Positions 1-64,000 of a stretch of DNA of 64,000 nucleotides are shown piece by piece (position 1 is the first letter of the stretch; every line of letters starts with the position of its first letter). The DNA lies in NCBI RefSeq assembly GCF_038051985.1, contig NZ_CP150291.1, positions 1,674,001 to 1,738,000 on the forward strand. The letters run 5' to 3'. Position numbers and translations under genes: made by a program. The notes beneath the pieces were generated by a model. It saw nothing but the letters and a program-made list of their open reading frames with translations. It was not told where the DNA came from and ran no database searches. Source of the DNA: Solibacillus sp. FSL H8-0523. GTDB taxonomy: Bacteria; Bacillota; Bacilli; Bacillales_A; Planococcaceae.

Positions 1-235
1 TTTTTATTTGTGTGATTTTTCGGGCACTAGTAGTACGTTGAACTTCTGGAAAAACTCTTAAAAACTTTGCTAAGTCTTTAAATTGTAAGACAGCAGAAAA
101 CACTTCTCTTCCGAATTGTTGCCCCTTGATTGCAGCAATAGTCGCGTACTGATTTATAGTTAATTCAGTATTTGCTTTAATAATTCCTTCTGTTTCAAGA
201 GAGCCAGGCTTTTGATATAGTTCTTTTTGAGTCAT
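1..235 (-). CDS. DGQHR/DndB-like protein, N-terminal part (runs off the window)
   Basis: A minus-strand reading frame opens at an ATG at 235 behind a GGGG-type ribosome site and stays open to the window edge, giving 78 codons. Its residues contain an 'AIKGQQFGREVF' stretch followed by 'QRTTSARKITQI'. This pattern is typical of the N-terminus of DGQHR-domain/DndB-like proteins, in which the catalytic-like DGQHR motif comes later and is not visible here. DndB itself is a regulator in DNA phosphorothioation islands; phage relatives are poorly characterised. It is divergent from the 455-775 gene. Family assignment is by pattern recognition of a fragment, so it is moderate only. Confidence 0.5.
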   Translation of the reverse strand, partial: MTQKELYQKPGSLETEGIIKANTELTINQYATIAAIKGQQFGREVFSAVLQFKDLAKFLRVFPEVQRTTSARKITQIK

Positions 236-264
236 ATTAATTCCCCTTTTGCTATTTTTTGTAT

Positions 265-294
265 ATTGTAGCATAAACAAAGAAATAACTACAA
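265..294 (-). promoter_or_regulatory. Promoter for the DGQHR-like gene
   Basis: Read on the minus strand, there is a TTGTAG -35 box, an 18-base spacer and a TACAAT -10 box preceded by TG (extended -10). It lies 30 bases upstream of the ATG at 235. Confidence 0.5.
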
Positions 295-454
295 TGATTT
301 TATGTTTTTAATTTTAATATTCTAATAATTGATTTATCTGAAACAAAAGAAAAAAATTAGAATAATGCATTTAACTAATCCTAAGTGTATATACTGATAG
401 TAACGACTGTCAAAGAAAAGGGGTCAATCATAACTATTAAATGGAGGTCTAAAT

Positions 455-775
455 ATGGCGCTATATTATTTCAAATATCATGGTATTAGCAATGAAAAAG
501 CCGTGTTTAGTTTTAAATCGAAAAATCACGAACTGCATTATTTTAAAATGGATTCAAAAGGTAAAATTGAAAAGATAACGTTTGATGATGCAGATTTAAT
601 TCAATGTAACGCTAGAGTAGTTAATAATTTATTAGATATAATTGAAGAATCAAAATCAAATTCTATAAGTGAGTTGGCTAGTAGGGGGCTTTTAGATACT
701 TTAATTGAGCGAGATGTGCATTTAGATGATATTGGTAGCGTGGCTTTTCATAAGTATAAAATTGGCGGTGCTTAA
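455..775 (+). CDS. Hypothetical phage protein, 106 aa
   Basis: I do not recognise a family. The ATG at 455 follows a GGAGG ribosome site by seven bases. The product is small, charged and rich in Lys/Asp, with an N-terminal half that looks like beta strands (alternating aromatic and charged residues, 'ALYYFKYHGISNEKAVFSF') and a predicted helical middle. It is followed by a strong terminator at 855-879, so it is probably a monocistronic unit transcribed away from the divergent DGQHR-like gene. There is no signal peptide or membrane segment. Confidence 0.75.
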   Translation: MALYYFKYHGISNEKAVFSFKSKNHELHYFKMDSKGKIEKITFDDADLIQCNARVVNNLLDIIEESKSNSISELASRGLLDTLIERDVHLDDIGSVAFHKYKIGGA

Positions 776-854
776 ATTGTATGTACACATTCTGCTAGAG
801 AGGCTGAAGGAGTGTTAGCGGACGTACAAACGGCGAACGCGATTATGATCGTTT

Positions 855-879
855 ACGAGGAGAAATCCTCGTTTTTTTT
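855..879 (+). terminator. Rho-independent terminator
   Basis: A 7-bp stem ACGAGGA/TCCTCGT with a GAAA loop is followed directly by eight T residues. It closes the 455-775 transcript. Confidence 0.85.
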
Positions 880-996
880 ATTTCATAAAAATAATTTTAG
901 GTATATTTGGTTAAATTAAATTTAAGAATAACGAGCTTTAGACAGAATAAAATGTAATCAAGTGTTATTTTTCTTTTATTCATAGAGAAAATGATA

Positions 997-1025
997 TAGA
1001 CACACTTTGGTAATATAGGTATAAT
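997..1025 (+). promoter_or_regulatory. Sigma-A-type promoter for the DUF2325 gene
   Basis: TAGACA, a 17-base spacer and TATAAT form a near-consensus promoter about 100 bases upstream of the start at 1127. The 775-1127 gap otherwise holds the terminator at 855-879 and AT-rich DNA without a supported gene. Confidence 0.7.
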
Positions 1026-1041
1026 AATCTAAATCGGATTA
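1025..1041. promoter_or_regulatory. Candidate operator palindrome
   Basis: TAATC-N7-GATTA begins at the last base of the -10 box and covers the expected transcription start, a position typical of a repressor site. No partner protein can be assigned from sequence alone. Confidence 0.35.
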
Positions 1042-1126
1042 TCCAATATATAACATTAATAATTAAAAAAGGTTTTTCATTGACCGCTTTTTCGATTTGG
1101 TTTGAATCCACAAGGAGATGTTAAAT

Positions 1127-2248
1127 ATGGAATTTATTAAAAAAGAGTTAATAGATACAATTAACTCTATGAATGATGAAAATATTCTTGAAATTAAACA
1201 AAGAATAAACAGGTTATTTGAATTTGCAGAATTATCAAAAAGTATATGGGGCACTGTTCCAAATTTTTTAGATTATAATGTTGACGTAATTGACGGTGCT
1301 TTAGCAGATGCGCAGGGCAGCAATGACGATCTAAAATTTGAAAACGCAGTAGCAGCGGAAGCGTTGCCGAAGGAAGAAGAGAGCGAAAATAACATATATA
1401 AACCAATGCCTCTCGAAAGAAGATTGAAAGGTGGAACATTAAGAAGAAATAATTCAACTTTATATGTGCCTGAAAAGATTATTCGCACAAATGGCTGGGT
1501 GCATGGTGATTATATAACAGCAATCGGTGAAAATGAACAGGAATTAATTTTTGAAAAGCATTCAGACAGCACCAGTGCGGATAAGAGTAATAGAGTTGAA
1601 TTGGATTATTGTTTAGTTACAAAAAGAGCAGATGAAAAATATGTAATTAAGCAGCATTATAATGAAGGAATATTAAAACCAACGCTATTAAATGGTGTGG
1701 AACATGAATTTGTCCTTGATATTAGTAATGTCTCTAATTTTAGGCTACAGGACGGTTATGTAGTGGCAATTGCTTTTTATGCTAATAAGCCTCATGAATT
1801 TAGGATAATTTGGCTTTACACTGACATGATGGAAATTCCTGCTCCACCGCCTCCAAAACCATCGAGCTATTACAAAGAACAGAACAGCGAGAAGAAATTG
1901 AAGTGGAATGACACAGAATTAAAAATATTAGAAGGAAAGAAAATTGTAATCGTTGGAGCTGATTTTCGTGCAAATGATTTTATTGGCCTAATGGATGAAG
2001 CGAAAATATCTTATAGAATATTAAGCGGTGATGAAAGTGATGCAAGATTTGAAGCCGCAGTTAGAGGAAAAGATTTGATCGTTTCATTAAGTTCACATAC
2101 CTCACACAGAAGTAGCGAATTAGCTAAATCATTAGCGAAAAAATACAGTATATCTTTCCGTGCTGCACCAACTAGCATATCATCTGTTAAAAGAGCAATT
2201 GTTCATGGTATAAGTGCGAAAGAGATACCTTTCCACTCTTTATTTTAA
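1127..2248 (+). CDS. DUF2325 domain protein, 373 aa
   Basis: The C-terminal part (about residues 266-360) has the Rossmann-like pattern of DUF2325: a 'KKIVIVGAD' strand and turn, then 'DLIVSLSSHTSH' and a basic 'SSVKRAI' helix. The N-terminal 90 residues are helical and acidic, a central domain looks beta-rich, and a proline run separates it from DUF2325. The start is placed at the second ATG (1127), ten bases after AAGGAG; the ATG at 1118 is too close to that site. A near-consensus promoter and a palindrome lie upstream. The molecular role of DUF2325 proteins is not established; occurrence in phages and plasmids fits a regulatory or nucleotide-binding role, which is an inference. Confidence 0.7.
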   Translation: MEFIKKELIDTINSMNDENILEIKQRINRLFEFAELSKSIWGTVPNFLDYNVDVIDGALADAQGSNDDLKFENAVAAEALPKEEESENNIYKPMPLERRLKGGTLRRNNSTLYVPEKIIRTNGWVHGDYITAIGENEQELIFEKHSDSTSADKSNRVELDYCLVTKRADEKYVIKQHYNEGILKPTLLNGVEHEFVLDISNVSNFRLQDGYVVAIAFYANKPHEFRIIWLYTDMMEIPAPPPPKPSSYYKEQNSEKKLKWNDTELKILEGKKIVIVGADFRANDFIGLMDEAKISYRILSGDESDARFEAAVRGKDLIVSLSSHTSHRSSELAKSLAKKYSISFRAAPTSISSVKRAIVHGISAKEIPFHSLF

Positions 2249-2262
2249 AGTGTGGTCACTTC

Positions 2263-2309
2263 CCCGAGTAAGCGGCATAAGGAAATATCACTTTACTATG
2301 TTACTCGGG
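2263..2309. repeat. Inverted repeat downstream of the DUF2325 gene
   Basis: CCCGAGTAA and TTACTCGGG pair perfectly over 9 bp across a 29-base loop. No T-run follows, so it is not a classical terminator. It sits between the DUF2325 gene and the RRNPP-type regulator gene and could be an operator or an RNA leader structure. Confidence 0.5.
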
Positions 2310-2501
2310 AGAGTGTACTAATATAATTATGCTTAAATTAACGGCCCATCTCAAAAGGTAGATCTAAAGGTTGTACAGTATTATCAAATAGTGGGCTTCC
2401 ACCAACAACAAGAATCAAAGAAAGACAAAATAAAATATTTAAACAAGTACGCTTCATTAATATCACTCCAATTAAATTATTTTAGTAAGGAAGTCGAAAT
2501 T

Positions 2502-3383
2502 ATGCATGATAACCAGCTAGGTTTTGAAATTGCCCGTATTAGAAAAGAATTAAAGATGACTCAAAAACAATTGAGTCAAGGAATATGCACACAACCTACA
2601 ATTAGCATGATTGAAAAGGGTGAGATACAGCCTGGAATCGAGATATTACTTGCAATATCCATTAAATTAAAAAAATCAATAACGCATTTTATTAACATCT
2701 TGTTAATGTCAAACTATACATATGTTCAAGTGCTAGTTGAGGAGCTAGAAGAGTTAACAACAAACCAAAGATACGATAAAGTCTATGCCATTGTAAGTGA
2801 AGAACTCTATAAAAAACCAGAAGACTATTGGTTTCAAACTTTTTTAAAGTGGAAGCATTACGGTAGCGCTTATTACTTAAAAAAAGCTACTTTAGATGAA
2901 ACACTTGAACAACTAATTTTACTTGTTCAATCAACAGACGATTTAATATTAAATAGAGATTTTTTGAAAGATCGTATTTATAATACAATTGCCTTTTTAT
3001 ATTCAACACGGAAAGATTATCATCTAGCGTTATTTTATTATAATAAAATTGATCTAAACAATATCATTTCAGAAGCCCCTCGACTGAATTACGATATTTA
3101 TCGTTTAAGAGTTATGTATAATAAAACAAAAACTTTATACGATATGGGCGACTATGAAAAATCCGTTGAATATTGCAAAACAGGAATAAAAAAATCTGTA
3201 GAGCTTGAAAACATGTCATTCATAGGCAACTTTCACTATTACTTAGGGCAATGCTACGAAAAAATGAAAATGGATAAAGAACAAATTAAAGGATGCTATA
3301 TAAATGCCCTCTTTTTCTTTCAACTATTAAATAGGGAACTGTACGTTGAAATTATAAAAAAGGAAAAGCAAATTTACCTTTAA
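2502..3383 (+). CDS. PlcR-type (RRNPP-like) XRE-TPR regulator
   Basis: This 293-residue protein has an N-terminal XRE helix-turn-helix (about residues 5-65, with 'MTQKQLSQGICTQPTISMIEKGE'-type spacing split over two helices) followed by a long helical region with TPR-like repeats ('FYSTRKDYHLALFYYNKI', 'YDMGDYEKSVEYCKTGIK', 'HYYLGQCYEK'). Length and layout match PlcR/NprR-like quorum-sensing receptors, which bind short peptides through the TPR part. It lies immediately ahead of the yopP-yopQ-yopR homologues, where SPbeta carries the arbitrium receptor AimR, so a role in the lysis-lysogeny decision is inferred. No AimP-like or PapR-like peptide gene was found within 250 bases downstream. The start at 2502 follows AAGG. 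Confidence 0.75.
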   Translation: MHDNQLGFEIARIRKELKMTQKQLSQGICTQPTISMIEKGEIQPGIEILLAISIKLKKSITHFINILLMSNYTYVQVLVEELEELTTNQRYDKVYAIVSEELYKKPEDYWFQTFLKWKHYGSAYYLKKATLDETLEQLILLVQSTDDLILNRDFLKDRIYNTIAFLYSTRKDYHLALFYYNKIDLNNIISEAPRLNYDIYRLRVMYNKTKTLYDMGDYEKSVEYCKTGIKKSVELENMSFIGNFHYYLGQCYEKMKMDKEQIKGCYINALFFFQLLNRELYVEIIKKEKQIYL

Positions 3384-3448
3384 CTTTTGAATTAGCGTTT
3401 ATCAATTCCTTACTGTCCTCATATTAAAACAAATTCAAACATAAATGT

Positions 3449-3474
3449 TAAAATATAAGTAAGCTTATATTTTA
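3449..3474. promoter_or_regulatory. Perfect 11-bp inverted repeat, candidate operator
   Basis: TAAAATATAAG, a TAAG spacer and CTTATATTTTA form a perfect dyad in the 308-base gap between the RRNPP-type regulator and the yopP-like gene. The geometry fits a dimeric HTH regulator site. PlcR-type regulators bind such palindromes. Confidence 0.5.
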
Positions 3475-3515
3475 TTGAAAATTTCGCATATTAGAAATTA
3501 ATACGATTTTTACCT

Positions 3516-3551
3516 TAGCTTATAGGCCATCTATAGGCTATTTTTGTTTTT
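3516..3551 (+). terminator. Probable terminator after the RRNPP-type regulator
   Basis: TAGCTTATA pairs with TATAGGCTA (one G-U pair) around a 7-base loop and is followed by TTTTTGTTTTT. It would leave about 130 transcribed, apparently non-coding bases after the regulator's stop codon. Confidence 0.65.
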
Positions 3552-3690
3552 GCTAAGACTAAATTTGCACAAATTTAAGATGAATATGAATACTTTTTTA
3601 TAAAAATGGTTACATTGTAAGTTATACAGCCGATATATTTTGCATATCCTGTTATATAGGTCAAATAAATTTATAAAGGAGCGTAAAGAA

Positions 3691-4692
3691 TTGAGGAGTG
3701 TCACTGGAAATAAACTGGAGAGAATTATAATGGATTTTATTGAGGAAAAATATTCATATTCGAAGGATACTGCGGTAAATTACCTATCTGACATAAAGCA
3801 ATTTTTGAAATATATGTTTGACAAAAACATCGATGAAGTTATAATTGATGAAATAGAACAGTTAAACTATAACAAATTAAACGGGTACTTAAAAGAACTA
3901 TCCAAAAATAAGGCAAATTCTACCATAAACCGCAAAGCTAGTGCGATTGAATCTCTATATAAATACCTAAAAAAAACTGGGAATATTGATATAGACATTA
4001 GTTTTTTTGGTTTAATTAAATCATTGCCTTCTACTCCAAATTCCTACGATGTTATGCCAATGGAAATCGTTGAGCAATATATTGAAGCAGCAAGCTATGA
4101 AAAGTATAAAACTATTGAAAAGAAATGGGCAATCATTTTAGCTACAGAATTAGGTTTGCGTCTTTCAGAAGTTCTTGAATTAAATTGGCAGCAATTTAAA
4201 GTAGACGGAAATCGTGTGTATGTAACAGGCTACGGCAAAGGAAATACTAAGTATGTAGAAGTCATTAGCAAGTTGCTATATGAAGATTTAATTGGTGAAT
4301 TAAAGCTAAATGGGCAAAAAAACTTATTTACATTATCTTCCAAAAACGTTAATGATATGATGATACGATTGAAAAAAAAATTAAAACAAGATGATCGCAA
4401 TTATACTTTCCATTCTTTTAAAAAAGCAGCGGTTACGAATACAAAAAGGGTAACAAACAATATTCTCGATGCCCAAAAAAAAGGGAAACATAAAAAGCTT
4501 GAAACTACTCAAATTTATCTCGAAGAAGTTGAAGCAAAAATGACGGGTTATTTTTCTTTATCAAGGGATTTAAATTTTAATTTACACAAAGAAGTTGAAC
4601 ATAACGTGTTGTTGGAAGCGCTTGAAAAAATGCCAAAAGATGTTTTGTTTTTATTAAATTTAGAATTAAACGAGAAGGAGAATGAGACATGA
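3691..4692 (+). CDS. yopP: YopP-like tyrosine recombinase family protein
   Basis: This is a tyrosine recombinase/phage-integrase fold protein of about 333 residues: a SAM-like core-binding domain (residues about 10-95) and a catalytic domain. Numbered from the TTG at 3691, I see Arg157 ('GLRLSE'), Lys183 ('GKGNTKY'), His241 in 'HSFKKA', His267 and the nucleophile Tyr276 ('TTQIYLE'). The second arginine of the usual H-x-x-R motif is lysine. In SPbeta the equivalent gene lies directly before yopQ and yopR in the lysogeny region. The TTG start follows AAAGGAG by nine bases; an ATG at 3730 is an alternative. The stop overlaps the next ATG by four bases. Confidence 0.8.
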   Translation: MRSVTGNKLERIIMDFIEEKYSYSKDTAVNYLSDIKQFLKYMFDKNIDEVIIDEIEQLNYNKLNGYLKELSKNKANSTINRKASAIESLYKYLKKTGNIDIDISFFGLIKSLPSTPNSYDVMPMEIVEQYIEAASYEKYKTIEKKWAIILATELGLRLSEVLELNWQQFKVDGNRVYVTGYGKGNTKYVEVISKLLYEDLIGELKLNGQKNLFTLSSKNVNDMMIRLKKKLKQDDRNYTFHSFKKAAVTNTKRVTNNILDAQKKGKHKKLETTQIYLEEVEAKMTGYFSLSRDLNFNLHKEVEHNVLLEALEKMPKDVLFLLNLELNEKENET

Positions 4693-6050
4693 ACGACAGC
4701 AGAGACGAACTACTAAAACTTATTAATGAAAACATGAATCAAATTGTTAACAAGAAAAAAACACTAGCAGAAGTAAAAGCTCACCTTCTACAAAACCGAA
4801 TAACGGAAGGTCGGGTAGAGGAAGTATTATCAAATCCCGAACTTATAGAAGATCAACGAGAATTAGCATTATTTACGGAACAGTTTTATGTGAAAACGGG
4901 CATCGAGAGTTTAAATCCTAATAAATGGTTTACTAATGCCCAAATGAAAGAAGCAAAACAGTATGATTTCATTATTGCGAATTCAGAAGAGTTAATTAAA
5001 TTTCCGTGGGAAATTACAGCGCTTCCAGGCCGTGACGGAGGTTACGTTAGTATAATTAGTAATCAAACGGTTGCAAAATTAATGAAATCACATAAATTAA
5101 ATTACAATCCAGACATCCAGCGCGAAGCAACGAGGGTTAAGCGAAATAATATTTTTGAATATACGCCTACAGTGGATAAAAAAAATGTCAGAGAAATTCG
5201 AGATTTAATATTAAAAGGTGAAATCGAACGTACTACGATAACGTTTAATGCTGCTCCTCGTACAGCCGACTGCGGAGAAGAGTTAATTTATGACCCGAAA
5301 ACATTCGTACTAACAATAACGGAAGGCACAAGACTAGATATTTTAGATGGATTCCATCGTTGTCTTGCCTGTCAAGAAGTGTATGAAGTTGATTCGGAAG
5401 TTGAAAGTTATTTTACATTAGATATAACTAATAAGACAACAAGACAGGCACAACGTTGGCAAGCGCAAACTGCAAAAGGTACTAGAATATCAAAAGCGCG
5501 TATATTAGAAATGGAAGATAAAAGTCGAGCAAATGGTGTTATTCAATTATTAAAATCGGAATCAGAGTTAAGAGGTCGGATTTCTTCACGTAAAGGTCGC
5601 GTAAACGCTGAAAGTGGGGAGTTAGTGAATTATCTTACTTTAAGCAATGCCATTGATCGCAATTTCAAACTGCAAAATAAATCAGATGAATACGAAGTGG
5701 CAGATTACTTAACTAAATTTTTCGAGTATCTAATGAGTTTATATCCACAGGAATTTGGGGATTATAAAAACAGAAATAAGCATTCGCTGATGTATTACAA
5801 TAAAATGTTTGCAGGCTATATTGCACTAGCTGCTAAAATGCATAAAGATAATATTGCATTTAAGGAATTAGCGGAAATAATGAATAAAATTGATTTTTCT
5901 CGAAATAATCCTATATGGATGAAGTTGGGTATAGTGGATGAAAACGGTGTTATTACAAAAAACGCAAAAGAAGAGAAAATAGAAAATTATTTCATAGGGC
6001 TTGTAGAGCAATCTAAAAATTACAATGAAAAGCGTGAAATGCTGAATTAA
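4689..6050 (+). CDS. yopQ: YopQ-like DGQHR-type protein
   Basis: This 453-residue protein matches SPbeta YopQ in length and position (between yopP- and yopR-like genes). It carries 'ILDGFHRCLACQE' around residues 218-230, a DGxHR motif like that of DGQHR/DndB/ParB-related domains, preceded by 'NPDIQREATRV' and 'FNAAPRTADCG'. These features suggest an enzyme-like or DNA-linked fold. SPbeta YopQ takes part in the control of lysogeny, but its biochemical activity is not established. The gene overlaps yopP by four bases (ATGA), so the two are probably translationally coupled. The C-terminal half is helical and charged. Confidence 0.75.
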   Translation: MNDSRDELLKLINENMNQIVNKKKTLAEVKAHLLQNRITEGRVEEVLSNPELIEDQRELALFTEQFYVKTGIESLNPNKWFTNAQMKEAKQYDFIIANSEELIKFPWEITALPGRDGGYVSIISNQTVAKLMKSHKLNYNPDIQREATRVKRNNIFEYTPTVDKKNVREIRDLILKGEIERTTITFNAAPRTADCGEELIYDPKTFVLTITEGTRLDILDGFHRCLACQEVYEVDSEVESYFTLDITNKTTRQAQRWQAQTAKGTRISKARILEMEDKSRANGVIQLLKSESELRGRISSRKGRVNAESGELVNYLTLSNAIDRNFKLQNKSDEYEVADYLTKFFEYLMSLYPQEFGDYKNRNKHSLMYYNKMFAGYIALAAKMHKDNIAFKELAEIMNKIDFSRNNPIWMKLGIVDENGVITKNAKEEKIENYFIGLVEQSKNYNEKREMLN

Positions 6051-6071
6051 AATTAAAAGGAGGTGTAGATA

Positions 6072-7097
6072 GTGAGCGAAGAAAAATTCTATAACGCAAA
6101 AGTAAAAGAAGAATACTTAGCGACAATCGCATATCCTGCAACTAGGCAAATGGCAAATTACGTATTTAAAAAAGCAAAAAAAACTGAATTAGCCTATCAA
6201 AAAGACATTTATGAAATGAATATTGAGGAATTAAAAGATGTAATTAAAGGTCTTGAAGCATCAACGATTGATAGTGCATATAATTACTTTTTTAAATTAG
6301 AATATTATATTGATTGGGCTACAAAATACCGTACAACAACAATTAATGAATTAGCAGCAATTACTGATAAGCGCGAGTGGGTATCAAAATGTGTTGCATC
6401 ATTTAGACAACCAGTTTATAAACGTGAACAAATTTTAGATATGTGTAAGGAATTAGATAACTATCCAGATCGTGCGGTGCTATTGGCGCTGTTTGAGGGC
6501 ATTGGGGGCGAAGGTTATTCAGAGCTACTAAATCTACGCTCAAAAGATTTAACTGAAAAAGATGGTCGCTATTACGCAACACTTTATGATAAGCATGGAA
6601 ATTCACGTACACTTGAAATTTCCGAAAAATTGGATGAATATTTAAGAAAAACAGATGATGAAACAGTATATCGCAATAAAAATGGCAAGTCAGAAAGCAT
6701 ACGTTCATCTGAAAGTCTTTTAGTACCATCACCATTTATCTTTAAAAAAGCCGCAAGAGGCAAGCAAGAGGGTGCGCTAGATTTATTTTTTGTGCAGCGG
6801 AAGTTCACAATGTTTAAAGAGTTGTTTGAAACGAGCTTCATAACACCTAAAAGAATTATTAACAGTGGCATGTTACATCATGTTAATGAGATTCATCAAA
6901 AGCAAGGGTTTATGACGTATGACGATTGGATTACAATTGCAGAAATTTTTAATACGTCCATTATTAAATATAACGGCGAAGACACAAGAAATATTTTAAC
7001 ATTAAAGAAAAAAGCTTCAGAAAAGAAATTCAAAGAAGTATATGGATATAAAGTTGTGGAGAAAGAAATAGAAAAAGTGCAGAGCCAACGAATTTAA
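6072..7097 (+). CDS. yopR: YopR/MrpR-like master repressor of the prophage
   Basis: This 341-residue protein is the third member of the yopP-yopQ-yopR array. SPbeta YopR (MrpR) is the repressor that holds the prophage dormant; it has a tyrosine-recombinase fold without recombinase activity and binds a repeated operator. Here too the fold is suggested by 'LLALFEGIGGEGYSELLNLRSKDL' (in two parts: core helix and strand), while the first catalytic arginine position is not Arg and no nucleophilic tyrosine motif is visible. GTG start at 6072 after GGAGGTG. A terminator overlaps its stop. It is expected to bind the repeated AT-rich elements listed below; this is an inference. Confidence 0.8.
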   Translation: MSEEKFYNAKVKEEYLATIAYPATRQMANYVFKKAKKTELAYQKDIYEMNIEELKDVIKGLEASTIDSAYNYFFKLEYYIDWATKYRTTTINELAAITDKREWVSKCVASFRQPVYKREQILDMCKELDNYPDRAVLLALFEGIGGEGYSELLNLRSKDLTEKDGRYYATLYDKHGNSRTLEISEKLDEYLRKTDDETVYRNKNGKSESIRSSESLLVPSPFIFKKAARGKQEGALDLFFVQRKFTMFKELFETSFITPKRIINSGMLHHVNEIHQKQGFMTYDDWITIAEIFNTSIIKYNGEDTRNILTLKKKASEKKFKEVYGYKVVEKEIEKVQSQRI

Positions 7098-7113
7098 TTT
7101 CGTTGGTTTTTTT
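7085..7113 (+). terminator. Terminator overlapping the yopR stop codon
   Basis: CCAACGAA pairs with TTCGTTGG around a 6-base loop that contains the end of the coding region, followed by seven T residues. It closes the yopP-yopQ-yopR operon. Confidence 0.9.
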
Positions 7114-7221
7114 ATTTGTCAAACGTGGTACATAGAAATTGTGAATCAAAATGAATCTGGCCTGGCTGCCAGTTTTACTGAAACCAATATATTTGCAAAT
7201 TTAGTAATATATTTAACAGAA

Positions 7222-7242
7222 TAGACATAAATAAATTATTAC
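7222..7242 (+). promoter_or_regulatory. SPBRE-like repeated element, copy 1
   Basis: TAGACATAAATAAATTATTA lies 33 bases upstream of the TTG start at 7275. It matches the family consensus (T-N-ACATAAATAAATT, then TTATAAT-like) found at nine further sites in the prophage. Confidence 0.6.
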
Positions 7243-7274
7243 GAAAGAATTTTACTATATTAGGGGGAAGCCTG

Positions 7275-7514
7275 TTGAAAGATATTATTGGTAAAAAACT
7301 AAATAAACACCTAACAGGATATATAGAATATAAATGGGAGAGCATTATGGAGGACGCGGATTTTAGCCAAATTTCAGCGGAACAGTTGGGGATATTAAAG
7401 GCTGTTTTTCATTTAGGCTACCAAACTGGCTACGAGGATAACTTTCAAGAGCTAAAAGAAGTTTATAAAAATGACTGGATTATGCTAGTTGATCTTTTTG
7501 AAGAATTAAAATGA
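7275..7514 (+). CDS. Hypothetical phage protein, 79 aa
   Basis: No family is recognised. TTG start at 7275, behind AGGGGG at a normal distance. The product is acidic and helical ('MEDADFSQISAEQLGILKAV'), cytoplasmic, with no motifs. It is the first gene after the repressor operon and lies directly behind a repeated operator-like element, so it probably opens the early or middle lytic transcription unit. Confidence 0.65.
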   Translation: MKDIIGKKLNKHLTGYIEYKWESIMEDADFSQISAEQLGILKAVFHLGYQTGYEDNFQELKEVYKNDWIMLVDLFEELK

Positions 7515-7527
7515 TGGGGGGATTATA

Positions 7528-7959
7528 ATGAATTTAAAAAAAGGAGATAAAATAATTTTTACAAATATAAAAAAAATAAGGTCAAAAATGAAGCATAAGC
7601 TAGAAGAAGGAGTAAAATATGTAGTTATTGATTTAGATCAACAGGATGGATGCCCATATATTGTTGTAGATGATACAATTCTTTATTTATCAAAATTTGA
7701 TTTAAAACATATCGAAGCTGTTCAAGACGAACGCTTGTCATTTAGTGAATATAAGCAGCTACGATTAAAGTTTCCTTATATTCCAGTAAACAAAACGACA
7801 TTGCATTTAATAACTCTATTGGAGCAGCAAAACAAGGAAAGGGCGTTAAGATTGGCCATTGATGTCGCTTTAGATGAAAAAAATTATGATTTATTAAATA
7901 AGTTGTTGGAATTAAAAAAGAAAAATAATAGAAGGAAAAACAAAGAGGATAGAGAATGA
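7528..7959 (+). CDS. Hypothetical phage protein, 143 aa
   Basis: No family is recognised. The N-terminal 60 residues are beta-rich and begin 'MNLKKGDKIIFTN', a pattern like small SH3-like barrels; the C-terminal half is helical and strongly basic ('LLELKKKNNRRKNKED'). Such tails often contact nucleic acid, but no function can be assigned. ATG at 7528 follows GGGGGG. Only 13 bases separate it from the previous gene, so the two are co-transcribed. Confidence 0.7.
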   Translation: MNLKKGDKIIFTNIKKIRSKMKHKLEEGVKYVVIDLDQQDGCPYIVVDDTILYLSKFDLKHIEAVQDERLSFSEYKQLRLKFPYIPVNKTTLHLITLLEQQNKERALRLAIDVALDEKNYDLLNKLLELKKKNNRRKNKEDRE

Positions 7960-8023
7960 AATTGTATGTGCAGCTATGCAATTAATTCTCTTCATAATAA
8001 CTAATATAAAATGAGGTGTAGCT

Positions 8024-8044
8024 ATGTCATTCGGGTCTACTTAG
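8024..8044 (+). other. Six-codon mini-ORF with a good ribosome site
   Basis: GAGGTG is followed at normal spacing by ATG, five sense codons (Ser-Phe-Gly-Ser-Thr) and TAG, 43 bases ahead of the RuvC-like gene. It could be a leader peptide that adjusts translation downstream, or a chance occurrence. Confidence 0.3.
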
Positions 8045-8087
8045 TCATTCAGAAAAAACACGAAATAAACGAAAGTAGGAGAGTAAT

Positions 8088-8588
8088 ATTAGATTTGTAG
8101 GAATTGATATTTCAACAAACACTGGACTTTGCATTTTAGATGAAAGCGGCATTGCAATTGAGTCAGTGAAAATATCGGCAAAAAATCTGGACGATCCCCA
8201 GCGAATGATGGAGATGACAGCTCGTATTATAAGCTATTTAGATTCTGCAACCGATAAAGTGTTAGTAGAAGGATTCGCATATGGAGCTAGAGGGAGAGGC
8301 GTGGGCTTTCAATATGGAGCAGGCTGGATTGTCCGTGAAGCGTTGGTATTAAACTCTATACCCTATCTTGATGTCCCACCATCGGTTGTTAAGAAATTTG
8401 CTACCAATAACGGACAAGCAAAGAAAGAAGCTATGATTTTACCGATTTTTAAAAAATGGAAATTTGAGCATGAGAGTGACGATGTGAGAGATGCATATGT
8501 GCTTGCTAGAATTGGCTACTCTATGTATTTTCAAGATAATTTACTTGAGTATGAAAAAGAAGTTTTGAAAAAAATTAAAAAAATTTAG
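8088..8588 (+). CDS. RuvC-like Holliday-junction nuclease, probable AUU start
   Basis: The product (166 aa) has the RNase-H-like RuvC fold: 'RFVGIDISTNTG' at the N-terminus (first catalytic Asp), 'KVLVEGF' near residue 65 (Glu), and 'SDDVRDAYVLARIG' near residue 140 (Asp pair). Length matches RuvC-like resolvases (about 170). The first Asp motif lies upstream of the first ATG/GTG/TTG in frame (GTG at 8166), so translation must begin earlier. ATT at 8088, six bases after AGGAG, is the only sensible start. The role inferred is resolution of replication or recombination intermediates next to the SSB and Sak4-like genes. Confidence 0.75.
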   Translation: MRFVGIDISTNTGLCILDESGIAIESVKISAKNLDDPQRMMEMTARIISYLDSATDKVLVEGFAYGARGRGVGFQYGAGWIVREALVLNSIPYLDVPPSVVKKFATNNGQAKKEAMILPIFKKWKFEHESDDVRDAYVLARIGYSMYFQDNLLEYEKEVLKKIKKI

Positions 8589-8697
8589 AATGTAGTGTTT
8601 AAGAAATCGAATTTCGAGAAGATAATAGAGTGTGTGGGGGAGATTTTGAGACACACATGAGTAAAGTTTTACAATATGAATTAAAGGGGAGCATTAT

Positions 8698-9642
8698 ATG
8701 TCTGAAAAAAAAGTTCTAAAAGAGGGCGCAAACAAAGTAACAGTTGTAGGAACGTTAGTTGAAAAGAATTTGAAAATTGATACGTTCAAAAATACAGATG
8801 GTGAAACTATCGAATTTATTAATGGTACAATTAGCATTCGCACAGGTGATAATGAGGTGCATCAAATTCGCTTGCGCTCAAATAAATACACTAAAGAGGG
8901 TAAAGAAAATAACTTATTCAAGGCCTATGTAACGGTTCAAGAAGAGTACGTTTCAGTAGCCGATGTTGCAGAAGCAGCTAAAAAAGGTTTTAATCTAGTT
9001 GCTAGTGAGGTGTCCGTTGACGGTAAGCTTGTAACAAACGAATACTATGCTCAAGACGGAAGACTTCGACAATACCAACAAATTGATGGAAGATTTGTTA
9101 ATCGACTACGTGAAGTTGATGATCCAACACCTCGGGCAGTGTTTGAAGTTGATATTTTTGTATCGAAAGCACGTCAAGAAATTTTAGATGACGAGGAAAC
9201 AGGTCGCGCAATTGTAGAGGCATTTATTCCTACGTACAGCAGCATTGTTCCCTATAACTTTGCCGTGATTGAAGAGGGAGCGGATTTCTTCTTATACAAC
9301 TTAGAACATGGTCAAACATTAAAAGTGTACGGCAATATCTTAAATGTTAAAAAAGAGCAGCGTAAAATGGTTGAAATGGCATTTGGTGAGCCGCGAGAGG
9401 AACTGGTTATTACTTACCGCTCGGAATCATTAATCAACAACGCTAAAAGCGCATATGAAGAGGATTCACCATATGCTTTCAATCTTGAGCTAATTAAAGA
9501 GCGCTTAGTAAAGCGTCAGGCGTATCTGGAACAGCAAAAAGCGCGACAAAACGGGGAGAACGCTTCAACTAATAATAATTCTACTGGTTTTCCAACTAAT
9601 AAATCCTCGGATGAAGTGCGAGACGTAAGAAAGTTGTTTTAA
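8698..9642 (+). CDS. Phage single-stranded DNA-binding-like protein (YorF position)
   Basis: This 314-residue protein begins with an OB-fold-like stretch ('NKVTVVGTLVEKNLKIDTF', then 'IEFINGTISIRTG') and ends with a low-complexity Asn/Ser linker and a short charged tail 'VRDVRKLF'. The layout resembles phage SSB proteins with a flexible linker and protein-binding tail. It lies directly before a Sak4-like ATPase, a frequent SSB neighbour, and occupies the place of yorF in the SPbeta replication block. ATG at 8698 after AAAGGGG. SSB function is inferred from fold pattern and context; no catalytic motif is expected. Confidence 0.6.
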   Translation: MSEKKVLKEGANKVTVVGTLVEKNLKIDTFKNTDGETIEFINGTISIRTGDNEVHQIRLRSNKYTKEGKENNLFKAYVTVQEEYVSVADVAEAAKKGFNLVASEVSVDGKLVTNEYYAQDGRLRQYQQIDGRFVNRLREVDDPTPRAVFEVDIFVSKARQEILDDEETGRAIVEAFIPTYSSIVPYNFAVIEEGADFFLYNLEHGQTLKVYGNILNVKKEQRKMVEMAFGEPREELVITYRSESLINNAKSAYEEDSPYAFNLELIKERLVKRQAYLEQQKARQNGENASTNNNSTGFPTNKSSDEVRDVRKLF

Positions 9643-9646
9643 TTTC

Positions 9647-9670
9647 TAACATAAATAAATTTTTATAATA
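9647..9670 (+). promoter_or_regulatory. SPBRE-like repeated element, copy 2
   Basis: TAACATAAATAAATT followed by TTTATAATA, five bases after the SSB-like stop codon and 50 bases ahead of the Sak4-like gene. Confidence 0.65.
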
Positions 9671-9719
9671 ATTACGTTTTAGCATTCCTAGATTAATAAT
9701 GAATGGAGACTGATAGTGA

Positions 9720-10709
9720 ATGACTAGTTTTGATATTTTCAATCCCCAGATTTCAACAGTTGCAAAAGGATTAGAGGGGAAAGTAATTACAATTGTTGGC
9801 TCTAACAATTTAGGGAAAACGAAACAAGCTACTCGAATGGAGCGCCCGTATTATATTGGATTTGAAAAAGGTTTACGCGCAATCGCTGGCATTCCTTTTT
9901 TACCTGTTAATAAGTGGACGGATTTCAAAAAAATCAATAAGCAGCTAACTGATCCAAAAACGCTATCAAAAGCGAGAGAGCTTTATCAGACTATTATTTT
10001 TGATGAAGTATACACAAGTGCGCTTTACTGCCAAGATTATTTGTGTAAAAAATTTGGTGTTGAAACAATTGGTGACGGTAACGAAGGTTACGGACTCTGG
10101 AAAGAATATGAAACGGAGTATTGGACGGAAATCGATAAATTACTCAATAGCGGCTACACATTGATTTTTATCAGCCATGAAGAAACGACTAAAGAAGGGA
10201 AGAAAATCCCTAAAGGCGATAAACGTTCAATTAAACCAATTATTGATAATTCAGACGTTGTTGTGTATTTACAATCAAATGGTATTGACGAAAACAATAA
10301 AGTTATTAAATCATCGGCATGGTTCGCGGAAACGCCAGAATTTTTTGCTCGTTCTCGTTTCGATTATATGACAACATTTATCCCAGAATTTACGGCAGAA
10401 AATTTAGAAGCAGCTATTGCAGAAGGCATTCGCTTGCAAGAGGAAGCAGAAGGAATTGTAGCAGTAAGTTACAATGAGCAAAAAGAATCCTATCAATCAG
10501 AAGCGTTAGATTTTGACGCAATCTTTTCAGAAATCAATGAAATTGGAAATCGTTTGGCATCATCGGGTTATTTAGATGAGCTGTTGGAAAGTGTTGAAAG
10601 ACATTTAGGCAAAGGAAAAAAAGTTGGCGATGTTAAGCCATCTCAAGTTGATTTGCTTTCATTATTATTAATTGAAGTTAAGGAATTAGCGGAAGAATTA
10701 AACGTTTAA
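9720..10709 (+). CDS. Sak4-like RecA-fold ATPase (YorG position)
   Basis: This is a P-loop ATPase of 329 residues. Walker A is 'GSNNLGKT' at 27-34, Walker B is 'TIIFDEV' with Asp95-Glu96, and a later 'LIFISHEE' strand fits the sensor position. The layout is that of Sak4/AAA_24 phage proteins, RecA-core single-strand annealing recombinases that work with SSB. A C-terminal helical tail of about 100 residues is acidic. The SSB-like gene precedes it and the helicase and primase genes follow, which supports a role in recombination-dependent replication. The ATG start has a GGAG site 11 bases upstream, slightly long. Confidence 0.7.
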   Translation: MTSFDIFNPQISTVAKGLEGKVITIVGSNNLGKTKQATRMERPYYIGFEKGLRAIAGIPFLPVNKWTDFKKINKQLTDPKTLSKARELYQTIIFDEVYTSALYCQDYLCKKFGVETIGDGNEGYGLWKEYETEYWTEIDKLLNSGYTLIFISHEETTKEGKKIPKGDKRSIKPIIDNSDVVVYLQSNGIDENNKVIKSSAWFAETPEFFARSRFDYMTTFIPEFTAENLEAAIAEGIRLQEEAEGIVAVSYNEQKESYQSEALDFDAIFSEINEIGNRLASSGYLDELLESVERHLGKGKKVGDVKPSQVDLLSLLLIEVKELAEELNV

Positions 10710-10730
10710 CATAAATAAAAATTTAAAATA
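10707..10730 (+). promoter_or_regulatory. SPBRE-like repeated element, copy 3
   Basis: TAACATAAATAAAAATTTAA overlaps the stop codon of the Sak4-like gene by three bases. It is a slightly diverged copy. Confidence 0.55.
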
Positions 10731-10789
10731 TACAAAAATAATGCGTAGTGTCTATTAGATACTGCGCAATTATTTTAGGGGTGATTATT

Positions 10790-11275
10790 ATTTCTACGCC
10801 TACACAATTAAAATGCGCCTGGTGCGTTAAAGCAATTAAAAAAGATACGCTTTATGTAAAGCACAGCTCCAAAAAGTATTTTCACAACATGTGCTATGAA
10901 AAATATAAAATCAATGAAGCGGATCGAAAGGAATTGCTTGAATATATCATTGAATTACAGGGACATCGAAAATTAGATCCAAAAATATTTTCTCAAATAA
11001 AAGATTGGCAAGATAAATATAATTTTCAATATAAAGCCATTGAATTAACATTACGCTATTTTCACGAAATTAAAGGAAATTCATATGATGAAAAGGGTAT
11101 TGGTATTGTTCCATATGTCTATGCAGAAGCAGAAAAATTTTTTGGCCGATTATTTGAAATAACTCAACAGATTAAAGAAACTGATTACAATCCTCAACAT
11201 GAGACAGTCTATATTAATGATCCTCCAAAAAAAGTGAATAAAAAGCTAGTAAACATAGAGGAGATTACAGAATGA
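10790..11275 (+). CDS. Small zinc-finger protein (YorH position), probable AUU start
   Basis: The product (161 aa) opens with a treble-clef-like metal site: Cys-x2-Cys ('CAWC') about residues 9-12 and His-x3-Cys ('FHNMC') about 20 residues later. The rest is helical and basic. It overlaps the helicase gene by four bases (ATGA), so the two are translationally coupled, and its place matches SPbeta yorH, suggesting a helicase-loading or primosome role (inference). Start: a strong AGGGGTGAT site precedes three ATT codons; the ATT at 10790 (or 10787) has the correct spacing, while GTG codons at 10748 and 10781 lack a usable site. Confidence 0.6.
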   Translation: MSTPTQLKCAWCVKAIKKDTLYVKHSSKKYFHNMCYEKYKINEADRKELLEYIIELQGHRKLDPKIFSQIKDWQDKYNFQYKAIELTLRYFHEIKGNSYDEKGIGIVPYVYAEAEKFFGRLFEITQQIKETDYNPQHETVYINDPPKKVNKKLVNIEEITE

Positions 11276-12867
11276 CTAAACTTCAAGACAAACTAGCGAT
11301 TACCCAGGTTTTAGCAGGATTAATGAAGCATCCAGAACGCACTTCAAGTAAAGCATATGACTTGTCTACAGATGATTTTGTCGAGAAAATGCATCAGATT
11401 ATTTTTGGCGCAATTACAAACTTATATACAAATGAAGCTAAGAAAATAACCATACTAGAAATAGATGCATATTTGCAAAACTACACAGAACAATATCGAA
11501 TTTTTAACGAGAATGATGGAATCGAATATTTAGAAGCAATACAAGAGTTTTCTGTAATAGACAATTTCGACATGCATTATCAGCGAGTAAAGAAGTTTAC
11601 ATTTTTGCGAGAATGTAAAAAAATCGGTATTGATATTTCAGATATTTACAATGAAAAACTGGTCGATTTAGCAGAAGAGGAAGAAAGAAACAAGCGCTTT
11701 GATAAAATGACGCTAACGGACATGGTAAAGCATGTAGAATTAAAAATCATTCTTATTAAAGAGCAATTTCTATCGAGTAATACATTTAGCGGTGGACATA
11801 TATCTGAAAACGTTCAAGAAATTATTGATGCAAAAGAAGCATCACCAAGTTTCGGAGCACCGCAAGCCTCCTTATTTTTAAATACAATCTTTCGTGGCTC
11901 ACGTAAAAGAAAATTCAACCTCAAACACGGTAACACTGGTGGAGGGAAGTCTCGTTTTGGAATGGCGAATATGGCAGCTAAAACTATTCCCGAAATTTGG
12001 GATAATAAAGAAAACAAATGGATCAAAACAGGTGCTAATAAACATGGTCTAATTATTTCAACCGAATTAGATGAAGAAGAAATTAAGCTTCCTTTTGTAG
12101 CCTACATTGCGAACGTTGATGAATCACTTATACATGAGAAAAAATTAACACATGAAGAAAAAGTGCGAGTTGAAAAGGCTGTAACTATTTTAGAAAAATC
12201 AAGCTTATGGTTTGAGGTGTTAAGTGATTTTGACATAGAGGATATAGAAACGACCATTATTAAACATATAAATTTACATGACGTAGAGTTTATTGAATTT
12301 GATTATATCCACACGTCTCTAAAATTACTCTCCGCGTTAGCTCAAAAAGGAGCTAGAAACCTACGTGAAGACCAAATTCTTTTAATTATTGCTATTAGTT
12401 TAAAAGACTTATGCAACAAATATGACATTCACATTGAAAGCGCTACTCAGTTAAATGACAACCAAAACAAAGACGACAACATGGATCAAAGCTGGATTCG
12501 AGGCTCAAAAGCATTAGCAGATAAAATAGATGGAGGATATATTCTACTGGAAATTCGGCCTAAAGACCAAAAATTAATTGATGCAGTTTATAAGTCGGGT
12601 AAGATGGTTAAATTTGCAGTTGAACCGAACATTAGCTTAAACGTATATAAATCAAGGGGCGGTAAATGGAAGCGTATTCGAGTGTTTGGGCATTTTAATA
12701 CAGGCACTTTGCGATTTCAAGACTTGTTTTGTATAAATTATAACGGTGAATTAATATCAGAGATTGAGCTTAAAACCATTTCATTCAATGAACCGAGCGG
12801 AACAGAAATTAGTAAATTGCTATATGATAATGATGAAGACGAGCTGCCAGAATTTGCAGAAGATTAA
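11272..12867 (+). CDS. yorI: DnaB-like replicative helicase (YorI)
   Basis: A RecA-fold helicase of 531 residues. An N-terminal helical domain (1-130) precedes Walker A 'GNTGGGKSR' near residues 220-228, a Walker-B-like strand 'EFIEFDYIHTSLK' in the 340s, and 'IESATQLND' resembling the DnaB H3/Q-motif region. The length equals that of SPbeta YorI, annotated as a replicative helicase, and the neighbours (primase and polymerase genes) agree. It should unwind the phage replication fork as a hexamer. It overlaps the preceding zinc-finger gene by four bases. Confidence 0.85.
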   Translation: MTKLQDKLAITQVLAGLMKHPERTSSKAYDLSTDDFVEKMHQIIFGAITNLYTNEAKKITILEIDAYLQNYTEQYRIFNENDGIEYLEAIQEFSVIDNFDMHYQRVKKFTFLRECKKIGIDISDIYNEKLVDLAEEEERNKRFDKMTLTDMVKHVELKIILIKEQFLSSNTFSGGHISENVQEIIDAKEASPSFGAPQASLFLNTIFRGSRKRKFNLKHGNTGGGKSRFGMANMAAKTIPEIWDNKENKWIKTGANKHGLIISTELDEEEIKLPFVAYIANVDESLIHEKKLTHEEKVRVEKAVTILEKSSLWFEVLSDFDIEDIETTIIKHINLHDVEFIEFDYIHTSLKLLSALAQKGARNLREDQILLIIAISLKDLCNKYDIHIESATQLNDNQNKDDNMDQSWIRGSKALADKIDGGYILLEIRPKDQKLIDAVYKSGKMVKFAVEPNISLNVYKSRGGKWKRIRVFGHFNTGTLRFQDLFCINYNGELISEIELKTISFNEPSGTEISKLLYDNDEDELPEFAED

Positions 12868-12892
12868 AATCCAATAGAAAAGAGGTAACACA

Positions 12893-14011
12893 TTGAGCCA
12901 CGATATTATCGAGCTAAAAGAAAGCCTAACAATTGATGATATTATGCTGTTACTGACTGAATTAGGCGCTGAAAACGTTCACTACAACGAGAGACGAAAC
13001 GAAATTATTACGAATACGATTTGCCATAATAAAAGCGGTGGCAGCCATAAGCTTTATTACATGCAGCGTACTAACATGTTTCGCTGTTTTACGGAATGTT
13101 CATGTAAATTTGACATTTATGATTTGATTATAAAAGTTTACAAAACGCATGATACTGAAGTTAGCTTCAGAGATGCAGTAGAGTACGTTAAATATAAAAC
13201 TCGCAAAACAGATAGGCTATTTGATAGCAGTTTCTTATTACCCAATGAAGTTAAAAAAAATGAAGAACTCGCTTACTTCAAACGATTTAAGAGAAATAAG
13301 AAAGTTGAGTTTTCAGAGCCGCAGACGCATGATGATAAAATTTTAGAAGTTTTTAGTTCACGCCATCATGAAACCTTTTATAATGATGGAATTTCTCATG
13401 AAGTGTTAAATGCTTTTGATATTAAATTTTATGATAAAGAGAATGCAGTCATTATTCCTCACCGCTATTATAAAAACGGAAAAATTATTGGTATTAAAAT
13501 GAGGAACTTAGACGAATGGAAAATTGAAAGTGGCTACAAATATATTCCTGTTCGTGTGCAAGGTACGCTTTATAATCATGCAAGTTATTCAAATTTGTAT
13601 GGTTTATGGGAAAATAAATTAGCGATCAATCGATTAAAAAAAATTGCTATATTTGAATCAGAAAAATCAGTTATGCAAATGGCTACGATGTTTGGTTTAG
13701 AAAATAATTATGCGATAGCATTAAGCGGAAAAAACATTAACCAGTATCAAATTTCAATTTTAATGCAGCTAGATATTGAAGAAGTAATTTTGTGCTTAGA
13801 CAAAGAATATCGAGATGTAGATGATTTACAGGCATTCATTTTTAAAAAAAAACTAGTAGAACTCGGAAGGCGCTTCAGTAATTTTGTACGTGTTTATACA
13901 ATATGGGATAAAGATGGATTATTGGACTACAAGGATAGCCCTACTGATAAAGATGCCGTAGTTTTTGAACAATTACTGCAAACGAAAGAACAAATATGGT
14001 GTAAATTTTAA
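12893..14011 (+). CDS. yorJ: DnaG-like TOPRIM primase (YorJ)
   Basis: A 372-residue protein with a cysteine/histidine-rich N-terminus (Cys44, His45, His52, Cys65, Cys69, Cys71), resembling a degenerate CHC2 zinc domain, then a TOPRIM-like domain: 'IAIFESEKSVMQM' (Glu near 255) and 'EVILCLDKEYRDVDD' (acidic pair near 303). These are the hallmarks of bacterial/phage primases. Position after the helicase and size match SPbeta YorJ. TTG start at 12893, following AAGAGGT. It should synthesise RNA primers for the phage polymerase. Confidence 0.8.
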   Translation: MSHDIIELKESLTIDDIMLLLTELGAENVHYNERRNEIITNTICHNKSGGSHKLYYMQRTNMFRCFTECSCKFDIYDLIIKVYKTHDTEVSFRDAVEYVKYKTRKTDRLFDSSFLLPNEVKKNEELAYFKRFKRNKKVEFSEPQTHDDKILEVFSSRHHETFYNDGISHEVLNAFDIKFYDKENAVIIPHRYYKNGKIIGIKMRNLDEWKIESGYKYIPVRVQGTLYNHASYSNLYGLWENKLAINRLKKIAIFESEKSVMQMATMFGLENNYAIALSGKNINQYQISILMQLDIEEVILCLDKEYRDVDDLQAFIFKKKLVELGRRFSNFVRVYTIWDKDGLLDYKDSPTDKDAVVFEQLLQTKEQIWCKF

Positions 14012-14033
14012 CAAAAGTAAATTTATAAAATAA
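14009..14033 (+). promoter_or_regulatory. SPBRE-like repeated element, copy 4
   Basis: TAACAAAAGTAAATT then TATAAAATAA, overlapping the primase stop codon and lying 25 bases ahead of the RecJ-like gene. Confidence 0.5.
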
Positions 14034-14057
14034 CTATGAACGATTAAAAGAGGTGAT

Positions 14058-15779
14058 ATGTTGTATAGACTAATAGATGAGAATAATGCAAATCTACTAG
14101 AGCCAATTAAAACAGTTTTTAAGAATCGGAATATCCATGTGAATGATATAGATTGGTATATTAGACCAGTTTATTTTGAACATTCTCCAAAGCTATTAAA
14201 TAACATTGAGGAAGGTGCGGATTTACTTCTTTTACACATCGAAAAAGGCAATCATATTCATTTGCAGATTGACAAAGACTTAGACGGGTTTACTTCCGCG
14301 GCAGTACTATACAATTATTTGAAAAATACATTTCCTAAAATTAAATTAACTTGGTCTAACCACCTTCCAGAAAAGAAGCACGGCATTGACGTTGATATTG
14401 TTCCAGTAACAACTGATTTATTAATCGTTCCCGATGCAGGAACAGCCGAGTATGAGATTCACAAGCAATTAAAGCAAAGAAACGTTGATGTGCTTGTTAT
14501 AGACCATCACGAGGCTACTAGCTACTCAAAATACGCCACGGTTATAAACAATCAATTAGATGAGTATCCGAATAAATGGTTAAGCGGAGCTGGGGTCGTA
14601 TATAAATTTATTCAATTGCTTGATGAAAAGCTAAACATAAGCAACTCGCAGCGTTATATTGACTTAGTTGCTTTTGGATTGATTGGTGACGCTATGAACC
14701 TCGCTTCTAAGGAAACAAAATGGCTTGTTACTAAAGGTTTAAATAACCTTAAAAATGAATTTTTAAAAGAAATTATTAAGGAAAATGTAGATGAGGGAAC
14801 AAAGCTTACTCCTACTATTATTAGTTATAAATGTATTCCTAAAATCAATGCTTATTTACGAGTGTGTTCAAAAGAAGAACTGGACGAGTTATTTAAAGCG
14901 TTCATTGAGCATCAAGAAATTACGCATAATCCTAGATTAAGAAAAGAAAATAAGTATGAAACCTGGGCGCGTAGGATTACACGCATTTGCAACAACATGT
15001 ACTCTAAGCAGTCTAAATTGAAAAACAAACTGATGGAGGAGCTAGATAGTAAAATTGTAAGTGAAAAACTAGATAAAAACACATTTATTATCATTGAAAT
15101 TGAAGGTGACATGATTATGAATATGAGTGGCTATGTAGCTTCATTTGTTGCAAGTAAATATCGAAAGCCAACTTTAATCCTTCGCAAAAATAATCAAGAT
15201 CAAACTATTTTAAATGGTTCAATGCGTGGGTATGATAAGCAACTGAAAAACACAAAAAGTTTTTTAAACAGTCTGGAATTGTTTGATTTTGTAGAAGGCC
15301 ACCCAAATGCAGCAGGTGTTCAAATTAACACTGATAATTTTAAGTCATTAAATGCGAGGGTTAATAAGGCATTTCAAAATCTGACTCTTAATGAAGCACA
15401 TCTAGTGGATTTAGTAATGCCAGCGAAAATACTAACGAAAAAGTTTATAACGGATATGGAAAGATATTCGCATGTTTGGGGAAAAGGAATTGAAGCGCCA
15501 ATATTAGCCATTGAAAAGGTAGAGGTAAATTTAAGTGAAGCCTCAATTATGGGCAAAAATGCAGATATGCTAAAGTTCGATTCTAATGAAATCTCATTTG
15601 TTAAGTTTAATGAAGCAGAAAAGCTAATTGAACTAAAGAATTTGAATAAAGCCGTTGTTTTAAATGTTATTGGGCGCACTGGAATAAATACGTGGAATGG
15701 CGTTAATACAGCCCAATTTATTATAGAGGCATTTGAAATAGTTGAAATCAAAGAAGAAAACAAAAAATTCTTATTTTAA
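14058..15779 (+). CDS. yorK: RecJ-like DHH-family single-strand exonuclease (YorK)
   Basis: This 573-residue protein has the DHH phosphoesterase motifs: 'IDKDLDGFTSAA' (Asp72, Asp74, Asp76), 'VPDAGTAE' near 125 and 'VIDHHEAT' with the DHH triad at 149-151. 'GLIGDAMNL' follows as the fourth motif, and the C-terminal region has the DHHA1-like 'GSMRGYD...GHPNAAGVQI' pattern split over about 30 residues. Size and order match SPbeta YorK, a RecJ-type exonuclease. It probably degrades 5' single strands during recombination or primer processing. ATG at 14058 follows AGAGGTGAT; the TTG next to it is an alternative. Confidence 0.85.
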   Translation: MLYRLIDENNANLLEPIKTVFKNRNIHVNDIDWYIRPVYFEHSPKLLNNIEEGADLLLLHIEKGNHIHLQIDKDLDGFTSAAVLYNYLKNTFPKIKLTWSNHLPEKKHGIDVDIVPVTTDLLIVPDAGTAEYEIHKQLKQRNVDVLVIDHHEATSYSKYATVINNQLDEYPNKWLSGAGVVYKFIQLLDEKLNISNSQRYIDLVAFGLIGDAMNLASKETKWLVTKGLNNLKNEFLKEIIKENVDEGTKLTPTIISYKCIPKINAYLRVCSKEELDELFKAFIEHQEITHNPRLRKENKYETWARRITRICNNMYSKQSKLKNKLMEELDSKIVSEKLDKNTFIIIEIEGDMIMNMSGYVASFVASKYRKPTLILRKNNQDQTILNGSMRGYDKQLKNTKSFLNSLELFDFVEGHPNAAGVQINTDNFKSLNARVNKAFQNLTLNEAHLVDLVMPAKILTKKFITDMERYSHVWGKGIEAPILAIEKVEVNLSEASIMGKNADMLKFDSNEISFVKFNEAEKLIELKNLNKAVVLNVIGRTGINTWNGVNTAQFIIEAFEIVEIKEENKKFLF

Positions 15780-15804
15780 TTAACATAAATAAATTTTTAT
15801 TATA
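15780..15804 (+). promoter_or_regulatory. SPBRE-like repeated element, copy 5
   Basis: TTAACATAAATAAATT then TTTATTATA, directly after the RecJ-like stop codon. Confidence 0.6.
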
Positions 15805-15814
15805 TAAGGGGGTG

Positions 15815-16174
15815 TTGATAATAGATTATACACTAGAAAATATAGAAGATGCTCTTAGTGATGTACTATGTGAAAATAATATTGATGTTATCTTGCTAGA
15901 AGATGAGCTGGATCATCAAATATGGCTAGATGGTGCTTGTATTCGGATTCCAGAGCTAGAAATCGATATTTACAGTGGCGCTTATTATCATTTTTCTGAG
16001 GAGGAACAGGAGTATAACGCTGATTTTACAATCTATGTATTCATGGATTTAGGAACAAGAGATGTTATTTATGACGAAGGCTATACGTCTCTTGGGGCAG
16101 CAGTAAATAATTTTTTACGTGGAGAATATAATTCTGAAAAACTGCTTTCGTTAGCGTGTGAAATTATTATTTAA
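15815..16174 (+). CDS. Hypothetical acidic phage protein, about 119 aa
   Basis: No family is recognised. The product is strongly acidic (many Glu/Asp, e.g. 'DVILLEDELDHQIWLDGA') with aromatic-rich strands, the kind of composition seen in DNA-mimic or inhibitor proteins, but that is only a composition remark. The ribosome site AAGGGGGTG is so close that the start could be TTG 15815 or one of the ATA codons at 15818/15821. It lies alone between two SPBRE-like elements, so it may be separately controlled. Confidence 0.6.
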   Translation: MIIDYTLENIEDALSDVLCENNIDVILLEDELDHQIWLDGACIRIPELEIDIYSGAYYHFSEEEQEYNADFTIYVFMDLGTRDVIYDEGYTSLGAAVNNFLRGEYNSEKLLSLACEIII

Positions 16175-16236
16175 GTTAAAGAAGGTAGGATTTCAGAAAT
16201 TTGGATAGACAGTAAAGAGGAATAATTTTAAATTAT

Positions 16237-16261
16237 TTGACATAAATAGATTATTATAAAA
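16237..16261 (+). promoter_or_regulatory. SPBRE-like repeated element, copy 6
   Basis: TTGACATAAATAGATTATTA then TAAAA, 85 bases ahead of the polymerase gene. Confidence 0.6.
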
Positions 16262-16344
16262 TTGTTTGAGTGTAAAGTGTTTGATACTTACGCTCATTTT
16301 TTATATGTGAAATGATAAAACAATATAGAAGGTGAGGTCGCCTA

Positions 16345-19300
16345 ATGTGCAAAAATGATGAAGTTTCAATGATCGAGCTGCATAACCATTTAGACACGTC
16401 CAATTTCAGATTGTTAGATTGTACTATATCTGTTGAAGAATTGATTCAAACGGCTGCGGATATGGGGAAAAAAGCTGTGGCCATCACAGATCACGAAACG
16501 GTTGCAGCGCACGTAAAAGGGATTCAAACAACCAGGCGCTTAAAAGAAAGCGGTAAAATCCCAGAAGATTTTAAGCTTATTTTAGGTAATGAAATTTATT
16601 TAGTAAATTCCTTAGAAGAAGTTCGTGATAACTATCAATCGGGTATCACAAAGTTTCCGCACTTTCTATTATTAGCAAAAAATAAAGAGGGGCATGAAGC
16701 TCTAAGAAAACTGTCGAGTATGGCTTGGGAAAATTCTTTTTATACTGGCACAATGGAACGAGTGCCTACTATTAAAAGTAATCTAGTAGATATTATAAAG
16801 GAATACCCCAATACATTAATTGGTACAAGCGCTTGTTTAGGTTCGGAGAGTTCAATTCACATTTTAAATGGTGATTATGAGAAAGCAAAAGCGTTTTTGC
16901 AATGGTGTTCACAAGTGTTTGGTGAAGGTAATTTTTATTTAGAAATGCAGCCCGCAAAAGATGGGGAGCAGCGTATTGTTAATGAAAAATTAATTGAGTT
17001 CTCCAATGAATTGAATTTAGAGCTAATCATTACTTCTGACACGCATTATTTGAGGCCAGAAGATGCAGATATTCATGCTGCTTATTTAAACGCAAAAGAC
17101 GGGGATCGTGAAACTGCAATGTTCTATTCAAATACGTATCTTCATACAAAAGAGGAGATATATGAAAAATTGAGCTATATAGATGAAGCCATTGTGACTA
17201 GGGCACTCTTAAATACACTGGAAATTGGTGATATGATAGAGGATTATACAATTGAAGCTCCAACCATTATCCCTAAAATTGAACTGCCAGCGTTTGAATT
17301 AAAGCATTTATTTGAGCCTGGTTATCAGCAATATAGCTACATTAAAAAAATGGCATATAGTGAGGACGAACAGGATAGATATTTAGTTCATTTAATTGAA
17401 GAAGGTTTTCTTAGCCTCATTCCATACAAAGTTATTTCAAAAGTAAAGTTTCACAATATAATTGAAAGAATAAATGTGGAACTAGGCGAGCTGTGGGAAA
17501 TTTCGCTGCAACTGCAACAAGCTATGTCGGCTTACTACGTGACGATTCAAGAAATTGTTAACATCATGTGGGGAGATGATTGCGGTGAAGATAGTCGGAC
17601 GGAAGGGTCATTAGTAGGTAGTGGGCGAGGTTCAGCAAGCGGTTTCTTAATAAATTATTTGCTTGGTATTACACAAATTAATGCGCTTGAATATGGAATC
17701 GAAATGCCTCACTGGAGACACTTACACCGTAGCCGTGGTGATATATCCGCTTTAGATATTGATCTTGATGTTGAGCCAGAAAAGCGTCAAGTTATTATAA
17801 AACGGATGCGTGAAAAGTTTGGAGAAAGGCGGGTGTTGGAGGTATGCACATATGGCACAGAGGGGTCAAAATCAGCCATACAAACTGCCTGCCGTGGCTT
17901 AGGTATAGATTTGGATATAGGGCAGTATTTAAGCTCTCTAATCCCTTTTGAACGTGGGGAGAACTATTCTATTTCCGATTGCTTATATGGAAACGCGGAA
18001 AAGGAACGGAAAGCCAGTAGAGAGTTTATTCGAGAAATTGAAAAGCACCCACGACTCAAGGAAACAGCGTTAAAAATTGAAGGATTAATTAATAAGCGTT
18101 CAATTCATGCGGGCGGTGTCATTTTAACAAACGAGGACTACACTAAAACAAATGCAATGATGCGAGCGCCAAACCAACGAAAAATAACGCAATACAATTT
18201 AGATGATACACAAGCACTCGGCAGTATTAAATATGATGTGCTAGGCGTATCGAACATGTCAAAACTGCATCAATCGCTAGATATTATGCTAGATAAAAAT
18301 TTGGTGCAATGGCAAGGCACATTAAGAAAAACATTTAATGAATACTTACGTCCCGAAAAGATGGATTTAAATGACCCGAAGCGATATGAGCTATTAGGAC
18401 AAGGGAAAATACCCGATCTATTTCAGTTTGATACAAAATTAGCTGCACAGGCTTTAATGGACACAAAGCCTACAAATCTAATTGAAATGGCAGCAGTCAA
18501 TAGTCTGATGCGTCTAATGGCTAATGATGGAGAGTCACCAGTTTCCACGTTTACGAAGTATAAAAAAGACATTAATTTATGGTATGAAGAAATGAAAAAC
18601 TACAACCTAAATAATGACGAAATTAAAATTATGGAAAAGCATTTGCTTCCTTTGAATGGGGTTGCGGATACGCAAGAAGTAGTCATGCTATTGGTTATGG
18701 ATGAAAAGATTGCCGCAATGGATATGACAGCAGCTAATAAATTAAGAAAAGCCATTGCCAAAAAATCTGAAAAGGCGTATGAAGCAGTAAGAAAAGATTT
18801 TTATATAGCTGGGGAACAGATTGGGACACGCAAAGAATTCTTAGATTATGTGTGGAATGTGCAGATTGCGAGGCAAAAGGGCTACGGTTTCTCGATTCTT
18901 CATACAATTGCATATTCAATTATTGGTCTACAAAACATTGAAATTGTCTATAAATATGGCCCGATCATTTGGTATACAGCTTGTCTTACAATTAACAGTG
19001 GCTCAACGGAAGTGGAAGAAGGGGAAAAAGGAAAGTCAACGGACTATGGTAAAGTTGCCGCTGCAATTGGAAATTTAAAATCATATGGCGTAACAATTGA
19101 ACTGCCTTTTATAAATAGCGCAAGTTTTGGATTCACGCCTGACTTAGAGAATGATAAAATCTATTATTCGTTAAAAGGAATCAATGGAATTGGCGATAAC
19201 ATCGTTCATGAAATTATCAAGAATCGCCCCTATGCATCATTTGAGGATTTTTATGAGCGCATGTATAAGACTAAGTTAATTCAGCGCTCACATTTTTTAC

Positions 19301-20253
19301 AGCTAATCAAAGCAGGTGCATTTAATGAAATGGGCGCGCCGATTGAAATTATGAAACAATTTTTAATCAGCGAAGTAAATGCTAAAGAGACACTAGACGG
19401 AAAAAACCTATCAAAAATCATCTCATTGGGACTATTTCATACACCAAAATTAAAGCAATATGAAGAATACTACAACTTCCGCAAATACATCATGAAATCC
19501 ACTCATAAATCTAAAGACTACTCTGACGAAAAAATTTACCTCTTAGATAATTACTCACAATACTATTTTGAGAACAACTTCACCTTTGATTCAGTTGTTG
19601 GGGAATATAAAGGGAATCTATTAATATCAGAAAAAAAATTCAAAAAAGAATATGACCAAAAGATGCTACCAATCAAACCTCTGTATACTGATGCGCACTT
19701 TATTCGTAAATTTAATCAAGCACAATTCTTAGAAATTTGGAATGAAACTGCGGCAGGAACAGTATCTAAATGGGAGATGGATTCAGTTTCTTATTATTCA
19801 AATGAGCATGAGCTAGGCAACGTTGATTATGAGCGCTATGGATTCAGTAACTTTTTTGCCCTGGATGAAGCTCCAGTTGTCCTAGAGGAGTATGAATGGC
19901 GTGGACGAGAAATGAAACGCTATCAATTGTTCACTATTATTGGAACAGTACTAGATAAAAATAAAAATAATCATACGATAACAGTTTTAACGCCAGAAGG
20001 TGTTGTCACGGTTAAAACGTATGGCGGCAATTTCAGTTATTACGATAAACGAATATCGAAAAATGAGAGCAGCAAAAAAACAATATTAGAAAATTCTTGG
20101 TTTACTAGAGGGAATTTATTGATGCTCACAGGTTATCGCAGAGAAGATCAGTTTGTCTTAAAAGCGCTAAAAGGGGAGCATACAATAAATCTTATAACTA
20201 AGATAGGAGAGGACGGGAGTTTGAGTCTACAAGCGGAACGCACAAGGGTTTAA
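16345..20253 (+). CDS. yorL: DNA polymerase III alpha-like phage replicase (YorL)
   Basis: A C-family DNA polymerase of 1,302 residues. The PHP domain opens the protein ('MIELHNHLDTSNFR', His13 and His15; 'AITDHET' near residue 46). The palm active site 'DIDLDVEP' lies around residues 469-476, matching the PDIDIDF motif of DnaE/PolC, and 'SIHAGGVIL' and 'NGIGDNI' (helix-hairpin-helix, near 950) follow. A C-terminal OB-like part ends the protein. Length and order equal SPbeta YorL. It is the phage's own replicative polymerase, acting with the YorI/YorJ homologues. ATG follows GGTGAGG. Confidence 0.9.
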   Translation: MCKNDEVSMIELHNHLDTSNFRLLDCTISVEELIQTAADMGKKAVAITDHETVAAHVKGIQTTRRLKESGKIPEDFKLILGNEIYLVNSLEEVRDNYQSGITKFPHFLLLAKNKEGHEALRKLSSMAWENSFYTGTMERVPTIKSNLVDIIKEYPNTLIGTSACLGSESSIHILNGDYEKAKAFLQWCSQVFGEGNFYLEMQPAKDGEQRIVNEKLIEFSNELNLELIITSDTHYLRPEDADIHAAYLNAKDGDRETAMFYSNTYLHTKEEIYEKLSYIDEAIVTRALLNTLEIGDMIEDYTIEAPTIIPKIELPAFELKHLFEPGYQQYSYIKKMAYSEDEQDRYLVHLIEEGFLSLIPYKVISKVKFHNIIERINVELGELWEISLQLQQAMSAYYVTIQEIVNIMWGDDCGEDSRTEGSLVGSGRGSASGFLINYLLGITQINALEYGIEMPHWRHLHRSRGDISALDIDLDVEPEKRQVIIKRMREKFGERRVLEVCTYGTEGSKSAIQTACRGLGIDLDIGQYLSSLIPFERGENYSISDCLYGNAEKERKASREFIREIEKHPRLKETALKIEGLINKRSIHAGGVILTNEDYTKTNAMMRAPNQRKITQYNLDDTQALGSIKYDVLGVSNMSKLHQSLDIMLDKNLVQWQGTLRKTFNEYLRPEKMDLNDPKRYELLGQGKIPDLFQFDTKLAAQALMDTKPTNLIEMAAVNSLMRLMANDGESPVSTFTKYKKDINLWYEEMKNYNLNNDEIKIMEKHLLPLNGVADTQEVVMLLVMDEKIAAMDMTAANKLRKAIAKKSEKAYEAVRKDFYIAGEQIGTRKEFLDYVWNVQIARQKGYGFSILHTIAYSIIGLQNIEIVYKYGPIIWYTACLTINSGSTEVEEGEKGKSTDYGKVAAAIGNLKSYGVTIELPFINSASFGFTPDLENDKIYYSLKGINGIGDNIVHEIIKNRPYASFEDFYERMYKTKLIQRSHFLQLIKAGAFNEMGAPIEIMKQFLISEVNAKETLDGKNLSKIISLGLFHTPKLKQYEEYYNFRKYIMKSTHKSKDYSDEKIYLLDNYSQYYFENNFTFDSVVGEYKGNLLISEKKFKKEYDQKMLPIKPLYTDAHFIRKFNQAQFLEIWNETAAGTVSKWEMDSVSYYSNEHELGNVDYERYGFSNFFALDEAPVVLEEYEWRGREMKRYQLFTIIGTVLDKNKNNHTITVLTPEGVVTVKTYGGNFSYYDKRISKNESSKKTILENSWFTRGNLLMLTGYRREDQFVLKALKGEHTINLITKIGEDGSLSLQAERTRV

Positions 20254-20294
20254 CTTGTCTGAGAGTTCCAAATGAGAGTAGGTTAAACGACATT

Positions 20295-20945
20295 ATGATA
20301 AAAAAACGTGTTGCAGAGATTGTTAGAGTGTTAGCATTACTTAGTATTTTTCTCATTGTGTTTATTGAGATTACTACAAGTAAATCAAAAATTGAAATTG
20401 AAAAAGAAAATACCGAATGCTATAATAATTGTAATTTAAATTACAAAAATTTAATCAATATTACATTAAATAACATAAACATATACGAACAAAAAAATTT
20501 CGAAAAATTCTTAGTGGGAGCTAAAGAAGCGAAACTTAAAAAAGAGCTTGAAGCACAAGAGAAAATTGAAATAGAAACGAAGAAGGTAGCAGTCGAAGAG
20601 ACAGTTGAAGAGACAATTGAAGACTCTATAGAAAAGACTGAATCATCTATTTATGAAGCGACTTTTTATACTGCTAAATGTAATGGTTGCACGGGTGTAA
20701 CGTCCAGTGGTTATAATGTGACAAAAACCATTTTTTACAAAGGGCTTAGAGTAGTCGCTGCACCATCTCATATTAATTTATATACAAAGTTAAAAATTAC
20801 TTTAAATGATGGAACAGTTATAGATGCAATCGTACTAGATCGAGGTGGTAACATAAAAAAGAATCGTCTTGATATTTTAGTAGGTAGTAAAAAGGAAGCT
20901 TACAATCTTGGTAGGCAGAAAGTAAAGGTAGAAGTGATTAAGTAA
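20295..20945 (+). CDS. 3D-domain protein with N-terminal membrane anchor (YorM-like)
   Basis: A 216-residue protein: a basic start and one hydrophobic helix (about residues 11-28) act as signal or anchor, a charged Glu/Lys linker spans to about 115, and a C-terminal 3D domain (named for three conserved Asp) includes 'EATFYTAKCNGCTG', 'RVVAAPSHINLYT' and 'IVLDRGGNIKKNRLDILVG'. Such domains share the double-psi barrel of MltA lytic transglycosylases and act on cell-wall glycan. SPbeta has yorM, also a 3D protein, directly after yorL, so synteny holds. A cell-wall role is inferred. Confidence 0.75.
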   Translation: MIKKRVAEIVRVLALLSIFLIVFIEITTSKSKIEIEKENTECYNNCNLNYKNLINITLNNINIYEQKNFEKFLVGAKEAKLKKELEAQEKIEIETKKVAVEETVEETIEDSIEKTESSIYEATFYTAKCNGCTGVTSSGYNVTKTIFYKGLRVVAAPSHINLYTKLKITLNDGTVIDAIVLDRGGNIKKNRLDILVGSKKEAYNLGRQKVKVEVIK

Positions 20946-20951
20946 TGAATA

Positions 20952-20992
20952 GTGGTAGACGCTTATGTGAGTGCAAATATAGTGTCTACCAC
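20952..20992. repeat. Inverted repeat between the 3D protein and zinc-repeat genes
   Basis: GTGGTAGAC and GTCTACCAC pair perfectly over 9 bp around a 23-base loop, ten bases ahead of the next gene's ribosome site. No T-run follows. It may be an mRNA structure or operator. Confidence 0.5.
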
Positions 20993-21012
20993 ATACATAG
21001 GAGGAAATTAAG

Positions 21013-21564
21013 ATGAAAGCATGTAGTATTGACGGGTGCGTTAAAAAGCATGAGGCTAAAGGCTACTGTAAAGTTCATTACCGCAGCTTTACTAAATACG
21101 GTGATCCATTATATGTAGAACAAAAGAGGGCACAGCAAGAGCAAAACAGAATAGAGAAAGAAAAGTATAAAGCAATAACTCGACAATTAATGTCAACAGA
21201 AGGCGTATGCAAAGTAAGCGACTGTGATAGCTCTATATATGCAAAAAGATTATGCATAAAGCACTATGGAAGACATTTGCGCAAAGGGGATTTAAGCATT
21301 GAAAAAAAACGTAATGAAATTGACGTAGAAGAGTGTTTAGCAATAGGTTGTACCAATCCGCACGTTCGTCATGGGTTTTGTTCTACACATTTGATCTACA
21401 TAAGAGAAAACGAAACGCCATATAAACCAAAAATTATAAAGTTGTGTGGCGTTAAAGGTTGTGAAGGAGAGCATATGGGTATTGGATTATGTAATCATCA
21501 CTACTATCAGTGGAAAGCAATAAAAAGAGATTATAAATTACATGAATACAATAAATTAAAATGA
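21013..21564 (+). CDS. Protein with four identical-spacing zinc-finger repeats
   Basis: This 183-residue protein contains four copies of C-x4-C-x9-C-x2-H: Cys4/9/19-His22, Cys66/71/81-His84, Cys108/113/123-His126 and Cys145/150/160-His163. Each repeat has a short basic tail with a Tyr/Arg-rich helix after the histidine. The spacing is exactly kept while the rest diverges, which points to four metal-binding modules used for nucleic-acid contact. Similar single or double modules occur in phage HNH-related proteins, but no HNH catalytic motif is visible. Strong AGGAGG site before the ATG. Function unknown. Confidence 0.75.
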   Translation: MKACSIDGCVKKHEAKGYCKVHYRSFTKYGDPLYVEQKRAQQEQNRIEKEKYKAITRQLMSTEGVCKVSDCDSSIYAKRLCIKHYGRHLRKGDLSIEKKRNEIDVEECLAIGCTNPHVRHGFCSTHLIYIRENETPYKPKIIKLCGVKGCEGEHMGIGLCNHHYYQWKAIKRDYKLHEYNKLK

Positions 21565-21580
21565 GAAGGGGATTTTATAA

Positions 21581-21907
21581 ATGGTACAAAACAAAGAGCT
21601 ATTGAAAATCCTAGTACAAAAAAATCTTACTCTAACAAATTTATCAGAAAGAACAAACATTCCTATTACTAAAATTCAAGCAATAGTAGAACATGATTTT
21701 AAAAACGCATCAATAGGAAATGCGATCAAAATAGCTCAAGCTTTGGACGTTGAATTACATGAAATAATACCAGAAATTAAACCTAGTCAAACCAATAATC
21801 AACTAGAAAGAGAAATCAGAAAGTTGAAAAAAGATTACGTGGTAGTTAGTAATCAATATGATAATTTAGTAAAAGAAGTTACAACTATGCTTTGGAAGCA
21901 CTTATAA
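21581..21907 (+). CDS. XRE-family helix-turn-helix protein, 108 aa
   Basis: An XRE/Cro-type HTH occupies about residues 5-62 ('TLTNLSERTNIPITKIQAI' is the scaffold and recognition region), followed by an acidic/basic coiled-coil-like tail that probably dimerises. AGAAGGGG ribosome site before the ATG. It is convergent with the small minus-strand gene at 21938-22261 and co-directional with the four-finger gene, suggesting a local regulator. Target unknown; the direct-repeat or palindromic sites in the neighbourhood are candidates. Confidence 0.7.
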   Translation: MVQNKELLKILVQKNLTLTNLSERTNIPITKIQAIVEHDFKNASIGNAIKIAQALDVELHEIIPEIKPSQTNNQLEREIRKLKKDYVVVSNQYDNLVKEVTTMLWKHL

Positions 21908-21937
21908 AAGTTTTATACACCTACTATAAAAATTGAG

Positions 21938-22261
21938 TTATGTAAGGTTTTTCTGTTCAATGAATCGCTTGATAATTTCAAATTCAGAACGTGAAAAAGG
22001 AATGCTTCTTTCTTTTATGAATGATGCGGTCAATTCAGTGTCGGAATATGTTTCAAATAACTTAGTACCATTATCAATGGCAGCGTTCATTATTTCATGA
22101 TATTGAATACGATTTTTACTATAAGACTCTGGACGATATGCATAAACGGCTTCATAATTGCCCGTCTTAATTTTATTGATTAAATCAGCATAAGTATAAA
22201 CAGCTTCCGTATTTTGGGATGGCTCAAAAGTATTCGATGGACAATAAACTACTAATTTCAT
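21938..22261 (-). CDS. Small resolvase-like N-domain protein, 107 aa
   Basis: One of only a few minus-strand genes in the prophage. The pattern 'INKIKTGNYEAVYAYRPES' then 'NAAIDNGTKLFETYSD' resembles the second half of the serine-recombinase catalytic domain ('...vvvyrldRlsRn...l...gv.l.s..e'). However, the N-terminal Tyr-x-Arg-x-Ser motif with the catalytic serine is not present ('KLVVYCPSNT' instead), so any relation is to a degenerate or recruited fold. ATG at 22261 after AAAGGGG. It has its own promoter at 22293-22321. Function unknown. Confidence 0.55.
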   Translation of the reverse strand: MKLVVYCPSNTFEPSQNTEAVYTYADLINKIKTGNYEAVYAYRPESYSKNRIQYHEIMNAAIDNGTKLFETYSDTELTASFIKERSIPFSRSEFEIIKRFIEQKNLT

Positions 22262-22292
22262 AAACAAGCCCCTTTACTTATACAATAGGTAT

Positions 22293-22321
22293 ATTTTACA
22301 ATGGCTTGGAAGTTATTTCAA
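22293..22321 (-). promoter_or_regulatory. Promoter for the minus-strand resolvase-like gene
   Basis: On the minus strand, TTGAAA, 17 bases and TAAAAT lie 31 bases upstream of the ATG at 22261. Confidence 0.5.
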
Positions 22322-22361
22322 TATGAATCGATTTTTATTGAACATAAAGAAGGAGAAAAAT

Positions 22362-22982
22362 ATGAGAATAGAGAAAAATAAAGCAGCTTACATTGAGGCT
22401 TATAAGGATAAAGTTCCATCATTTTCTTCAAATGTTTTAAGTATAACAGATGAGTTTTATGTTAGAGAGGAACTTGTTAAAAAAGGCATGTTCGCTTTGA
22501 TTACAACTGATTTTGCAGACAATTTAGCAAACTACTTAAAAGGAAAAAGAGTATTAGAAGTCATGGCGGGTGCAGGATATTTAGCTTATGAGCTTCAAAA
22601 TAGAGGTGTCGATATAGTGGCAACCGACAATTATTCGTGGGGAATACACGCTCATAATGATTTTCCAATTGAAAATTTATCTGTTTATGACGCAATAAGA
22701 AAATATTCTGACGTTGATTATATTTTAGTAAGCTGGATTCCAATGAATGACGCTGCAACAGATCTAATCCGTGCAGTTAAAAAATACTGTCCCGACAAAT
22801 TGATTCTACATATTGGTGAAGGTCAAAGTGGATGTACGGGAAACGATTATTTCTTTAATAGTGTAAAAGAAGTGTTTGACAATGATCTATTACAAGCGCA
22901 GAACAGCTTTGAACATTTTTATGGAATACACGATGAGCTAAGTTTGTTAAAGCTAAAGCATGGAGGAAAAAAAGAATGTTAA
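22362..22982 (+). CDS. SAM-dependent methyltransferase-like protein 1
   Basis: A 206-residue protein with a class-I Rossmann pattern: 'KRVLEVMAGAGYLAYEL' is motif I (GxGxG-like), 'GVDIVATDN' holds the acidic residue of motif II, and 'DYILVSWIPMND' matches the motif IV region, although not the DPPY/NPPY of DNA adenine methylases. The substrate cannot be named. ATG at 22362 after AAGGAG. It overlaps the next methyltransferase-like gene by seven bases, and the two form a pair. Phage methyltransferases often modify DNA or small molecules to escape defence; that is an inference here. Confidence 0.65.
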   Translation: MRIEKNKAAYIEAYKDKVPSFSSNVLSITDEFYVREELVKKGMFALITTDFADNLANYLKGKRVLEVMAGAGYLAYELQNRGVDIVATDNYSWGIHAHNDFPIENLSVYDAIRKYSDVDYILVSWIPMNDAATDLIRAVKKYCPDKLILHIGEGQSGCTGNDYFFNSVKEVFDNDLLQAQNSFEHFYGIHDELSLLKLKHGGKKEC

Positions 22983-23641
22983 ATATTAATGATCTGAAAT
23001 TTATTAAAAGTGCAAATATTGATTACTTAAACGAACTGTTCTTAGATGAAGATGGGCTTCTAAAAATTTATTCATATGAGGATTTAAAAGATATACAGCA
23101 CGACCATATCCGCCTATTTTGCTTACAAAATGGGATTTATTCATTGCCAACAACTGAATTAATCGACTTCCTAAGAGAAGAAATTGGTGAGGAAAATCTA
23201 AGTCAAGCAATCGAAATTGGTTCGGGCAATGGAGCTTATAGCAGAGCGCTCGGCATACGAGGTACAGACAGCTATATGCAAGATGAATCGAATATTAAAG
23301 CCTACTACGAGCTTTATGAGCAGACACCTGTGAAATACGGAGACAATGTAGAAAAGATTGATGCGTTAAGCGCAGTTAAAAAATACAAGCCAAAAATTGT
23401 ATTAGGCGCTTGGTGTACTCATAAATACAATCCTAATGAACATTGGCGTGGAGGTAATATGCTGGGGATAAGTGAAAGAAATATTCTTTCAAGAGTTGAG
23501 AAATATATACACATAGGGAATGAAACGATTCACGATAAAAAACCACTCCTGAGAACGCCACACAGAAAAATTAAGGAGAAATGGATTTTATCAAGGGCCG
23601 AAAGTAAGGATAGAAACATTATTTATATTTGGGAAAAATAA
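22976..23641 (+). CDS. SAM-dependent methyltransferase-like protein 2
   Basis: A 221-residue protein with a Rossmann pattern 'QAIEIGSGNGAYSRALGI' (motif I) and 'PKIVLGAWCTHKYNP' in the place of motif IV. It resembles the preceding gene in layout (helical N-terminus, motif I near the middle, similar strand order), so the pair may have arisen by duplication and divergence. A C-terminal basic part ('TPHRKIKEKWILS') may contact nucleic acid. It overlaps the upstream gene by seven bases. Substrate unknown. Confidence 0.6.
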   Translation: MLNINDLKFIKSANIDYLNELFLDEDGLLKIYSYEDLKDIQHDHIRLFCLQNGIYSLPTTELIDFLREEIGEENLSQAIEIGSGNGAYSRALGIRGTDSYMQDESNIKAYYELYEQTPVKYGDNVEKIDALSAVKKYKPKIVLGAWCTHKYNPNEHWRGGNMLGISERNILSRVEKYIHIGNETIHDKKPLLRTPHRKIKEKWILSRAESKDRNIIYIWEK

Positions 23642-23671
23642 AAACATAGGTTGAAAGGGGAAAGGGATTTC

Positions 23672-24331
23672 TTGACAATTCATTCAGATTCAAATAGTGA
23701 ACAAATTGCAATTCAGTTTACGCTAAAAGTAACAGATTTAGAGATCAATAAACATATGAAACTCGTGGAAGCGTTAAAGAAAAGCAGGAGAATTCAGTTG
23801 CCCACCTTTTTTCTTTCACTTTTGTTTGTTTTGTTTGTTTGGGCGCTCTTAAATACGGGGCGCACATGGGCAGACAATTTCGTTGTAAAAGAGATTGTTG
23901 TCAATTTTGGTTTTAATCTAGTTTTCACTTTTGGCTTTTCATATGCTTTATTATACTTGTTAAATTTTAAGAACTTAGCAAATTTATTTGTTAACGGTAC
24001 TAGAACGAGTGATGTAGAAGATAAAAAAGGAAATCGACTGTTTGTTTTAAATATGATAATTGGTTTTGTACTTACAATGTTATTTACTATGACTCTTTAC
24101 CAATTATGGATAAAAGGAGACGCTATTTCACCCCTTATAGACTTTGCTATTTTGTGTGCTATTTTTATTCATATGTTGTTAGGCTTAAATTGCTACTTCA
24201 CTATTCGCAAAGTCAAAAAAATATCTAGGGAATATCATAGAAAAATAATTCTATTAATTAATGAATATGAGTTATTGAAGGATGTTACAAGCGATAAAGT
24301 TGAAGAAACCAATGAGACTATGGTTAATTAA
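23672..24331 (+). CDS. Four-helix membrane protein, unknown
   Basis: No family is recognised. The 219-residue product has an amphipathic N-terminal region and four hydrophobic segments (roughly residues 45-63, 75-100, 125-148 and 158-178), then a charged cytoplasmic tail. The segments come as two pairs separated by a charged loop ('GTRTSDVEDKKGN'). TTG at 23672 is chosen because AAAGGG precedes it at correct spacing; the TTG at 23651 lacks a site. It follows the methyltransferase-like pair closely. Membrane localisation is clear; role is not. Confidence 0.65.
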   Translation: MTIHSDSNSEQIAIQFTLKVTDLEINKHMKLVEALKKSRRIQLPTFFLSLLFVLFVWALLNTGRTWADNFVVKEIVVNFGFNLVFTFGFSYALLYLLNFKNLANLFVNGTRTSDVEDKKGNRLFVLNMIIGFVLTMLFTMTLYQLWIKGDAISPLIDFAILCAIFIHMLLGLNCYFTIRKVKKISREYHRKIILLINEYELLKDVTSDKVEETNETMVN

Positions 24332-24362
24332 AAAAACTCCCATTGATTATTCAACAGGAGTT
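24331..24362 (-). terminator. Terminator for the minus-strand HTH gene
   Basis: AACTCC/GGAGTT form a stem across a 16-base loop, and on the minus strand a run of T residues follows. It overlaps the 3' end of the minus-strand gene and separates it from the converging membrane-protein gene. Confidence 0.6.
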
Positions 24363-24802
24363 GGGTCTGGTTTTGGGCGGCCTCGAACTGGCGTATAATT
24401 ATCATACTGCTCTTTATATTCGGTAGCTTGCTCAAAAGTCCAGATAGAAGTTGCAGATAAAATTTGAATTGGCTTTGGAATGGGGGGGTTAACAATTTCC
24501 CCTTTACGCTGCCTTGAATACATATTACTAAATTTTGATGGTGCGATTTCTAAAAATGCGGCAAATTCAGCTACGCCCAAAAGCGGCAAGACAAAAACCA
24601 TATCTGTTACAAGACCACGTTCAAAAAGAACTTTATAAGCTTCCTCCGCAGAGGTAAACTTTTTCCCATACTTTCTTTCCCCATCTTCCTCTATTTTTCC
24701 ATATTCAATTTTAATAAACCTATCATTAAAAAAAACATCTACTAAATCATCTTTTAATCGCTTATGATTTTCGTCTAAGTATTGAGTGAATTTAGCTTGC
24801 AT
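24347..24802 (-). CDS. Winged-HTH-like DNA-binding protein, 151 aa
   Basis: The C-terminal half carries a pattern like AlpA/MerR-type winged helices: 'GVAEFAAFLEIAPSKFSNM' (HTH), then 'PPIPKPIQILSATSIWTFEQATEY' in two parts (wing and last helix). This domain type often reads out DNA in small phage regulators. The N-terminal half is helical and charged, with no recognisable motif. ATG at 24802 after GGAGAGG. It is divergent from the gene at 25091 across a 288-base region that contains two near-identical direct repeats, possible autoregulatory sites. Confidence 0.6.
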   Translation of the reverse strand: MQAKFTQYLDENHKRLKDDLVDVFFNDRFIKIEYGKIEEDGERKYGKKFTSAEEAYKVLFERGLVTDMVFVLPLLGVAEFAAFLEIAPSKFSNMYSRQRKGEIVNPPIPKPIQILSATSIWTFEQATEYKEQYDNYTPVRGRPKPDPTPVE

Positions 24803-24890
24803 ATATTTCCTCTCCTTCAATATTAATAATTTACTAATATGAATTATACAATATTTTGACTATATGGAAAATATATTTATACAATATAAT

Positions 24891-24946
24891 TTGAATAATA
24901 GTCGAAAACTTCCACTCTATATAAATATTTTGAATAATAAGTCAAA
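24891..24946. repeat. Two direct repeats in the divergent control region
   Basis: TTGAATAATAGTCGAAA (24891-24907) and TTGAATAATAAGTCAAA (24930-24946) are 39 bases apart, upstream of the minus-strand winged-HTH gene. The 24802-25091 gap holds these, AT-rich DNA and one SPBRE-like element, and no gene. Confidence 0.55.
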
Positions 24947-24950
24947 TTAA

Positions 24951-24974
24951 TTGACATGAATAAATTATTATAAT
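24951..24974 (+). promoter_or_regulatory. SPBRE-like repeated element, copy 7
   Basis: TTGACATGAATAAATTATTA then TAAT, 117 bases ahead of the gene at 25091. Confidence 0.6.
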
Positions 24975-25090
24975 ACTATTAAGTTATTAAAATATAAGTA
25001 AAAATATGAGATAAAAGCGATTTATTGCTGACTTGAAAGCAGTCTGTAACTTCTATGACTACGAATCAAACTTTAGAAAGAAGGAAAGCG

Positions 25091-25315
25091 ATGAAAAAAA
25101 AAGTTAACTTTCAAATGCTTAATCTAAGTAGCAACATAAAGCATCTACTATATGTTTTGCAATTAGAGCAAGACTACGAATTATTGACGCTTTCAGTTGC
25201 AATAAAAGAGAATGATATTAGGCAGAAAATAAGAAGCATAAGTAGATTAAAAAAAATTCATAAAGAAATTGAAGCGCTACAGGATACACTTAAAAATAAA
25301 TTAATCAATCCTTAA
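25091..25315 (+). CDS. Small coiled-coil protein, 74 aa
   Basis: No family is recognised. The product is a basic, almost entirely helical peptide with heptad-like leucines and isoleucines ('LKKIHKEIEALQDTLKNKL'). The start at 25091 follows AAAGGAAAG; an upstream ATG at 25055 has no ribosome site. It begins the rightward series leading to the nucleotide-metabolism genes. Confidence 0.55.
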   Translation: MKKKVNFQMLNLSSNIKHLLYVLQLEQDYELLTLSVAIKENDIRQKIRSISRLKKIHKEIEALQDTLKNKLINP

Positions 25316-25343
25316 TAAAATCATTATGAAAGGTGGGATTATT

Positions 25344-25544
25344 ATTTTATCTTCTCATAAAATAAAAAAAATTTTAGAAGCACCTAAAAAAATGGAAATA
25401 GGACTAGGCGATATTAAAGTAGAATATTGGAGTGTTTTATGTGAAATGGAAAATTCAATAGGCGTAACATATGAATCCAGTGTTACATTTGATAATCTAG
25501 CAGATGCACTCGAAATTAAAATTGGCGATACATTCTTTAGATAA
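25344..25544 (+). CDS. Hypothetical phage protein, 66 aa, probable AUU start
   Basis: No family is recognised. The ribosome site AAAGGTGGG is followed by ATT-ATT-ATT-TTA; the third ATT (25344) has the correct distance. The only upstream ATG in frame (25326) lies before the site and has none of its own. The product mixes a basic helix at the start with beta strands ('IKVEYWSVLCEM', 'GVTYESSVTF'), and ends 'IKIGDTFFR'. Confidence 0.5.
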   Translation: MLSSHKIKKILEAPKKMEIGLGDIKVEYWSVLCEMENSIGVTYESSVTFDNLADALEIKIGDTFFR

Positions 25545-25574
25545 AATTTATTTGAAGAGGGTATAGAGAAAATG

Positions 25575-25599
25575 TAACATAAGTAAATTTTTAAAATGA
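25575..25599 (+). promoter_or_regulatory. SPBRE-like repeated element, copy 8
   Basis: TAACATAAGTAAATTTTTAA then AATGA, 15 bases ahead of the ATG at 25615 and overlapping the leader of that gene. Confidence 0.6.
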
Positions 25600-25614
25600 T
25601 TAAGGAGTGTTTTT

Positions 25615-26034
25615 ATGGACGATCTTGTAAAAATCTATCAAGAAGCAACAGCACGATTACAAAATGCAGTTATCGAAACTCCTGCACGAATAAAACTGTT
25701 AAACGAAACAATCAGTAATGCTGACTTGGAAATTCAAGATTTGTTGCACTTAGTAGAGCTGGGGAGATTTAATGCAGCAGAAGGCTATTCAATAGCGAAT
25801 CAAATTAAAGAGGCACGTATAAAGCGAAGAAATGCAAAGGATGAAATGGAGACGCTATTTAATATTAAATCCGTTATCAATCAACAATCAAAGCTAGAGC
25901 CGCATGTACTAGGTATCAACAAGACTATCGAGCGAACTATTAAACAAAAGTCAGAAAGAAAATACACAGCCAGAGTACGCACAGATCTAACGGCTCGTAT
26001 TAATCAGTTACAGCAAAATAAAAGAGGTGAGTAA
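25615..26034 (+). CDS. Helical phage protein, 139 aa
   Basis: No family is recognised. The product is nearly all helix with regular charged/hydrophobic alternation and a basic C-terminus ('RTIKQKSERKYTARVRTDL'), compatible with a coiled coil or a nucleic-acid-associated protein. It directly abuts the dNMP kinase-like gene: its stop is the base before that gene's ATG. It is therefore co-transcribed with the nucleotide-metabolism module. Confidence 0.65.
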   Translation: MDDLVKIYQEATARLQNAVIETPARIKLLNETISNADLEIQDLLHLVELGRFNAAEGYSIANQIKEARIKRRNAKDEMETLFNIKSVINQQSKLEPHVLGINKTIERTIKQKSERKYTARVRTDLTARINQLQQNKRGE

Positions 26035-26595
26035 ATGAAAATTGCATTAGTAGCGGAAGCTGGTGGTGGAAAAGATTTTTTAGCAGAACACCTAATAAGC
26101 GCTTATGGTTTTACTCGCTATGCGTTCGCAGATGAAGTTCGGAAAGTTGCTGCTCTCTATTTTCCGCAACAGTTTGGTGGCAATCAGAGTAAAAATCGAT
26201 CTTTACTGCAATCCATTGGTACTAAGTTTCGTGAAATTGATGAAGACGTTTGGATTAATATTTTAATGCTAAAAATCCAACGGGAAATAGAATTGAGACG
26301 TAGAAGCAATTATTCAATGGGACTGTTTGTGGTTACTGATTGTCGAATGACTAATGAATATCAAGCACTAATAGATGATGGATTCATTTTTATACGAATT
26401 CACACAAATAAAGAAGTTCGACTCAAGCGTTTAATTGAGCGTGGTGATAAGTTCACAGAAAATGATTTAAATCATTACACGGAAAGCTTTATTAGTCAAT
26501 TTCAATGTCAGTATGAAATGCAAAATGATAACTCAAAAGAAGCTGCTATAGCAGCCTTAGATACAATTATGGCTGATATTAGAGGCAAAATTTAA
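26035..26595 (+). CDS. Deoxynucleoside monophosphate kinase-like protein
   Basis: A P-loop kinase of 186 residues. The P-loop 'EAGGGKDFLAE' lies at residues 8-18, with the GGGKD variant common in phage dNMP kinases (T4 gene 1 relatives). 'VTDCRMTNEYQAL' near 100 and 'RLKRLIERGDKF' near 128 fit the family's Asp-Arg and lid regions. It would phosphorylate dNMPs to dNDPs, feeding the phage DNA polymerase, and it sits at the head of the ribonucleotide reductase cluster. It could be another P-loop nucleotide kinase; substrate is inferred. Confidence 0.75.
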   Translation: MKIALVAEAGGGKDFLAEHLISAYGFTRYAFADEVRKVAALYFPQQFGGNQSKNRSLLQSIGTKFREIDEDVWINILMLKIQREIELRRRSNYSMGLFVVTDCRMTNEYQALIDDGFIFIRIHTNKEVRLKRLIERGDKFTENDLNHYTESFISQFQCQYEMQNDNSKEAAIAALDTIMADIRGKI

Positions 26596-26628
26596 ATAGA
26601 CAACATGAGAGGCAGAGGAAGAAAAAAC

Positions 26629-28935
26629 ATGACAGTAGTTACTAAGAATAAAGGAAAGCGCAAACTTAATTTTGATGAAGGCCGTTTATTGAGTTTTGTG
26701 GATAATATTTTAAAGGATTTTTCAAATCTAAAGCAAAAGGAAATTGCACATTACAAAAGTAAATTTTTAAAAAGTATTTTGAGCTTAAAAGAAATACGTG
26801 CAGCCGAAATTACTAATAAACTGATTCTGGAAGCATTAAACAATGTATCACGAGAACAACCAGATTGGACTTATGTTGCTTCAAGAATTTATTTAGCAAA
26901 GTTATATAAAGAAGCTGCTTACAATCGTTCTTATGATTCATCTGAAAAATATGGTAGTCTCATTGGACTTTTAAAAACATTAGGTGAAAAGGGAATCTAT
27001 TCGGAAACGATTCTAAGAGAATACACGAAAGAGGAAATTAAATTAGCGGAAAGTTTTATTGATCCCACTAAAGATTACCTCTACACGTATGCAGGGTTGA
27101 AAACACTATCAGACAGATATTTAGCCAAAGACCATAATAAACGAACGTTTGAATTGCCTCAAGAGCGTAAAATTATTATGGCCTTAGTGTTAAATTCGAA
27201 AGAACAAAAATCAAAACGTATGGATTATGTAAAAGAAGCGTATTGGGCATTGTCAAATCAATATATGACTGCCGCAACGCCTACATGGTCAAATGCTGGC
27301 AAATCGTATGGTCAATTATCAAGCTGCTTTATTGATACGGTGGATGACAGCCTACAAAGCATTTATGACAGTAATACGGATATTGCCAACCTATCGAAAA
27401 ATGGCGGTGGTATTGGCGTATACATGGGCAAGGTGCGTAGTCGAGGTTCGGATATTCGTGGATTTAAAGGTATTTCTTCAGGCGTTATTAACTGGATGAA
27501 ACAATTAAATAATACTGCCGTTGCGGTTGACCAACTAGGCACTCGACAAGGCTCAATAGCGGTTTATTTGGATGTGTGGCATAAAGACATTAACATCTTC
27601 TTAGAAGCCAAATTGAACAATGGTGATGAGCGCTTACGTACACATGATTTATTCCTGGGGGCTTGTGTACCAGACTTATTCATGGAGCAAGTTGAAAAAC
27701 GTGGAGATTGGTACTTGTTTGATCCGCATGAGGTGAAAAAAGTAATGGGCTATTCACTTGAAGATTGCTATGACGAAAAACGAGGCGATGGCACATTCCG
27801 CGAACGCTATGAAGAATGCATTCAAAACAACGATTTAACTAAAACTAAAGTTGCTGCTATTGACATCATGAAATCCATTATGAAAGCACAACTTGAAACG
27901 GGCACTCTTTTTATGTTTTATCGTGATGAGGTCAATCGTAAAAATCCAAATAAACATGCTGGAATGATTTACTCAACTAATCTATGCGTGGAAATCACAC
28001 AGAACATGTCTGCAACGATTCTAACAGAACAAAAATTACTAGATGATGGGACTATTATTTCATACAAAAAAGCGGGAGATTTTGTAACTTGTAATCTATC
28101 ATCTATTCACTTAGGTAACGCTTATAAGGATGATGTGTTTGAGCGTCTAATTCCTATTCAAATGCGTTTACTCGACAACGTAATTGATAATAATAGTATT
28201 CCAGTATTACAAGCACAAAAAACAAATGAGCGCTATCGTAGCGTTGGATTAGGCACGTTCTCTTATCATCATTTACTTGCGCTGAAAGGGTTCTTCTGGG
28301 GTTCTGATGAGGCAATTAAATATACTGACCATTTATATGAAAAAATTAATTATCTAGCAATCAAAGCGTCAATGGAACTGGCGAAAGAAAAAGGTGCTTA
28401 TCCATTGTTTAAAGGCTCTGATTGGGACAACGGTGATTACTTTAAACTACGAGAGTATGGTACAGGCGCTTATGACGATACAGATCGTTTCATTAAAAAT
28501 GAGCAATGGACTGCCCTAGCCGAAGAGGTACATGACTATGGTATGCGTAACGCTAATATTATGGCCGTAGCACCAAATGGAACAACTAGCACACTAGCAA
28601 ATGGAACAGCATCTATTGACCCCGTATTTAATCAAATGTATTTCGAAGAAAAGAAGGATTCAAAAATCCCCGTAACTGTACCAGACTTATCCCCAAAAAC
28701 GATGATTTACTACGAAAATGCTTATACAGTAAGTCAACTTGCTTCAGTGAAACAAAACGCTGCTCGACAACGACACATTGACCAGTCTCAATCATTTAAT
28801 ATCTATGTAATGAATGACATTAAAGCAAAAGATTTATTGGAAATTCAAATGACCGCTTGGGATTTAGGCGTGAAAACAACATATTACATTCGCTCAACGT
28901 CCATTGATATTTTAGACTGTGAAGTTTGTCAGTAA
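26629..28935 (+). CDS. nrdE: Ribonucleoside-diphosphate reductase alpha subunit
   Basis: Class I ribonucleotide reductase large subunit, about 768 residues from the ATG at 26629 (AGAGGA site; the ATG at 26605 has none). Visible parts: an N-terminal ATP-cone-like region ('RKLNFDEGRLLSFVDNIL'), 'ATPTWSNAGK', the cysteine in 'GQLSSCFIDTVDD', 'NGGGIGVYMGKVR', the 'NLCVEI' and 'VTCNLSSIH' catalytic regions, 'PNGTTSTLANGT' and a C-terminal Cys-x2-Cys ('CEVC') for re-reduction. It makes dNDPs with NrdF, activated by NrdI. Unlike SPbeta's bnrdE no intein or intron is present. Confidence 0.92.
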   Translation: MTVVTKNKGKRKLNFDEGRLLSFVDNILKDFSNLKQKEIAHYKSKFLKSILSLKEIRAAEITNKLILEALNNVSREQPDWTYVASRIYLAKLYKEAAYNRSYDSSEKYGSLIGLLKTLGEKGIYSETILREYTKEEIKLAESFIDPTKDYLYTYAGLKTLSDRYLAKDHNKRTFELPQERKIIMALVLNSKEQKSKRMDYVKEAYWALSNQYMTAATPTWSNAGKSYGQLSSCFIDTVDDSLQSIYDSNTDIANLSKNGGGIGVYMGKVRSRGSDIRGFKGISSGVINWMKQLNNTAVAVDQLGTRQGSIAVYLDVWHKDINIFLEAKLNNGDERLRTHDLFLGACVPDLFMEQVEKRGDWYLFDPHEVKKVMGYSLEDCYDEKRGDGTFRERYEECIQNNDLTKTKVAAIDIMKSIMKAQLETGTLFMFYRDEVNRKNPNKHAGMIYSTNLCVEITQNMSATILTEQKLLDDGTIISYKKAGDFVTCNLSSIHLGNAYKDDVFERLIPIQMRLLDNVIDNNSIPVLQAQKTNERYRSVGLGTFSYHHLLALKGFFWGSDEAIKYTDHLYEKINYLAIKASMELAKEKGAYPLFKGSDWDNGDYFKLREYGTGAYDDTDRFIKNEQWTALAEEVHDYGMRNANIMAVAPNGTTSTLANGTASIDPVFNQMYFEEKKDSKIPVTVPDLSPKTMIYYENAYTVSQLASVKQNAARQRHIDQSQSFNIYVMNDIKAKDLLEIQMTAWDLGVKTTYYIRSTSIDILDCEVCQ

Positions 28936-29399
28936 TGCAAATTTTAATCGTTTGTGACAGCATGACAGGCAATACGCAAATGGTTGCTGAATTCATTCAA
29001 AAGACATTATGGGAGCAGCATGAATATCATGCGCAAATCGCTTCACCAAAAGAAAATGTAAGTATTGAAGGCTATGATTTAGTTTTTCTCGGTGCTTATA
29101 CGTGGGGTGAGGGGAAGCTACCAAAGAAAATGAGAGACTATTTAGCAAATATCCTAGTAGAAAATGAGCTACCTATATTTCCTCAATTTTCGGTGTTTGG
29201 TACAGGTGATACGCAATGGGGTGGAGAAAATCTAGTGAACTATTGTAGAGCAGTAGATGCCATGTATTACTATTGTAGTAAGTATGCAAACGAACCAATC
29301 GCAAAATTAAAAATCGAGCAAAGCCCCGTCTCCAAATTCCAACAAAACGAAATTTTTAAATTTATAAATGAAACATTGAGAGGAATGATTGTGTGTTAG
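28935..29399 (+). CDS. nrdI: NrdI flavodoxin-like RNR activator
   Basis: This 154-residue flavodoxin-fold protein has 'ILIVCDSMTGNTQM' (phosphate-binding loop of FMN) at the start, 'GAYTWGEGKLPKKM' and 'SVFGTGDTQWGG' as further FMN-contact loops. NrdI supplies the oxidant that assembles the dimanganese-tyrosyl radical cofactor of class Ib NrdF. The ATG overlaps the nrdE stop codon (TAATG) and its own end overlaps nrdF, so the three genes are translationally coupled. The order nrdE-nrdI-nrdF differs from the common nrdI-nrdE-nrdF. Confidence 0.88.
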   Translation: MQILIVCDSMTGNTQMVAEFIQKTLWEQHEYHAQIASPKENVSIEGYDLVFLGAYTWGEGKLPKKMRDYLANILVENELPIFPQFSVFGTGDTQWGGENLVNYCRAVDAMYYYCSKYANEPIAKLKIEQSPVSKFQQNEIFKFINETLRGMIVC

Positions 29400-30439
29400 T
29401 TAACAAACCAAAATTATTTGAACCAGCAAATCCCAATAAATCGACATCGATAATTAATGGCTTATCCAGTGGCATCTTAAATTGGGATGACATCAAGTAT
29501 AAACAAATCTATGAAATTTATAAGAAGCTACTAGGGAAGTTCTGGACACCGTTTGAAATCAACATGGCAAAAGATGCGAAAGACTACAAACTACTCACTG
29601 AGAACGAACGTGAAGCGTTTCGAAATATCATTGGACTACTATCTATACTTGATTCAGTGCAGCCAAAGTTTTTAGCATTAGTAACAGATTTTTTATCAGA
29701 TGATTCAATTACGGCCTGCTTCATTATTTCAGCGCAGCAGGAGGTAGTTCATAATCATTCGTACTCTTATGTACTATCATCTGTTGAGCAAAAGAACATG
29801 CAAGACATCGCGTTTCAAGCGGCACGAACGAATCCACTTGTATATGAACGCAACAAAATTATTACAGATTTATATGAAGAGGCGTTCGCAACACGAACAT
29901 TTGAAAGCTTATTGAAGGCATTGACTGCATCAATTATTTTAGAGGGAATTAATTTTTATTCTGGTTTTGCATTCTTCTACAACTTGGCGCGAAATCAAAA
30001 GATGATGGCTACGGCAACAATGATTCAATATATCAATGGAGATGAATTGTCGCATACGCATTTAATGAGTCAAGTCATTAAGCTATTAATCTTAGAAAAT
30101 CCTGAGCCAATGAAAGATTTTGATTATGAAGGTTTTACGAAAAATTTATTTAAAGAAGCCGTAGAGCATGAAATCATCTGGTCTAAGTATGCATTACGTA
30201 ATATCGAAGACATCACTTTAGACGAAATGACGGATTACATTAAGTATCGTGCAAATAAATGTCTGTCTATGATTAACATTGAACCAATTTATGAGGGGCT
30301 TGAAAAGAATCCGATGACGTGGATCAATGCTTATTTAAATGAAGGGGAGACAAAAGGATTGACTAAGACTGACTTTTTCGAACAGAAGTCGAGAGAGTAC
30401 GCAAAAATTTCAGAGGACAACGGTTTCGATGATTTATAA
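29393..30439 (+). CDS. nrdF: Ribonucleoside-diphosphate reductase beta subunit
   Basis: A 348-residue R2 protein. Metal-ligand motifs are present: 'ILDSVQ' (Asp), 'QQEVVHNHSYSY' (Glu, His and the radical Tyr four residues after His), 'ILEGINFYSG' (Glu) and 'GDELSHTHLM' (Glu, His). The Tyr spacing equals that of E. coli NrdB (E-x2-H-x3-Y). It carries the radical cofactor for NrdE. GTG start at 29393 overlapping nrdI by seven bases; GAGAGG lies upstream. No intron interrupts it, in contrast to SPbeta bnrdF. Confidence 0.9.
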   Translation: MLVNKPKLFEPANPNKSTSIINGLSSGILNWDDIKYKQIYEIYKKLLGKFWTPFEINMAKDAKDYKLLTENEREAFRNIIGLLSILDSVQPKFLALVTDFLSDDSITACFIISAQQEVVHNHSYSYVLSSVEQKNMQDIAFQAARTNPLVYERNKIITDLYEEAFATRTFESLLKALTASIILEGINFYSGFAFFYNLARNQKMMATATMIQYINGDELSHTHLMSQVIKLLILENPEPMKDFDYEGFTKNLFKEAVEHEIIWSKYALRNIEDITLDEMTDYIKYRANKCLSMINIEPIYEGLEKNPMTWINAYLNEGETKGLTKTDFFEQKSREYAKISEDNGFDDL

Positions 30440-30453
30440 AAGGGAGCTAAAAT

Positions 30454-30564
30454 ATGCTTGAGGTTATTGAATTCATATTTGAAAATATTTGGCATTTCTT
30501 AGGAACTGTAATAATTTTAGAAACTATTTTCGGTGGGATTAGAGGAGACATTGCTAGTAAGTAA
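30454..30564 (+). CDS. 36-residue membrane peptide
   Basis: A short gene missed by size cut-offs: ATG at 30454 after GGGAG, 36 codons, TAA at 30562. The peptide has one hydrophobic helix ('IWHFLGTVIILETIFGG') and a basic tail ('IRGDIASK'). It fits snugly between nrdF and the glutaredoxin-like gene with 14-base gaps on both sides, which argues that it is real. Role unknown; membrane insertion is likely. Confidence 0.55.
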   Translation: MLEVIEFIFENIWHFLGTVIILETIFGGIRGDIASK

Positions 30565-30578
30565 ATGGGGGAATTGAA

Positions 30579-30821
30579 ATGGATCGACTATTTGTAATAA
30601 CAAAGCCGAATTGTGGTGGATGTTCGTTAGTAAAAAACTATTTAGATGATAAAGAAATTGAATATGAAACAATCGATGGGTTTGAGAATCCAGAAATCCT
30701 TGTTGAATTTGGGATTATGTCATTTCCAGTGGCGATTTTGGTTGATGAGAATGAGCATGAAATTGATCGCGTGAATGGCTTTAATCCAGAGGCTTTAAGT
30801 TTATTAGTTGAAGACTTGTAA
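30579..30821 (+). CDS. Glutaredoxin/thioredoxin-like protein (YosR-like)
   Basis: An 80-residue thioredoxin-fold protein with the redox motif Cys-Gly-Gly-Cys at residues 12-15 and 'FGIMSFPVAILVD', which contains the cis-proline region. In SPbeta the small thioredoxin-like yosR also follows the reductase genes. It should re-reduce the C-terminal cysteines of NrdE. ATG follows GGGGG. Confidence 0.85.
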   Translation: MDRLFVITKPNCGGCSLVKNYLDDKEIEYETIDGFENPEILVEFGIMSFPVAILVDENEHEIDRVNGFNPEALSLLVEDL

Positions 30822-30823
30822 TT

Positions 30824-30848
30824 TTGACATTAATAAATTTTTATAATA
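30824..30848 (+). promoter_or_regulatory. SPBRE-like repeated element, copy 9
   Basis: TTGACATTAATAAATTTTTA then TAATA, three bases after the glutaredoxin-like stop codon. Confidence 0.65.
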
Positions 30849-30868
30849 TAACAGGGGGTAAAAAGTGA

Positions 30869-31495
30869 ATGGCATTTATTAAAGTTACAACTAGCGATAT
30901 TGTATATGATCGTGAACAAGAGCTACACGGGAAAGTCATTTTTATTAATCGTCAGAATCATTCTGCAAAAGTTGAGGTTATTACGAATAAAAATCTTGAG
31001 ACAGGTGAGCGCACAACAAAGTTAGTGGAATGTAACCTTAGCAATCTAATTTTAATGGAACGTAAACCGCCTAAACAAACAACTGATTTAAATATGTGGT
31101 GGCAGTGGGTGCGTAAATTCCACTTAGCTTTTAATCATCCTGCTCCCGATGTGCCAACAATGTTAACAGAAGAACGCATTATGAAGCGGAATAGTTGGAT
31201 GCAAGAAGAATGTAAGGAAATGTTAGAAGCAAAAACGTTAGAAGATCAAGTTGATGCAGCTATCGATAAATTATATTTTGCTTTAGGTGATTTAGTCGAG
31301 CTGGGTGTAAAACCAAATAACCTTCTACGTATCGTACAGAAGGCGAACATGGGAAAACTTCATAATGTTGATGGCAAAATGATTCCTGTATATAAGGAAG
31401 ATGGCAAAATTAAAAAACCTGTTGATTGGGAAGTTAAGTTTGCGCCAGAAGAAAAGTTGAAGGATGAAATTGCTCGTCAAACTAAGAAAAAATAG
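30869..31495 (+). CDS. MazG-like nucleotide pyrophosphohydrolase with N-terminal extension
   Basis: The 208-residue product ends with an all-alpha NTP pyrophosphatase-like region (about residues 75-165): 'NSWMQEECKEMLEAKTLEDQ' gives the first E-x2-E pair, and 'VDAAIDKLYFALGDLVELG' gives the second acidic helix. 'LRIVQKANMGKLH' is typical of phage MazG-like/HisE-like proteins. The N-terminal 65 residues form a beta-rich unit of unknown kind. Likely role is removal of non-canonical or excess nucleotides, such as dUTP; the substrate is inferred from the neighbouring thyA and reductase genes. A terminator follows. Confidence 0.75.
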   Translation: MAFIKVTTSDIVYDREQELHGKVIFINRQNHSAKVEVITNKNLETGERTTKLVECNLSNLILMERKPPKQTTDLNMWWQWVRKFHLAFNHPAPDVPTMLTEERIMKRNSWMQEECKEMLEAKTLEDQVDAAIDKLYFALGDLVELGVKPNNLLRIVQKANMGKLHNVDGKMIPVYKEDGKIKKPVDWEVKFAPEEKLKDEIARQTKKK

Positions 31496-31505
31496 CTTAC
31501 CATAT

Positions 31506-31541
31506 GGGGGAAAATCAAATTTTTCTCCCTTTTCTATTTTT
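31506..31541 (+). terminator. Terminator after the MazG-like gene
   Basis: GGGGGAAAA pairs with TTTTCTCCC (one G-U) around a TCAAAT-type loop and is followed by a T-rich tail. Confidence 0.8.
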
Positions 31542-31574
31542 ATTAATAAAGCCGAAATACAGCAGGAGGTTTTT

Positions 31575-32150
31575 ATGAGCAGCGATGAACATGTTGAGGC
31601 ATTGTATTATGAATACGAAAAGTATATTTTACCTACAATCTATAGAAAATTTCCGAATTACAAAACGTTTTCGAATACACATGGCTTGGATTTGGATGAT
31701 TTAATTCAATATGGGCGATTAGGCTTATATAAAGCATGTAAAACCTTTGACGGTAAAAAAGGTTTAAATATAAGGTCTTATGTAATACAGATGATTGCTT
31801 GGACTATAATGACTGAAATAAAGAAAAACAGTTTAAATAATGTTTCAAATAAAAGCTTAAATCTCTTAGAAAAAATAAGCTTAGAGCAAGAGTTTGCTTT
31901 TGATGGTGAGTCGGTAGCCCTTCATGAAGCGATTGGATCAATTGATGAAGGTTATGAGGAAATAGAATACTTAAATATAGTGGAACTATTAAAAGGTAGA
32001 GTTCCCGATAATTTTTTTATTGTACTGGAAATGCGTAAGAACGGCTACACATACAATGAAATAGGAAAAAAAATAGGTGTTACGCCTCAACGTTGTAATA
32101 AATTACTGAGAACCTATCATAAACTATTAAGAGAAGTAATGTTTGAATAA
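31575..32150 (+). CDS. Phage-encoded sigma-70-family factor
   Basis: A 191-residue protein with sigma region 2 ('GLDLDDLIQYGRLGLYKACKTF' in two parts: 2.1 and the core-binding 2.2 helix; 'IRSYVIQMIAWTIMTEI' as 2.4) and region 4 helix-turn-helix near the end ('GYTYNEIGKKIGVTPQRCNK'). The layout is that of compact group-3/4-like sigma factors. A perfect AGGAGG site precedes the ATG at 31575, and a terminator just upstream makes this the first gene of its unit. It could redirect host RNA polymerase to late genes; target promoters cannot be seen here. Confidence 0.8.
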   Translation: MSSDEHVEALYYEYEKYILPTIYRKFPNYKTFSNTHGLDLDDLIQYGRLGLYKACKTFDGKKGLNIRSYVIQMIAWTIMTEIKKNSLNNVSNKSLNLLEKISLEQEFAFDGESVALHEAIGSIDEGYEEIEYLNIVELLKGRVPDNFFIVLEMRKNGYTYNEIGKKIGVTPQRCNKLLRTYHKLLREVMFE

Positions 32151-32178
32151 AGTATATAAATCAAGTATTATAATAAAA
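32151..32178 (+). promoter_or_regulatory. Weak SPBRE-like element
   Basis: AGTATATAAATCAAGTATTA then TAATAAAA shares the right half of the repeat family but not TNACATAAA. It lies 30 bases ahead of thyA. Confidence 0.3.
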
Positions 32179-32208
32179 CACTAACATATAAAGGAAGGTT
32201 AGGAAAAT

Positions 32209-33150
32209 ATGAGTAAAGCTGACGTAACCTATATAGAACTAATTAACGAAGTTCTCACGTATGGCGTATGGGACGAACCGCTAAATGTGCGTACAATTTA
32301 TTCAGATGGCACTCCAGCTACAACAAAAGCAATTATTAATAAACAGCTCAAGTTTGATAATAGTGAGTTGCCAATATTAACACAGAAAAGAGTACCATTA
32401 AAAGACCCAATAAAAGAAATGTTTTGGATTTGGCAGCGAATGTCAAACAGCGTTCAAGATTTAAGAGATGTAGGCTGTGGTGTATGGGATGAATGGGAAT
32501 TGCAAGACGGAACAATCGGTCGTGCGTATGGATGGCAATTAAGGAATAAAAAACGAAAAGTTAGAATAGATGAAACATTAGTATCAATGGTAGAAAACGG
32601 GCAATTATCAATTTCCAAAAAAATGATGGAGAAATATTCATCAAAAAAAATAGCAAAAATGTTAGGCAAAAAAATTCGTTTAAATCAAGTGGATTACTTG
32701 TTATATCAATTGATGAAAAATCCGTATTCACGTAGGATTAAAACCACGCTTTACTGTATTGAAGATTTAGATGACATGGCGCTTGAGCCTTGTGTGTACG
32801 AAACGCATTGGCAACTATGGAACGGTACGCTCAATCTTACAGTAAATATTCGCAGCAACGATCTATGTCTCGGAAATCCATACAATATTTACCAATATGC
32901 TATTTTACATCGACTTATTGCACAAGTGACGGGACATAGTGTAGGGGAAATTTGCTTTAACATTGATAATGCCCATATTTATAGCCGCCATATTGAAAAA
33001 GTAAAAGAACAAATTAAACGACCAATGTACGCAGCTCCAGCGGTTAAAATCAATCCGCTTGTAACAAGTTTCTTTGATTTTACTATGAAGGATATTGAGA
33101 TTATTAACTATCAACATGGTGAATCTATTAGTTATGAGGTGGCGTTATAA
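32209..33150 (+). CDS. thyA: Thymidylate synthase
   Basis: ThyA family, 313 residues. The nucleophile Cys195 lies in 'LEPCVYETHW', the phosphate-binding arginines in 'PYSRRIKTT' (175-176), and the substrate loop is 'RSNDLCLGNPYN' (215-226). It converts dUMP to dTMP with methylene-tetrahydrofolate and pairs with the phage DHFR encoded downstream. The usual PCH after the Cys is PCV here. The protein is longer than typical ThyA (264-279) because of a basic 50-residue insertion about residues 112-162. AAGGAAGG site before the ATG. SPbeta-group phages commonly carry a thymidylate synthase. Confidence 0.9.
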   Translation: MSKADVTYIELINEVLTYGVWDEPLNVRTIYSDGTPATTKAIINKQLKFDNSELPILTQKRVPLKDPIKEMFWIWQRMSNSVQDLRDVGCGVWDEWELQDGTIGRAYGWQLRNKKRKVRIDETLVSMVENGQLSISKKMMEKYSSKKIAKMLGKKIRLNQVDYLLYQLMKNPYSRRIKTTLYCIEDLDDMALEPCVYETHWQLWNGTLNLTVNIRSNDLCLGNPYNIYQYAILHRLIAQVTGHSVGEICFNIDNAHIYSRHIEKVKEQIKRPMYAAPAVKINPLVTSFFDFTMKDIEIINYQHGESISYEVAL

Positions 33151-33923
33151 TGAAAGTTTCGTATGTCAGTGATTTACATTTAGATTTTTGGGTGCGTTTT
33201 GATTCAAACATTCTAAAATGGGAAAAACGAACGTGTGAATTTATTACGCAATTAGTTAATACGGACATAGGCAAGAGAGAGGTATTGTGTATCGCGGGTG
33301 ACTTATCACATTATAATCAACAATCATTATGGGCATTAGAAGTTTTTGCAACCAATTATGAACATGTGTTTGTGCAAGTAGGCAATCATGATTATTATTT
33401 AATTAGTGGTAGCCAGGAGCGCAAATATAGCAATAACTCACTGAATCGAGTAAAAGAATTACATGAGGAAATTATTAAAATAAAGAATGTATCCTCATTA
33501 TTTGAGGGGGAATTAGTGGTGTACAAAGGTTTTAAATTTGGGGGTACGCCACTTTGGTATCCACTTGAAACATTTGAACAAAAAGTATTTTTTAATAGTA
33601 GTTCAAATGATTCTGTTTACATTAAAGGTGTAAATATTCAAACGGAACATAATACTAATCAACTACAATATAAGACGTTATTACAACAGAATTTAGATGT
33701 TATGATTTCTCATTTTCCAGTGATAAATGTAGGTTCACATTTTAACTATAACTCAACCGTTTGTTATCTTACGCCAGTAGAAGAAATCAATACAAAGGCG
33801 TGGATTTTTGGCCATTCTCATGAGCAAAAAGTTTACGAAAAGCCATACTGTAATTTTTATATGAACGCAATTGGTTATCCGCATGAAGGAATGCAGCTAA
33901 AGATAGAGTCTTTCGAAATTTGA
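33150..33923 (+). CDS. Calcineurin-like metallophosphoesterase 1
   Basis: A 257-residue metallophosphoesterase with all family motifs: 'SDLHLD' (Asp8, His10), 'IAGDLSH', 'VGNHDYY', 'ISHFPV' and 'FGHSHEQ'. These bind two metal ions and hydrolyse phosphodiesters or monoesters; the substrate cannot be named. The ATG overlaps the thyA stop (TAATG), so it is co-translated with nucleotide-metabolism genes, suggesting a nucleotide or nucleic-acid substrate (inference). Confidence 0.85.
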   Translation: MKVSYVSDLHLDFWVRFDSNILKWEKRTCEFITQLVNTDIGKREVLCIAGDLSHYNQQSLWALEVFATNYEHVFVQVGNHDYYLISGSQERKYSNNSLNRVKELHEEIIKIKNVSSLFEGELVVYKGFKFGGTPLWYPLETFEQKVFFNSSSNDSVYIKGVNIQTEHNTNQLQYKTLLQQNLDVMISHFPVINVGSHFNYNSTVCYLTPVEEINTKAWIFGHSHEQKVYEKPYCNFYMNAIGYPHEGMQLKIESFEI

Positions 33924-33949
33924 GAATGGAAATGTGGGAGGAGAAACGA

Positions 33950-34372
33950 ATGAGTAAACCATTGAATTTTATGGGCATAGGGTTTTATGAGCTAATTGAT
34001 TTTTTTGATCTACAACAAAAGAAAGTTCCTGTTATAGTTGAAGCTAGGAATGAAGACGGAACAACGAGCAAAAAAGAAATTTATAAAAAAAAGGAAGTTG
34101 AAACGCTACCAGTTATTATTAATGGTAGTAAGGTGATCTTTGAAATTAATGAGAAATCAGAAGTTGAATTAATTAAGCTCAAAAAATTCCTTCGTAAAAA
34201 TGAAACAAATCAAGAAGTTGTAGGCGCTGTTAAATCCTTTATGAAAGCTTTGATAAAGAAATCAGAAACGCTTGATTACAATGCCCCTGGGTTTAAAGGG
34301 GTCTTGGAAATTGAAGATGACTCCACTTTTATGTATTGGGTTGTCGAAAACGTTGAAAACATGTGGATATAG
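33950..34372 (+). CDS. Hypothetical protein, paralogue of 35333-35758
   Basis: No family is recognised. The 140-residue product is clearly related to the product at 35333-35758: 'FYELIDFFDLQQKK' with 'FHELVECFGLEQKH', 'VIFEINEKSEVELIKLKKFL' with a matching segment, 'KSETLDYNAPGFKGVLEIE' with 'KSEKTDFNYPVFNGILEIE', and the shared end 'YWVxxNxxxMW'. It has an N-terminal helix, a variable loop, a small beta pair and a helical C-terminal part. Start at ATG 33950 after GGGAGGAG. Cytoplasmic; role unknown. Confidence 0.7.
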   Translation: MSKPLNFMGIGFYELIDFFDLQQKKVPVIVEARNEDGTTSKKEIYKKKEVETLPVIINGSKVIFEINEKSEVELIKLKKFLRKNETNQEVVGAVKSFMKALIKKSETLDYNAPGFKGVLEIEDDSTFMYWVVENVENMWI

Positions 34373-34385
34373 AGGGGGAGCATTA

Positions 34386-34580
34386 ATTAGAGTATATGCA
34401 TTGCGCAATAGCAATAACGAATATATTTCGAATAATGTAGGCGAGGTAACGAAAGATTTACTTAAAGCGCATCTATTTCATAGCGAGGAGATTATGCTGC
34501 ACATGCGTTATGTAATCTCTGATTATAAATTGGTTAGCTTTAGGATAACTGAAATTTATACAGATGAGGACTTTATATAA
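34386..34580 (+). CDS. Small protein, 64 aa, probable AUU start
   Basis: AGAGGGGGAG is followed after six bases by ATT at 34386, which opens a 64-codon frame. The first ATG/GTG/TTG in frame (TTG 34401) is too far from the site. The product begins 'RVYALRNSNNEYISN' and ends 'YKLVSFRITEIYTDEDF', a short alpha/beta protein without known motifs. It starts 14 bases after the preceding gene, which supports co-transcription. Confidence 0.5.
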   Translation: MRVYALRNSNNEYISNNVGEVTKDLLKAHLFHSEEIMLHMRYVISDYKLVSFRITEIYTDEDFI

Positions 34581-34597
34581 GTAAATTATTACAATAA
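34575..34597 (+). promoter_or_regulatory. SPBRE-like repeated element, copy 10
   Basis: ATATAAGTAAATTATTACAA then TAA overlaps the stop codon of the 64-residue gene and precedes the GTG at 34612. Confidence 0.5.
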
Positions 34598-34611
34598 GGA
34601 AGGGTGACTCA

Positions 34612-35121
34612 GTGGAAGAAGTACAATACTGGTTTGTACATGATAAAGGATTAGAAATTACAGACCGCATGTTAATCCCAGCTACTCTAAATACACTCTC
34701 ACAATCCAATGTAAATAATGTATTTGATAATGAAGCAGACGCAATTATTCGCCAGACTTATTTAAAAAACTTATACAATTCCTTCAAACGAACTCCATAC
34801 GTGGCCTCATATATAATAGAAAAAAACCTGAAGAAATTTCTCGAAATTGAATCTGAAATTACGAAGCAACTAAATGATTACCCCTACTTTGACGGGATTG
34901 ATTTTTGTGATGTCCGTGCTGGAGGTATACAGATTCGCGGTTTTCATAAGGCGATTACGGGATATACGTATGGCAGCCAAATTACAATCAAGTATGATTT
35001 TAGCAATTGGAAAGAATGCATTGAGCAATTTGTTGGTGAGTGGAAAAGAAGCGATACAAAAGAGAATATTAACTCATATCAGAGTTTCCTAGATGCGGGA
35101 GATCGCTGGGGGTGGGACTGA
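34612..35121 (+). CDS. Hypothetical phage protein, 169 aa
   Basis: No family is recognised. GTG start at 34612 after AAGGAAGGGTGA. The N-terminal 80 residues are helical with many Asn/Thr ('TLSQSNVNNVFDNEADAI'), the rest alternates strands and turns ('DFCDVRAGGIQIRGF', 'YTYGSQITIKYDF'). Aromatic-rich ending 'DAGDRWGW'. It lies between the two paralogous genes and may belong to the same accessory set. Confidence 0.65.
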   Translation: MEEVQYWFVHDKGLEITDRMLIPATLNTLSQSNVNNVFDNEADAIIRQTYLKNLYNSFKRTPYVASYIIEKNLKKFLEIESEITKQLNDYPYFDGIDFCDVRAGGIQIRGFHKAITGYTYGSQITIKYDFSNWKECIEQFVGEWKRSDTKENINSYQSFLDAGDRWGWD

Positions 35122-35136
35122 AAGGAAGAGGTATGA

Positions 35137-35319
35137 ATGAAAAGATGCTCAGTCAATATTAACGGGTGCGATGACAGCACTCGATTTAATATGGAGGTAA
35201 CAAATGAAGAATATGATTTTTTATTAAAATTAGCTAGGTTGTCAAGATATACTTCCACTTATGGTTGTGAACCTACAATTGAAATCGGTGAAGAAATAAA
35301 TTTTAAATTAGACGAATGA
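35137..35319 (+). CDS. Hypothetical phage protein, 60 aa
   Basis: No family is recognised. A small acidic protein with three cysteines, beginning 'MKRCSVNINGCDD'. 'EEYDFLLKLARLSRY' is a clear helix. ATG after GGAAGAGG. Short gaps on both sides support an operon. Confidence 0.6.
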   Translation: MKRCSVNINGCDDSTRFNMEVTNEEYDFLLKLARLSRYTSTYGCEPTIEIGEEINFKLDE

Positions 35320-35332
35320 GAGGTTGATTAGA

Positions 35333-35758
35333 ATGATTGAAAATTACCACTTTACAGGTGACTCGTTTCATGAGCTAGTAGAATGTTTTGGTTTAGAACA
35401 GAAGCATCTTATTTATGGAGAACGTTACGGTTCGGGTATTGATGACAGTTATGATTTAAATTTTAGACCATTGATTACTGAAGAAGTAGAAAAAGTCATC
35501 AAGATAAATGGCAACAAAATTACTTTCATTTTAACAGATCGAGAAGAAATTGAGCTAGAAAAACTACGTCAATTCTTAGGGCAAAATTGTGAAAATCCTA
35601 GCGTAATAGAAAAAGTAAGACTTTTCCTTGAAGCTTTAGCAGAAAAATCAGAGAAAACAGACTTTAATTACCCTGTATTTAATGGTATTTTAGAAATAGA
35701 AAATGATGAAGAATTTATTTATTGGGTTATCCGTAATCTCAGTTGTATGTGGACGTAA
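35333..35758 (+). CDS. Hypothetical protein, paralogue of 33950-34372
   Basis: The 141-residue product is the second copy of the family seen at 33950-34372, with the same order of motifs and the same terminal 'YWVIRNLSCMW' pattern. The two differ mainly in a variable loop after the first helix. ATG at 35333 after GAGAGG; TTG at 35324 is too close to the site. Duplication with divergence about 1 kb apart suggests a rapidly evolving accessory function, for example interaction with a variable host target; that is a guess. Confidence 0.7.
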   Translation: MIENYHFTGDSFHELVECFGLEQKHLIYGERYGSGIDDSYDLNFRPLITEEVEKVIKINGNKITFILTDREEIELEKLRQFLGQNCENPSVIEKVRLFLEALAEKSEKTDFNYPVFNGILEIENDEEFIYWVIRNLSCMWT

Positions 35759-35787
35759 TTCAGTTTATTGAACGGGGGAGAATTACT

Positions 35788-36225
35788 TTGGAATATAAAG
35801 AAATTGTTGCGGATTTATTTAGTCTACCAAAACATTATGCTTTAGCACATTGTATTGCAGCAGATGCGATTATGGGTGCTGGAATTGCAGTTGAATTTAC
35901 TAAAAGATACAAGGGATTACGTCCTAAATTACAATCGCAGCCTACTAATGTGGGTGAAGTTGTTTTATATCAAGAGAACAATAACAAAAATAAAGTTTTC
36001 AATCTAATTACAAAATACAGTTCCTACAATAAACCAACGAGAAAAGCATTTAATCAAACCATTCTACAATTAAAACAGATCGTAATAGATGAGAATATCA
36101 CGCATATTGGAATGCCGTTGATTGGTAGTGGGTTGGATAGGCTTGACTGGAATGACAGTCGAAAGTGGATTCAAGAAGTCTTTCAAGATACTGATGTGAA
36201 AATTGTAGTATGCAGATGGCCTTAG
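35788..36225 (+). CDS. Macro-domain (ADP-ribose binding) protein
   Basis: A stand-alone macro domain of 145 residues: 'DAIMGAGIAVEFTKRY' is the ADP-ribose-binding loop and 'THIGMPLIGSGLDRLDW' the second ligand loop, the arrangement found in Poa1p/TARG1-like enzymes that hydrolyse ADP-ribose-1''-phosphate or remove ADP-ribose. TTG start at 35788 after GGGGGAG. It is followed by a DUF2493 gene, and both could deal with NAD-derived or nucleotide signals made by host defence. That role is an inference. Confidence 0.8.
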   Translation: MEYKEIVADLFSLPKHYALAHCIAADAIMGAGIAVEFTKRYKGLRPKLQSQPTNVGEVVLYQENNNKNKVFNLITKYSSYNKPTRKAFNQTILQLKQIVIDENITHIGMPLIGSGLDRLDWNDSRKWIQEVFQDTDVKIVVCRWP

Positions 36226-36242
36226 ATTAAGGAGATGATGTC

Positions 36243-36605
36243 TTGCTAAAAGTAATTATTGCAGGCGGTCGAGATTTTATTGATTATGAATTACTCAAAC
36301 AAAAAGCGGATTTCCTTTTACAGAATCAATCTGAAGTAGAGATTGTGTCTGGTGCGGCCAAAGGCGCTGATAAATTAGGCGAAAAATATGCAAAAGAAAA
36401 AGGCTATCCAATTAGTTCACATCCTGCAAATTGGGATAAACATGGTAGGTCGGCAGGCTATATTCGCAACAAGGAAATGGCTGAATATGCAGATGTTTTA
36501 ATTGCATTTTGGGACGGTAAGAGTAAAGGAACTAAGCATATGATTGACTTGGCTACAAAACATGGCTTAAAAGTGAGAATCGTTAACTATGACGAAACTT
36601 CATAA
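36243..36605 (+). CDS. DUF2493 (SLOG-like, YspA-type) protein
   Basis: A 120-residue Rossmann-like protein with the DUF2493 signature: 'IIAGGRDFIDY' at the N-terminus, 'IVSGAAKGADKLGEKYA' in the middle and 'RNKEMAEYADVLIAFWDG' followed by 'KGTKHMIDLA' near the end. This family belongs to the SLOG group, which binds nucleotide ligands such as ADP-ribose-like molecules. TTG start at 36243 after AAGGAGATGATG. The neighbouring macro domain strengthens the idea of ADP-ribose or NAD chemistry. Confidence 0.85.
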   Translation: MLKVIIAGGRDFIDYELLKQKADFLLQNQSEVEIVSGAAKGADKLGEKYAKEKGYPISSHPANWDKHGRSAGYIRNKEMAEYADVLIAFWDGKSKGTKHMIDLATKHGLKVRIVNYDETS

Positions 36606-36657
36606 ACATTAAAGAGGAATTCATATTTTGAATTAATTTGTAAAGGAAGTGCGTCAA

Positions 36658-36909
36658 ATGGTTGAATGGCACGAAGTTAGTAATAATACAGTCGGAATTG
36701 AAACAATGGCTTTTGAAAACAATGAAATTATAAATGGTTATGGTCGTATCGTAGGTTATAACGGCATTTTAAAAGGAGATAAAGTAAGTTTTAGGGAAGA
36801 GACATATACAGTAGTAATGGTATCACGCTTAGGACATATGGGCTTATCTAAAACAGGCGCATTACCTTATATAGAAACGGTTTACCCTAATGAATTGAAT
36901 AAAAAATAA
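36658..36909 (+). CDS. Hypothetical phage protein, 83 aa
   Basis: No family is recognised. ATG at 36658 after AAAGGA. The product is a small beta-rich protein ('VEWHEVSNNTVGIETMAF', 'GDKVSFREETYTVVMVSRL') with a GDKV turn typical of small barrels. It resembles host-like 'DUF' barrels but no name can be given. It stands between the DUF2493 gene and the second phosphoesterase. Confidence 0.6.
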   Translation: MVEWHEVSNNTVGIETMAFENNEIINGYGRIVGYNGILKGDKVSFREETYTVVMVSRLGHMGLSKTGALPYIETVYPNELNKK

Positions 36910-36933
36910 CTGCACAAAAGGAAGCGAATTTAT

Positions 36934-37518
36934 ATGACTATATTTTTTACGGCAGACCAACATTTTTTTCATAAGAATGTGCTTACATTTGAGCAGCGTC
37001 CATTTGCAACAGTTGAGGAAATGAATGAAGCGCTCATTCAAGCTTGGAATCGTGTTGTTGGTTATCTTGATACGGTATATGTAATAGGCGATTTTGTGTT
37101 TCATAAATATGCAAATTGGGTGGAGATTTTGGAGAGGCTGCGAGGTCAAATTGTACTTATTCGCGGCAATCATGATGACAACAAAGTTGTGAAACGTTTG
37201 GTGAATGAGGGGTATTTTTATGATTATCATGATGTGGGCGTGTACTTGAAGGTGGATGGACATCAACTGTGGCTCTCTCATTATCCGATGGAAATTGGTT
37301 TGCGTCCTAAAAAGTGGTCTATTCATGGACATATTCATTCCGTTCCGAGTACATGGGACAATCAAATTAATGTAGGGGTAGACAGTCCTCTATTAAAATC
37401 CTTACCTTTTGGCGAACCGCTGTCGGTGGAAATGCTAGTTGAAATTTTGAATGAGCGTACTCCTTCTATTGAAGAAAGATTTACTTTACAAAGAAATAAG
37501 GAGGAGAACAATGATTGA
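36934..37518 (+). CDS. Calcineurin-like metallophosphoesterase 2
   Basis: A 194-residue metallophosphoesterase with 'TADQHFFHKN' (Asp8, His10), 'IGDFVFHK', 'RGNHDD', 'LSHYPME' and 'HGHIHS'. It belongs to the short family often annotated as a phosphohydrolase of unknown substrate, and is clearly different from the longer one at 33150-33923. Its end overlaps the next gene's start by eight bases, giving translational coupling. Confidence 0.85.
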   Translation: MTIFFTADQHFFHKNVLTFEQRPFATVEEMNEALIQAWNRVVGYLDTVYVIGDFVFHKYANWVEILERLRGQIVLIRGNHDDNKVVKRLVNEGYFYDYHDVGVYLKVDGHQLWLSHYPMEIGLRPKKWSIHGHIHSVPSTWDNQINVGVDSPLLKSLPFGEPLSVEMLVEILNERTPSIEERFTLQRNKEENND

Positions 37519-37984
37519 ATTTGAGCGCTTTATACCTTTTTACACAACAATAAAGGACAATAAATTAATCCTTTATTTCGCATATAAGTACTTATCCATT
37601 AAGAAAGATGGATGCGTTTTTGAATTTATTCCTAGTGAAGATAATAGAATTGTTGTTTGTCTTGCTACAAAGGCTATCGTGAATGTAAGTGATATGTTTG
37701 CATTTAAAAAAGGACAACAGACGATTAAACTTCCGTTGTATCAGTTAATGTTAGTTTCTAATATGAGAACACACTTGTTGCCAATAATTGAAGAAACAAG
37801 AGAAAAAATGGAAGCAAAAACAAAAGGTGAAAAGATATTTATGCAAATTCCTAAAGCTACCCGTGAAGAGGCAGTGGAGTTAATTCGTGAACTCGAAGAG
37901 GATAATATCGCACGGTTACTCGAAAAATCTTTAATGAACAACGATAAAGTTCTTTTTGAACAGGTAGTTAAGCTAAAGAAGTAG
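37511..37984 (+). CDS. Hypothetical phage protein, 157 aa
   Basis: No family is recognised. ATG at 37511 after AAGGAGGAG, inside the end of the phosphoesterase gene. The first half looks beta-rich ('FYTTIKDNKLILYFAYKYL'), the second helical and acidic ('REEAVELIRELEEDN'). No catalytic or membrane motifs. Confidence 0.65.
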   Translation: MIEFERFIPFYTTIKDNKLILYFAYKYLSIKKDGCVFEFIPSEDNRIVVCLATKAIVNVSDMFAFKKGQQTIKLPLYQLMLVSNMRTHLLPIIEETREKMEAKTKGEKIFMQIPKATREEAVELIRELEEDNIARLLEKSLMNNDKVLFEQVVKLKK

Positions 37985-38003
37985 AAACATGGAGGACGTT
38001 CTA

Positions 38004-38171
38004 ATGGGTGAGTTTGAAGCGGCTATAAAGCAACTGAAAGAGGAAGGGTATTCAATAGAAGAAATCTATGGTGCAATAAATAGACTCAAACAGGCAGCGC
38101 GTGAAAATTCAGTTGCCATGACTGATACAGAAATGTTTATCAAATCCATCTTTGAAAATGAGGAGTTTTAA
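38004..38171 (+). CDS. Hypothetical small helical protein, 55 aa
   Basis: No family is recognised. ATG at 38004 after GGAGGA; an ATG at 37989 lacks a site. The peptide is helical and acidic ('IKQLKEEGYSIEEIYGAINRL'). It ends four bases ahead of the DHFR start. Confidence 0.6.
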   Translation: MGEFEAAIKQLKEEGYSIEEIYGAINRLKQAARENSVAMTDTEMFIKSIFENEEF

Positions 38172-38175
38172 TCAA

Positions 38176-38679
38176 ATGATTAAATTAATTGCAGCAGTCG
38201 ATCTTAATTGGGGATTGGGATATAACAATCAGTTGCTATTTCGTATTGAGGAAGATATGAAACGCTTCAGAAAGCTCACAGAGGGGCATATCGTTGTAAT
38301 GGGTAGAAGAACTTATGAGTCACTAGGAAAGCCCCTTAGAAAGCGTGTGAACGTGGTTGTGACACGTAATAAGGAATATAAACCGAGTGATTCTAGCGTT
38401 TTCGTAGAACATAACATAAATAAAGTTTTAAAATATTATCTTGGTACAGGCGAACAAGATAAGGATTTATGGGTGATCGGTGGTGCTGATATTTATGAAG
38501 CGTTTATAGAATGTGCAGATGAAATATGGATCACACATGTAAATGCAGCAGCGGAAAATGTAGATACGTGGTTTCCGTTTGAGGGGTTAGACGAATTTAA
38601 AGCTGTTGAGGTGCTAATGGATTGGGATGAGGAGAATTGTTGCAGCTATTCTTTTGTGAAGTATGAACGAATTTATTAA
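38176..38679 (+). CDS. dfrA: Dihydrofolate reductase
   Basis: A 167-residue DHFR with 'IAAVDLNWGLGYNNQLLF' (Met20-type loop), 'RIEEDMKRF' in place of the W-x-x-P-x-D-x-x-x-F motif, 'VVMGRRTYESLGKPL' (NADPH binding) and 'LWVIGGADIYEAF'. It regenerates tetrahydrofolate consumed by the phage ThyA. ATG at 38176 after GAGGAG. A sequence resembling the SPBRE repeat lies inside the gene at 38412-38435, probably by chance. Confidence 0.9.
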   Translation: MIKLIAAVDLNWGLGYNNQLLFRIEEDMKRFRKLTEGHIVVMGRRTYESLGKPLRKRVNVVVTRNKEYKPSDSSVFVEHNINKVLKYYLGTGEQDKDLWVIGGADIYEAFIECADEIWITHVNAAAENVDTWFPFEGLDEFKAVEVLMDWDEENCCSYSFVKYERIY

Positions 38680-38690
38680 ATGAGGGGATG

Positions 38691-38915
38691 ATGGCACTGA
38701 AAGATGAGAATACTAAGAAGGCTAGTGTGAATGACGATGGTGCGAAAGAGGTTACTTTAGGAGATAAAAAATATTTGCATACGTCTGATGAAGAGTGGGA
38801 TTACTTAGTTAGAACAACAGACAAAGGTATGAAGATAACTTTAAAATTCACAAAAGACGAAGAAAAAAACAAGGAAGCACTGGAAGGAATTAAAACTTTT
38901 TTTTCATGGCTATAA
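38691..38915 (+). CDS. Hypothetical phage protein, 74 aa
   Basis: No family is recognised. A highly charged small protein ('DENTKKASVNDDGAKEVTLG', then 'SDEEWDYLVRTTDKG'). Starts are crowded: GAGGGG is followed by ATG-ATG-GCA-CTG, so ATG 38688, ATG 38691 or CTG 38697 may be used. A terminator lies just downstream, so it is the last gene of the rightward nucleotide operon. Confidence 0.55.
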   Translation: MALKDENTKKASVNDDGAKEVTLGDKKYLHTSDEEWDYLVRTTDKGMKITLKFTKDEEKNKEALEGIKTFFSWL

Positions 38916-38933
38916 TACTGTAAGATAATATTG

Positions 38934-38957
38934 ACTGCCTTAAATGGCGGTTTTTTT
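38934..38957 (+). terminator. Terminator ahead of the recombinase gene
   Basis: ACTGCC pairs with GGCGGT (one G-U) around TTAAAT-type loop bases and is followed by seven T residues. Confidence 0.8.
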
Positions 38958-38979
38958 ATTAATGGAAAGAGAGGATTTT

Positions 38980-40587
38980 ATGAAAAAGAAAAGAGTTTGG
39001 TGTCTATATCGTGTATCTATTAAGAAACAAGTGAGTTCTGATGATGATATACCAATGCAAAGAAATGCTTGTATGAACTTTGTTAATACAAAAACAGATT
39101 GGGAAATAACAAATGAGTTATATGAAAAAGGTGTATCAGGTTGGAAGAAAAAGGCGAAAGACCGAGATGAAATGAATATAATTAGGGAAGGAGCAATAAA
39201 TAAAGAATTTGATGTTCTACTCGTTTTTATGAATGACCGTTTAGGCAGACGAGAAGATGAAACACCTTTTGTAGTTCAATTTTTAATTGAGCAAGGAGTA
39301 GAAGTATGGTCGGTTCAAGAAGGACAAATTAAAATTGAACATCATATTGATAAATTATTGAATTTCATTACTTTTTGGCAGTCATCTGGAGAGAGTGATA
39401 AAACATCAGTACGTTCAAGAGAAGCAAAAAAACAACTCAGTGAACAGGGGTATTATCAAGGCGGGAAAGCGCCATATGGTTACAAGCTTATAGAGACAGA
39501 TAGACCGCATTGGAAACATAAAGATAGAATGGAAAAGGAATTAGTTGTAAATAAAGACGAAGCAGAAGTGATAAAACTACTGTTTAGTCTTTATGTAGAT
39601 AAACACATGGGTTTCCGTAAAATTCTTAATTATTTAAATGAAAACGGGTATCGAACTAGGGAAGGTAGATTCTTTGGAATAACAACGATTCAAAGAATTA
39701 TAAAGAATACAATATATATTGGAAAAAAAGTATATATTGGATTCAGTGGTAAGAAGGGTGATACACAACCATACAATGAAAAATTAAGAATAATTTCTGA
39801 CGATCAATTTCATATGGCACAAAAAGTACTTGCTAAAAGAAAAAGTAAAATACATGAGCAGGACAGAACAGGAATCCCCCTGTCTGGAAGACTGAAATTT
39901 TCTGGATTAGCTTTTTGTGAGTATTGTGGTGGGAAATTACAAGCCAATTATTTTTATAGAACACAAAAAAATAAAAATACAGGAACTATTTATGAAAATT
40001 ATATTACTTACCGCTATCAGTGTTTGATAAATAATGGTAAATCAAAAGATAATCATCAACAAGTTATATTTGGTTCAACTAAATATGATGAAATTGCTAT
40101 TGAAGAAATAAAAAGAACATTTTCCCAATTAGACATAGACTTGTATATTGAAACTTCTGTTAAGCAAAGAAAAAAACAAATAGCACAAAAAGAAAAAAAC
40201 ATAAAAATTTTAAGTAGGGAAACTGAACAATATAAAAAACAATTGATAGTATTGAACAATGAAATTTCAATCGCCTTGCTAGGGGAAAGTAAATTTTCGC
40301 CCGATCAACTTTCATCTGCAATCGCCTCAACAGAAGAACAGATAAGAACAACAATTGAAAATATGAATTCTTTATTAGAGGAGATTAGGATCGAAAAGGA
40401 AAATTCTTTTAGTGCTGATTATGTGGCAAAAGAATTGAAAGATTGGGAAAATAAATTTGACAATGCAGACAATGATCTAAAAAAAGCTATGCTTTCAAGA
40501 GTAGTAAATAAGGTGTATTTTGGTAAAAATAAAGTGGAAATAGAATACAATCTTATATTAGAGGAATGTTTGAAAGAAATGAAATAA
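38980..40587 (+). CDS. sprA: SprA-like large serine recombinase (integrase)
   Basis: A large serine recombinase of 535 residues. The resolvase domain opens with 'VWCLYRVSIKKQ' (catalytic Ser13; Arg11), followed by 'NDRLGRREDE'. The recombinase domain ('GGKAPYGYKLI', 'HMGFRKILNYLN') spans about 170-290, a zinc ribbon follows ('LAFCEYCGGKL' with a later Cys), then a long coiled coil (about 365-475). Size and position at the prophage edge match SPbeta SprA. It should integrate the phage and, with a recombination directionality factor not seen here, excise it. ATG at 38980 after GAGAGG. Confidence 0.92.
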   Translation: MKKKRVWCLYRVSIKKQVSSDDDIPMQRNACMNFVNTKTDWEITNELYEKGVSGWKKKAKDRDEMNIIREGAINKEFDVLLVFMNDRLGRREDETPFVVQFLIEQGVEVWSVQEGQIKIEHHIDKLLNFITFWQSSGESDKTSVRSREAKKQLSEQGYYQGGKAPYGYKLIETDRPHWKHKDRMEKELVVNKDEAEVIKLLFSLYVDKHMGFRKILNYLNENGYRTREGRFFGITTIQRIIKNTIYIGKKVYIGFSGKKGDTQPYNEKLRIISDDQFHMAQKVLAKRKSKIHEQDRTGIPLSGRLKFSGLAFCEYCGGKLQANYFYRTQKNKNTGTIYENYITYRYQCLINNGKSKDNHQQVIFGSTKYDEIAIEEIKRTFSQLDIDLYIETSVKQRKKQIAQKEKNIKILSRETEQYKKQLIVLNNEISIALLGESKFSPDQLSSAIASTEEQIRTTIENMNSLLEEIRIEKENSFSADYVAKELKDWENKFDNADNDLKKAMLSRVVNKVYFGKNKVEIEYNLILEECLKEMK

Positions 40588-40641
40588 AATATCGTGAGAT
40601 AATAAAATTTAGTTTTTTTTTTGCTTAATAGTAGTGCATTT
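40588..40641. other. Right attachment-site region (attR)
   Basis: Host exporter sequence becomes readable in frame right after a TAG at 40632-40634 and the codons TGC ATT TTG TAC CCG. The recombinase gene ends at 40587. The crossover must therefore lie near 40,588-40,641, most likely close to 40,635. The core cannot be read without the left end. A T-run at 40,612-40,621 may end sprA transcription. Confidence 0.65.
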
Positions 40642-41117
40642 TGTACCCGTTCACCAATGCTGACGCAACAATTGCAGAAGTACGTGAGGCTGCGAATTTG
40701 GCATACATTGATAAAGATATTTTGGAGTTCTCTGAAGGCTATAAAACGGTTGTCGGTGAGCGCGGTGTATCTTTATCCGGTGGGCAAAAGCAGCGTATTT
40801 CAATTGCGCGTGCCCTACTAATGAAACCGGAGCTACTCATTTTAGATGACTCATTATCGGCGGTGGATGCACGTACCGAAGAGGCAATTTTACACGCCCT
40901 AAAAGAAGAGCGTAAGGATGCGACAACAATCATCACATCGCACCGTTTAAGCGCGATTCAACAGGCGCACCAAATCATCGTGATTGATAACGGGACGATC
41001 ATCGAAAAGGGAACGCATGATGAATTAATGGCTAAAAAAGGCAGCTATTACGAAATGTATCAACTACAACAGCTTGAGCAGCTAGTGGAAAAAGGTGGTG
41101 ACGCGCATGAAAAATGA
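40635..41117 (+). pseudogene. BmrC/YheI-like ABC exporter half, 3' remnant cut by the prophage
   Basis: Only about 160 C-terminal residues of an ABC exporter remain: the end of the helical subdomain, the signature 'VSLSGGQKQRISIARALL', Walker B 'LLILDDSLSAVDARTEE' and the switch-His region 'TIITSHRLSAI'. The transmembrane domain and Walker A are missing to the left. Walker B is followed by Asp instead of the catalytic Glu, marking the degenerate ATPase site of a heterodimeric exporter such as BmrC of BmrCD (YheI/YheH). It overlaps the partner gene by 11 bases. With the prophage in place it cannot make a working exporter. Confidence 0.9.
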
Positions 41118-42885
41118 GCAAGTATCAGAAACGCTTTCTAGTAAAGAGCAGCGCGTCGTATTAAAGCGGTTATTCTCGTATTTAAAGCCGCATAAAAAGC
41201 TGTTGTTCGTTGCGCTATTCTTCCTTGCATTAACCGTAGTAGGCGATATGCTTGGGCCGTATTTAATTAAAGTGTTTATCGATGATTACTTAATGCCGGG
41301 TGATATTGTGTATAAGCCGGTTATGACCTTAGCAATTAGCTATTTTGCGATTCAGGTGTTAAACATATTTATAACGTATTTCCAGACGATTAAATTCCAG
41401 GAGCTTGCCTTAAAAATTATTCAGCAGCTGCGTATTGACGTGTTTTCGAAAATTCATAAGCTCGGCATGCGTTATTTTGACCAAGTGCCAGCTGGTTCAA
41501 TCGTTTCACGTGCAACGAATGATACGGAAGCGATTAAGGATATGTTCGTGTCTGTTTTGATAAGCTTTGTACAGGCGGCGTTTTTAATTGTCGGTGTGTA
41601 CATTGCGATGTTTTTACTGAATGCGAAATTAGCGCTGTTTATGCTGCTGATTTTACCGATTGTCATTTATATTATTTACCTATATCGTAAGCTGAGCTCG
41701 GTTGTATATATGCGTATGCGTGAAAAGTTGGGGCAGTTAAATGCAAAGTTGTCTGAGACATTATCAGGCATGAGCATTGTGCAGGCTTTCCGCCAAGAAA
41801 AGCGTTTTAATGATGATTTTGACGAAGTGAACGAGGAGCATTACCAGGCAATGCTTGCCAACATGAAAATGAACAGCTTGCTATTACGTCCGGTTATTGA
41901 CCTTGTGTACTTTGCCGCCATTATTATTTTACTATTTTACTTTGGCTGGACATCGTTTGATACAGCGGTTGAGGTTGGGGTTGTGTACGCGTTTGTGACG
42001 TATATGAACCGATTCTTCGATCCGATTAACCAAATGATGGAGCGTTTAGCGCTGTTCCAACAGGCGATTGTTGCCGCATCACGCGTGTTTAAGCTGATGG
42101 ACGAGGAAGAACTAGAGCCACAGCAGTTAGCTAAGCCTCTTGAAGTAACGAATGGTCGCATTGAATTTAAAGATGTGTCGTTTAGCTATGATGGTGAGCG
42201 TGATGTGCTAAAAAACATTTCGTTTACCGTCAATCATGGGGAAACGGTGGCACTTGTTGGTCATACCGGTTCAGGGAAAAGCTCGATTATTAATTTACTC
42301 ATGCGCTTTTACGAGTTCGAGCGCGGTGATATTTTAGTGGACGGTGAGTCGATTAAAGATTACTCGCAGCAAGAGCTTCGCGATAAAATGGGGCTTGTGC
42401 TGCAAGATCCTTTCCTGTTTTACGGGACGGTCGAGTCGAATATTCGCTTGTATAGTGAACACTTGAGCCTTTCGGATGTAAAAGAAGCCGCGGAGTTTGT
42501 GCAGGCGGCGGACTTTATTGAAAGTCTGCCAGATGGCTATCAAAGCCGAGTAACAGAGCGTGGTTCAACGTTCTCGAGCGGGCAGCGTCAACTCATTGCC
42601 TTTGCAAGAACCGTGGCGACGAATCCGAAAGTACTGGTGTTAGATGAGGCAACGGCGTCGATTGATACCGAAACCGAAGTCGGCATTCAAGCATCATTAG
42701 AAAAAATGCGTAAAGGCCGCACAACGATTGCCATTGCGCACCGTTTGTCGACAATTCAAGATGCCGAGCAGATTTTAGTGCTGCATAAAGGAGAGATTGT
42801 CGAGCGCGGGACGCATCAGGAGTTACTGGCGCAAAAAGGGCTGTATGAGAAGATGTATTTGTTGCAGAATAGGATAGTAGAATAA
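41107..42885 (+). CDS. BmrD/YheH-like ABC exporter subunit
   Basis: A half-transporter of 592 residues: six transmembrane helices in about residues 20-300, then an ABC ATPase with Walker A 'GHTGSGKSS' (near 383), Q-loop 'LVLQDPFLF', signature variant 'FSSGQRQLIAFAR', canonical Walker B with Glu 'VLVLDEATASIDTET', and His in 'AIAHRLSTIQ'. It carries the catalytically competent site and needs the interrupted upstream partner to form a multidrug exporter. ATG at 41107 after AAAGGTGG. A terminator follows at 42,891. Confidence 0.9.
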   Translation: MKNEQVSETLSSKEQRVVLKRLFSYLKPHKKLLFVALFFLALTVVGDMLGPYLIKVFIDDYLMPGDIVYKPVMTLAISYFAIQVLNIFITYFQTIKFQELALKIIQQLRIDVFSKIHKLGMRYFDQVPAGSIVSRATNDTEAIKDMFVSVLISFVQAAFLIVGVYIAMFLLNAKLALFMLLILPIVIYIIYLYRKLSSVVYMRMREKLGQLNAKLSETLSGMSIVQAFRQEKRFNDDFDEVNEEHYQAMLANMKMNSLLLRPVIDLVYFAAIIILLFYFGWTSFDTAVEVGVVYAFVTYMNRFFDPINQMMERLALFQQAIVAASRVFKLMDEEELEPQQLAKPLEVTNGRIEFKDVSFSYDGERDVLKNISFTVNHGETVALVGHTGSGKSSIINLLMRFYEFERGDILVDGESIKDYSQQELRDKMGLVLQDPFLFYGTVESNIRLYSEHLSLSDVKEAAEFVQAADFIESLPDGYQSRVTERGSTFSSGQRQLIAFARTVATNPKVLVLDEATASIDTETEVGIQASLEKMRKGRTTIAIAHRLSTIQDAEQILVLHKGEIVERGTHQELLAQKGLYEKMYLLQNRIVE

Positions 42886-42890
42886 ATAAG

Positions 42891-42922
42891 CGAGCGGATC
42901 ACTGAGATGACCGCTCGTTTTT
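42891..42922 (+). terminator. Terminator after the ABC exporter gene
   Basis: CGAGCGG/CCGCTCG stem with a 13-base loop and six T residues. Confidence 0.9.
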
Positions 42923-43057
42923 TGGTTGGTAAAAAGTATTATACCAGCTATAAAATGATGTTTTCATCAAATTTAGGAGAAATTGTGAAATAATGTATTA
43001 ATGAGTTTGTAATTAAGATATATTAAAAACAACATATAATATTTTTGGAGGTAAGAA

Positions 43058-44182
43058 ATGGATAACTATGAGATTTTGTTTTCATCAAATGGTATAAGTA
43101 ATAAGCGATATAAGCTAGAAAACAAGAAATTAGAATACAGATTTGATGGGACAGATTTTAATGGTAATGTTATTAAAGATATAATTCAATTTGTGAATAT
43201 AGCACGAAGTAAATTTTATAGAGTGCCAATATATTTCAATTTAGGTGAAGTGAAATTTCAAGATAAATTAACTTATATTCTTTTTGAATGTATTTGTAAT
43301 TATCTTATTGTTGATTGTAAAACTAAAGTGAATGTGGGTTTTAAAGTGGAAACAAATATTGGTACGCTAGGTATAATATCTTCTCCATTAACATTATTAT
43401 CAAAAAAAGATGAAACAAAAAAGTTTATAGAAGTATTTAATAGTGAAATTTATAAATTTCATTATAGAAGGATTATAAAGTTTCAAGAATATAAAGATCG
43501 TTTTTTATTGTCAAAATTAATGACTGATATAGATTCTTTTTTAAAACCATTTAATGTAATAAAACAATATAGAGATGCGATAGCCGAAGTTATTGTTGAA
43601 CTTGTTGGAAATGTCTTTGAACACGCAAAAACTGACTGCCTAATTGATTTAGATGTAACAGAAGATACATTTACGAAGCAAGAAGGGGAAGATTTATACT
43701 ATGGAATAAATATTGCTATACTTAATTTTTCTGATACATTATTAGGTAGCGGAATTGCAGAGAAGATTAAAGAAAAAGAAATGTTAAATGATAGGCATGA
43801 GAAATTGTTGCAAGCATATATTATACATAGTGAGAGTTACGATTTTGATTATACGGAAAAGGATTTCTTTAATATTGCTTCATTTCAACATAAGATTTCT
43901 GGAAGGATGAGTAAAGAGCATACAGGTGGTACAGGTCTTAAAAAGTTAATAAGTAGATTAGAAGATTACTCAGATGACTATTTATGTTATGTTTTAAGTG
44001 GTGATAGAGTTGTTTTTTTTGAAAAAGATTATTTGAAATATAATGAAGATAGCTGGATTGGATTTAACGATGAGAATGATTTTTTAAATTATGCTCCTAA
44101 AAAAGAGCTCTTAAGCTATAGTAAAACTTACATGCCTGGAACAGCTTATAATTTGAATTTTGTTATGAAAATGGGGGAATGA
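43058..44182 (+). CDS. GHKL-type ATPase of a three-gene islet
   Basis: A 374-residue protein whose C-terminal half has histidine-kinase/HSP90-like ATPase motifs: N-box 'EVIVELVGNVFEHA' (Glu181, Asn185, His189), a G1-like 'DTLLGSG' near 226-232 and a G2 box 'HTGGTGLKKL' at 288-297. No phospho-accepting His domain or transmembrane segment is seen. The N-terminal 130 residues are beta-rich and unassigned. It is AT-rich compared with its neighbours, and is followed after four bases by a STAS-like protein, the same pairing as anti-sigma-factor/anti-anti-sigma-like modules. GGAGG site before the ATG. Function unknown. Confidence 0.75.
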   Translation: MDNYEILFSSNGISNKRYKLENKKLEYRFDGTDFNGNVIKDIIQFVNIARSKFYRVPIYFNLGEVKFQDKLTYILFECICNYLIVDCKTKVNVGFKVETNIGTLGIISSPLTLLSKKDETKKFIEVFNSEIYKFHYRRIIKFQEYKDRFLLSKLMTDIDSFLKPFNVIKQYRDAIAEVIVELVGNVFEHAKTDCLIDLDVTEDTFTKQEGEDLYYGINIAILNFSDTLLGSGIAEKIKEKEMLNDRHEKLLQAYIIHSESYDFDYTEKDFFNIASFQHKISGRMSKEHTGGTGLKKLISRLEDYSDDYLCYVLSGDRVVFFEKDYLKYNEDSWIGFNDENDFLNYAPKKELLSYSKTYMPGTAYNLNFVMKMGE

Positions 44183-44186
44183 AATA

Positions 44187-44468
44187 ATGAATAATTTTGA
44201 ATTGGATCTTGATAAGACAATAACAAAATTAGCCGGAAATCAATTAGGTAGATATATTTTTCAAGAGCAATTAAAGGAAGAAATAGATTATAAAAAAGAA
44301 ATTACTATCACTTTTCCAGATAGAATTGATACTATAGCATCGTCATTTATTCAAGGTTTTTTCGAAGAAATTGTTCAAAATATTGGAATTAGTGGAGTAG
44401 AAAGTATGGTTATTATTAATTCTTCAATCCCGAATATTAAGAAATTAATTTTAGAAAATCTTTTATAG
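44187..44468 (+). CDS. STAS-like DUF4325 protein, 93 aa
   Basis: The pattern 'ITITFPDRIDTIASSFIQGF' followed by an amphipathic helix and 'ESMVIINSSIPNIKKLIL' matches DUF4325, a STAS-like fold that usually occurs next to a GHKL-type ATPase. In SpoIIAA/SpoIIAB-type switches the ATPase phosphorylates a Ser in the STAS partner; here Ser residues lie in the 'ASSF' motif. The phosphotransfer idea is inference. It is tightly packed between the ATPase and membrane-protein genes. Confidence 0.7.
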   Translation: MNNFELDLDKTITKLAGNQLGRYIFQEQLKEEIDYKKEITITFPDRIDTIASSFIQGFFEEIVQNIGISGVESMVIINSSIPNIKKLILENLL

Positions 44469-44489
44469 AAATTGAAGGTGACTAGTGAG

Positions 44490-44939
44490 ATGGATTTAGC
44501 CGCATTGATTGTAGCTATTGTAGCAATTTTAGTATCCTTATTTGTAGCTATTATACAATATAATAAAGAAATAAAGCTAAATAGAATAAATTTAGAGTCA
44601 GTATATATAAACGAAATTTATAAAGAATATCTAATAACAGGTCTTCCAAATGCTAGAAAGCATCTTCATATCACTCCAGATGGTCAGCTACTATACATTG
44701 ACAAATTAGTGAATGAATTAAATAGTATGAGGCAAAGTTCATTATACTATTTATACAATGATAAGGAATTTTATAATCGTTTAAAAAATAATTGTCAATT
44801 GATGGAGGACTTCTTAGTTGATATGTCATCTAAAGAAATTTTGGGAGAAGATCAAGTGGAATTTTATAATAAAATACAGTCTCAAATGAAAGATATTTAT
44901 AAAGTTGTTAATGAAAAATTTATGGGTAAAAAATTTTAA
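44490..44939 (+). CDS. Single-pass membrane protein of the islet, 149 aa
   Basis: No family is recognised. One N-terminal hydrophobic helix (about residues 4-25) anchors a soluble helical domain of about 120 residues ('ESVYINEIYKEYLITGLPNA', later 'NNCQLMEDFLVDM'). ATG at 44490 follows GAAGGTGA by a normal distance. As the last gene of the ATPase-STAS set it could be the membrane output or sensor. The helical part resembles the soluble part of small defence-associated membrane proteins only in general layout. Confidence 0.65.
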   Translation: MDLAALIVAIVAILVSLFVAIIQYNKEIKLNRINLESVYINEIYKEYLITGLPNARKHLHITPDGQLLYIDKLVNELNSMRQSSLYYLYNDKEFYNRLKNNCQLMEDFLVDMSSKEILGEDQVEFYNKIQSQMKDIYKVVNEKFMGKKF

Positions 44940-45009
44940 AAATCAATTGTCAGGTTGAGAAACTGTTTGTTTTCATATTCTTTAACCTCTGACGAGAGTA
45001 AAACTTTGA

Positions 45010-45096
45010 ATTGGTGAGTCTCGCAAACGGTAATAAAGACAGTAGTATGGTCACTTACCACGTGGCCATACTACTGTCTTGCCGTAGCCCATCAAT
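45010..45096. repeat. Palindromic intergenic repeat, family P copy 1
   Basis: A long hairpin: AAGACAGTAGTATGG (45036-45050) pairs perfectly with 45066-45080, enclosing a loop with the palindrome CCACGTGG; ATTGGTG and CATCAAT close the outside. A second copy lies at 54652-54746 with 'CTCGCAAACGG' and 'TCTTGCCGTAGCC' conserved. It resembles a MITE/REP-type element. Confidence 0.8.
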
Positions 45097-45199
45097 TAAT
45101 GTATCACTCACTTCCATTTACTCCTCCCCAAACAACAACATTTACATCCCACCATTCGACATCTATAATAGTTCTATTACATTCATAGAAGGTGCAACA

Positions 45200-46099
45200 A
45201 TGTCAGAACAAAAACAAGGCATCCTGTTTGCGGCAGGGGCCTATTTAATGTGGGGACTGATCCCACTTTATTGGAAACAGGTGCAACATGTTTCGAGTCT
45301 CGAAATATTAGCGGGGCGCGTCATATGGTCATTCATTTTTACCGCAGCATTCATCCTCATTATTAAACAGAGTAAACACTTACTTGCGGACATTAAGGTA
45401 CTGTGGGGAAAACAGCTTCAGTTTTGGCTGTTGTTTGTCGCGTCGCTTATTATTAGTCTCAACTGGGGCGTGTATATTTGGGCGGTCAATAACGATCACT
45501 TATTACAGGCGAGTCTCGGTTATTATATTAATCCACTCATTTCGGTGTTGTTTGGGCTGTTATTCTTTAAGGAAAAGCTGTCTGCGGCTACAATTACTGC
45601 CGTTGTGATTGCGGCGATTGGGGTAGGGTATCAAGCGATTTTAGGGGGATCCATTCCGTGGGTGTCATTAACACTTGCGCTTACTTTCGCGTTTTATGGT
45701 GTTATTAAAAAGAAAATCCCACTTGATGCAACACGTGGACTAGCAATTGAAACGCTATTCATTTTACCGATTGCGATTGTCGGTTACATTTATTTAATGC
45801 AAACAACAGATATTGCGTTTTTAAACGTTGATCTGAAAACGAACCTCTTTTTAATCGGCAGTGGCATTATTACTGCGCTACCACTTGTGTTATTTGCAAA
45901 AGGTGCGCAGAAGATTCCGCTTTATTTAATGGGCTTCATTCAGTTTTTATCGCCAACGATGAGCTTAGTTATTGGGATTTTTGTCTTTAAGGAGCCATTT
46001 ACGATGACGGAACTGTTTACGTTTAGCTGTATTTGGCTGGCGGTACTCATTTTCTCGGCGTCGAAATTTATCGAAGCACGCAAAAGACATGCTATTTAA
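45200..46099 (+). CDS. rarD: RarD-like EamA transporter
   Basis: A ten-helix EamA/DMT transporter of 299 residues that begins 'QGILFAAGAYLMWGLIPLYW', the signature of the RarD subfamily, and ends 'EPFTMTELFTFSCIWLAVL'. RarD proteins are predicted permeases; the substrate is not firmly known. The ATG at 45200 follows AGAAGGTG by seven bases; the longer upstream frame runs through the palindromic repeat and is not credible. Terminator at 46,110. Confidence 0.9.
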   Translation: MSEQKQGILFAAGAYLMWGLIPLYWKQVQHVSSLEILAGRVIWSFIFTAAFILIIKQSKHLLADIKVLWGKQLQFWLLFVASLIISLNWGVYIWAVNNDHLLQASLGYYINPLISVLFGLLFFKEKLSAATITAVVIAAIGVGYQAILGGSIPWVSLTLALTFAFYGVIKKKIPLDATRGLAIETLFILPIAIVGYIYLMQTTDIAFLNVDLKTNLFLIGSGIITALPLVLFAKGAQKIPLYLMGFIQFLSPTMSLVIGIFVFKEPFTMTELFTFSCIWLAVLIFSASKFIEARKRHAI

Positions 46100-46109
46100 A
46101 TCAACATTT

Positions 46110-46139
46110 CCTCGTAGGCACTCGCTTACGGGGATTTTT
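46110..46139 (+). terminator. Terminator after rarD
   Basis: CCTCGTA/TACGGGG stem (one G-U) with a 10-base loop and ATTTTT. Confidence 0.7.
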
Positions 46140-46154
46140 GAGCTCTGTAAGTAT

Positions 46155-46298
46155 AAATTTTACTGTCATAGCAGTGTCTAGGCATTCGCGCCAGCCCCTC
46201 GAGCTTTTCGGTTCCGTCGTCGAAAGTGGTGAATCGTTTACTTTCTAATCAGACCCTCCAAAGCTTGTCGGGGCTTAAAGGGCGTGAATGCGCTTTTC
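46155..46298. repeat. Structured intergenic repeat, family S copy 1
   Basis: About 140 bases that are homologous, in reverse orientation, to 53545-53685. Shared blocks read on the minus strand: TTAAGCCCCGACA, TTGGAGG, TTCACCACTTT, GAGGGGCTGGCGC and GCCTAGACACTG. Its closing stem GCATTCACGCC/GGCGCGAATGC differs in sequence from the other copy's stem but still pairs, so the structure is conserved. The 46,099-46,703 gap holds this repeat, the terminator and the pseudogene. Confidence 0.8.
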
Positions 46299-46442
46299 TA
46301 ATTAAAAACAACACGCATAAAGATGCCGATTCCGATTATGCTAACAAAAGCAAGCATACCGAACACCGAACCGTATAAATTCAAAAATCACGTACTGTTC
46401 ACGTGTATCAGGGTCTCGATTAGACCTTTCGTTCGTGCGCAT
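46298..46442 (-). pseudogene. Frameshifted small membrane-protein gene
   Basis: On the minus strand AGGAGG is followed by ATG at 46442 and 'RTNERSNRDPDTREQYVIF', after which the frame ends in 'RYACFC'. If one T of a T5 run near 46,385 is removed, the frame continues into 'LYGSVFGMLAFVSIIGIGI' and 'FMRVVFN', a typical transmembrane helix, and ends at TAG (46298-46300). The intact version would be a 47-residue membrane protein. The shift may be real, a sequencing error in the homopolymer, or programmed slippage. Confidence 0.55.
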
Positions 46443-46702
46443 AGATTTCCTCCTGTTCGAGTGTTTCTTCTTATTAATTTATGTTTAATGATTTGTTTAT
46501 TATATCAAAAGTTTCGCCCTAATTTTTGCTGAGAAGTCGAAATATTCTTGAATTCGATTTTTCCTTCTATTATTTCGTTTTTCTAATTGTTACAACCGTT
46601 TGTTTGTGCTAACATTGCTTAATGAATGGTATGTGAAAGTTTAAACAATCGAGTAAACTTTTATAAGTAAAAAATATTAAGTGTTGGCAAAGGAGAGTTA
46701 TT

Positions 46703-47125
46703 ATGTCAGAAATGAATAATCAGGTAGAAAAAGTGTCTGTTTCACAAGAGCAATTAGACGTTTTAGACCAACTATTAAAGCCAGAGGTACAAGCTTCGTT
46801 AACAACTTTAGTGGACAACTTACCAAAGTTAGCTGAAATGACAACGCTTTTAACAAAAGCATATGATTTCGCAACGGCTGTAGCAACGGATGAAACATTA
46901 AAAAATGATACAGTTGCGGCTGTAACTGAAATGGCAACTCCAGTAGTAGATACGGCAAAATCTTTAGCTCAAACGGCGATCGAAGCAAAAGACCGTGCTG
47001 AAGCAACAAGTGAAACTGTTGGTGTATTTGGCCTATTAAAAATGTTAAAAGACCCACAAGTTCAAGGCGCATTACGTTTTGCTAACGCATTTTTAGCTGT
47101 AGCAGCTGAGAAAAAAGTCAAATAA
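46703..47125 (+). CDS. DUF1641 protein
   Basis: A 140-residue mostly helical protein with the DUF1641 pattern ('LTTLVDNLPKLAEMTTLLTKAYD' across two helices and 'GVFGLLKMLKDPQVQGALRF' at the end). In Bacillales such proteins sit next to formate dehydrogenase- or NADH dehydrogenase-type genes; here an NDH-2 gene follows after 39 bases. Probably an accessory of a membrane-associated dehydrogenase (inference). GGAGAG before the ATG. Confidence 0.85.
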   Translation: MSEMNNQVEKVSVSQEQLDVLDQLLKPEVQASLTTLVDNLPKLAEMTTLLTKAYDFATAVATDETLKNDTVAAVTEMATPVVDTAKSLAQTAIEAKDRAEATSETVGVFGLLKMLKDPQVQGALRFANAFLAVAAEKKVK

Positions 47126-47163
47126 TTAATTCGCACAATCTAATTTAATTGGAGGATGTTATC

Positions 47164-48351
47164 ATGGTAACAAAAGATATCGTTATTTTAGGTGCTGGTT
47201 TTGCTGGTGTTTTAGCTGCTCAAACAGCTCGCAAATATTTAAATACATTAGAAGCGAACATTACAGTTGTAAACCAATTCCCAACGCACCAAATCATTAC
47301 TGAATTACACCGTTTAGCTGGTGGTACAATCAAAGAGGGCGCGGTTGCATTATCTTTAGAGAAAATCTTCAAAGGTAAAGACATCAACCTTGAAATCGCG
47401 AAAGTAAACAGCTTCAACGCAGACAAAAAAGAAGTACAATTATCAAACGGTAAAACATTATCTTATGATACATTAGTTGTTTCTTTAGGTTCTCAAACTG
47501 GATTCTTCGGCATCCCAGGCTTAGAGGAAAACTCATTCGTATTAAAATCAGTGGATGAAGCAAACGCAATCCGTGAGCACATCGAAGCACGTATTGCTGA
47601 ATATGCGAAATCAAAAAATGAAGCAGACGCAACAATCGTTATCGGTGGTGGCGGTTTAACAGGCGTAGAGCTTGTTGGTGAAATCGTAGACCACTTCCCG
47701 AAAGTAGCTGCTAAATATGGCGTTCCATTCGAAGATTTAAAAATCAAGTTAGTTGAAGCTGGTCCAAAAATCTTACCAGTATTCCCAGACAACTTAATCG
47801 AACGCGCAACAACTTCACTTGCAAAACGTGGTGTTGAATTCATCACTTCTACTCCTGTAACAGGCGTTGAAGGTAATGTTATTCAATTAAAAGACCGCGA
47901 GCCAATCGTTGCCAACACATTAGTATGGACTGGTGGGGTTGCTCCACTTCCATTAGTAGGCGAATCAGGTTTAAACTGTGACCGTGGTAAAGCGACAATC
48001 AACGACTACTTACAATCTACTTCTCATCCAGACGTATTTGTAATCGGTGATGCTTCTGCACACATTCCAAACCCAGGCGACCGTCCAACTTACGCGCCAA
48101 CTGCTCAAGTAGCATGGCAACAAGGCGAAATTGCTGGTTACAACATTTTCGCGCAGGTTTTAGGTCACGACATGAAAGAATTCAAGTTCACAAACTCTGG
48201 TACATTAGGTTCTTTAGGACGTAAAGATGGTATCGCAACAGTGGGCGCGAACAATACACAATTAGTAGGCTTACCAGCTTCATTAATGAAAGAAGCATCT
48301 AACATCCGTTACATGACGCACATTAAAGCGTTATTCGGCTTAGCTTATTAA
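47164..48351 (+). CDS. Type II NADH dehydrogenase-like flavoprotein
   Basis: A 395-residue FAD/NAD(P)-binding oxidoreductase. 'KDIVILGAGFAGVLAA' is the FAD Rossmann loop, 'ATIVIGGGGLTGVELVGE' the NADH loop, and 'DVFVIGDASAHI' the C-terminal FAD-binding GD motif. The family (Ndh/YumB/YutJ-like) transfers electrons from NADH to menaquinone at the membrane without proton pumping. ATG at 47164 after GGAGGATG. It forms an operon with the DUF1641 gene and ends at the terminator at 48,372. Confidence 0.88.
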   Translation: MVTKDIVILGAGFAGVLAAQTARKYLNTLEANITVVNQFPTHQIITELHRLAGGTIKEGAVALSLEKIFKGKDINLEIAKVNSFNADKKEVQLSNGKTLSYDTLVVSLGSQTGFFGIPGLEENSFVLKSVDEANAIREHIEARIAEYAKSKNEADATIVIGGGGLTGVELVGEIVDHFPKVAAKYGVPFEDLKIKLVEAGPKILPVFPDNLIERATTSLAKRGVEFITSTPVTGVEGNVIQLKDREPIVANTLVWTGGVAPLPLVGESGLNCDRGKATINDYLQSTSHPDVFVIGDASAHIPNPGDRPTYAPTAQVAWQQGEIAGYNIFAQVLGHDMKEFKFTNSGTLGSLGRKDGIATVGANNTQLVGLPASLMKEASNIRYMTHIKALFGLAY

Positions 48352-48371
48352 TCAAAAGCACTAAAAACAGT

Positions 48372-48404
48372 CAAGAGGGATTCCATTTCCTCTTGGCCTT
48401 TTTT
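48372..48404 (+). terminator. Terminator after the NDH-2 gene
   Basis: CAAGAGG/CCTCTTG stem with a 10-base loop and a T6 run. Confidence 0.85.
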
Positions 48405-48476
48405 GTGTAGTAATAAGTTTATTAAAGATTGAATTTTTTGTATAATCAAATAAAAGAATTGAAGGTGGTGGATACT

Positions 48477-49094
48477 ATGAACCAATTTGATGTTCAAGAG
48501 GCACTATTTTTACTATCACAAGAGCAACGTAAAAACTATGAACAGCTTCATCAGTATGAATATTATTTTTATTTACTCCGCCATGATTTTGTCGATAAGC
48601 TCTATGTACAGTATAGTATGGCTGATTTATGGACTTATTTTTATTTTGATAAACTACCGATTGTTCATTCGGAAAATGCACTCTTTTATATACTGCGTCA
48701 TTATTTATTAGATAACACAATGAAAAACCCAAATTTTGATCGAGTAAAAAGGGGAACGGTAGGCTCAACGATTCGAGCGCTAATTGCTGCAGCTTCTACA
48801 ATGAACTTATATTTAGATCACTTACGCACGATTTTACCTAATCTACCACAGGCGGACTTTGATTTTTATGAAAAATTTTCGATGAACAAACGTATCCTAT
48901 TTGATCAAAGGTTTATGGAATATGAGCATTATCCTAAGCGCCTTATACAAATTGACACGATTATTATGAAGGAACTAAGGGAATTAACAAATACTCAATG
49001 TCCTCAGTTTAATCAGAAAATCGAGGAGATGAAAAAATTAATTGATCATATGGCCCTCGTCGAACGTGATTTTTTTGATACAGCAGCTTACTAA
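48477..49094 (+). CDS. Hypothetical helical protein, 205 aa
   Basis: No family is recognised. A soluble, helical and aromatic-rich protein ('YEQLHQYEYYFYLLRHDFVD'). ATG at 48477 follows GAAGGTGG. It lies 14 bases ahead of the TPR/GGDEF-like gene and is probably co-transcribed with it, so the two may act together in a signalling step. Confidence 0.65.
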   Translation: MNQFDVQEALFLLSQEQRKNYEQLHQYEYYFYLLRHDFVDKLYVQYSMADLWTYFYFDKLPIVHSENALFYILRHYLLDNTMKNPNFDRVKRGTVGSTIRALIAAASTMNLYLDHLRTILPNLPQADFDFYEKFSMNKRILFDQRFMEYEHYPKRLIQIDTIIMKELRELTNTQCPQFNQKIEEMKKLIDHMALVERDFFDTAAY

Positions 49095-49108
49095 TTGTGG
49101 AGGTATAT

Positions 49109-50437
49109 ATGGAAAAACAGCTAGATATTCAGCAATTATTTAATTCGCATAAAGAGCAGCAGTTTAAGACGTTAACAGAGGAGTTTAGTAGCTTTAAAAA
49201 AGTGGTTATACAAGCGATTGAGCAGTCAAATCGTGAGGTGTTAATGACGGCGTTAGGTAATTATTCAGAGCCTTTTATTTTATTTGGGGATCATTATGAA
49301 GTCTTGCAGTTTTTTTATGATATAGAAGAGCCAATTAGCGTGCAGTGTCCAGAAATGTTGGCTGTGCTCTATTTAATCATTGGTCATTGCTACTATATCC
49401 AGTTAAATCAAAAGTTAGCGAAAAACTATTATAAAAAAGCAACAAGTATCGCCTTTGAATATCAAATTTATGAGGTAATATCCATTACGGGTAATAATAT
49501 AAGCAATATCAATATAGATCATGTCCCGGATGAAACGCTTTTTGAAATCAGTAAAATGTCCGCAATTTTTTATTTGTTGAAAAAAACGCAGCATGAGCCA
49601 AACTTTATCTACCGGATTATCACTCATGCCGAAATGGCCATCCGAACCAAACGCTTTGATTATGCCAACCAAGTGCTGGCACGCTTTGCGGATTCGCCAA
49701 ATATTAAAGAAAAAAGTAGAATGTGGTATCAAATTAAAGCGTTAAAGGGAGAGATCTTATTTGGCAAGGGACAATGCAAAGCCGCTCTAATCACTTTCCA
49801 GGAAGTGTTAATGGCGTGTGTTGTCGATAACCATTATAAGGACATCATTATTTATTGTAGTGAAAAATTAAGAGAATGTTTCACTTTTTTAAATAATCAA
49901 AAGCGCGCACATGATTTTGAACAATCGTCCAATCGTTATTTAAGCGAGGTTGAGTCCATTAATCAGAAGCTTGAGAATTACTTTAAGCAGAAGGTATCCC
50001 ATTTGCTTGAGGATCGCTATTCGGAGTCACGAGAGACGTTTGAGCAGGAAGCGCAGATCCTTTTTTCAGATTTAACGGAGCCCGGCTATACGCTAGCAGT
50101 CGTGGAATTTAAAACACTTTCACATGATTCTCGTATTGTAGAACATGTGATTAATATGCTAAATGACGAGATGCTTACAACCTTTTCTGCAAACGTAGTC
50201 TTATCTGCGCGCATGAATAAAACAACGGTATCTTTTGTTATCACACTGCCAGAACAGCAATTTGACGAGGAAGTAAAAGCCGTTTTTGCGACTATCCGCC
50301 AGCGTTATCCGAGGGGAGCTAGTGATTTAGAAGCGATGTATTTTGCGAGTGTTAATAATAAGGATAATGGGTTAGCCAGCTATGAAAAATGCCTAGAGCT
50401 CGCGAATGCGTATATTTATTACGAGTTGTATAAATGA
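49109..50437 (+). CDS. TPR protein with degenerate GGDEF-like C-terminus
   Basis: A 442-residue protein. TPR-like helices run from about residue 60 to 290 ('LYLIIGHCYYIQLNQKLAKN', 'KGEILFGKGQCKAALITF'). The final 130 residues follow the GGDEF fold: 'YTLAVVEFKTLSHDSRIV' (strand 1), 'MNKTTVSFVITLPEQ' where R-Y-GGDEF would be, and 'SYEKCLELANAYIYYELYK' for the usual 'Ad.ALY.AK' end. Catalytic GGDEF residues are absent, so it cannot be a normal diguanylate cyclase; it may bind a nucleotide or a partner. Domain call is by pattern. Confidence 0.6.
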   Translation: MEKQLDIQQLFNSHKEQQFKTLTEEFSSFKKVVIQAIEQSNREVLMTALGNYSEPFILFGDHYEVLQFFYDIEEPISVQCPEMLAVLYLIIGHCYYIQLNQKLAKNYYKKATSIAFEYQIYEVISITGNNISNINIDHVPDETLFEISKMSAIFYLLKKTQHEPNFIYRIITHAEMAIRTKRFDYANQVLARFADSPNIKEKSRMWYQIKALKGEILFGKGQCKAALITFQEVLMACVVDNHYKDIIIYCSEKLRECFTFLNNQKRAHDFEQSSNRYLSEVESINQKLENYFKQKVSHLLEDRYSESRETFEQEAQILFSDLTEPGYTLAVVEFKTLSHDSRIVEHVINMLNDEMLTTFSANVVLSARMNKTTVSFVITLPEQQFDEEVKAVFATIRQRYPRGASDLEAMYFASVNNKDNGLASYEKCLELANAYIYYELYK

Positions 50438-50557
50438 AGGATTACCCCTATTTATTTTAGAATTTTACCAAAATACTAAAAATTCTAAAAAATAACTTTC
50501 GAAATTCTGTGATTACCTTTAGAATAGAAGTAGCGACATCAGAGGAGGTATCATTTT

Positions 50558-51199
50558 ATGTTAGTGAAACAAAGAATTGTTAAGAAGAAAGACGTTAGTT
50601 ATGTTAAGGAATCGGATACAATTTCTCACGTACTTGGTCAGTTAAATGACAATGGCTTCCGTTGTATTCCGGTGTTAGATGACAACGGCGGAAAATTTAT
50701 TGGCAATATTTATAAAGTAGAAGTACTAGAGTACAAGCTTAAAGACGGCGATATGAAGCAGCCGGTGAAAAATTTAGCTGAAGAGGGCGATGCATTCGTT
50801 CACGAAAACAGCTCATTTTTCGAGGTGTTCCATTCAATTAAGCAATTACCTTATTTAGCGGTTACCGATACAAAAGGCAACTTTGCAGGCATTCTCCCGC
50901 ACTCTAAGGTGTTTGAATTACTAGAAGAGGCGTGGGGCTATCGAACAGGCAGCTGTGCAGTGACAATTGCGCTACCAGATACAGATGGCATTTTAATCAA
51001 AGTGCTAACAGCTGTGAAAAAGGTATGGCCATTACACTGTGTGTTCTCATTAGACGACGACACTACATACTTACGTCGCGTAGTTATTACCCTGACAAAA
51101 GGCGCGAAACAAGCAACTGTCGACGAATTAGAGCAAGCAATGGTTAAGCAAGGTGCACGTATTATTGATATCGAAGTGTTTGATAAAGAAAACTTCTAA
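50558..51199 (+). CDS. CBS-domain plus ACT-like protein (CbpA-like)
   Basis: A 213-residue protein: a CBS pair covers about residues 1-130 ('VSYVKESDTISHVLGQLNDN', 'FRCIPVLDDNG', later 'LPYLAVTDTKGNFAGILP'), and an ACT-like domain the end ('GSCAVTIALPDTDGILIKVL', then 'RRVVITLTKG'). The CBS-ACT arrangement matches Listeria CbpA, a cyclic-di-AMP-binding protein. Cyclic-di-AMP binding is therefore plausible but not shown. GAGGAGG site; terminator at 51,209. Confidence 0.75.
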   Translation: MLVKQRIVKKKDVSYVKESDTISHVLGQLNDNGFRCIPVLDDNGGKFIGNIYKVEVLEYKLKDGDMKQPVKNLAEEGDAFVHENSSFFEVFHSIKQLPYLAVTDTKGNFAGILPHSKVFELLEEAWGYRTGSCAVTIALPDTDGILIKVLTAVKKVWPLHCVFSLDDDTTYLRRVVITLTKGAKQATVDELEQAMVKQGARIIDIEVFDKENF

Positions 51200-51208
51200 T
51201 TTTTTAGG

Positions 51209-51241
51209 GCCTTCACTTTTTGTGGAGGCTTTATTTATTTT
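51209..51241 (+). terminator. Terminator after the CBS-ACT gene
   Basis: GCCTTCAC/GTGGAGGC stem (one G-U) with a T5 loop and a T-rich tail. Confidence 0.8.
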
Positions 51242-51372
51242 ACTTATAAATAATTAGAATGAAAAAACGTGTAGTGCCTTTTCTAGTAAAATGTTATCGG
51301 AATGATTGTCACTATTTTGGTTTTAACTTCATAAAATGCAGGGAATAGTAAGCCTAAAAGTGGGTGAAGATC

Positions 51373-51750
51373 ATGCAAACAGCATTAAAATATTTCCGTC
51401 AAACGCATCTAGACTATTTATGGCTTCATTTTTTAGTCGCGGTTGTACTGGTTTTTACATCGGTTTTTTGGTTTGTTGTTCCGTATTTCATCATTAGTTA
51501 CGGCAAGTATTCGCCGAGCACCTTGCAGAAAATCCTTATTTTAGGAACAATGTATACCGCTCCGTCGTTTTTGATTACACTCCATTGCTGGTTTATCAAT
51601 CTTAAAGCAGCGTTGAAATGGAAGGAAAAGCACCCTGATGGAAGTATTTGGACGTGGCTGCTGCGCTTTCAGTCGATTACGATTGTTATCGTCATTGTGT
51701 TTACTTCGATTATTTACTCGAGTCTGTTCATTATCGATATGCTTCGATAA
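51373..51750 (+). CDS. Small membrane protein, three helices
   Basis: No family is recognised. A 125-residue membrane protein with three hydrophobic helices (about residues 18-44, 57-77 and 98-122) and a short charged loop ('ALKWKEKHPDGS'). ATG at 51373; the preceding GTGGGTGA serves as ribosome site. It precedes ccdA with a 139-base gap. Confidence 0.65.
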   Translation: MQTALKYFRQTHLDYLWLHFLVAVVLVFTSVFWFVVPYFIISYGKYSPSTLQKILILGTMYTAPSFLITLHCWFINLKAALKWKEKHPDGSIWTWLLRFQSITIVIVIVFTSIIYSSLFIIDMLR

Positions 51751-51888
51751 GACCGTGCCTTTATACAGGAAACAGAGGGCTAGCTGAGGCTGGGTTATAT
51801 GTCAAAAAATGTTCACATCTCAAATGGAAGTATTGTGACTGGAAATTTGGTACGATAAGTTCATTACGATGAAGGAGATTTGAACAGC

Positions 51889-52599
51889 ATGAATACAGAT
51901 TTAAATGTCTTCTTAGCGTTTGGTGCTGGATTTTTAAGCTTTATATCGCCCTGCACCTTACCGCTTTATCCTGCGTTTTTGTCGTATATAACCGGCATGA
52001 CGTTAGACGAGCTTAAAAGCGAACGAGGAATGATGCAAAAACGCGCAGTATTACATACATTATTTTTCCTGCTTGGCTTTTCAATCATATTTATTGCAAT
52101 CGGCTTTGGCACAACACTTGCACAAGAGTTTTTCTGGCAATACCAGGACCTTATGCGCCAAATTGGAGCGATATTGATCGTCGTATTTGGTCTCATGATC
52201 GTAGGGTTATTACAGGTAGATTTTCTTATGAAGGACCGAAAATTCCAATTTAAAAACCGTCCGTCTGGCTACGTTGGCTCGGTGTTTATTGGTTTAGCAT
52301 TTGCAGCAGGCTGGACACCATGTACAGGACCTATTTTAATGTCGATTATCGCACTAGGCGGTACCAATCCTGATTCAGCGATTTGGTATATGCTTGCATA
52401 TTATTTAGGCTTTGCGATTCCGTTCTTTACACTCTCATTCTTCATTTCTCGTATGCAATGGATTCGTAAGCACAGCCAAAAAATCGTGAAAGTCGGCGGA
52501 TATATTATGATTGCTGTCGGAATTTTATTATTCTTTGATGGGCTCACATATATCATCACCATTTTCTCATCGATTTTCGGTGGTTTTACTGGATTCTAA
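51889..52599 (+). CDS. ccdA: CcdA thiol-disulfide electron carrier
   Basis: A six-helix DsbD/CcdA-family protein of 236 residues. The redox cysteines lie in 'GFLSFISPCTLPLYPAFLSY' (first helix) and 'AAGWTPCTGPILMS' (fourth). It passes reducing power across the membrane for cytochrome c maturation and spore or extracytoplasmic thiol proteins. The order ccdA-ccdB-ccdC follows that in Bacillus. ATG at 51889 after GAAGGAG. Confidence 0.93.
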   Translation: MNTDLNVFLAFGAGFLSFISPCTLPLYPAFLSYITGMTLDELKSERGMMQKRAVLHTLFFLLGFSIIFIAIGFGTTLAQEFFWQYQDLMRQIGAILIVVFGLMIVGLLQVDFLMKDRKFQFKNRPSGYVGSVFIGLAFAAGWTPCTGPILMSIIALGGTNPDSAIWYMLAYYLGFAIPFFTLSFFISRMQWIRKHSQKIVKVGGYIMIAVGILLFFDGLTYIITIFSSIFGGFTGF

Positions 52600-52654
52600 T
52601 TGTTTCGAACACGTTTCTAGCGTGGTATACTAAGGAAAGTGATGTGAGAGCTAC

Positions 52655-53023
52655 ATGCCAACAGTTTTAGTTGTAGATGATGCGTTATTTATGCGTGTTG
52701 CGATCGGTAATATGTTAAAAGAATGGGGATTTGAAATCGTCGGTGAGGCGGAGAATGGTAAAGAGGCAATCGCACTTTATGACCAATTGAAGCCGGATCT
52801 TGTGACGATGGATGTCACGATGCCAGTTATGACGGGCATTGATGCCGTTAAAACGATCGTTGATAAAGACCCTGACGCAAAGGTGATTATGATTACAGCA
52901 CTTGGGCAGCAAAAGAAAATCAAGGCTGCCATAGAAAGTGGAGCGAAAGACTTTATTACAAAACCTTTTCAACCCGAACAATTAAAAGAAGTAGCATTTA
53001 ACATCCTCAATTTAACGTATTAA
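52655..53023 (+). CDS. ccdB: Stand-alone receiver protein CcdB (YneI)
   Basis: A 122-residue CheY-like receiver: 'VLVVDDALFMR' (Asp8-Asp9), 'PDLVTMDVTMP' (phospho-acceptor Asp53), Thr in 'VIMITAL' and Lys103 in 'FITKPF'. It has no output domain. It sits between ccdA and ccdC as in B. subtilis yneI; its partner kinase is unknown. Start at ATG 52655 after GATGTGAGAG. Confidence 0.85.
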   Translation: MPTVLVVDDALFMRVAIGNMLKEWGFEIVGEAENGKEAIALYDQLKPDLVTMDVTMPVMTGIDAVKTIVDKDPDAKVIMITALGQQKKIKAAIESGAKDFITKPFQPEQLKEVAFNILNLTY

Positions 53024-53047
53024 AGTCAGCTGTAGAGGAGGATTATC

Positions 53048-53539
53048 ATGTTTGACAATATCCCTTCTCACTATTTAATAATTGGTACGACGATTATGGC
53101 CGCATTCATGGGAACCTTCGCACTCTTCGTTCGCTTACGTGCCCAAAAGAAACCTGTAAGTGCGAAAAAAATTCTCATTCCACCATTTGCGATGTCAACA
53201 GGTGCATTAATGTTTATTTTTGAGGAATTCCGCGTAGCGCCCTTGCAAATAGTAGAGGCAGTCGCACTAGGCTTAGTGTTTTCTGTCATCTTAATTGCCA
53301 CGTCGAAATTTGAAGTACGTGAGTCGGCAATTTATATGAAACAATCCAAGGCGTTTCCTTTTATATTAGTGGGATTATTAGTTTTCCGTATTATTTTGAA
53401 AACGCTATTTGCCGATAGCTTAGATGTCGGAGAATTAGCAGGTATGTTCTTTATTTTAGCGTTTTCCATGCTACTACCATGGCGTATTGGCATGCTCATT
53501 AAATTCAAAAAGCTTCAAAAATCACAAATTATTTCATGA
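53048..53539 (+). CDS. ccdC: Membrane protein CcdC (YneJ)
   Basis: A 163-residue protein with about five hydrophobic helices ('HYLIIGTTIMAAFMGTFALF', 'QIVEAVALGLVFSVILIAT') separated by short charged loops. It is the third member of the ccdA-yneI-yneJ array; CcdC is not required for cytochrome c synthesis in Bacillus, and its activity is unknown. GAGGAGG before the ATG. Confidence 0.85.
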   Translation: MFDNIPSHYLIIGTTIMAAFMGTFALFVRLRAQKKPVSAKKILIPPFAMSTGALMFIFEEFRVAPLQIVEAVALGLVFSVILIATSKFEVRESAIYMKQSKAFPFILVGLLVFRIILKTLFADSLDVGELAGMFFILAFSMLLPWRIGMLIKFKKLQKSQIIS

Positions 53540-53544
53540 GAAAA

Positions 53545-53685
53545 GTGCTAAAGCGCCCATTAAGCCCCGACAGACATTGGAGGACCTGACGCAAAAGTAA
53601 AAGCTCCACCACTTTTGCAGGAGGGTTCGAAATGTCCGAGGGGCTGGCGCTTTAGCCTAGACACTGTTATAAAGCTAAAATTTTA
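53545..53685. repeat. Structured intergenic repeat, family S copy 2
   Basis: Homologous in inverse orientation to 46155-46298. GCTAAAGCGCC pairs perfectly with GGCGCTTTAGC over 11 bp, then AGCCCC with GGGGCT, and an inner GCAAAAGT/ACTTTTGC arm lies in the middle. The stem differs from that of copy 1 at several paired positions while pairing is kept. Confidence 0.85.
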
Positions 53686-53734
53686 TACTTTATCTTGAAA
53701 AAAGGGATGTGCTGAAAATTTCAGCGCATCCCTT

Positions 53735-54178
53735 TTAAGCTTCAAATAAATGATCGTATGGTGTTGTATCGATGTGCATTTGTTTTAATTTTTTGCGTAA
53801 AAACTTATGGTCACGCTTAGGCGAGGCAATAATATAGCCGCGAATAATTAAGTCCGTATTAATTTTCGTAGCATGCTCGTCCAGTGCAATTTCTCCGATT
53901 TTCCCCGCAATCTTTTCCTTCGCTACTTGACGAAACAGCTCTGGCACTGGGGTTACGAGTTCTGCAAGTAACGCCTTTTCCTCATCGCCCCATAGATGAA
54001 TTGTTTTATCTAAGTAGATGTTTTGCCAATCTAAATCTGATTTCCCGTCTTGCTTTGGAAGCGATTTTAAAAACTTGCGGAACATAAAGAAGCCGCCAAT
54101 GCCCATTATGCCAACTAATGCTACAACCCAAAATAAAATAAACCATAAAAACCAGCCATCTAAGCCCACAATTGTCAC
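53735..54178 (-). CDS. yneK: DUF2621 membrane protein (YneK-like)
   Basis: A 147-residue protein with one or two N-terminal hydrophobic helices (about residues 8-33) and a soluble tail ending 'DTTPYDHLFEA', the pattern of DUF2621. B. subtilis also has yneK after yneJ, so synteny supports the name; here it reads in the opposite direction to the ccd genes. ATG at 54178 behind a GAGGTG-type site. Function not known. Confidence 0.85.
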   Translation of the reverse strand: MTIVGLDGWFLWFILFWVVALVGIMGIGGFFMFRKFLKSLPKQDGKSDLDWQNIYLDKTIHLWGDEEKALLAELVTPVPELFRQVAKEKIAGKIGEIALDEHATKINTDLIIRGYIIASPKRDHKFLRKKLKQMHIDTTPYDHLFEA

Positions 54179-54214
54179 CTCTAATTAAATTCAAATCTTT
54201 TTTCTTTTGCATCT

Positions 54215-54410
54215 AATACGTTCTGCTACGTTCCGGGGAAGCTTTCCGCGGGCACGGCTCCAACTAATTTTTTGCGCCTCTTACGGCGGCACTAAAAATG
54301 GATTTTCCGCACGGTGCTCCTGTCGCTACGCTTGCGTCGCAAATAAAGATTTGCTGTTCACGCAGGAGTCCCCCCTCCACTTCGCGCCACTCTGCTTTGG
54401 TATAGAATGT
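54215..54410. repeat. GC-rich Bacillaceae-type intergenic repeat
   Basis: The run 'GTTCCGGGGAAGCTTTCCGC' and, later, 'CACGCAGGAGTC' followed by 'CCTCCACTTCGC' strongly resemble a dispersed intergenic repeat common in Bacillaceae/Planococcaceae genomes. It is clearly more GC-rich than its surroundings. A reading frame exists through it but has no coding character. The 54,178-54,879 gap holds this, an AT-rich stretch, and the P-family palindrome. Confidence 0.5.
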
Positions 54411-54651
54411 GCTTCTATCAAAATGATGAAGTAAATAAATTGGGGAAAATTCCCCTTAAAAAATCATGCTACTTTTAATAAAAGATAATATAGGAAAAGA
54501 AACATCTAATAAAAGAATTTCCTACAGAAAGTAGCGTATTGATTAAACGCATATTCAATTAATAGGGAAAAATTTTTTCCACCAACCGCCGCCTCGCGTT
54601 AGCGCTAGCGGCTTGATTGTGCGCTTTTCACTTTATACCGAGAGCAAGATT

Positions 54652-54746
54652 ATTGATTGGCGGGCCTCGCAAACGGCATGAAAGACAGTAGTATGGACAC
54701 GTACCACGTGGCCATAATGCGGTCTTGCCGTAGCCTGCCGATTAAT
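54652..54746. repeat. Palindromic intergenic repeat, family P copy 2
   Basis: Same element as 45010-45096: AAGACAGTAGTATGG (54682-54696), TACCACGTGGCCATA and TCTTGCCGTAGCC are conserved. The inner stem has three mismatches; the outer arms ATTGGCGGGC and GCCTGCCGAT still pair. Confidence 0.75.
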
Positions 54747-54878
54747 ATGCAGAAACAGATTAGAAATGCGCCTCATTTTCTCACTAATTCCTATTATATA
54801 TTTTTTTGTAATTATTTTCATTTTATTTTCCCTTTTTTCGAAAATTCGTGACATATATAAGGTAAGGAGGTGATAAGC

Positions 54879-55097
54879 ATGAACGATTTCGGATTCTTAA
54901 GTTCGACAATCACGGTGTATTTCGAAACGGGTGTTGATGCCAATGATGATTTAATCATCGGGAGCTCAACGTACCGTAACGTTTCGAGTAATGTAACGGC
55001 TGCACAGATTCAAGCAGTTGCAACAGCACTTGTTGGTTTAACGGACTACACGTATTTAGAGACGGTGAAAACGACAAAAGATTTAGTAGTGGCTTAA
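54879..55097 (+). CDS. DUF1659 protein
   Basis: A 72-residue protein with the DUF1659 pattern ('ITVYFETGVDANDDLIIGSS' and 'DYTYLETVKTTKDLVV' near the end). In Bacillales it occurs with DUF2922 and YvrJ genes, as here. AAGGAGGTGAT precedes the ATG at 54879. Function unknown. Confidence 0.85.
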   Translation: MNDFGFLSSTITVYFETGVDANDDLIIGSSTYRNVSSNVTAAQIQAVATALVGLTDYTYLETVKTTKDLVVA

Positions 55098-55129
55098 TAG
55101 CACTCATCTAGGGGGAGGAGGTGAACTAA

Positions 55130-55351
55130 ATGACACAGGTATTACAACTAGTGTTTGCAAATGTCGAAGGAAAGACGATGACATTGAATGTGAAAAATCC
55201 AAAGCCGAACTTAACGGAGGCAGAGGTAAACGCAGCGGTGCAGACGATTGCCGATCAAGGTATCTTTTCACATGAAGGGTTAGTGTTCAATGTGAAAAAG
55301 TCAGCGAAAATCGTGGAGCGTAATGTGACGCAATTCGAACTAAATGCATAA
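55130..55351 (+). CDS. DUF2922 protein
   Basis: A 73-residue protein with the family pattern 'LQLVFANVEGKTMTLNVKNP' and 'EAEVNAAVQTIADQGIF'. It belongs to the conserved trio with DUF1659 (33 bases upstream) and YvrJ. GGGAGGAGGTGA before the ATG. Function unknown. Confidence 0.87.
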   Translation: MTQVLQLVFANVEGKTMTLNVKNPKPNLTEAEVNAAVQTIADQGIFSHEGLVFNVKKSAKIVERNVTQFELNA

Positions 55352-55357
55352 GGAACG

Positions 55358-55394
55358 CAACCGGTAAAGTGAGAAGCTTTACCGGTTGTTTTTA
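55358..55394 (+). terminator. Terminator after DUF2922
   Basis: CAACCGGTAAAG/CTTTACCGGTTG, a perfect 12-bp stem, with T5. It lies between the DUF2922 and YvrJ genes, so only partial read-through would reach the latter. Confidence 0.85.
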
Positions 55395-55439
55395 GTTAAT
55401 GAACGGCGCTTTAGCACTTATAAATGAGGAGGTGATTTT

Positions 55440-55580
55440 ATGGAACAGTGGATTGCGCTTGTCCAAGAGGTGACGTTTCCAATCTTTATCACATTTTATT
55501 TGTTATATCGTATTGAATCGAAGCTTGAGGCCATTCATACGGCACTTGTTTCGTTGAATCCACCAGACAAACTAACGTGA
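55440..55580 (+). CDS. YvrJ-family membrane peptide, 46 aa
   Basis: A short gene: ATG at 55440 after GAGGAGGTGAT, TGA at 55578. The peptide opens 'MEQWIALVQEVTFPIFITFY' (one transmembrane helix) and continues 'LLYRIESKLEAIHTAL'. This is the YvrJ family signature, and it completes the DUF1659-DUF2922-YvrJ trio. Confidence 0.85.
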   Translation: MEQWIALVQEVTFPIFITFYLLYRIESKLEAIHTALVSLNPPDKLT

Positions 55581-55694
55581 GTTGTGAAACGAAACTTCAC
55601 AAAATGGCAACGAAACTTTCGCGCGTTTTCTATTGTACTGCGCGCGAACTTCCTTTAAGATGAAGGTAATGTTTGGAAGAGTGGAGAGAGAGAC

Positions 55695-56294
55695 ATGAAA
55701 AAAATGGCACTACTATTCACAGCGCTGACGGTTATGATGCTTGGCGCCTGTAGCAACTATCAATTCAAAGCAACGACCAATTTCGAACTAGATAATTTCA
55801 ATGTACAAGACCACCGAGAAAACCCGGTTTCCTTAGACAGCTTAAAGGGCGAACCGTGGCTGGCAATGTTCATTTTCACAAACTGTCCGGATATTTGTCC
55901 ACCAATGACGTATAACATGAAAATGATCCAAGACGAGCTAATTGCAAAAGGTGTAGAAGATTACAAAATCGTCGCATTTACAGTCGATCCAAAAAGAGAC
56001 ACAGCAGACGTATTGAAGGCGTATATCGATAATTACGGCGTGGCAGATGAATCGAAATGGTATTTACTAAATGGCTATGACCAAAAATTTATCGAGCAAT
56101 ATGCGAAGAAATCCTTTAAAACACAAGTACTTGCCATGCAAGATAGCGTCGTGCATGCCAATACGTTTTATTTAGTCGACCAAAACGGCGTGGCAGTGAA
56201 AAACTATAGCGGTGTACAAGTAGGCAATAGTGAAGTGCCGTTTGACACGATTGTTACGGATTTAGAAACATTGATTAAACAAGGAAATAAGTAA
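55695..56294 (+). CDS. ypmQ: SCO1/SenC-type copper chaperone lipoprotein
   Basis: A 199-residue lipoprotein. Signal with lipobox 'MLGAC' (Cys19), then a thioredoxin-like SCO domain with Cys-x3-Cys ('FTNCPDICPPM', Cys64 and Cys68) and His154 ('VVHANTFYLVD'), the three copper ligands. It helps assemble the CuA centre of cytochrome c oxidase on the outer face of the membrane. ATG at 55695 behind a GAGAG site; terminator at 56,302. The copper genes at the right end of the window are not linked to it. Confidence 0.9.
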   Translation: MKKMALLFTALTVMMLGACSNYQFKATTNFELDNFNVQDHRENPVSLDSLKGEPWLAMFIFTNCPDICPPMTYNMKMIQDELIAKGVEDYKIVAFTVDPKRDTADVLKAYIDNYGVADESKWYLLNGYDQKFIEQYAKKSFKTQVLAMQDSVVHANTFYLVDQNGVAVKNYSGVQVGNSEVPFDTIVTDLETLIKQGNK

Positions 56295-56301
56295 TGTGTA
56301 G

Positions 56302-56330
56302 CTGTACTCTTTTGGGAGTGCAGTTTTTTT
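56302..56330 (+). terminator. Terminator after the SCO1 gene
   Basis: CTGTACTC/GAGTGCAG stem (one G-U) with a 6-base loop and T7. Confidence 0.85.
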
Positions 56331-56516
56331 ATGGATGAAGTTTCGAAATTCGCTAAGCATTTGCGTTTTTTTTCCGATGTATATAGTAATGCAGAAACTG
56401 AATTATCTAAAATTTATGCTGTTTTAATGGGAAAATTGGTAACTTTTCCTTAGAGGACCAAAATAAGAGTACCGAGATGTATAATAGAAGAAACACGTAA
56501 GTGAGGGAGATGTCAT

Positions 56517-59500
56517 ATGGATTATAAAAAAATCATCGCTGCAACAGCTGTAACATCAGCCGCATTTGTTGTGCCAGCAGTTGTTGGGGCAGAAGAAATT
56601 ACTGGAAAAACAGAATTGATTGCAGAGAATACATATAGTGTTGGTGATACAGTTAACATAGCAATTCAAGAGATAGTGGAAACAACAGGTGGCGTTACGA
56701 CAAATGACAAAATTGTTGCATATGAATGGTATATTGGAGAGTCTACAAAAGCTGCTTCTACAGCTGCTGAGTTCAAGCTACCATTAAACGCTGAAGGTAA
56801 GTCTATCAAGCTAGTTGTGACAACAGAAGGTAAGAAAAAATATTCAAAGGTAACTGGAAAGATTAATCATCTTCCAGATTTAGATGGCGCAGATATTAAT
56901 TATGAGGAAGGAACAGATTTAGATCCTTTAGATATAATTGATTCACCACGTGTCAATACAACCATTTCAATGACAAATATCAAGCTTCCAGCAGTGGCAT
57001 CTGCAGAGATTATTACAGGTTATGAATGGTACTTAGTTGAAAATGACCAGTATAAATCACTAGTCGGTGAAAATGAGTTAGATTTAAATATTCCGATTGA
57101 GTTCTCTGGAAAAGAAGTTATGTTTGTTGTAAAAACACAGTCAGGAAAACTATTTAAAAAAATCATAGATATCGATCCACTAACGATTGATTTGGACGGT
57201 TTGGATCACTTAGTAAAAATTAATGGGGTAATAAAAGAGGATTATCTGTTTTATGACTATTTACCAGGTGATAAAATTGAACTGATTCTTCCTGACATAT
57301 ACGGTAATGGCGGACAGCTAATCACTAAAGACGACTATGAAGTGGAATATAACTGGGTTGCATTAAACGGAAATTACAATATATTTGCAATTCCAAATGC
57401 AAATACGAACACATTAATAGTGCCAGTAGATAGCGCTAAAAAGGACTATCAACAATTTAAAGTTTCGTACACGATAAAGGTTCCAGGAATTAATAGTATT
57501 AGTGGCGTTAAAACAATTGATTTTGGTGTTCTAACAACAAAAATTCCAGAGTTAGAAGCAGCTATTAATGAGTTAAGTGCGGATAGTGGATATGAGCTGT
57601 TAAAAACAGAAGTTGAATCCCTATTAAACATTTATAACGAATTGAATGCTACAGCTAAAAGTTCTGTGAAAAACTACTCTAAACTAGCAGCGTATGATCA
57701 AGCTTTAAAAATTGTCTTACCTTTGAATAAACAACTTACGGAATTAAATAAGTCGTATTCGGATTATTTGAACCAGAGTGAATTATCGGTAAAACAATCA
57801 GAACTATTAAAAGCGGCTAAAACATTACGTCAATCTTATAACAAATTTACAGCCTTACAGAAATCAATTTTTGATAACTTTGATTATAGTCAAGGTTTAC
57901 CAAACGTAAACGAACTCTATGAATGGATTGTTAAAATCGATGAAGATGATGCACTCTATTCATCAACTAAAGCAGTAGTAGAATTTAATACAAAAGTTGA
58001 AGAGACGGTGTTCAATAGTGAGGAACACACGTATCAGCTAGATGCAGAGTTAAATAATTTAACGGCGTTATTAGACATGGAAAATAACGTTAACAACTAT
58101 TTGGACGAAGCGAAAACGGTTGATAAGGCCTATCAAGCACTTTTAAAAATTAATACCTTAAAAATGGCTCAAGGTGATATTAAAAAGGCGCGTTCTGTAA
58201 TCGAAAAAATTAATAAAATCGAACCAATTACAGATAAAAGAAAGCAGGCAAGTGCTATTATTGCCGCAGAAAAAGCGTATAACAAGCTAAACCTTGCACA
58301 AACAACGCTTATCTCAGAAACTACCTTACTAAAATTAATGAATCCATCTACGGGTGACAGCGAAAATCCGGAAGTTTTAGAGGACGAAGATGTTGTATCT
58401 TTAATTGAAAGAATTGGTGAACTGCAATCTTCAAACATGACGATTGATGACTTAGAGTTAGAGCTTTCTGAAATTGCGATTGAATACAAGCTATTAACAT
58501 CTGCTCAGAAAAAGCTCGTTACGAACTATAGATCTGTTAGCGCAGTGAAAAAAGATGTTGCAGCTGCTAAGCGTGTGGCAAACGCGATCGTAAAGGCTGA
58601 GGATGCCAAGGTAGATGCAGATAGTTACGCGAACGACGATAAGCGTTCGAAGTATATTAGTAAAATGAAATCTACTCAAAGTAAATTCAATTCTGCATAT
58701 AAAGCTTACGCAAAGTTAACAGCAACTCAAAAAGCGTTAATAGACGGTGCAGCGCTTGAAGAAGCCGTTAAAGATATAAAAAACATGATCGATAATGAGG
58801 AATTTGCTGGTAAAGAAGACTATACGAGCGGTAGTACGTCTTCATTAATCCAGCGAATCGAAGAAATCCAAGTCATTTTAGCAGAAGCTGAAACTGCTGG
58901 AGCTGAGGACACGTTAAGTGGCTCAGATTTAGATATGGGGCTTAAAGAGCTGCTTAACGATGCCAAAACGATGTATAAAGAGTTAAATTCATTTGAGAAG
59001 AAGCTTGTTTACAATTATGGTGTGATTTCAACGGCATCTAGCCATTTGACAAAGGCGACTAATGTGAAAAAACGCCTAGTTGCGGCAACAGATGAAAAGA
59101 AATTTAATACTGCAAAAAAAGCATTCGATAAGCTACAAGCTGTCCAAAAAGGATTAATTCTAGCTACGTATACTAATGCGTTTGAGTCACTAGTAGAGGA
59201 TGACTCACCACTAGCAGACCTAGACGCTAATTTATCAAGCTTTTTTGAAGTAGATGACTTATCAAATTTTGATAGAGTAGCATTTGAAGAATTGCAAAAC
59301 GAATTAAAATTGCTATCAACAAAAGAGCTAAAGTCATTAAAAGATTATAGTAAGTACCAAGCGTTATTGAAGGATTTAAAAGCAGTAGACTCATTTGTTG
59401 CTAAAATGCTGAAGTTAGGCAACAATCCAACGTATTCAAAAAAAGAGTCGAATTATAAATCGTATTTAAAATTAACGCGTAATCAACAGCAACTCTTTAA

Positions 59501-59909
59501 TTCTTATGAAAATCCGGATCAAGAATCTGAATATGATTATTTATTTGACCTATTAGATAACTGGAACAAAGAAGCTGCTAGTAAGGCTGAGGATTTAAAT
59601 AGACAAATCGCTGAAATCATTGTAGACGGTTCATATGGTTTAATGCCAAATGGTGATACCTCTCTAGAAAAATTAAACCAATTTGAGCTGATCATCACTA
59701 ATATTACGAAGGATTACAAAGCGCTTGATTCAAAAGAGCGTAAATTGGTCGTGAACTATTCATTCCTTAAAAATGCTGAAAAAGACATTAAAGCGGTGCG
59801 TAAAGTGCTTCAATTAAAAGCAGATTCTAATACAGCCGCTCAATTTGAGCAAGCATATAATAAACTAACAGTGGATCAAAAATCACTTTATAATTTAGTG
59901 AACCTATAA
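56517..59909 (+). CDS. Large exported protein with helical repeats
   Basis: A 1,130-residue protein. A signal peptide (about 1-25, 'AATAVTSAAFVVPAVVGAEE') is followed by three Ig-like beta domains (about 25-340) with repeated 'YEWYxxE' strands, then by helical repeats to the end. Repeats share a core 'LxxxxKxLVxNYxxV' and 'LTxxQKxLI' (e.g. 'SAQKKLVTNYRSV', 'SFEKKLVYNYGVI', 'SKERKLVVNYSFL'), each about 45-120 residues apart. No LPxTG, SLH or enzymatic motif is visible. It is likely a cell-surface or secreted structural protein. GAGGGAG site; own terminator. Confidence 0.75.
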   Translation: MDYKKIIAATAVTSAAFVVPAVVGAEEITGKTELIAENTYSVGDTVNIAIQEIVETTGGVTTNDKIVAYEWYIGESTKAASTAAEFKLPLNAEGKSIKLVVTTEGKKKYSKVTGKINHLPDLDGADINYEEGTDLDPLDIIDSPRVNTTISMTNIKLPAVASAEIITGYEWYLVENDQYKSLVGENELDLNIPIEFSGKEVMFVVKTQSGKLFKKIIDIDPLTIDLDGLDHLVKINGVIKEDYLFYDYLPGDKIELILPDIYGNGGQLITKDDYEVEYNWVALNGNYNIFAIPNANTNTLIVPVDSAKKDYQQFKVSYTIKVPGINSISGVKTIDFGVLTTKIPELEAAINELSADSGYELLKTEVESLLNIYNELNATAKSSVKNYSKLAAYDQALKIVLPLNKQLTELNKSYSDYLNQSELSVKQSELLKAAKTLRQSYNKFTALQKSIFDNFDYSQGLPNVNELYEWIVKIDEDDALYSSTKAVVEFNTKVEETVFNSEEHTYQLDAELNNLTALLDMENNVNNYLDEAKTVDKAYQALLKINTLKMAQGDIKKARSVIEKINKIEPITDKRKQASAIIAAEKAYNKLNLAQTTLISETTLLKLMNPSTGDSENPEVLEDEDVVSLIERIGELQSSNMTIDDLELELSEIAIEYKLLTSAQKKLVTNYRSVSAVKKDVAAAKRVANAIVKAEDAKVDADSYANDDKRSKYISKMKSTQSKFNSAYKAYAKLTATQKALIDGAALEEAVKDIKNMIDNEEFAGKEDYTSGSTSSLIQRIEEIQVILAEAETAGAEDTLSGSDLDMGLKELLNDAKTMYKELNSFEKKLVYNYGVISTASSHLTKATNVKKRLVAATDEKKFNTAKKAFDKLQAVQKGLILATYTNAFESLVEDDSPLADLDANLSSFFEVDDLSNFDRVAFEELQNELKLLSTKELKSLKDYSKYQALLKDLKAVDSFVAKMLKLGNNPTYSKKESNYKSYLKLTRNQQQLFNSYENPDQESEYDYLFDLLDNWNKEAASKAEDLNRQIAEIIVDGSYGLMPNGDTSLEKLNQFELIITNITKDYKALDSKERKLVVNYSFLKNAEKDIKAVRKVLQLKADSNTAAQFEQAYNKLTVDQKSLYNLVNL

Positions 59910-59927
59910 AACTAATACAGCGAAATT

Positions 59928-59959
59928 ACCCCAAATGTCAAAACGCATTTGGGGTTTTT
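59928..59959 (+). terminator. Terminator after the exported protein gene
   Basis: ACCCCAAATG/CATTTGGGGT perfect 10-bp stem and a T-run. Confidence 0.9.
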
Positions 59960-60038
59960 CCTTCCCCTCTCGCCAAAACCTCCCACTCTTGTTATAATCA
60001 AAAAAATCAGATAATTTACGAGAGATAGAGGTGGTTTC

Positions 60039-60659
60039 ATGACAAGCATTCCATTATTCATCATTGCCTGTGTGCTGCTCATTATTTTACCGGGACCAGA
60101 TACAGCGATTGTGACGAAAAATACGGTTGTTGGTGGGCGTAAGGGCGGTATGAAGACGATGCTCGGTTCATGTGTGGGATTGTCGATTCATACGATTGCC
60201 GCGGTAGCAGGGTTGTCGGCGATCATTGTAAAGTCAGCGCTTGCGTTTACGGTTTTAAAATATGTCGGTGCGGCGTACTTATGTTATTTAGGGGTGCGCA
60301 CATTAATGAATATGCGCGCGAAGAAAACGGACATCGACGAAGAGCTACTTGTGGAAGCAAAGGGGAGCTCGTACTTAAAGCAAGGGTTTATCACGAATGT
60401 GACAAATCCAAAGGTGGCCGTGTTTTTCCTAACGTTTTTACCGCAGTTTTTGGCACCTGGCGCGGATGCGTTTTGGTCGTTTTTAGTGATGGGCATAATT
60501 TACACGGTGCTGACGTTTGCGTGGTTCTTCTTCTATGTCGTGCTGCTGGATAAGGTGCGCAATTTTATGAAGCGTCCATCTACACAAGCGAGCATTGAAG
60601 CTATTACGGGTGTTGTGTTAATCGGCTTTGGCATTAAGCTAGCGTTTGAAAAAGCGTAA
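60039..60659 (+). CDS. LysE/RhtB-family exporter
   Basis: A six-helix LysE-type amino-acid exporter of 206 residues with the family start 'IILPGPDTAIVTKNTVVGG' and 'KQGFITNVTNPKVAVFFLTF'. Such proteins export amino acids or homoserine lactones; the substrate is unknown. ATG at 60039 behind GAGGTGG. Confidence 0.85.
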   Translation: MTSIPLFIIACVLLIILPGPDTAIVTKNTVVGGRKGGMKTMLGSCVGLSIHTIAAVAGLSAIIVKSALAFTVLKYVGAAYLCYLGVRTLMNMRAKKTDIDEELLVEAKGSSYLKQGFITNVTNPKVAVFFLTFLPQFLAPGADAFWSFLVMGIIYTVLTFAWFFFYVVLLDKVRNFMKRPSTQASIEAITGVVLIGFGIKLAFEKA

Positions 60660-60750
60660 TTGCCACATTTCAATGAATATTTCACCATTTGCGTAAATAT
60701 ATGTGGAATAGGGTATAGAAAAATATACCACTAGAAAGCAGGTGCGTATT

Positions 60751-61476
60751 TTGGGTTTATATGTAGGCATGTGGATTGCATTTATTGCGATGATTGTCGT
60801 GAACTTTTTATCGAACTATTTGCCGATTAACGGGCAAACAACTGCAGAAATCTCGAATCGAATAGAGGTGCTGTTTACACCAGCAAGCTATGTATTTTCG
60901 ATTTGGGGACTTATTTATTTTCTTTTACTAGTATGGTTGATTTTGCAATACAAAAGTATAAAGAATAATGAATTTTCATCGCAAATTGGCGTATTGTTTG
61001 TTTTCAGCTGTCTATTTAATATCGCATGGTTATTTTCTTGGCATTATGAGAAGTTTGCGTTATCGATTTTATTCATGGTACTGCTACTTGTCACATTGAT
61101 CTTGATATATGTACAATATCCAAACACAGCGCAAGGGTTGTCAGAGCGTTTGCCGTTTTCATTTTATTTAGCATGGATTACAGTCGCAACGATTGTCAAT
61201 ATAAGCTATGTGTTAAAGTATTATGGAGTGGATTTAGGGATTTCTGAGGCAGTAGGCTCACTTGTATTAGTGGCGGCTGCGGTAGTCATTGGCTATTTAG
61301 CGTTAGAAAATTCGAATGACATTTACTTTGTTCTTGTCATTGTATGGGCACTTATTGGGATTGTTATGAAAACCTCGAATATAACAATGCAAAATGGTAC
61401 CCTTATAATGACGATTATTCTTATTATTGCCGCATTAGCGCAGCTTATGATTAATAGAAAAACACAACGTGCATAG
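60751..61476 (+). CDS. TspO/MBR-related tryptophan-rich membrane protein
   Basis: A membrane protein of about 241 residues with seven or eight hydrophobic helices. 'FTPASYVFSIWGLIYFLLLVW' and 'LFNIAWLFSWHYEKFALSIL' resemble the TspO-like YtaB family. A ligand such as tetrapyrrole is possible but not shown. Starts are crowded: AAAGCAGG is followed by GTG, ATT and TTG; TTG at 60751 has the right spacing. A bidirectional terminator lies downstream. Confidence 0.75.
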   Translation: MGLYVGMWIAFIAMIVVNFLSNYLPINGQTTAEISNRIEVLFTPASYVFSIWGLIYFLLLVWLILQYKSIKNNEFSSQIGVLFVFSCLFNIAWLFSWHYEKFALSILFMVLLLVTLILIYVQYPNTAQGLSERLPFSFYLAWITVATIVNISYVLKYYGVDLGISEAVGSLVLVAAAVVIGYLALENSNDIYFVLVIVWALIGIVMKTSNITMQNGTLIMTIILIIAALAQLMINRKTQRA

Positions 61477-61490
61477 CATCTTTCATACAA

Positions 61491-61525
61491 AAAGGTCTGT
61501 CCTCAAGTTTCGAGGGCAGACCTTT
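61491..61525. terminator. Bidirectional terminator
   Basis: AAAGGTCTGTCCTC pairs with GAGGGCAGACCTTT (one mismatch), flanked by A and T runs, between two converging genes. Confidence 0.85.
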
Positions 61526-61530
61526 AAATT

Positions 61531-62472
61531 TTATGCTTCTAATGCTGCAATTGCTGTTGCAACTTGCTCTTCTGTTAAGTTATGACGCACGATGTAACGA
61601 TTACGCTCATGCTTTGTACATTCGATCGTACAGCCACCTAAATGCTTCGCTTCGTTTTCTTCTGAGGCAATAACTTGCTTGTTACATTCAGGGTTTGCGC
61701 AATTAATGTAGCGCTCACAAGGCTCGCCGTCAAAATGGTCACGACCAACGATTACGTGTTCTACTTGGTTAATCGGCACCGTTAAACGCTCATCAAATAC
61801 ATACATTTGACCGTCCCATAGTTGGCCCTTTGTAGCTGGGTCTTTGCCGTAAGTGGCAACACCGCCGTGTAATTGACCAACATCGCCGAAGCCTTCACGT
61901 TTCATCCAGCCTGAGAATTTCTCACAGCGGATACCGCCTGTACAATAAGTTAAGACGTTTTTACCTTCGAATAACTCGCGGTTTTCACGTACCCACTCCG
62001 GTGTATCACGGAAATTTTCTACTTCTGGACGAATCGCACCGCGGAAGTGGCCGACATCATATTCATACGTATTTCGTACATCAAGGACAACTGTATTTTC
62101 ATCTTGCATCTCAGCAAGGAATTGTTCTGGTGACAGGTGACGACCTGTTAATTCGTGCGGGTTGACATCTTCTTCTAACCCTAAGTGCACAAGCTCTGGA
62201 CGTGGACGCACATGCATTTTTTTGAATGTATGGCCCTCTGCTGCATCGATTTTGAATACGATGCCGTCAAATAACGGATCGGCGTGCATGTTTGCCATGT
62301 ACTGTTCCGTTTGCTCAATTGTACCTGAAACAGTTCCGTTAATGCCTTCGTTGGCTACTAAAATACGCCCTTTTAAGCCGATTTCTTTACACATTGCTAA
62401 ATGCTGTGCAGAAAATGCAGCTGGGTCTTCAATCGTTGTGTAATGGTAATATAATAAAACTTGATAATTCAT
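61531..62472 (-). CDS. trhO: tRNA uridine 5-hydroxylase TrhO (rhodanese-related)
   Basis: A 313-residue rhodanese-family protein. The rhodanese loop '[17 protein letters not shown]' carries the active cysteine; an N-terminal acylphosphatase-like domain opens '[15 protein letters not shown]', and a C-terminal Cys-rich segment ('[11 protein letters not shown]') follows. TrhO oxidises U34 of tRNA to 5-hydroxyuridine with O2. ATG at 62472 after AGGTGG. A hairpin lies in the leader. Confidence 0.9.
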
Positions 62473-62511
62473 AATTTCCACCTATCATCTCATATATTTG
62501 CAGGATATACC

Positions 62512-62541
62512 TGATAGCGTCGTTTTGCGACTTAACTATCA
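62512..62541. repeat. Hairpin in the trhO leader
   Basis: TGATAG-C-GTCG, a TTTTG loop and CGAC-TTAA-CTATCA form a bulged stem 40 bases upstream of trhO. It may be a leader structure; no T-run follows. Confidence 0.45.
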
Positions 62542-62617
62542 TAAGGTACCAGGGGGAGAAAAGCTATCGGACGTTTGACTGAATTATTATTGCCGGATAA
62601 GGAAATCCACATAAAAA

Positions 62618-62651
62618 AGCCATCCTTTCGCGTCAAAGAGAAAGGATGGCT
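62618..62651 (-). terminator. Terminator after copD-like gene
   Basis: AGCCATCCTTTC/GAAAGGATGGCT perfect 12-bp stem; on the minus strand a T6 run follows. Confidence 0.9.
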
Positions 62652-62657
62652 TTGAAG

Positions 62658-63737
62658 TTATTTAAAAAACACAATCGACATGAAGCCCATATAAAAGCAA
62701 ATACCAATCGCACACGCCATCGCAATCGATACGATAGTCGGTGCGTGTTTAATATAGCTTACGATGGTTAAGCCGATAAATAGCGCGGTGAATAAAAAGA
62801 ACATTAAGCCAATGCCGGTCATTTGGAAATAGGCTTGCATGCCAATTGCCACGCTATCTCGGTACAACCATTCGAAAACAGGCGAGATTGCTTCCACCGT
62901 AAAGTTCGGAGGCTGTTGTTCGCTGAAAATGGCTGTTAACAATAAAATAACCGTTAGTAAACCTAGCTCAACCTTGACCCAAGTACGCGGTTCAAAGAAA
63001 GGCTTGTTTAGATTTAAACGAACGAGTAAGGCATTGCCTAAAATAATTATTGCGAGTGGTAACAGCAGTACATGCTTCATGAGCATAAACTGGCCGTACG
63101 TGCTTGTCCAGCTCGTCACGTATTTAGGTACGATGACTTCTAGCATGAGTACGCCACTCAGTCCAACCGCTGTAAACGCAACAAGCGCGGTAGGGGAGAA
63201 CCATTTTAAAAACGCTTCCCAATTTTTCGCATCCGTTGAAAAATAGCTGACCATGACTAAGATCCCAAGCCACACACTGACAGCAACTAAATGGATGAAA
63301 TCATAGACTGAGCCTTCCACACCCGCCATTGAACCTGCGTGTCCGGCATAGCCAATCGCGGCCATTATCGTAATGAGGATAAAAATCGCGCATACATGAA
63401 TCCAGGTCGCCGCTTTTTTAGTCGCTGCGAAAACGAGAAGGATAAGTAAAATCGACAGGGCGAAAATCGCAAGCCACGCGTGACCGACTTTAAATTTTGT
63501 AATAATCATCGTTAACGATTCAATCAGGCCAAATTGTGGCACTAAAATCGATAACAGCTGGGTGTTTGGCAAAAATGCAGCAATTGGAATCGCAATCGTG
63601 CTTCCAATAAGCCATTTTGGTGCAATCGTAAAGCTTGGACGATACATTTCTGGTACGCATTTCATGATGAAGGCGCCCATAAGAATACTTAAGCTTGCAT
63701 ATAAAAGAAATTGACTAAGTACAACGATTACCATCAT
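62658..63737 (-). CDS. CopD-family copper transport protein
   Basis: A 359-residue integral membrane protein with about nine helices. 'VAVSVWLGILVMVSYF' and 'MLMKHVLLLPLAIIILGNA' fit the CopD domain, and the His residues in 'DFIHLVAVSVW' are typical. It overlaps the CopC-like gene by one base (TAATG), so both make a two-gene equivalent of B. subtilis YcnJ (CopC-CopD fusion), for copper uptake or tolerance. ATG-ATG start; terminator downstream. Confidence 0.85.
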   Translation of the reverse strand: MMVIVVLSQFLLYASLSILMGAFIMKCVPEMYRPSFTIAPKWLIGSTIAIPIAAFLPNTQLLSILVPQFGLIESLTMIITKFKVGHAWLAIFALSILLILLVFAATKKAATWIHVCAIFILITIMAAIGYAGHAGSMAGVEGSVYDFIHLVAVSVWLGILVMVSYFSTDAKNWEAFLKWFSPTALVAFTAVGLSGVLMLEVIVPKYVTSWTSTYGQFMLMKHVLLLPLAIIILGNALLVRLNLNKPFFEPRTWVKVELGLLTVILLLTAIFSEQQPPNFTVEAISPVFEWLYRDSVAIGMQAYFQMTGIGLMFFLFTALFIGLTIVSYIKHAPTIVSIAMACAIGICFYMGFMSIVFFK

Positions 63738-64000
63738 TATTTCTTTTTACGCATTACTAGGGCAATGCCGCTCACAAAAATAATGGCAAGAAGAATACCA
63801 CCGACAAAAATAAGGGGAGACGTTTTTTCAGTTGTCTCTTCCTCGCTTGCTACTGTTGTTTCAACCGGAGTTTCCTCAGTCGTTTCTTCTTCTACTTGTT
63901 CAGCAGGCTCAATTTCAACAGGTGCGTCAACCGTAAAGCTAAATTCACCTGATAATGGGTGCCCGTCTTGACTAATACTATTCCATTTTACTGTGTACAC
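63737..64000 (-). CDS. CopC-like copper-binding protein, C-terminal part
   Basis: Only the last 87 codons are in the window. 'YTVKWNSISQDGHPLSGEF' is the conserved end of the CopC beta-sandwich (copper-binding His in 'DGHPLSG'), followed by a long acidic Glu/Thr-rich linker, a transmembrane helix ('PLIFVGGILLAIIFVSGIAL') and a basic tail. The exported N-terminal part lies beyond the window. It is translationally coupled to the CopD gene. Confidence 0.85.
   Translation of the reverse strand: MYTVKWNSISQDGHPLSGEFSFTVDAPVEIEPAEQVEEETTEETPVETTVASEEETTEKTSPLIFVGGILLAIIFVSGIALVMRKKK

What the first reader, a model, noticed from the sequence alone, without database searches (positions are those of the whole stretch)
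2502..7097. RRNPP-type regulator in the arbitrium position of an SPbeta-like lysogeny module
In SPbeta the AimR receptor precedes the region with yopP, yopQ and yopR. Here a PlcR-like XRE-TPR protein (293 residues) occupies that place, followed by clear YopP-, YopQ- and YopR-like genes. No AimP-like gene is seen within 250 bases downstream. The phage may use a different peptide signal, or respond to a host peptide.
Basis: partly seen in the sequence, partly recalled or inferred. Interest (0 to 1): 0.75.

Follow-up and report, generated by a model that had tools for sequence, protein, structure and literature searches.

The report
PlcR–PapR-type signalling pair in SPbeta-like prophage
A large SPbeta-like prophage carries, where its Bacillus relatives keep the arbitrium receptor, a bacterial PlcR-type peptide receptor together with an overlooked PapR-like signal-peptide gene, which suggests that phages have recruited peptide communication more than once.

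Summary
A PlcR-type receptor (2502-3383, 293 aa) sits directly upstream of YopP-, YopQ- and MrpR/YopR-like genes in an SPbeta-like prophage of about 129 kb. A candidate lies upstream on the other strand (2457-2338): a 39-aa secreted-type ORF with a Shine-Dalgarno, starting 45 bases from the receptor start and ending ...QPLDLPFEMGR, the PapR core (PapR7 = ADLPFEF). Many relatives of the receptor on chromosomes and plasmids have the same kind of peptide, often divergent. A palindrome, ATATAAG-N4-CTTATAT, occurs exactly once in the 4.14-Mb genome, 70 bases past the receptor and before YopP; it recurs beside some related receptors, including two of four plasmid loci fetched after the motif was fixed. 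No AimR-model match exists in the genome. Best reading: a PlcR-PapR-type quorum-sensing cassette, from another branch of the family than AimR, captured at the lysogeny module. Pair and operator are supported by sequence only; control of lysogeny and promoter direction are inferred. [quoted passage not shown]

The parts
2338..2457 (-). PapR-like propeptide gene, 39 aa, MKRTCLNILFCLSLILVVGGSPLFDNTVQPLDLPFEMGR; ATG at 2457 with GGAG Shine-Dalgarno
   Evidence: only LDLP[FY]E coding pattern in the host genome
2502..3383 (+). PlcR-type receptor: XRE HTH plus TPR (RNPP_C), 293 aa; ATG at 2502
3453..3470 (.). operator-like palindrome ATATAAG-TAAG-CTTATAT
   Evidence: exact match unique in 4.14 Mb; same motif beside some related receptors
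3421..3426 (-). candidate leftward -10 (TAATAT), 26 bases from the palindrome, same spacing as before peptide genes in L092 and L094; inferred
3516..3540 (+). terminator-like hairpin followed by a T run, between the palindrome and YopP
   Evidence: 2 found in 2200-3800; shuffles mean 0.5
3691..4692 (+). YopP-like tyrosine recombinase (my choice of start: TTG at 3691 preceded by AAAGGAG; ORF open from 3640)
4689..6050 (+). YopQ-like DndB-family protein (phrog_5732)
6072..7097 (+). MrpR/YopR-like master repressor
38944..40587 (+). large integrase (phrog_95, also matches a DNA-invertase family, so read as a serine recombinase), right end of the prophage
40641..41117 (+). C-terminal piece of the host ABC-transporter gene split by the prophage (N-terminal piece at L123:9944-11341); identified by eye

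Best explanation
The region holds a complete PlcR-PapR-type quorum-sensing cassette taken up by an SPbeta-like prophage and placed at the lysogeny module, where B. subtilis phages carry AimR-AimP. The 39-aa propeptide is secreted, trimmed to a short peptide around LDLPFEM, re-imported, and binds the TPR groove of the receptor. The bound receptor binds the palindrome at 3453-3470. By analogy with PlcR (an activator switched on by its peptide) this turns on a promoter there. Targets are the peptide gene itself, by a leftward transcript (feedback), and/or the adjacent YopP-YopQ-MrpR unit, so that a high density of lysogens favours keeping the repressor on. Supported by sequence: receptor identity, peptide gene and its conservation, the unique palindrome and its recurrence beside related receptors, and the arbitrium-like position. 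Inferred: secretion, processing, binding, direction of the promoter, and any effect on lysogeny.
For: Receptor is PlcR-like by Pfam, PDB sequence and fold. The asparagines equivalent to PlcR N159 and N201 are invariant in the window receptor and nine relatives (N161 and N207); passages of PMC3601957 report a strictly conserved peptide-binding Asn in the RNPP family. Peptide. PapR-like peptides lie beside 20 of 32 related receptors, 15 divergent (one of them beside a truncated receptor) and 5 convergent downstream, and beside all four plasmid receptors opened, three divergent and one convergent (the Macrococcus one...GLPYEI, was seen by eye because the scan asks for D or E before LP; its Shine-Dalgarno is). 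Palindrome. Position. No AimR-model match in the genome and one RNPP_C protein.
Against: No expression or binding data. The palindrome was first seen post hoc in the window and two relatives. By count it is not enriched genome-wide over the reversed pattern in relatives: 27 sites against 35 in eight genomes; 6 against 2 in this genome; mainly its location is informative. Five of the nine genomes have no site with at most one mismatch near their receptor. A terminator-like hairpin lies between palindrome and YopP, and the spacing of -10-like sequences fits a leftward promoter better than a rightward one, so direct control of YopP-YopQ-MrpR is open. None of 54 other loci has this receptor, so no conservation supports a lysogeny role. 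In SPbeta the MrpR operator lies in the aimR and yopM promoters (PMC10516654 passages); the repeated element found here has no site above 4.3 bits starting in 2200-3750, the nearest good copy (18.8 bits, 3787) being inside the YopP gene. Twelve of 32 receptor relatives showed no peptide under the scan's rules.
Confidence: 0.55

Rival explanations
1. The pair is a genuine PlcR-PapR-type system but a passenger (moron): it regulates itself or host genes and has no part in the lysis-lysogeny decision; its place before YopP is chance.
For: Related cassettes sit on chromosomes and plasmids beside a lantibiotic cluster, an F420-hydrogenase-like operon or a secreted-type protein gene. A published structure-based tree links five-TPR receptors mostly to biosynthetic clusters (PMC12700828 section 7). 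No other module carrier examined has the receptor. A hairpin separates the palindrome from YopP.
Against: The only exact palindrome in the genome lies between receptor and the repressor operon; no other candidate target was found, though the five one-mismatch sites were not examined. Receptor position equals that of AimR in Goe14.
Confidence: 0.25
2. The receptor mainly eavesdrops on related chromosomal or plasmid systems of the host family, whose peptides share the DLP[FY] core, so the prophage senses bacteria rather than fellow lysogens.
For: Peptides of neighbours share the core: PLDLPYEFDM in a same-genus genome, PLDLPYEI, TLDLPYEA, SDLPYEV.
Against: The prophage encodes its own peptide 45 bases away, and the host genome has no second such pattern and no second RNPP_C protein. 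Flanking residues differ between pairs.
Confidence: 0.12
3. The module is decayed: the peptide ORF or the receptor is no longer functional.
For: Several related loci are decayed: interrupted in G005, with stops in G007, G077 and G057.
Against: Here receptor, peptide ORF with Shine-Dalgarno, MrpR, portal, terminase-like, tail and integrase genes are open frames.
Confidence: 0.06
4. It is a divergent AimR-AimP (true arbitrium) system.
For: Position upstream of YopP-YopQ-MrpR.
Against: No match to the AimR model NF038310 anywhere in the genome, while the same search rang in 4 of 14 control genomes and over the cut-off in 1. Receptor of 293 aa against 386 aa for AimR of Goe14; best fold PlcR.
Confidence: 0.02

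Closest known systems
PlcR-PapR of the Bacillus cereus group
   Same: HTH plus TPR receptor of 293 aa; secreted-type propeptide ending in a DLPFE core; palindromic box with the same 7-4-7 layout and outer TAT (PlcR box wTATGnAwwwwTnCATAw, PMC2464732 passages)
   Different: 28-31% identical to PlcR over the fold alignments; propeptide divergent upstream instead of directly downstream; different inner bases of the palindrome and no PlcR box near the module; prophage lysogeny locus instead of a virulence regulon
AimR-AimP-AimX arbitrium of SPbeta and phi3T
   Same: peptide receptor just upstream of the YopP-YopQ-MrpR genes of SPbeta-like phages
   Different: different receptor branch (five-TPR clan with PlcR against nine-TPR clan with AimR, PMC12700828 section 7), no AimR-model match, peptide upstream on the other strand with a PapR-like end; AimP inactivates AimR (PMC10516654 passages) whereas PapR activates PlcR (abstract listing)
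PlcR-type cassettes on Lysinibacillus, Exiguobacterium and Macrococcus plasmids (L161-L163)
   Same: 46-48% receptor identity, divergent PapR-like peptide; palindrome with one mismatch just after the receptor in L161 and L163
   Different: plasmid context, other downstream genes; in L162 only two-mismatch sites, farther away
Rap-Phr second system of phage phi3T
   Same: bacterial-type RRNPP system on an SPbeta-like phage (mentioned in PMC13389391 passages)
   Different: no DNA-binding domain in Rap (recalled; also PMC3601957 passages); not in AimR's stead

Membership tests
PlcR-PapR type RRNPP system | receptor with HTH and PlcR-like TPR domain | tested here: met
PlcR-PapR type RRNPP system | adjacent small secreted-type propeptide with C-terminal [DE]LP[FY]E | tested here: met
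   signal peptide judged by a crude hydropathy test only, not SignalP
PlcR-PapR type RRNPP system | propeptide directly downstream and co-directional (usual layout) | tested here: not met
   divergent upstream; same in many relatives. PMC9765709 says Bacillales systems encode it immediately downstream, though its figure legend allows upstream or downstream for the superfamily (passages)
PlcR-PapR type RRNPP system | palindromic operator | tested here: inconclusive
   palindrome found; it is not the PlcR box, whose consensus has 3 one-mismatch sites in the window against 5.1 expected, none near the module; binding untested
PlcR-PapR type RRNPP system | peptide binds receptor and switches on transcription | not testable with these tools
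   needs bench work
AimR-AimP arbitrium | AimR-family receptor | tested here: not met
AimR-AimP arbitrium | AimP-type peptide gene downstream | tested here: not met
AimR-AimP arbitrium | controls lysis-lysogeny | not testable with these tools
   position only
SPbeta-like phage | YopP-YopQ-MrpR module, SPbeta-type size, large serine-type recombinase, late genes on the opposite strand | tested here: met

The most novel reading that the evidence does not exclude
An arbitrium analogue that arose separately from AimR: an SPbeta-like phage replaced or filled the AimR slot with a five-TPR PlcR-type receptor, a divergent PapR-like peptide and a private operator placed between receptor and repressor operon. 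Peptide binding activates rather than inactivates the receptor, so the phage reaches the same decision (many lysogens, stay lysogenic) with the opposite molecular sign. The leftward promoter at the operator would make the peptide message antisense to the receptor gene, coupling positive feedback on the signal to damping of the receptor.
Probability: 0.33. Interest if true: 0.87.

Novelty: new variant of a known kind. Interest (0 to 1): 0.72.

Why it matters
Phage peptide communication that controls lysogeny in SPbeta-like phages is known through AimR. A PlcR-type pair at the same locus would show that the slot upstream of the repressor operon is a place where different peptide-sensing systems can plug in, give a second receptor type with a known structural relative (PlcR-PapR7-DNA) and a short predicted signal, and make the question directly testable with synthetic peptides. 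It also shows that peptides of PlcR-type systems should be searched for on the opposite strand upstream, where small ORFs of 26-52 aa are easily missed.

Tried and rejected
Canonical AimR elsewhere in the genome: none by NF038310. PlcR box of B. cereus: a first scan used a recalled pattern that was one base too long (37 sites with up to 2 mismatches); with the published consensus there are 3 one-mismatch sites in the window against 5.1 expected, none near the module; at two mismatches, 2707 and 3585 appear in 2200-3750. Relatives of the receptor in IMG/VR: three scans (single sequence, ten-member and five-member alignments) found none; the seeds were few short peptides, so distant ones may be missed. 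INPHARED phages gave only a 61-residue HTH match; the peptide gave only a chance hit. MrpR-operator-like control of the receptor: a strong repeated element was found in the prophage but not near the receptor (its matrix was trained on the copies it then scores). Attachment core by exact words: nothing convincing; the split ABC gene was used instead. Tree: the receptor groups with the relatives L002, L005, L028, L029, L030 (95/98), but branches are long and the inner order is open.

Relatives not examined: of the 16 other MrpR-bearing genomes, 15 were opened (G083 not); of 28 plasmid records matching the receptor, 4 were opened; the tally covers 32 of the 51 match places (the window's own is one of the other 19). 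L008 and L009 have co-directional downstream secreted-type peptides without the LP[FY] core and were counted as lacking it; L100 (G017) has a TELPYE-type ORF about 3.4 kb from its receptor, outside the flanks tallied, so L049 was counted as lacking it. L052's receptor is a truncated remnant, so its spacing to the peptide is not a true start-to-start distance. In the IMG/VR set some slots are cut by contig ends (L142 holds 1,987 and L152 431 bases before the YopQ match), and many of the 33 are near-identical B. subtilis-type phages.
Full report
What is there. The window is bases 1,674,001-1,738,000 of a single-contig 4.14-Mb genome. The prophage splits an ABC-transporter gene, whose pieces (recognised by eye) lie at L123:9944-11341 and window 40641-41117. 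About 129 kb lie between (129,290 bases taken for analysis). It has portal, terminase-like and tail genes on the minus strand to the left, replication genes, ribonucleotide reductase and a large serine-type integrase at the right end. MrpR matches among phages are 39 records, the 25 listed including phi3T, SPbetaL and Goe11-14 phages, Geobacillus E3 and Psychrobacillus Perkons, so it is an SPbeta-like prophage without obvious decay.

The receptor. The 293-aa frame 2502-3383 has HTH_3 and RNPP_C domains. Its only full-length match among solved structures is PlcR, and an AlphaFold model from two sequences (pLDDT 82.9) best matches PlcR with PapR7 and DNA (3u3w, E 1.5e-13, TM 0.75 by query length, rmsd 4.8, 31% identity). 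N161 and N207 align with PlcR N159 and N201 (numbering counted from the alignments) and are invariant in the ten aligned receptors, the window's included. That N159 and N201 touch PapR is recalled; that RNPP receptors share a strictly conserved peptide-binding Asn was seen in passages of PMC3601957. It is the only RNPP_C match of the genome at E 0.001, and no AimR-model match exists in it (the same search rang in 4 of 14 control genomes, over the cut-off in 1).

The peptide gene that was missed. On the minus strand at 2457-2338 lies a 39-aa ORF with GGAG eight bases before ATG. It begins MKRT, continues with a long hydrophobic stretch, and ends NTVQPLDLPFEMGR. PapR7 is ADLPFEF (start of the abstract of PMC6568020 in a listing; passages on the conserved PFEF core). 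A scan for Shine-Dalgarno, signal-peptide-like start and [DE]LP plus a bulky residue near the end finds only this ORF in the 64-kb window, none in 332,590 bases of 21 control loci and none in 30 Markov copies of the window. The coding pattern for LDLP[FY]E occurs once in the whole genome, here; the reversed pattern, used as control, also occurs once, so the count is at chance level and the place is what matters.

The peptide is conserved with the receptor. In a search of 261 genomes of the family, 47 had a receptor relative at E 1e-10. Of 32 loci tallied, 20 have a PapR-like peptide: 15 divergent (one beside a truncated receptor) and 5 convergent downstream (L047 and L048 carry the same peptide, so 19 distinct cases). 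In 13 of the 14 genomes of genus g14 that have the receptor, the divergent peptide starts 50-55 bases from the start of the receptor match, with the two Shine-Dalgarnos back to back; in the window the two start codons are 45 apart. Of four plasmid loci opened from 28 matching records, the three with 46-48% identical receptors have divergent peptides ending LDLPYEA, SDLPYEV and GLPYEI, the last seen by eye because the scan requires D or E before LP (its Shine-Dalgarno is); the fourth has a convergent one. Twelve of the 32 loci show none under these rules, among them three of the closer relatives (L031, L032, L005).

The operator-like palindrome. Comparing DNA upstream of the peptide genes, I saw ATATAAG-N4-CTTATAT in L028, a close variant in L030, and then in the window (3453-3470). 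With the pattern then fixed, L052 has it with one mismatch and L029 with two. In the host genome the exact sequence occurs once; five more sites have one mismatch. In G229 and G054 the only site with at most one mismatch in the whole genome is the one beside the receptor; G057 has one of six there; G159, G059, G077, G015 and G005 have none there at that stringency. By number the motif is not commoner than its reversed control in these eight genomes (27 against 35 sites; 6 against 2 in the host), so the argument rests on position. Two of the four plasmid loci, fetched afterwards (50,053 bases), have it with one mismatch 35 and 138 bases after the receptor stop, where the rate (33 sites in about 38 Mb) predicts about 0.04 sites in all. 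The published PlcR box itself (TATGnAnnnnTnCATA) is not near the module, but has the same 7-4-7 layout when written wTATGnAwwwwTnCATAw (PMC2464732 passages).

Which way does it point? In L092 and L094 a good -10 (TACAAT, TATAAT) lies exactly 26 bases from the palindrome towards the peptide gene. At the same spacing the window has TAATAT and L093 TAAAAT, both leftward; rightward in the window there is ATTAAT. L163 has TATAAT 25 bases leftward. In L104 and L161 TACAAT lies 27 bases to the right, towards a downstream operon. The site therefore seems to serve either direction in the family. In the window a leftward promoter is slightly favoured; it would run antisense through the receptor into the peptide gene. 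A terminator-like hairpin at 3516-3540 stands between the palindrome and YopP. Direct control of YopP-YopQ-MrpR is possible but not shown.

The slot. In Goe14 aimR-aimP stands before the YopP-YopQ-MrpR genes. Perkons, Geobacillus E3, Staphylococcus SPbeta-like and Mammaliicoccus phi127 have other, mostly small genes there, no annotated receptor and no AimR match. Of 33 IMG/VR loci fetched with a YopQ profile, 18 have an AimR relative on that side. In those 33, 15 MrpR-bearing genome loci and 6 named phages (54 loci; Sundance among them lacks annotated YopQ and MrpR genes there; a few IMG/VR slots are cut by contig ends, and many are near-identical), no PlcR-type receptor was found among called ORFs; the one profile hit was a 129-aa ORF in L080, too short for a receptor. 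Three other genomes (G149, G068, G083) carry both a receptor relative and MrpR, but far apart or on different contigs. So the window is a single case so far.

Known or new. [quoted passage not shown] A 2023 survey reports Rap and PlcR clusters together on ten plasmids and phage-encoded systems of other clusters (PMC10075063, passages plus sections 7 and 11; its supplementary tables and the figure columns on orientation and viral elements were not seen, so a PlcR-cluster prophage entry or a divergent one there cannot be excluded). A 2025 structure-based tree puts PlcR in a five-TPR clan and AimR in a nine-TPR clan (PMC12700828, section 7). Searches of the open paper library for PlcR or PapR or AimR with prophage, arbitrium, divergent, Lysinibacillus or Planococcaceae listed no title or abstract opening that describes such a module; subscription journals are mostly not held. 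Brady et al. [quoted passage not shown]

Conclusion. The receptor-peptide pair is very likely a real PlcR-PapR-type signalling pair (my estimate 0.88), the palindrome is likely its operator (0.75), and control of the lysogeny module is about even (0.5). It works like arbitrium if that last step holds; it is not a member of the AimR family.

Noticed in passing
prophage, genome about 1,585,300-1,714,590; window copies at 9649, 15783, 25577 (exact): A directional repeated element ACATAARTAAATTTTTA: 8 exact, 14 one-mismatch and 22 two-mismatch copies, best scores up to 29.8 bits (matrix trained on these copies) against 10.6 in 80 kb of neighbouring host DNA. It may be the MrpR operator (SPBRE-like) or a phage promoter element.
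   Followed up: partly
L111 (G005) 9396-14662: The same-genus relative of the receptor is interrupted by transposase-like genes (by eye); its PapR-like peptide sits before two lantibiotic-like precursors and LanB- and LanC-like genes.
   Followed up: partly
L094 (G054) 8101-13203: The palindrome lies between the divergent peptide gene and an operon with F420-hydrogenase-beta-like, EPSP-synthase-like and creatininase-like proteins, a possible biosynthetic cluster under PlcR-type control (the last two names are by eye).
   Followed up: no
L033-L046 (genus g14), about 100-250 bases after the receptor stop: A conserved stretch with GAGTACAAAATACTTA-like and ATGCATAAATGGATATTT-like sequence follows the receptor in these genomes and appears inverted in L043, the only one of them without the peptide.
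   Followed up: no
L008 (G013) 2379-2540 and L009 (G009) 2376-2534: More distant receptors have co-directional downstream secreted-type peptides with VVPFG or VPLG near the end instead of LP[FY]E.
   Followed up: no
window 1118-2248: A 376-aa protein with a sub-threshold DUF2325 match lies left of the peptide gene; no PHROG family matched at E 0.1.
   Followed up: no
L161 (Lysinibacillus fusiformis plasmid pG5.M11b_1) 5844-8438 and L104 (G057): A closely similar cassette of divergent peptide, receptor (a remnant in G057), palindrome, a secreted-type protein of about 235-253 aa and a 94-aa membrane-type protein occurs on a plasmid and a chromosome.
   Followed up: partly
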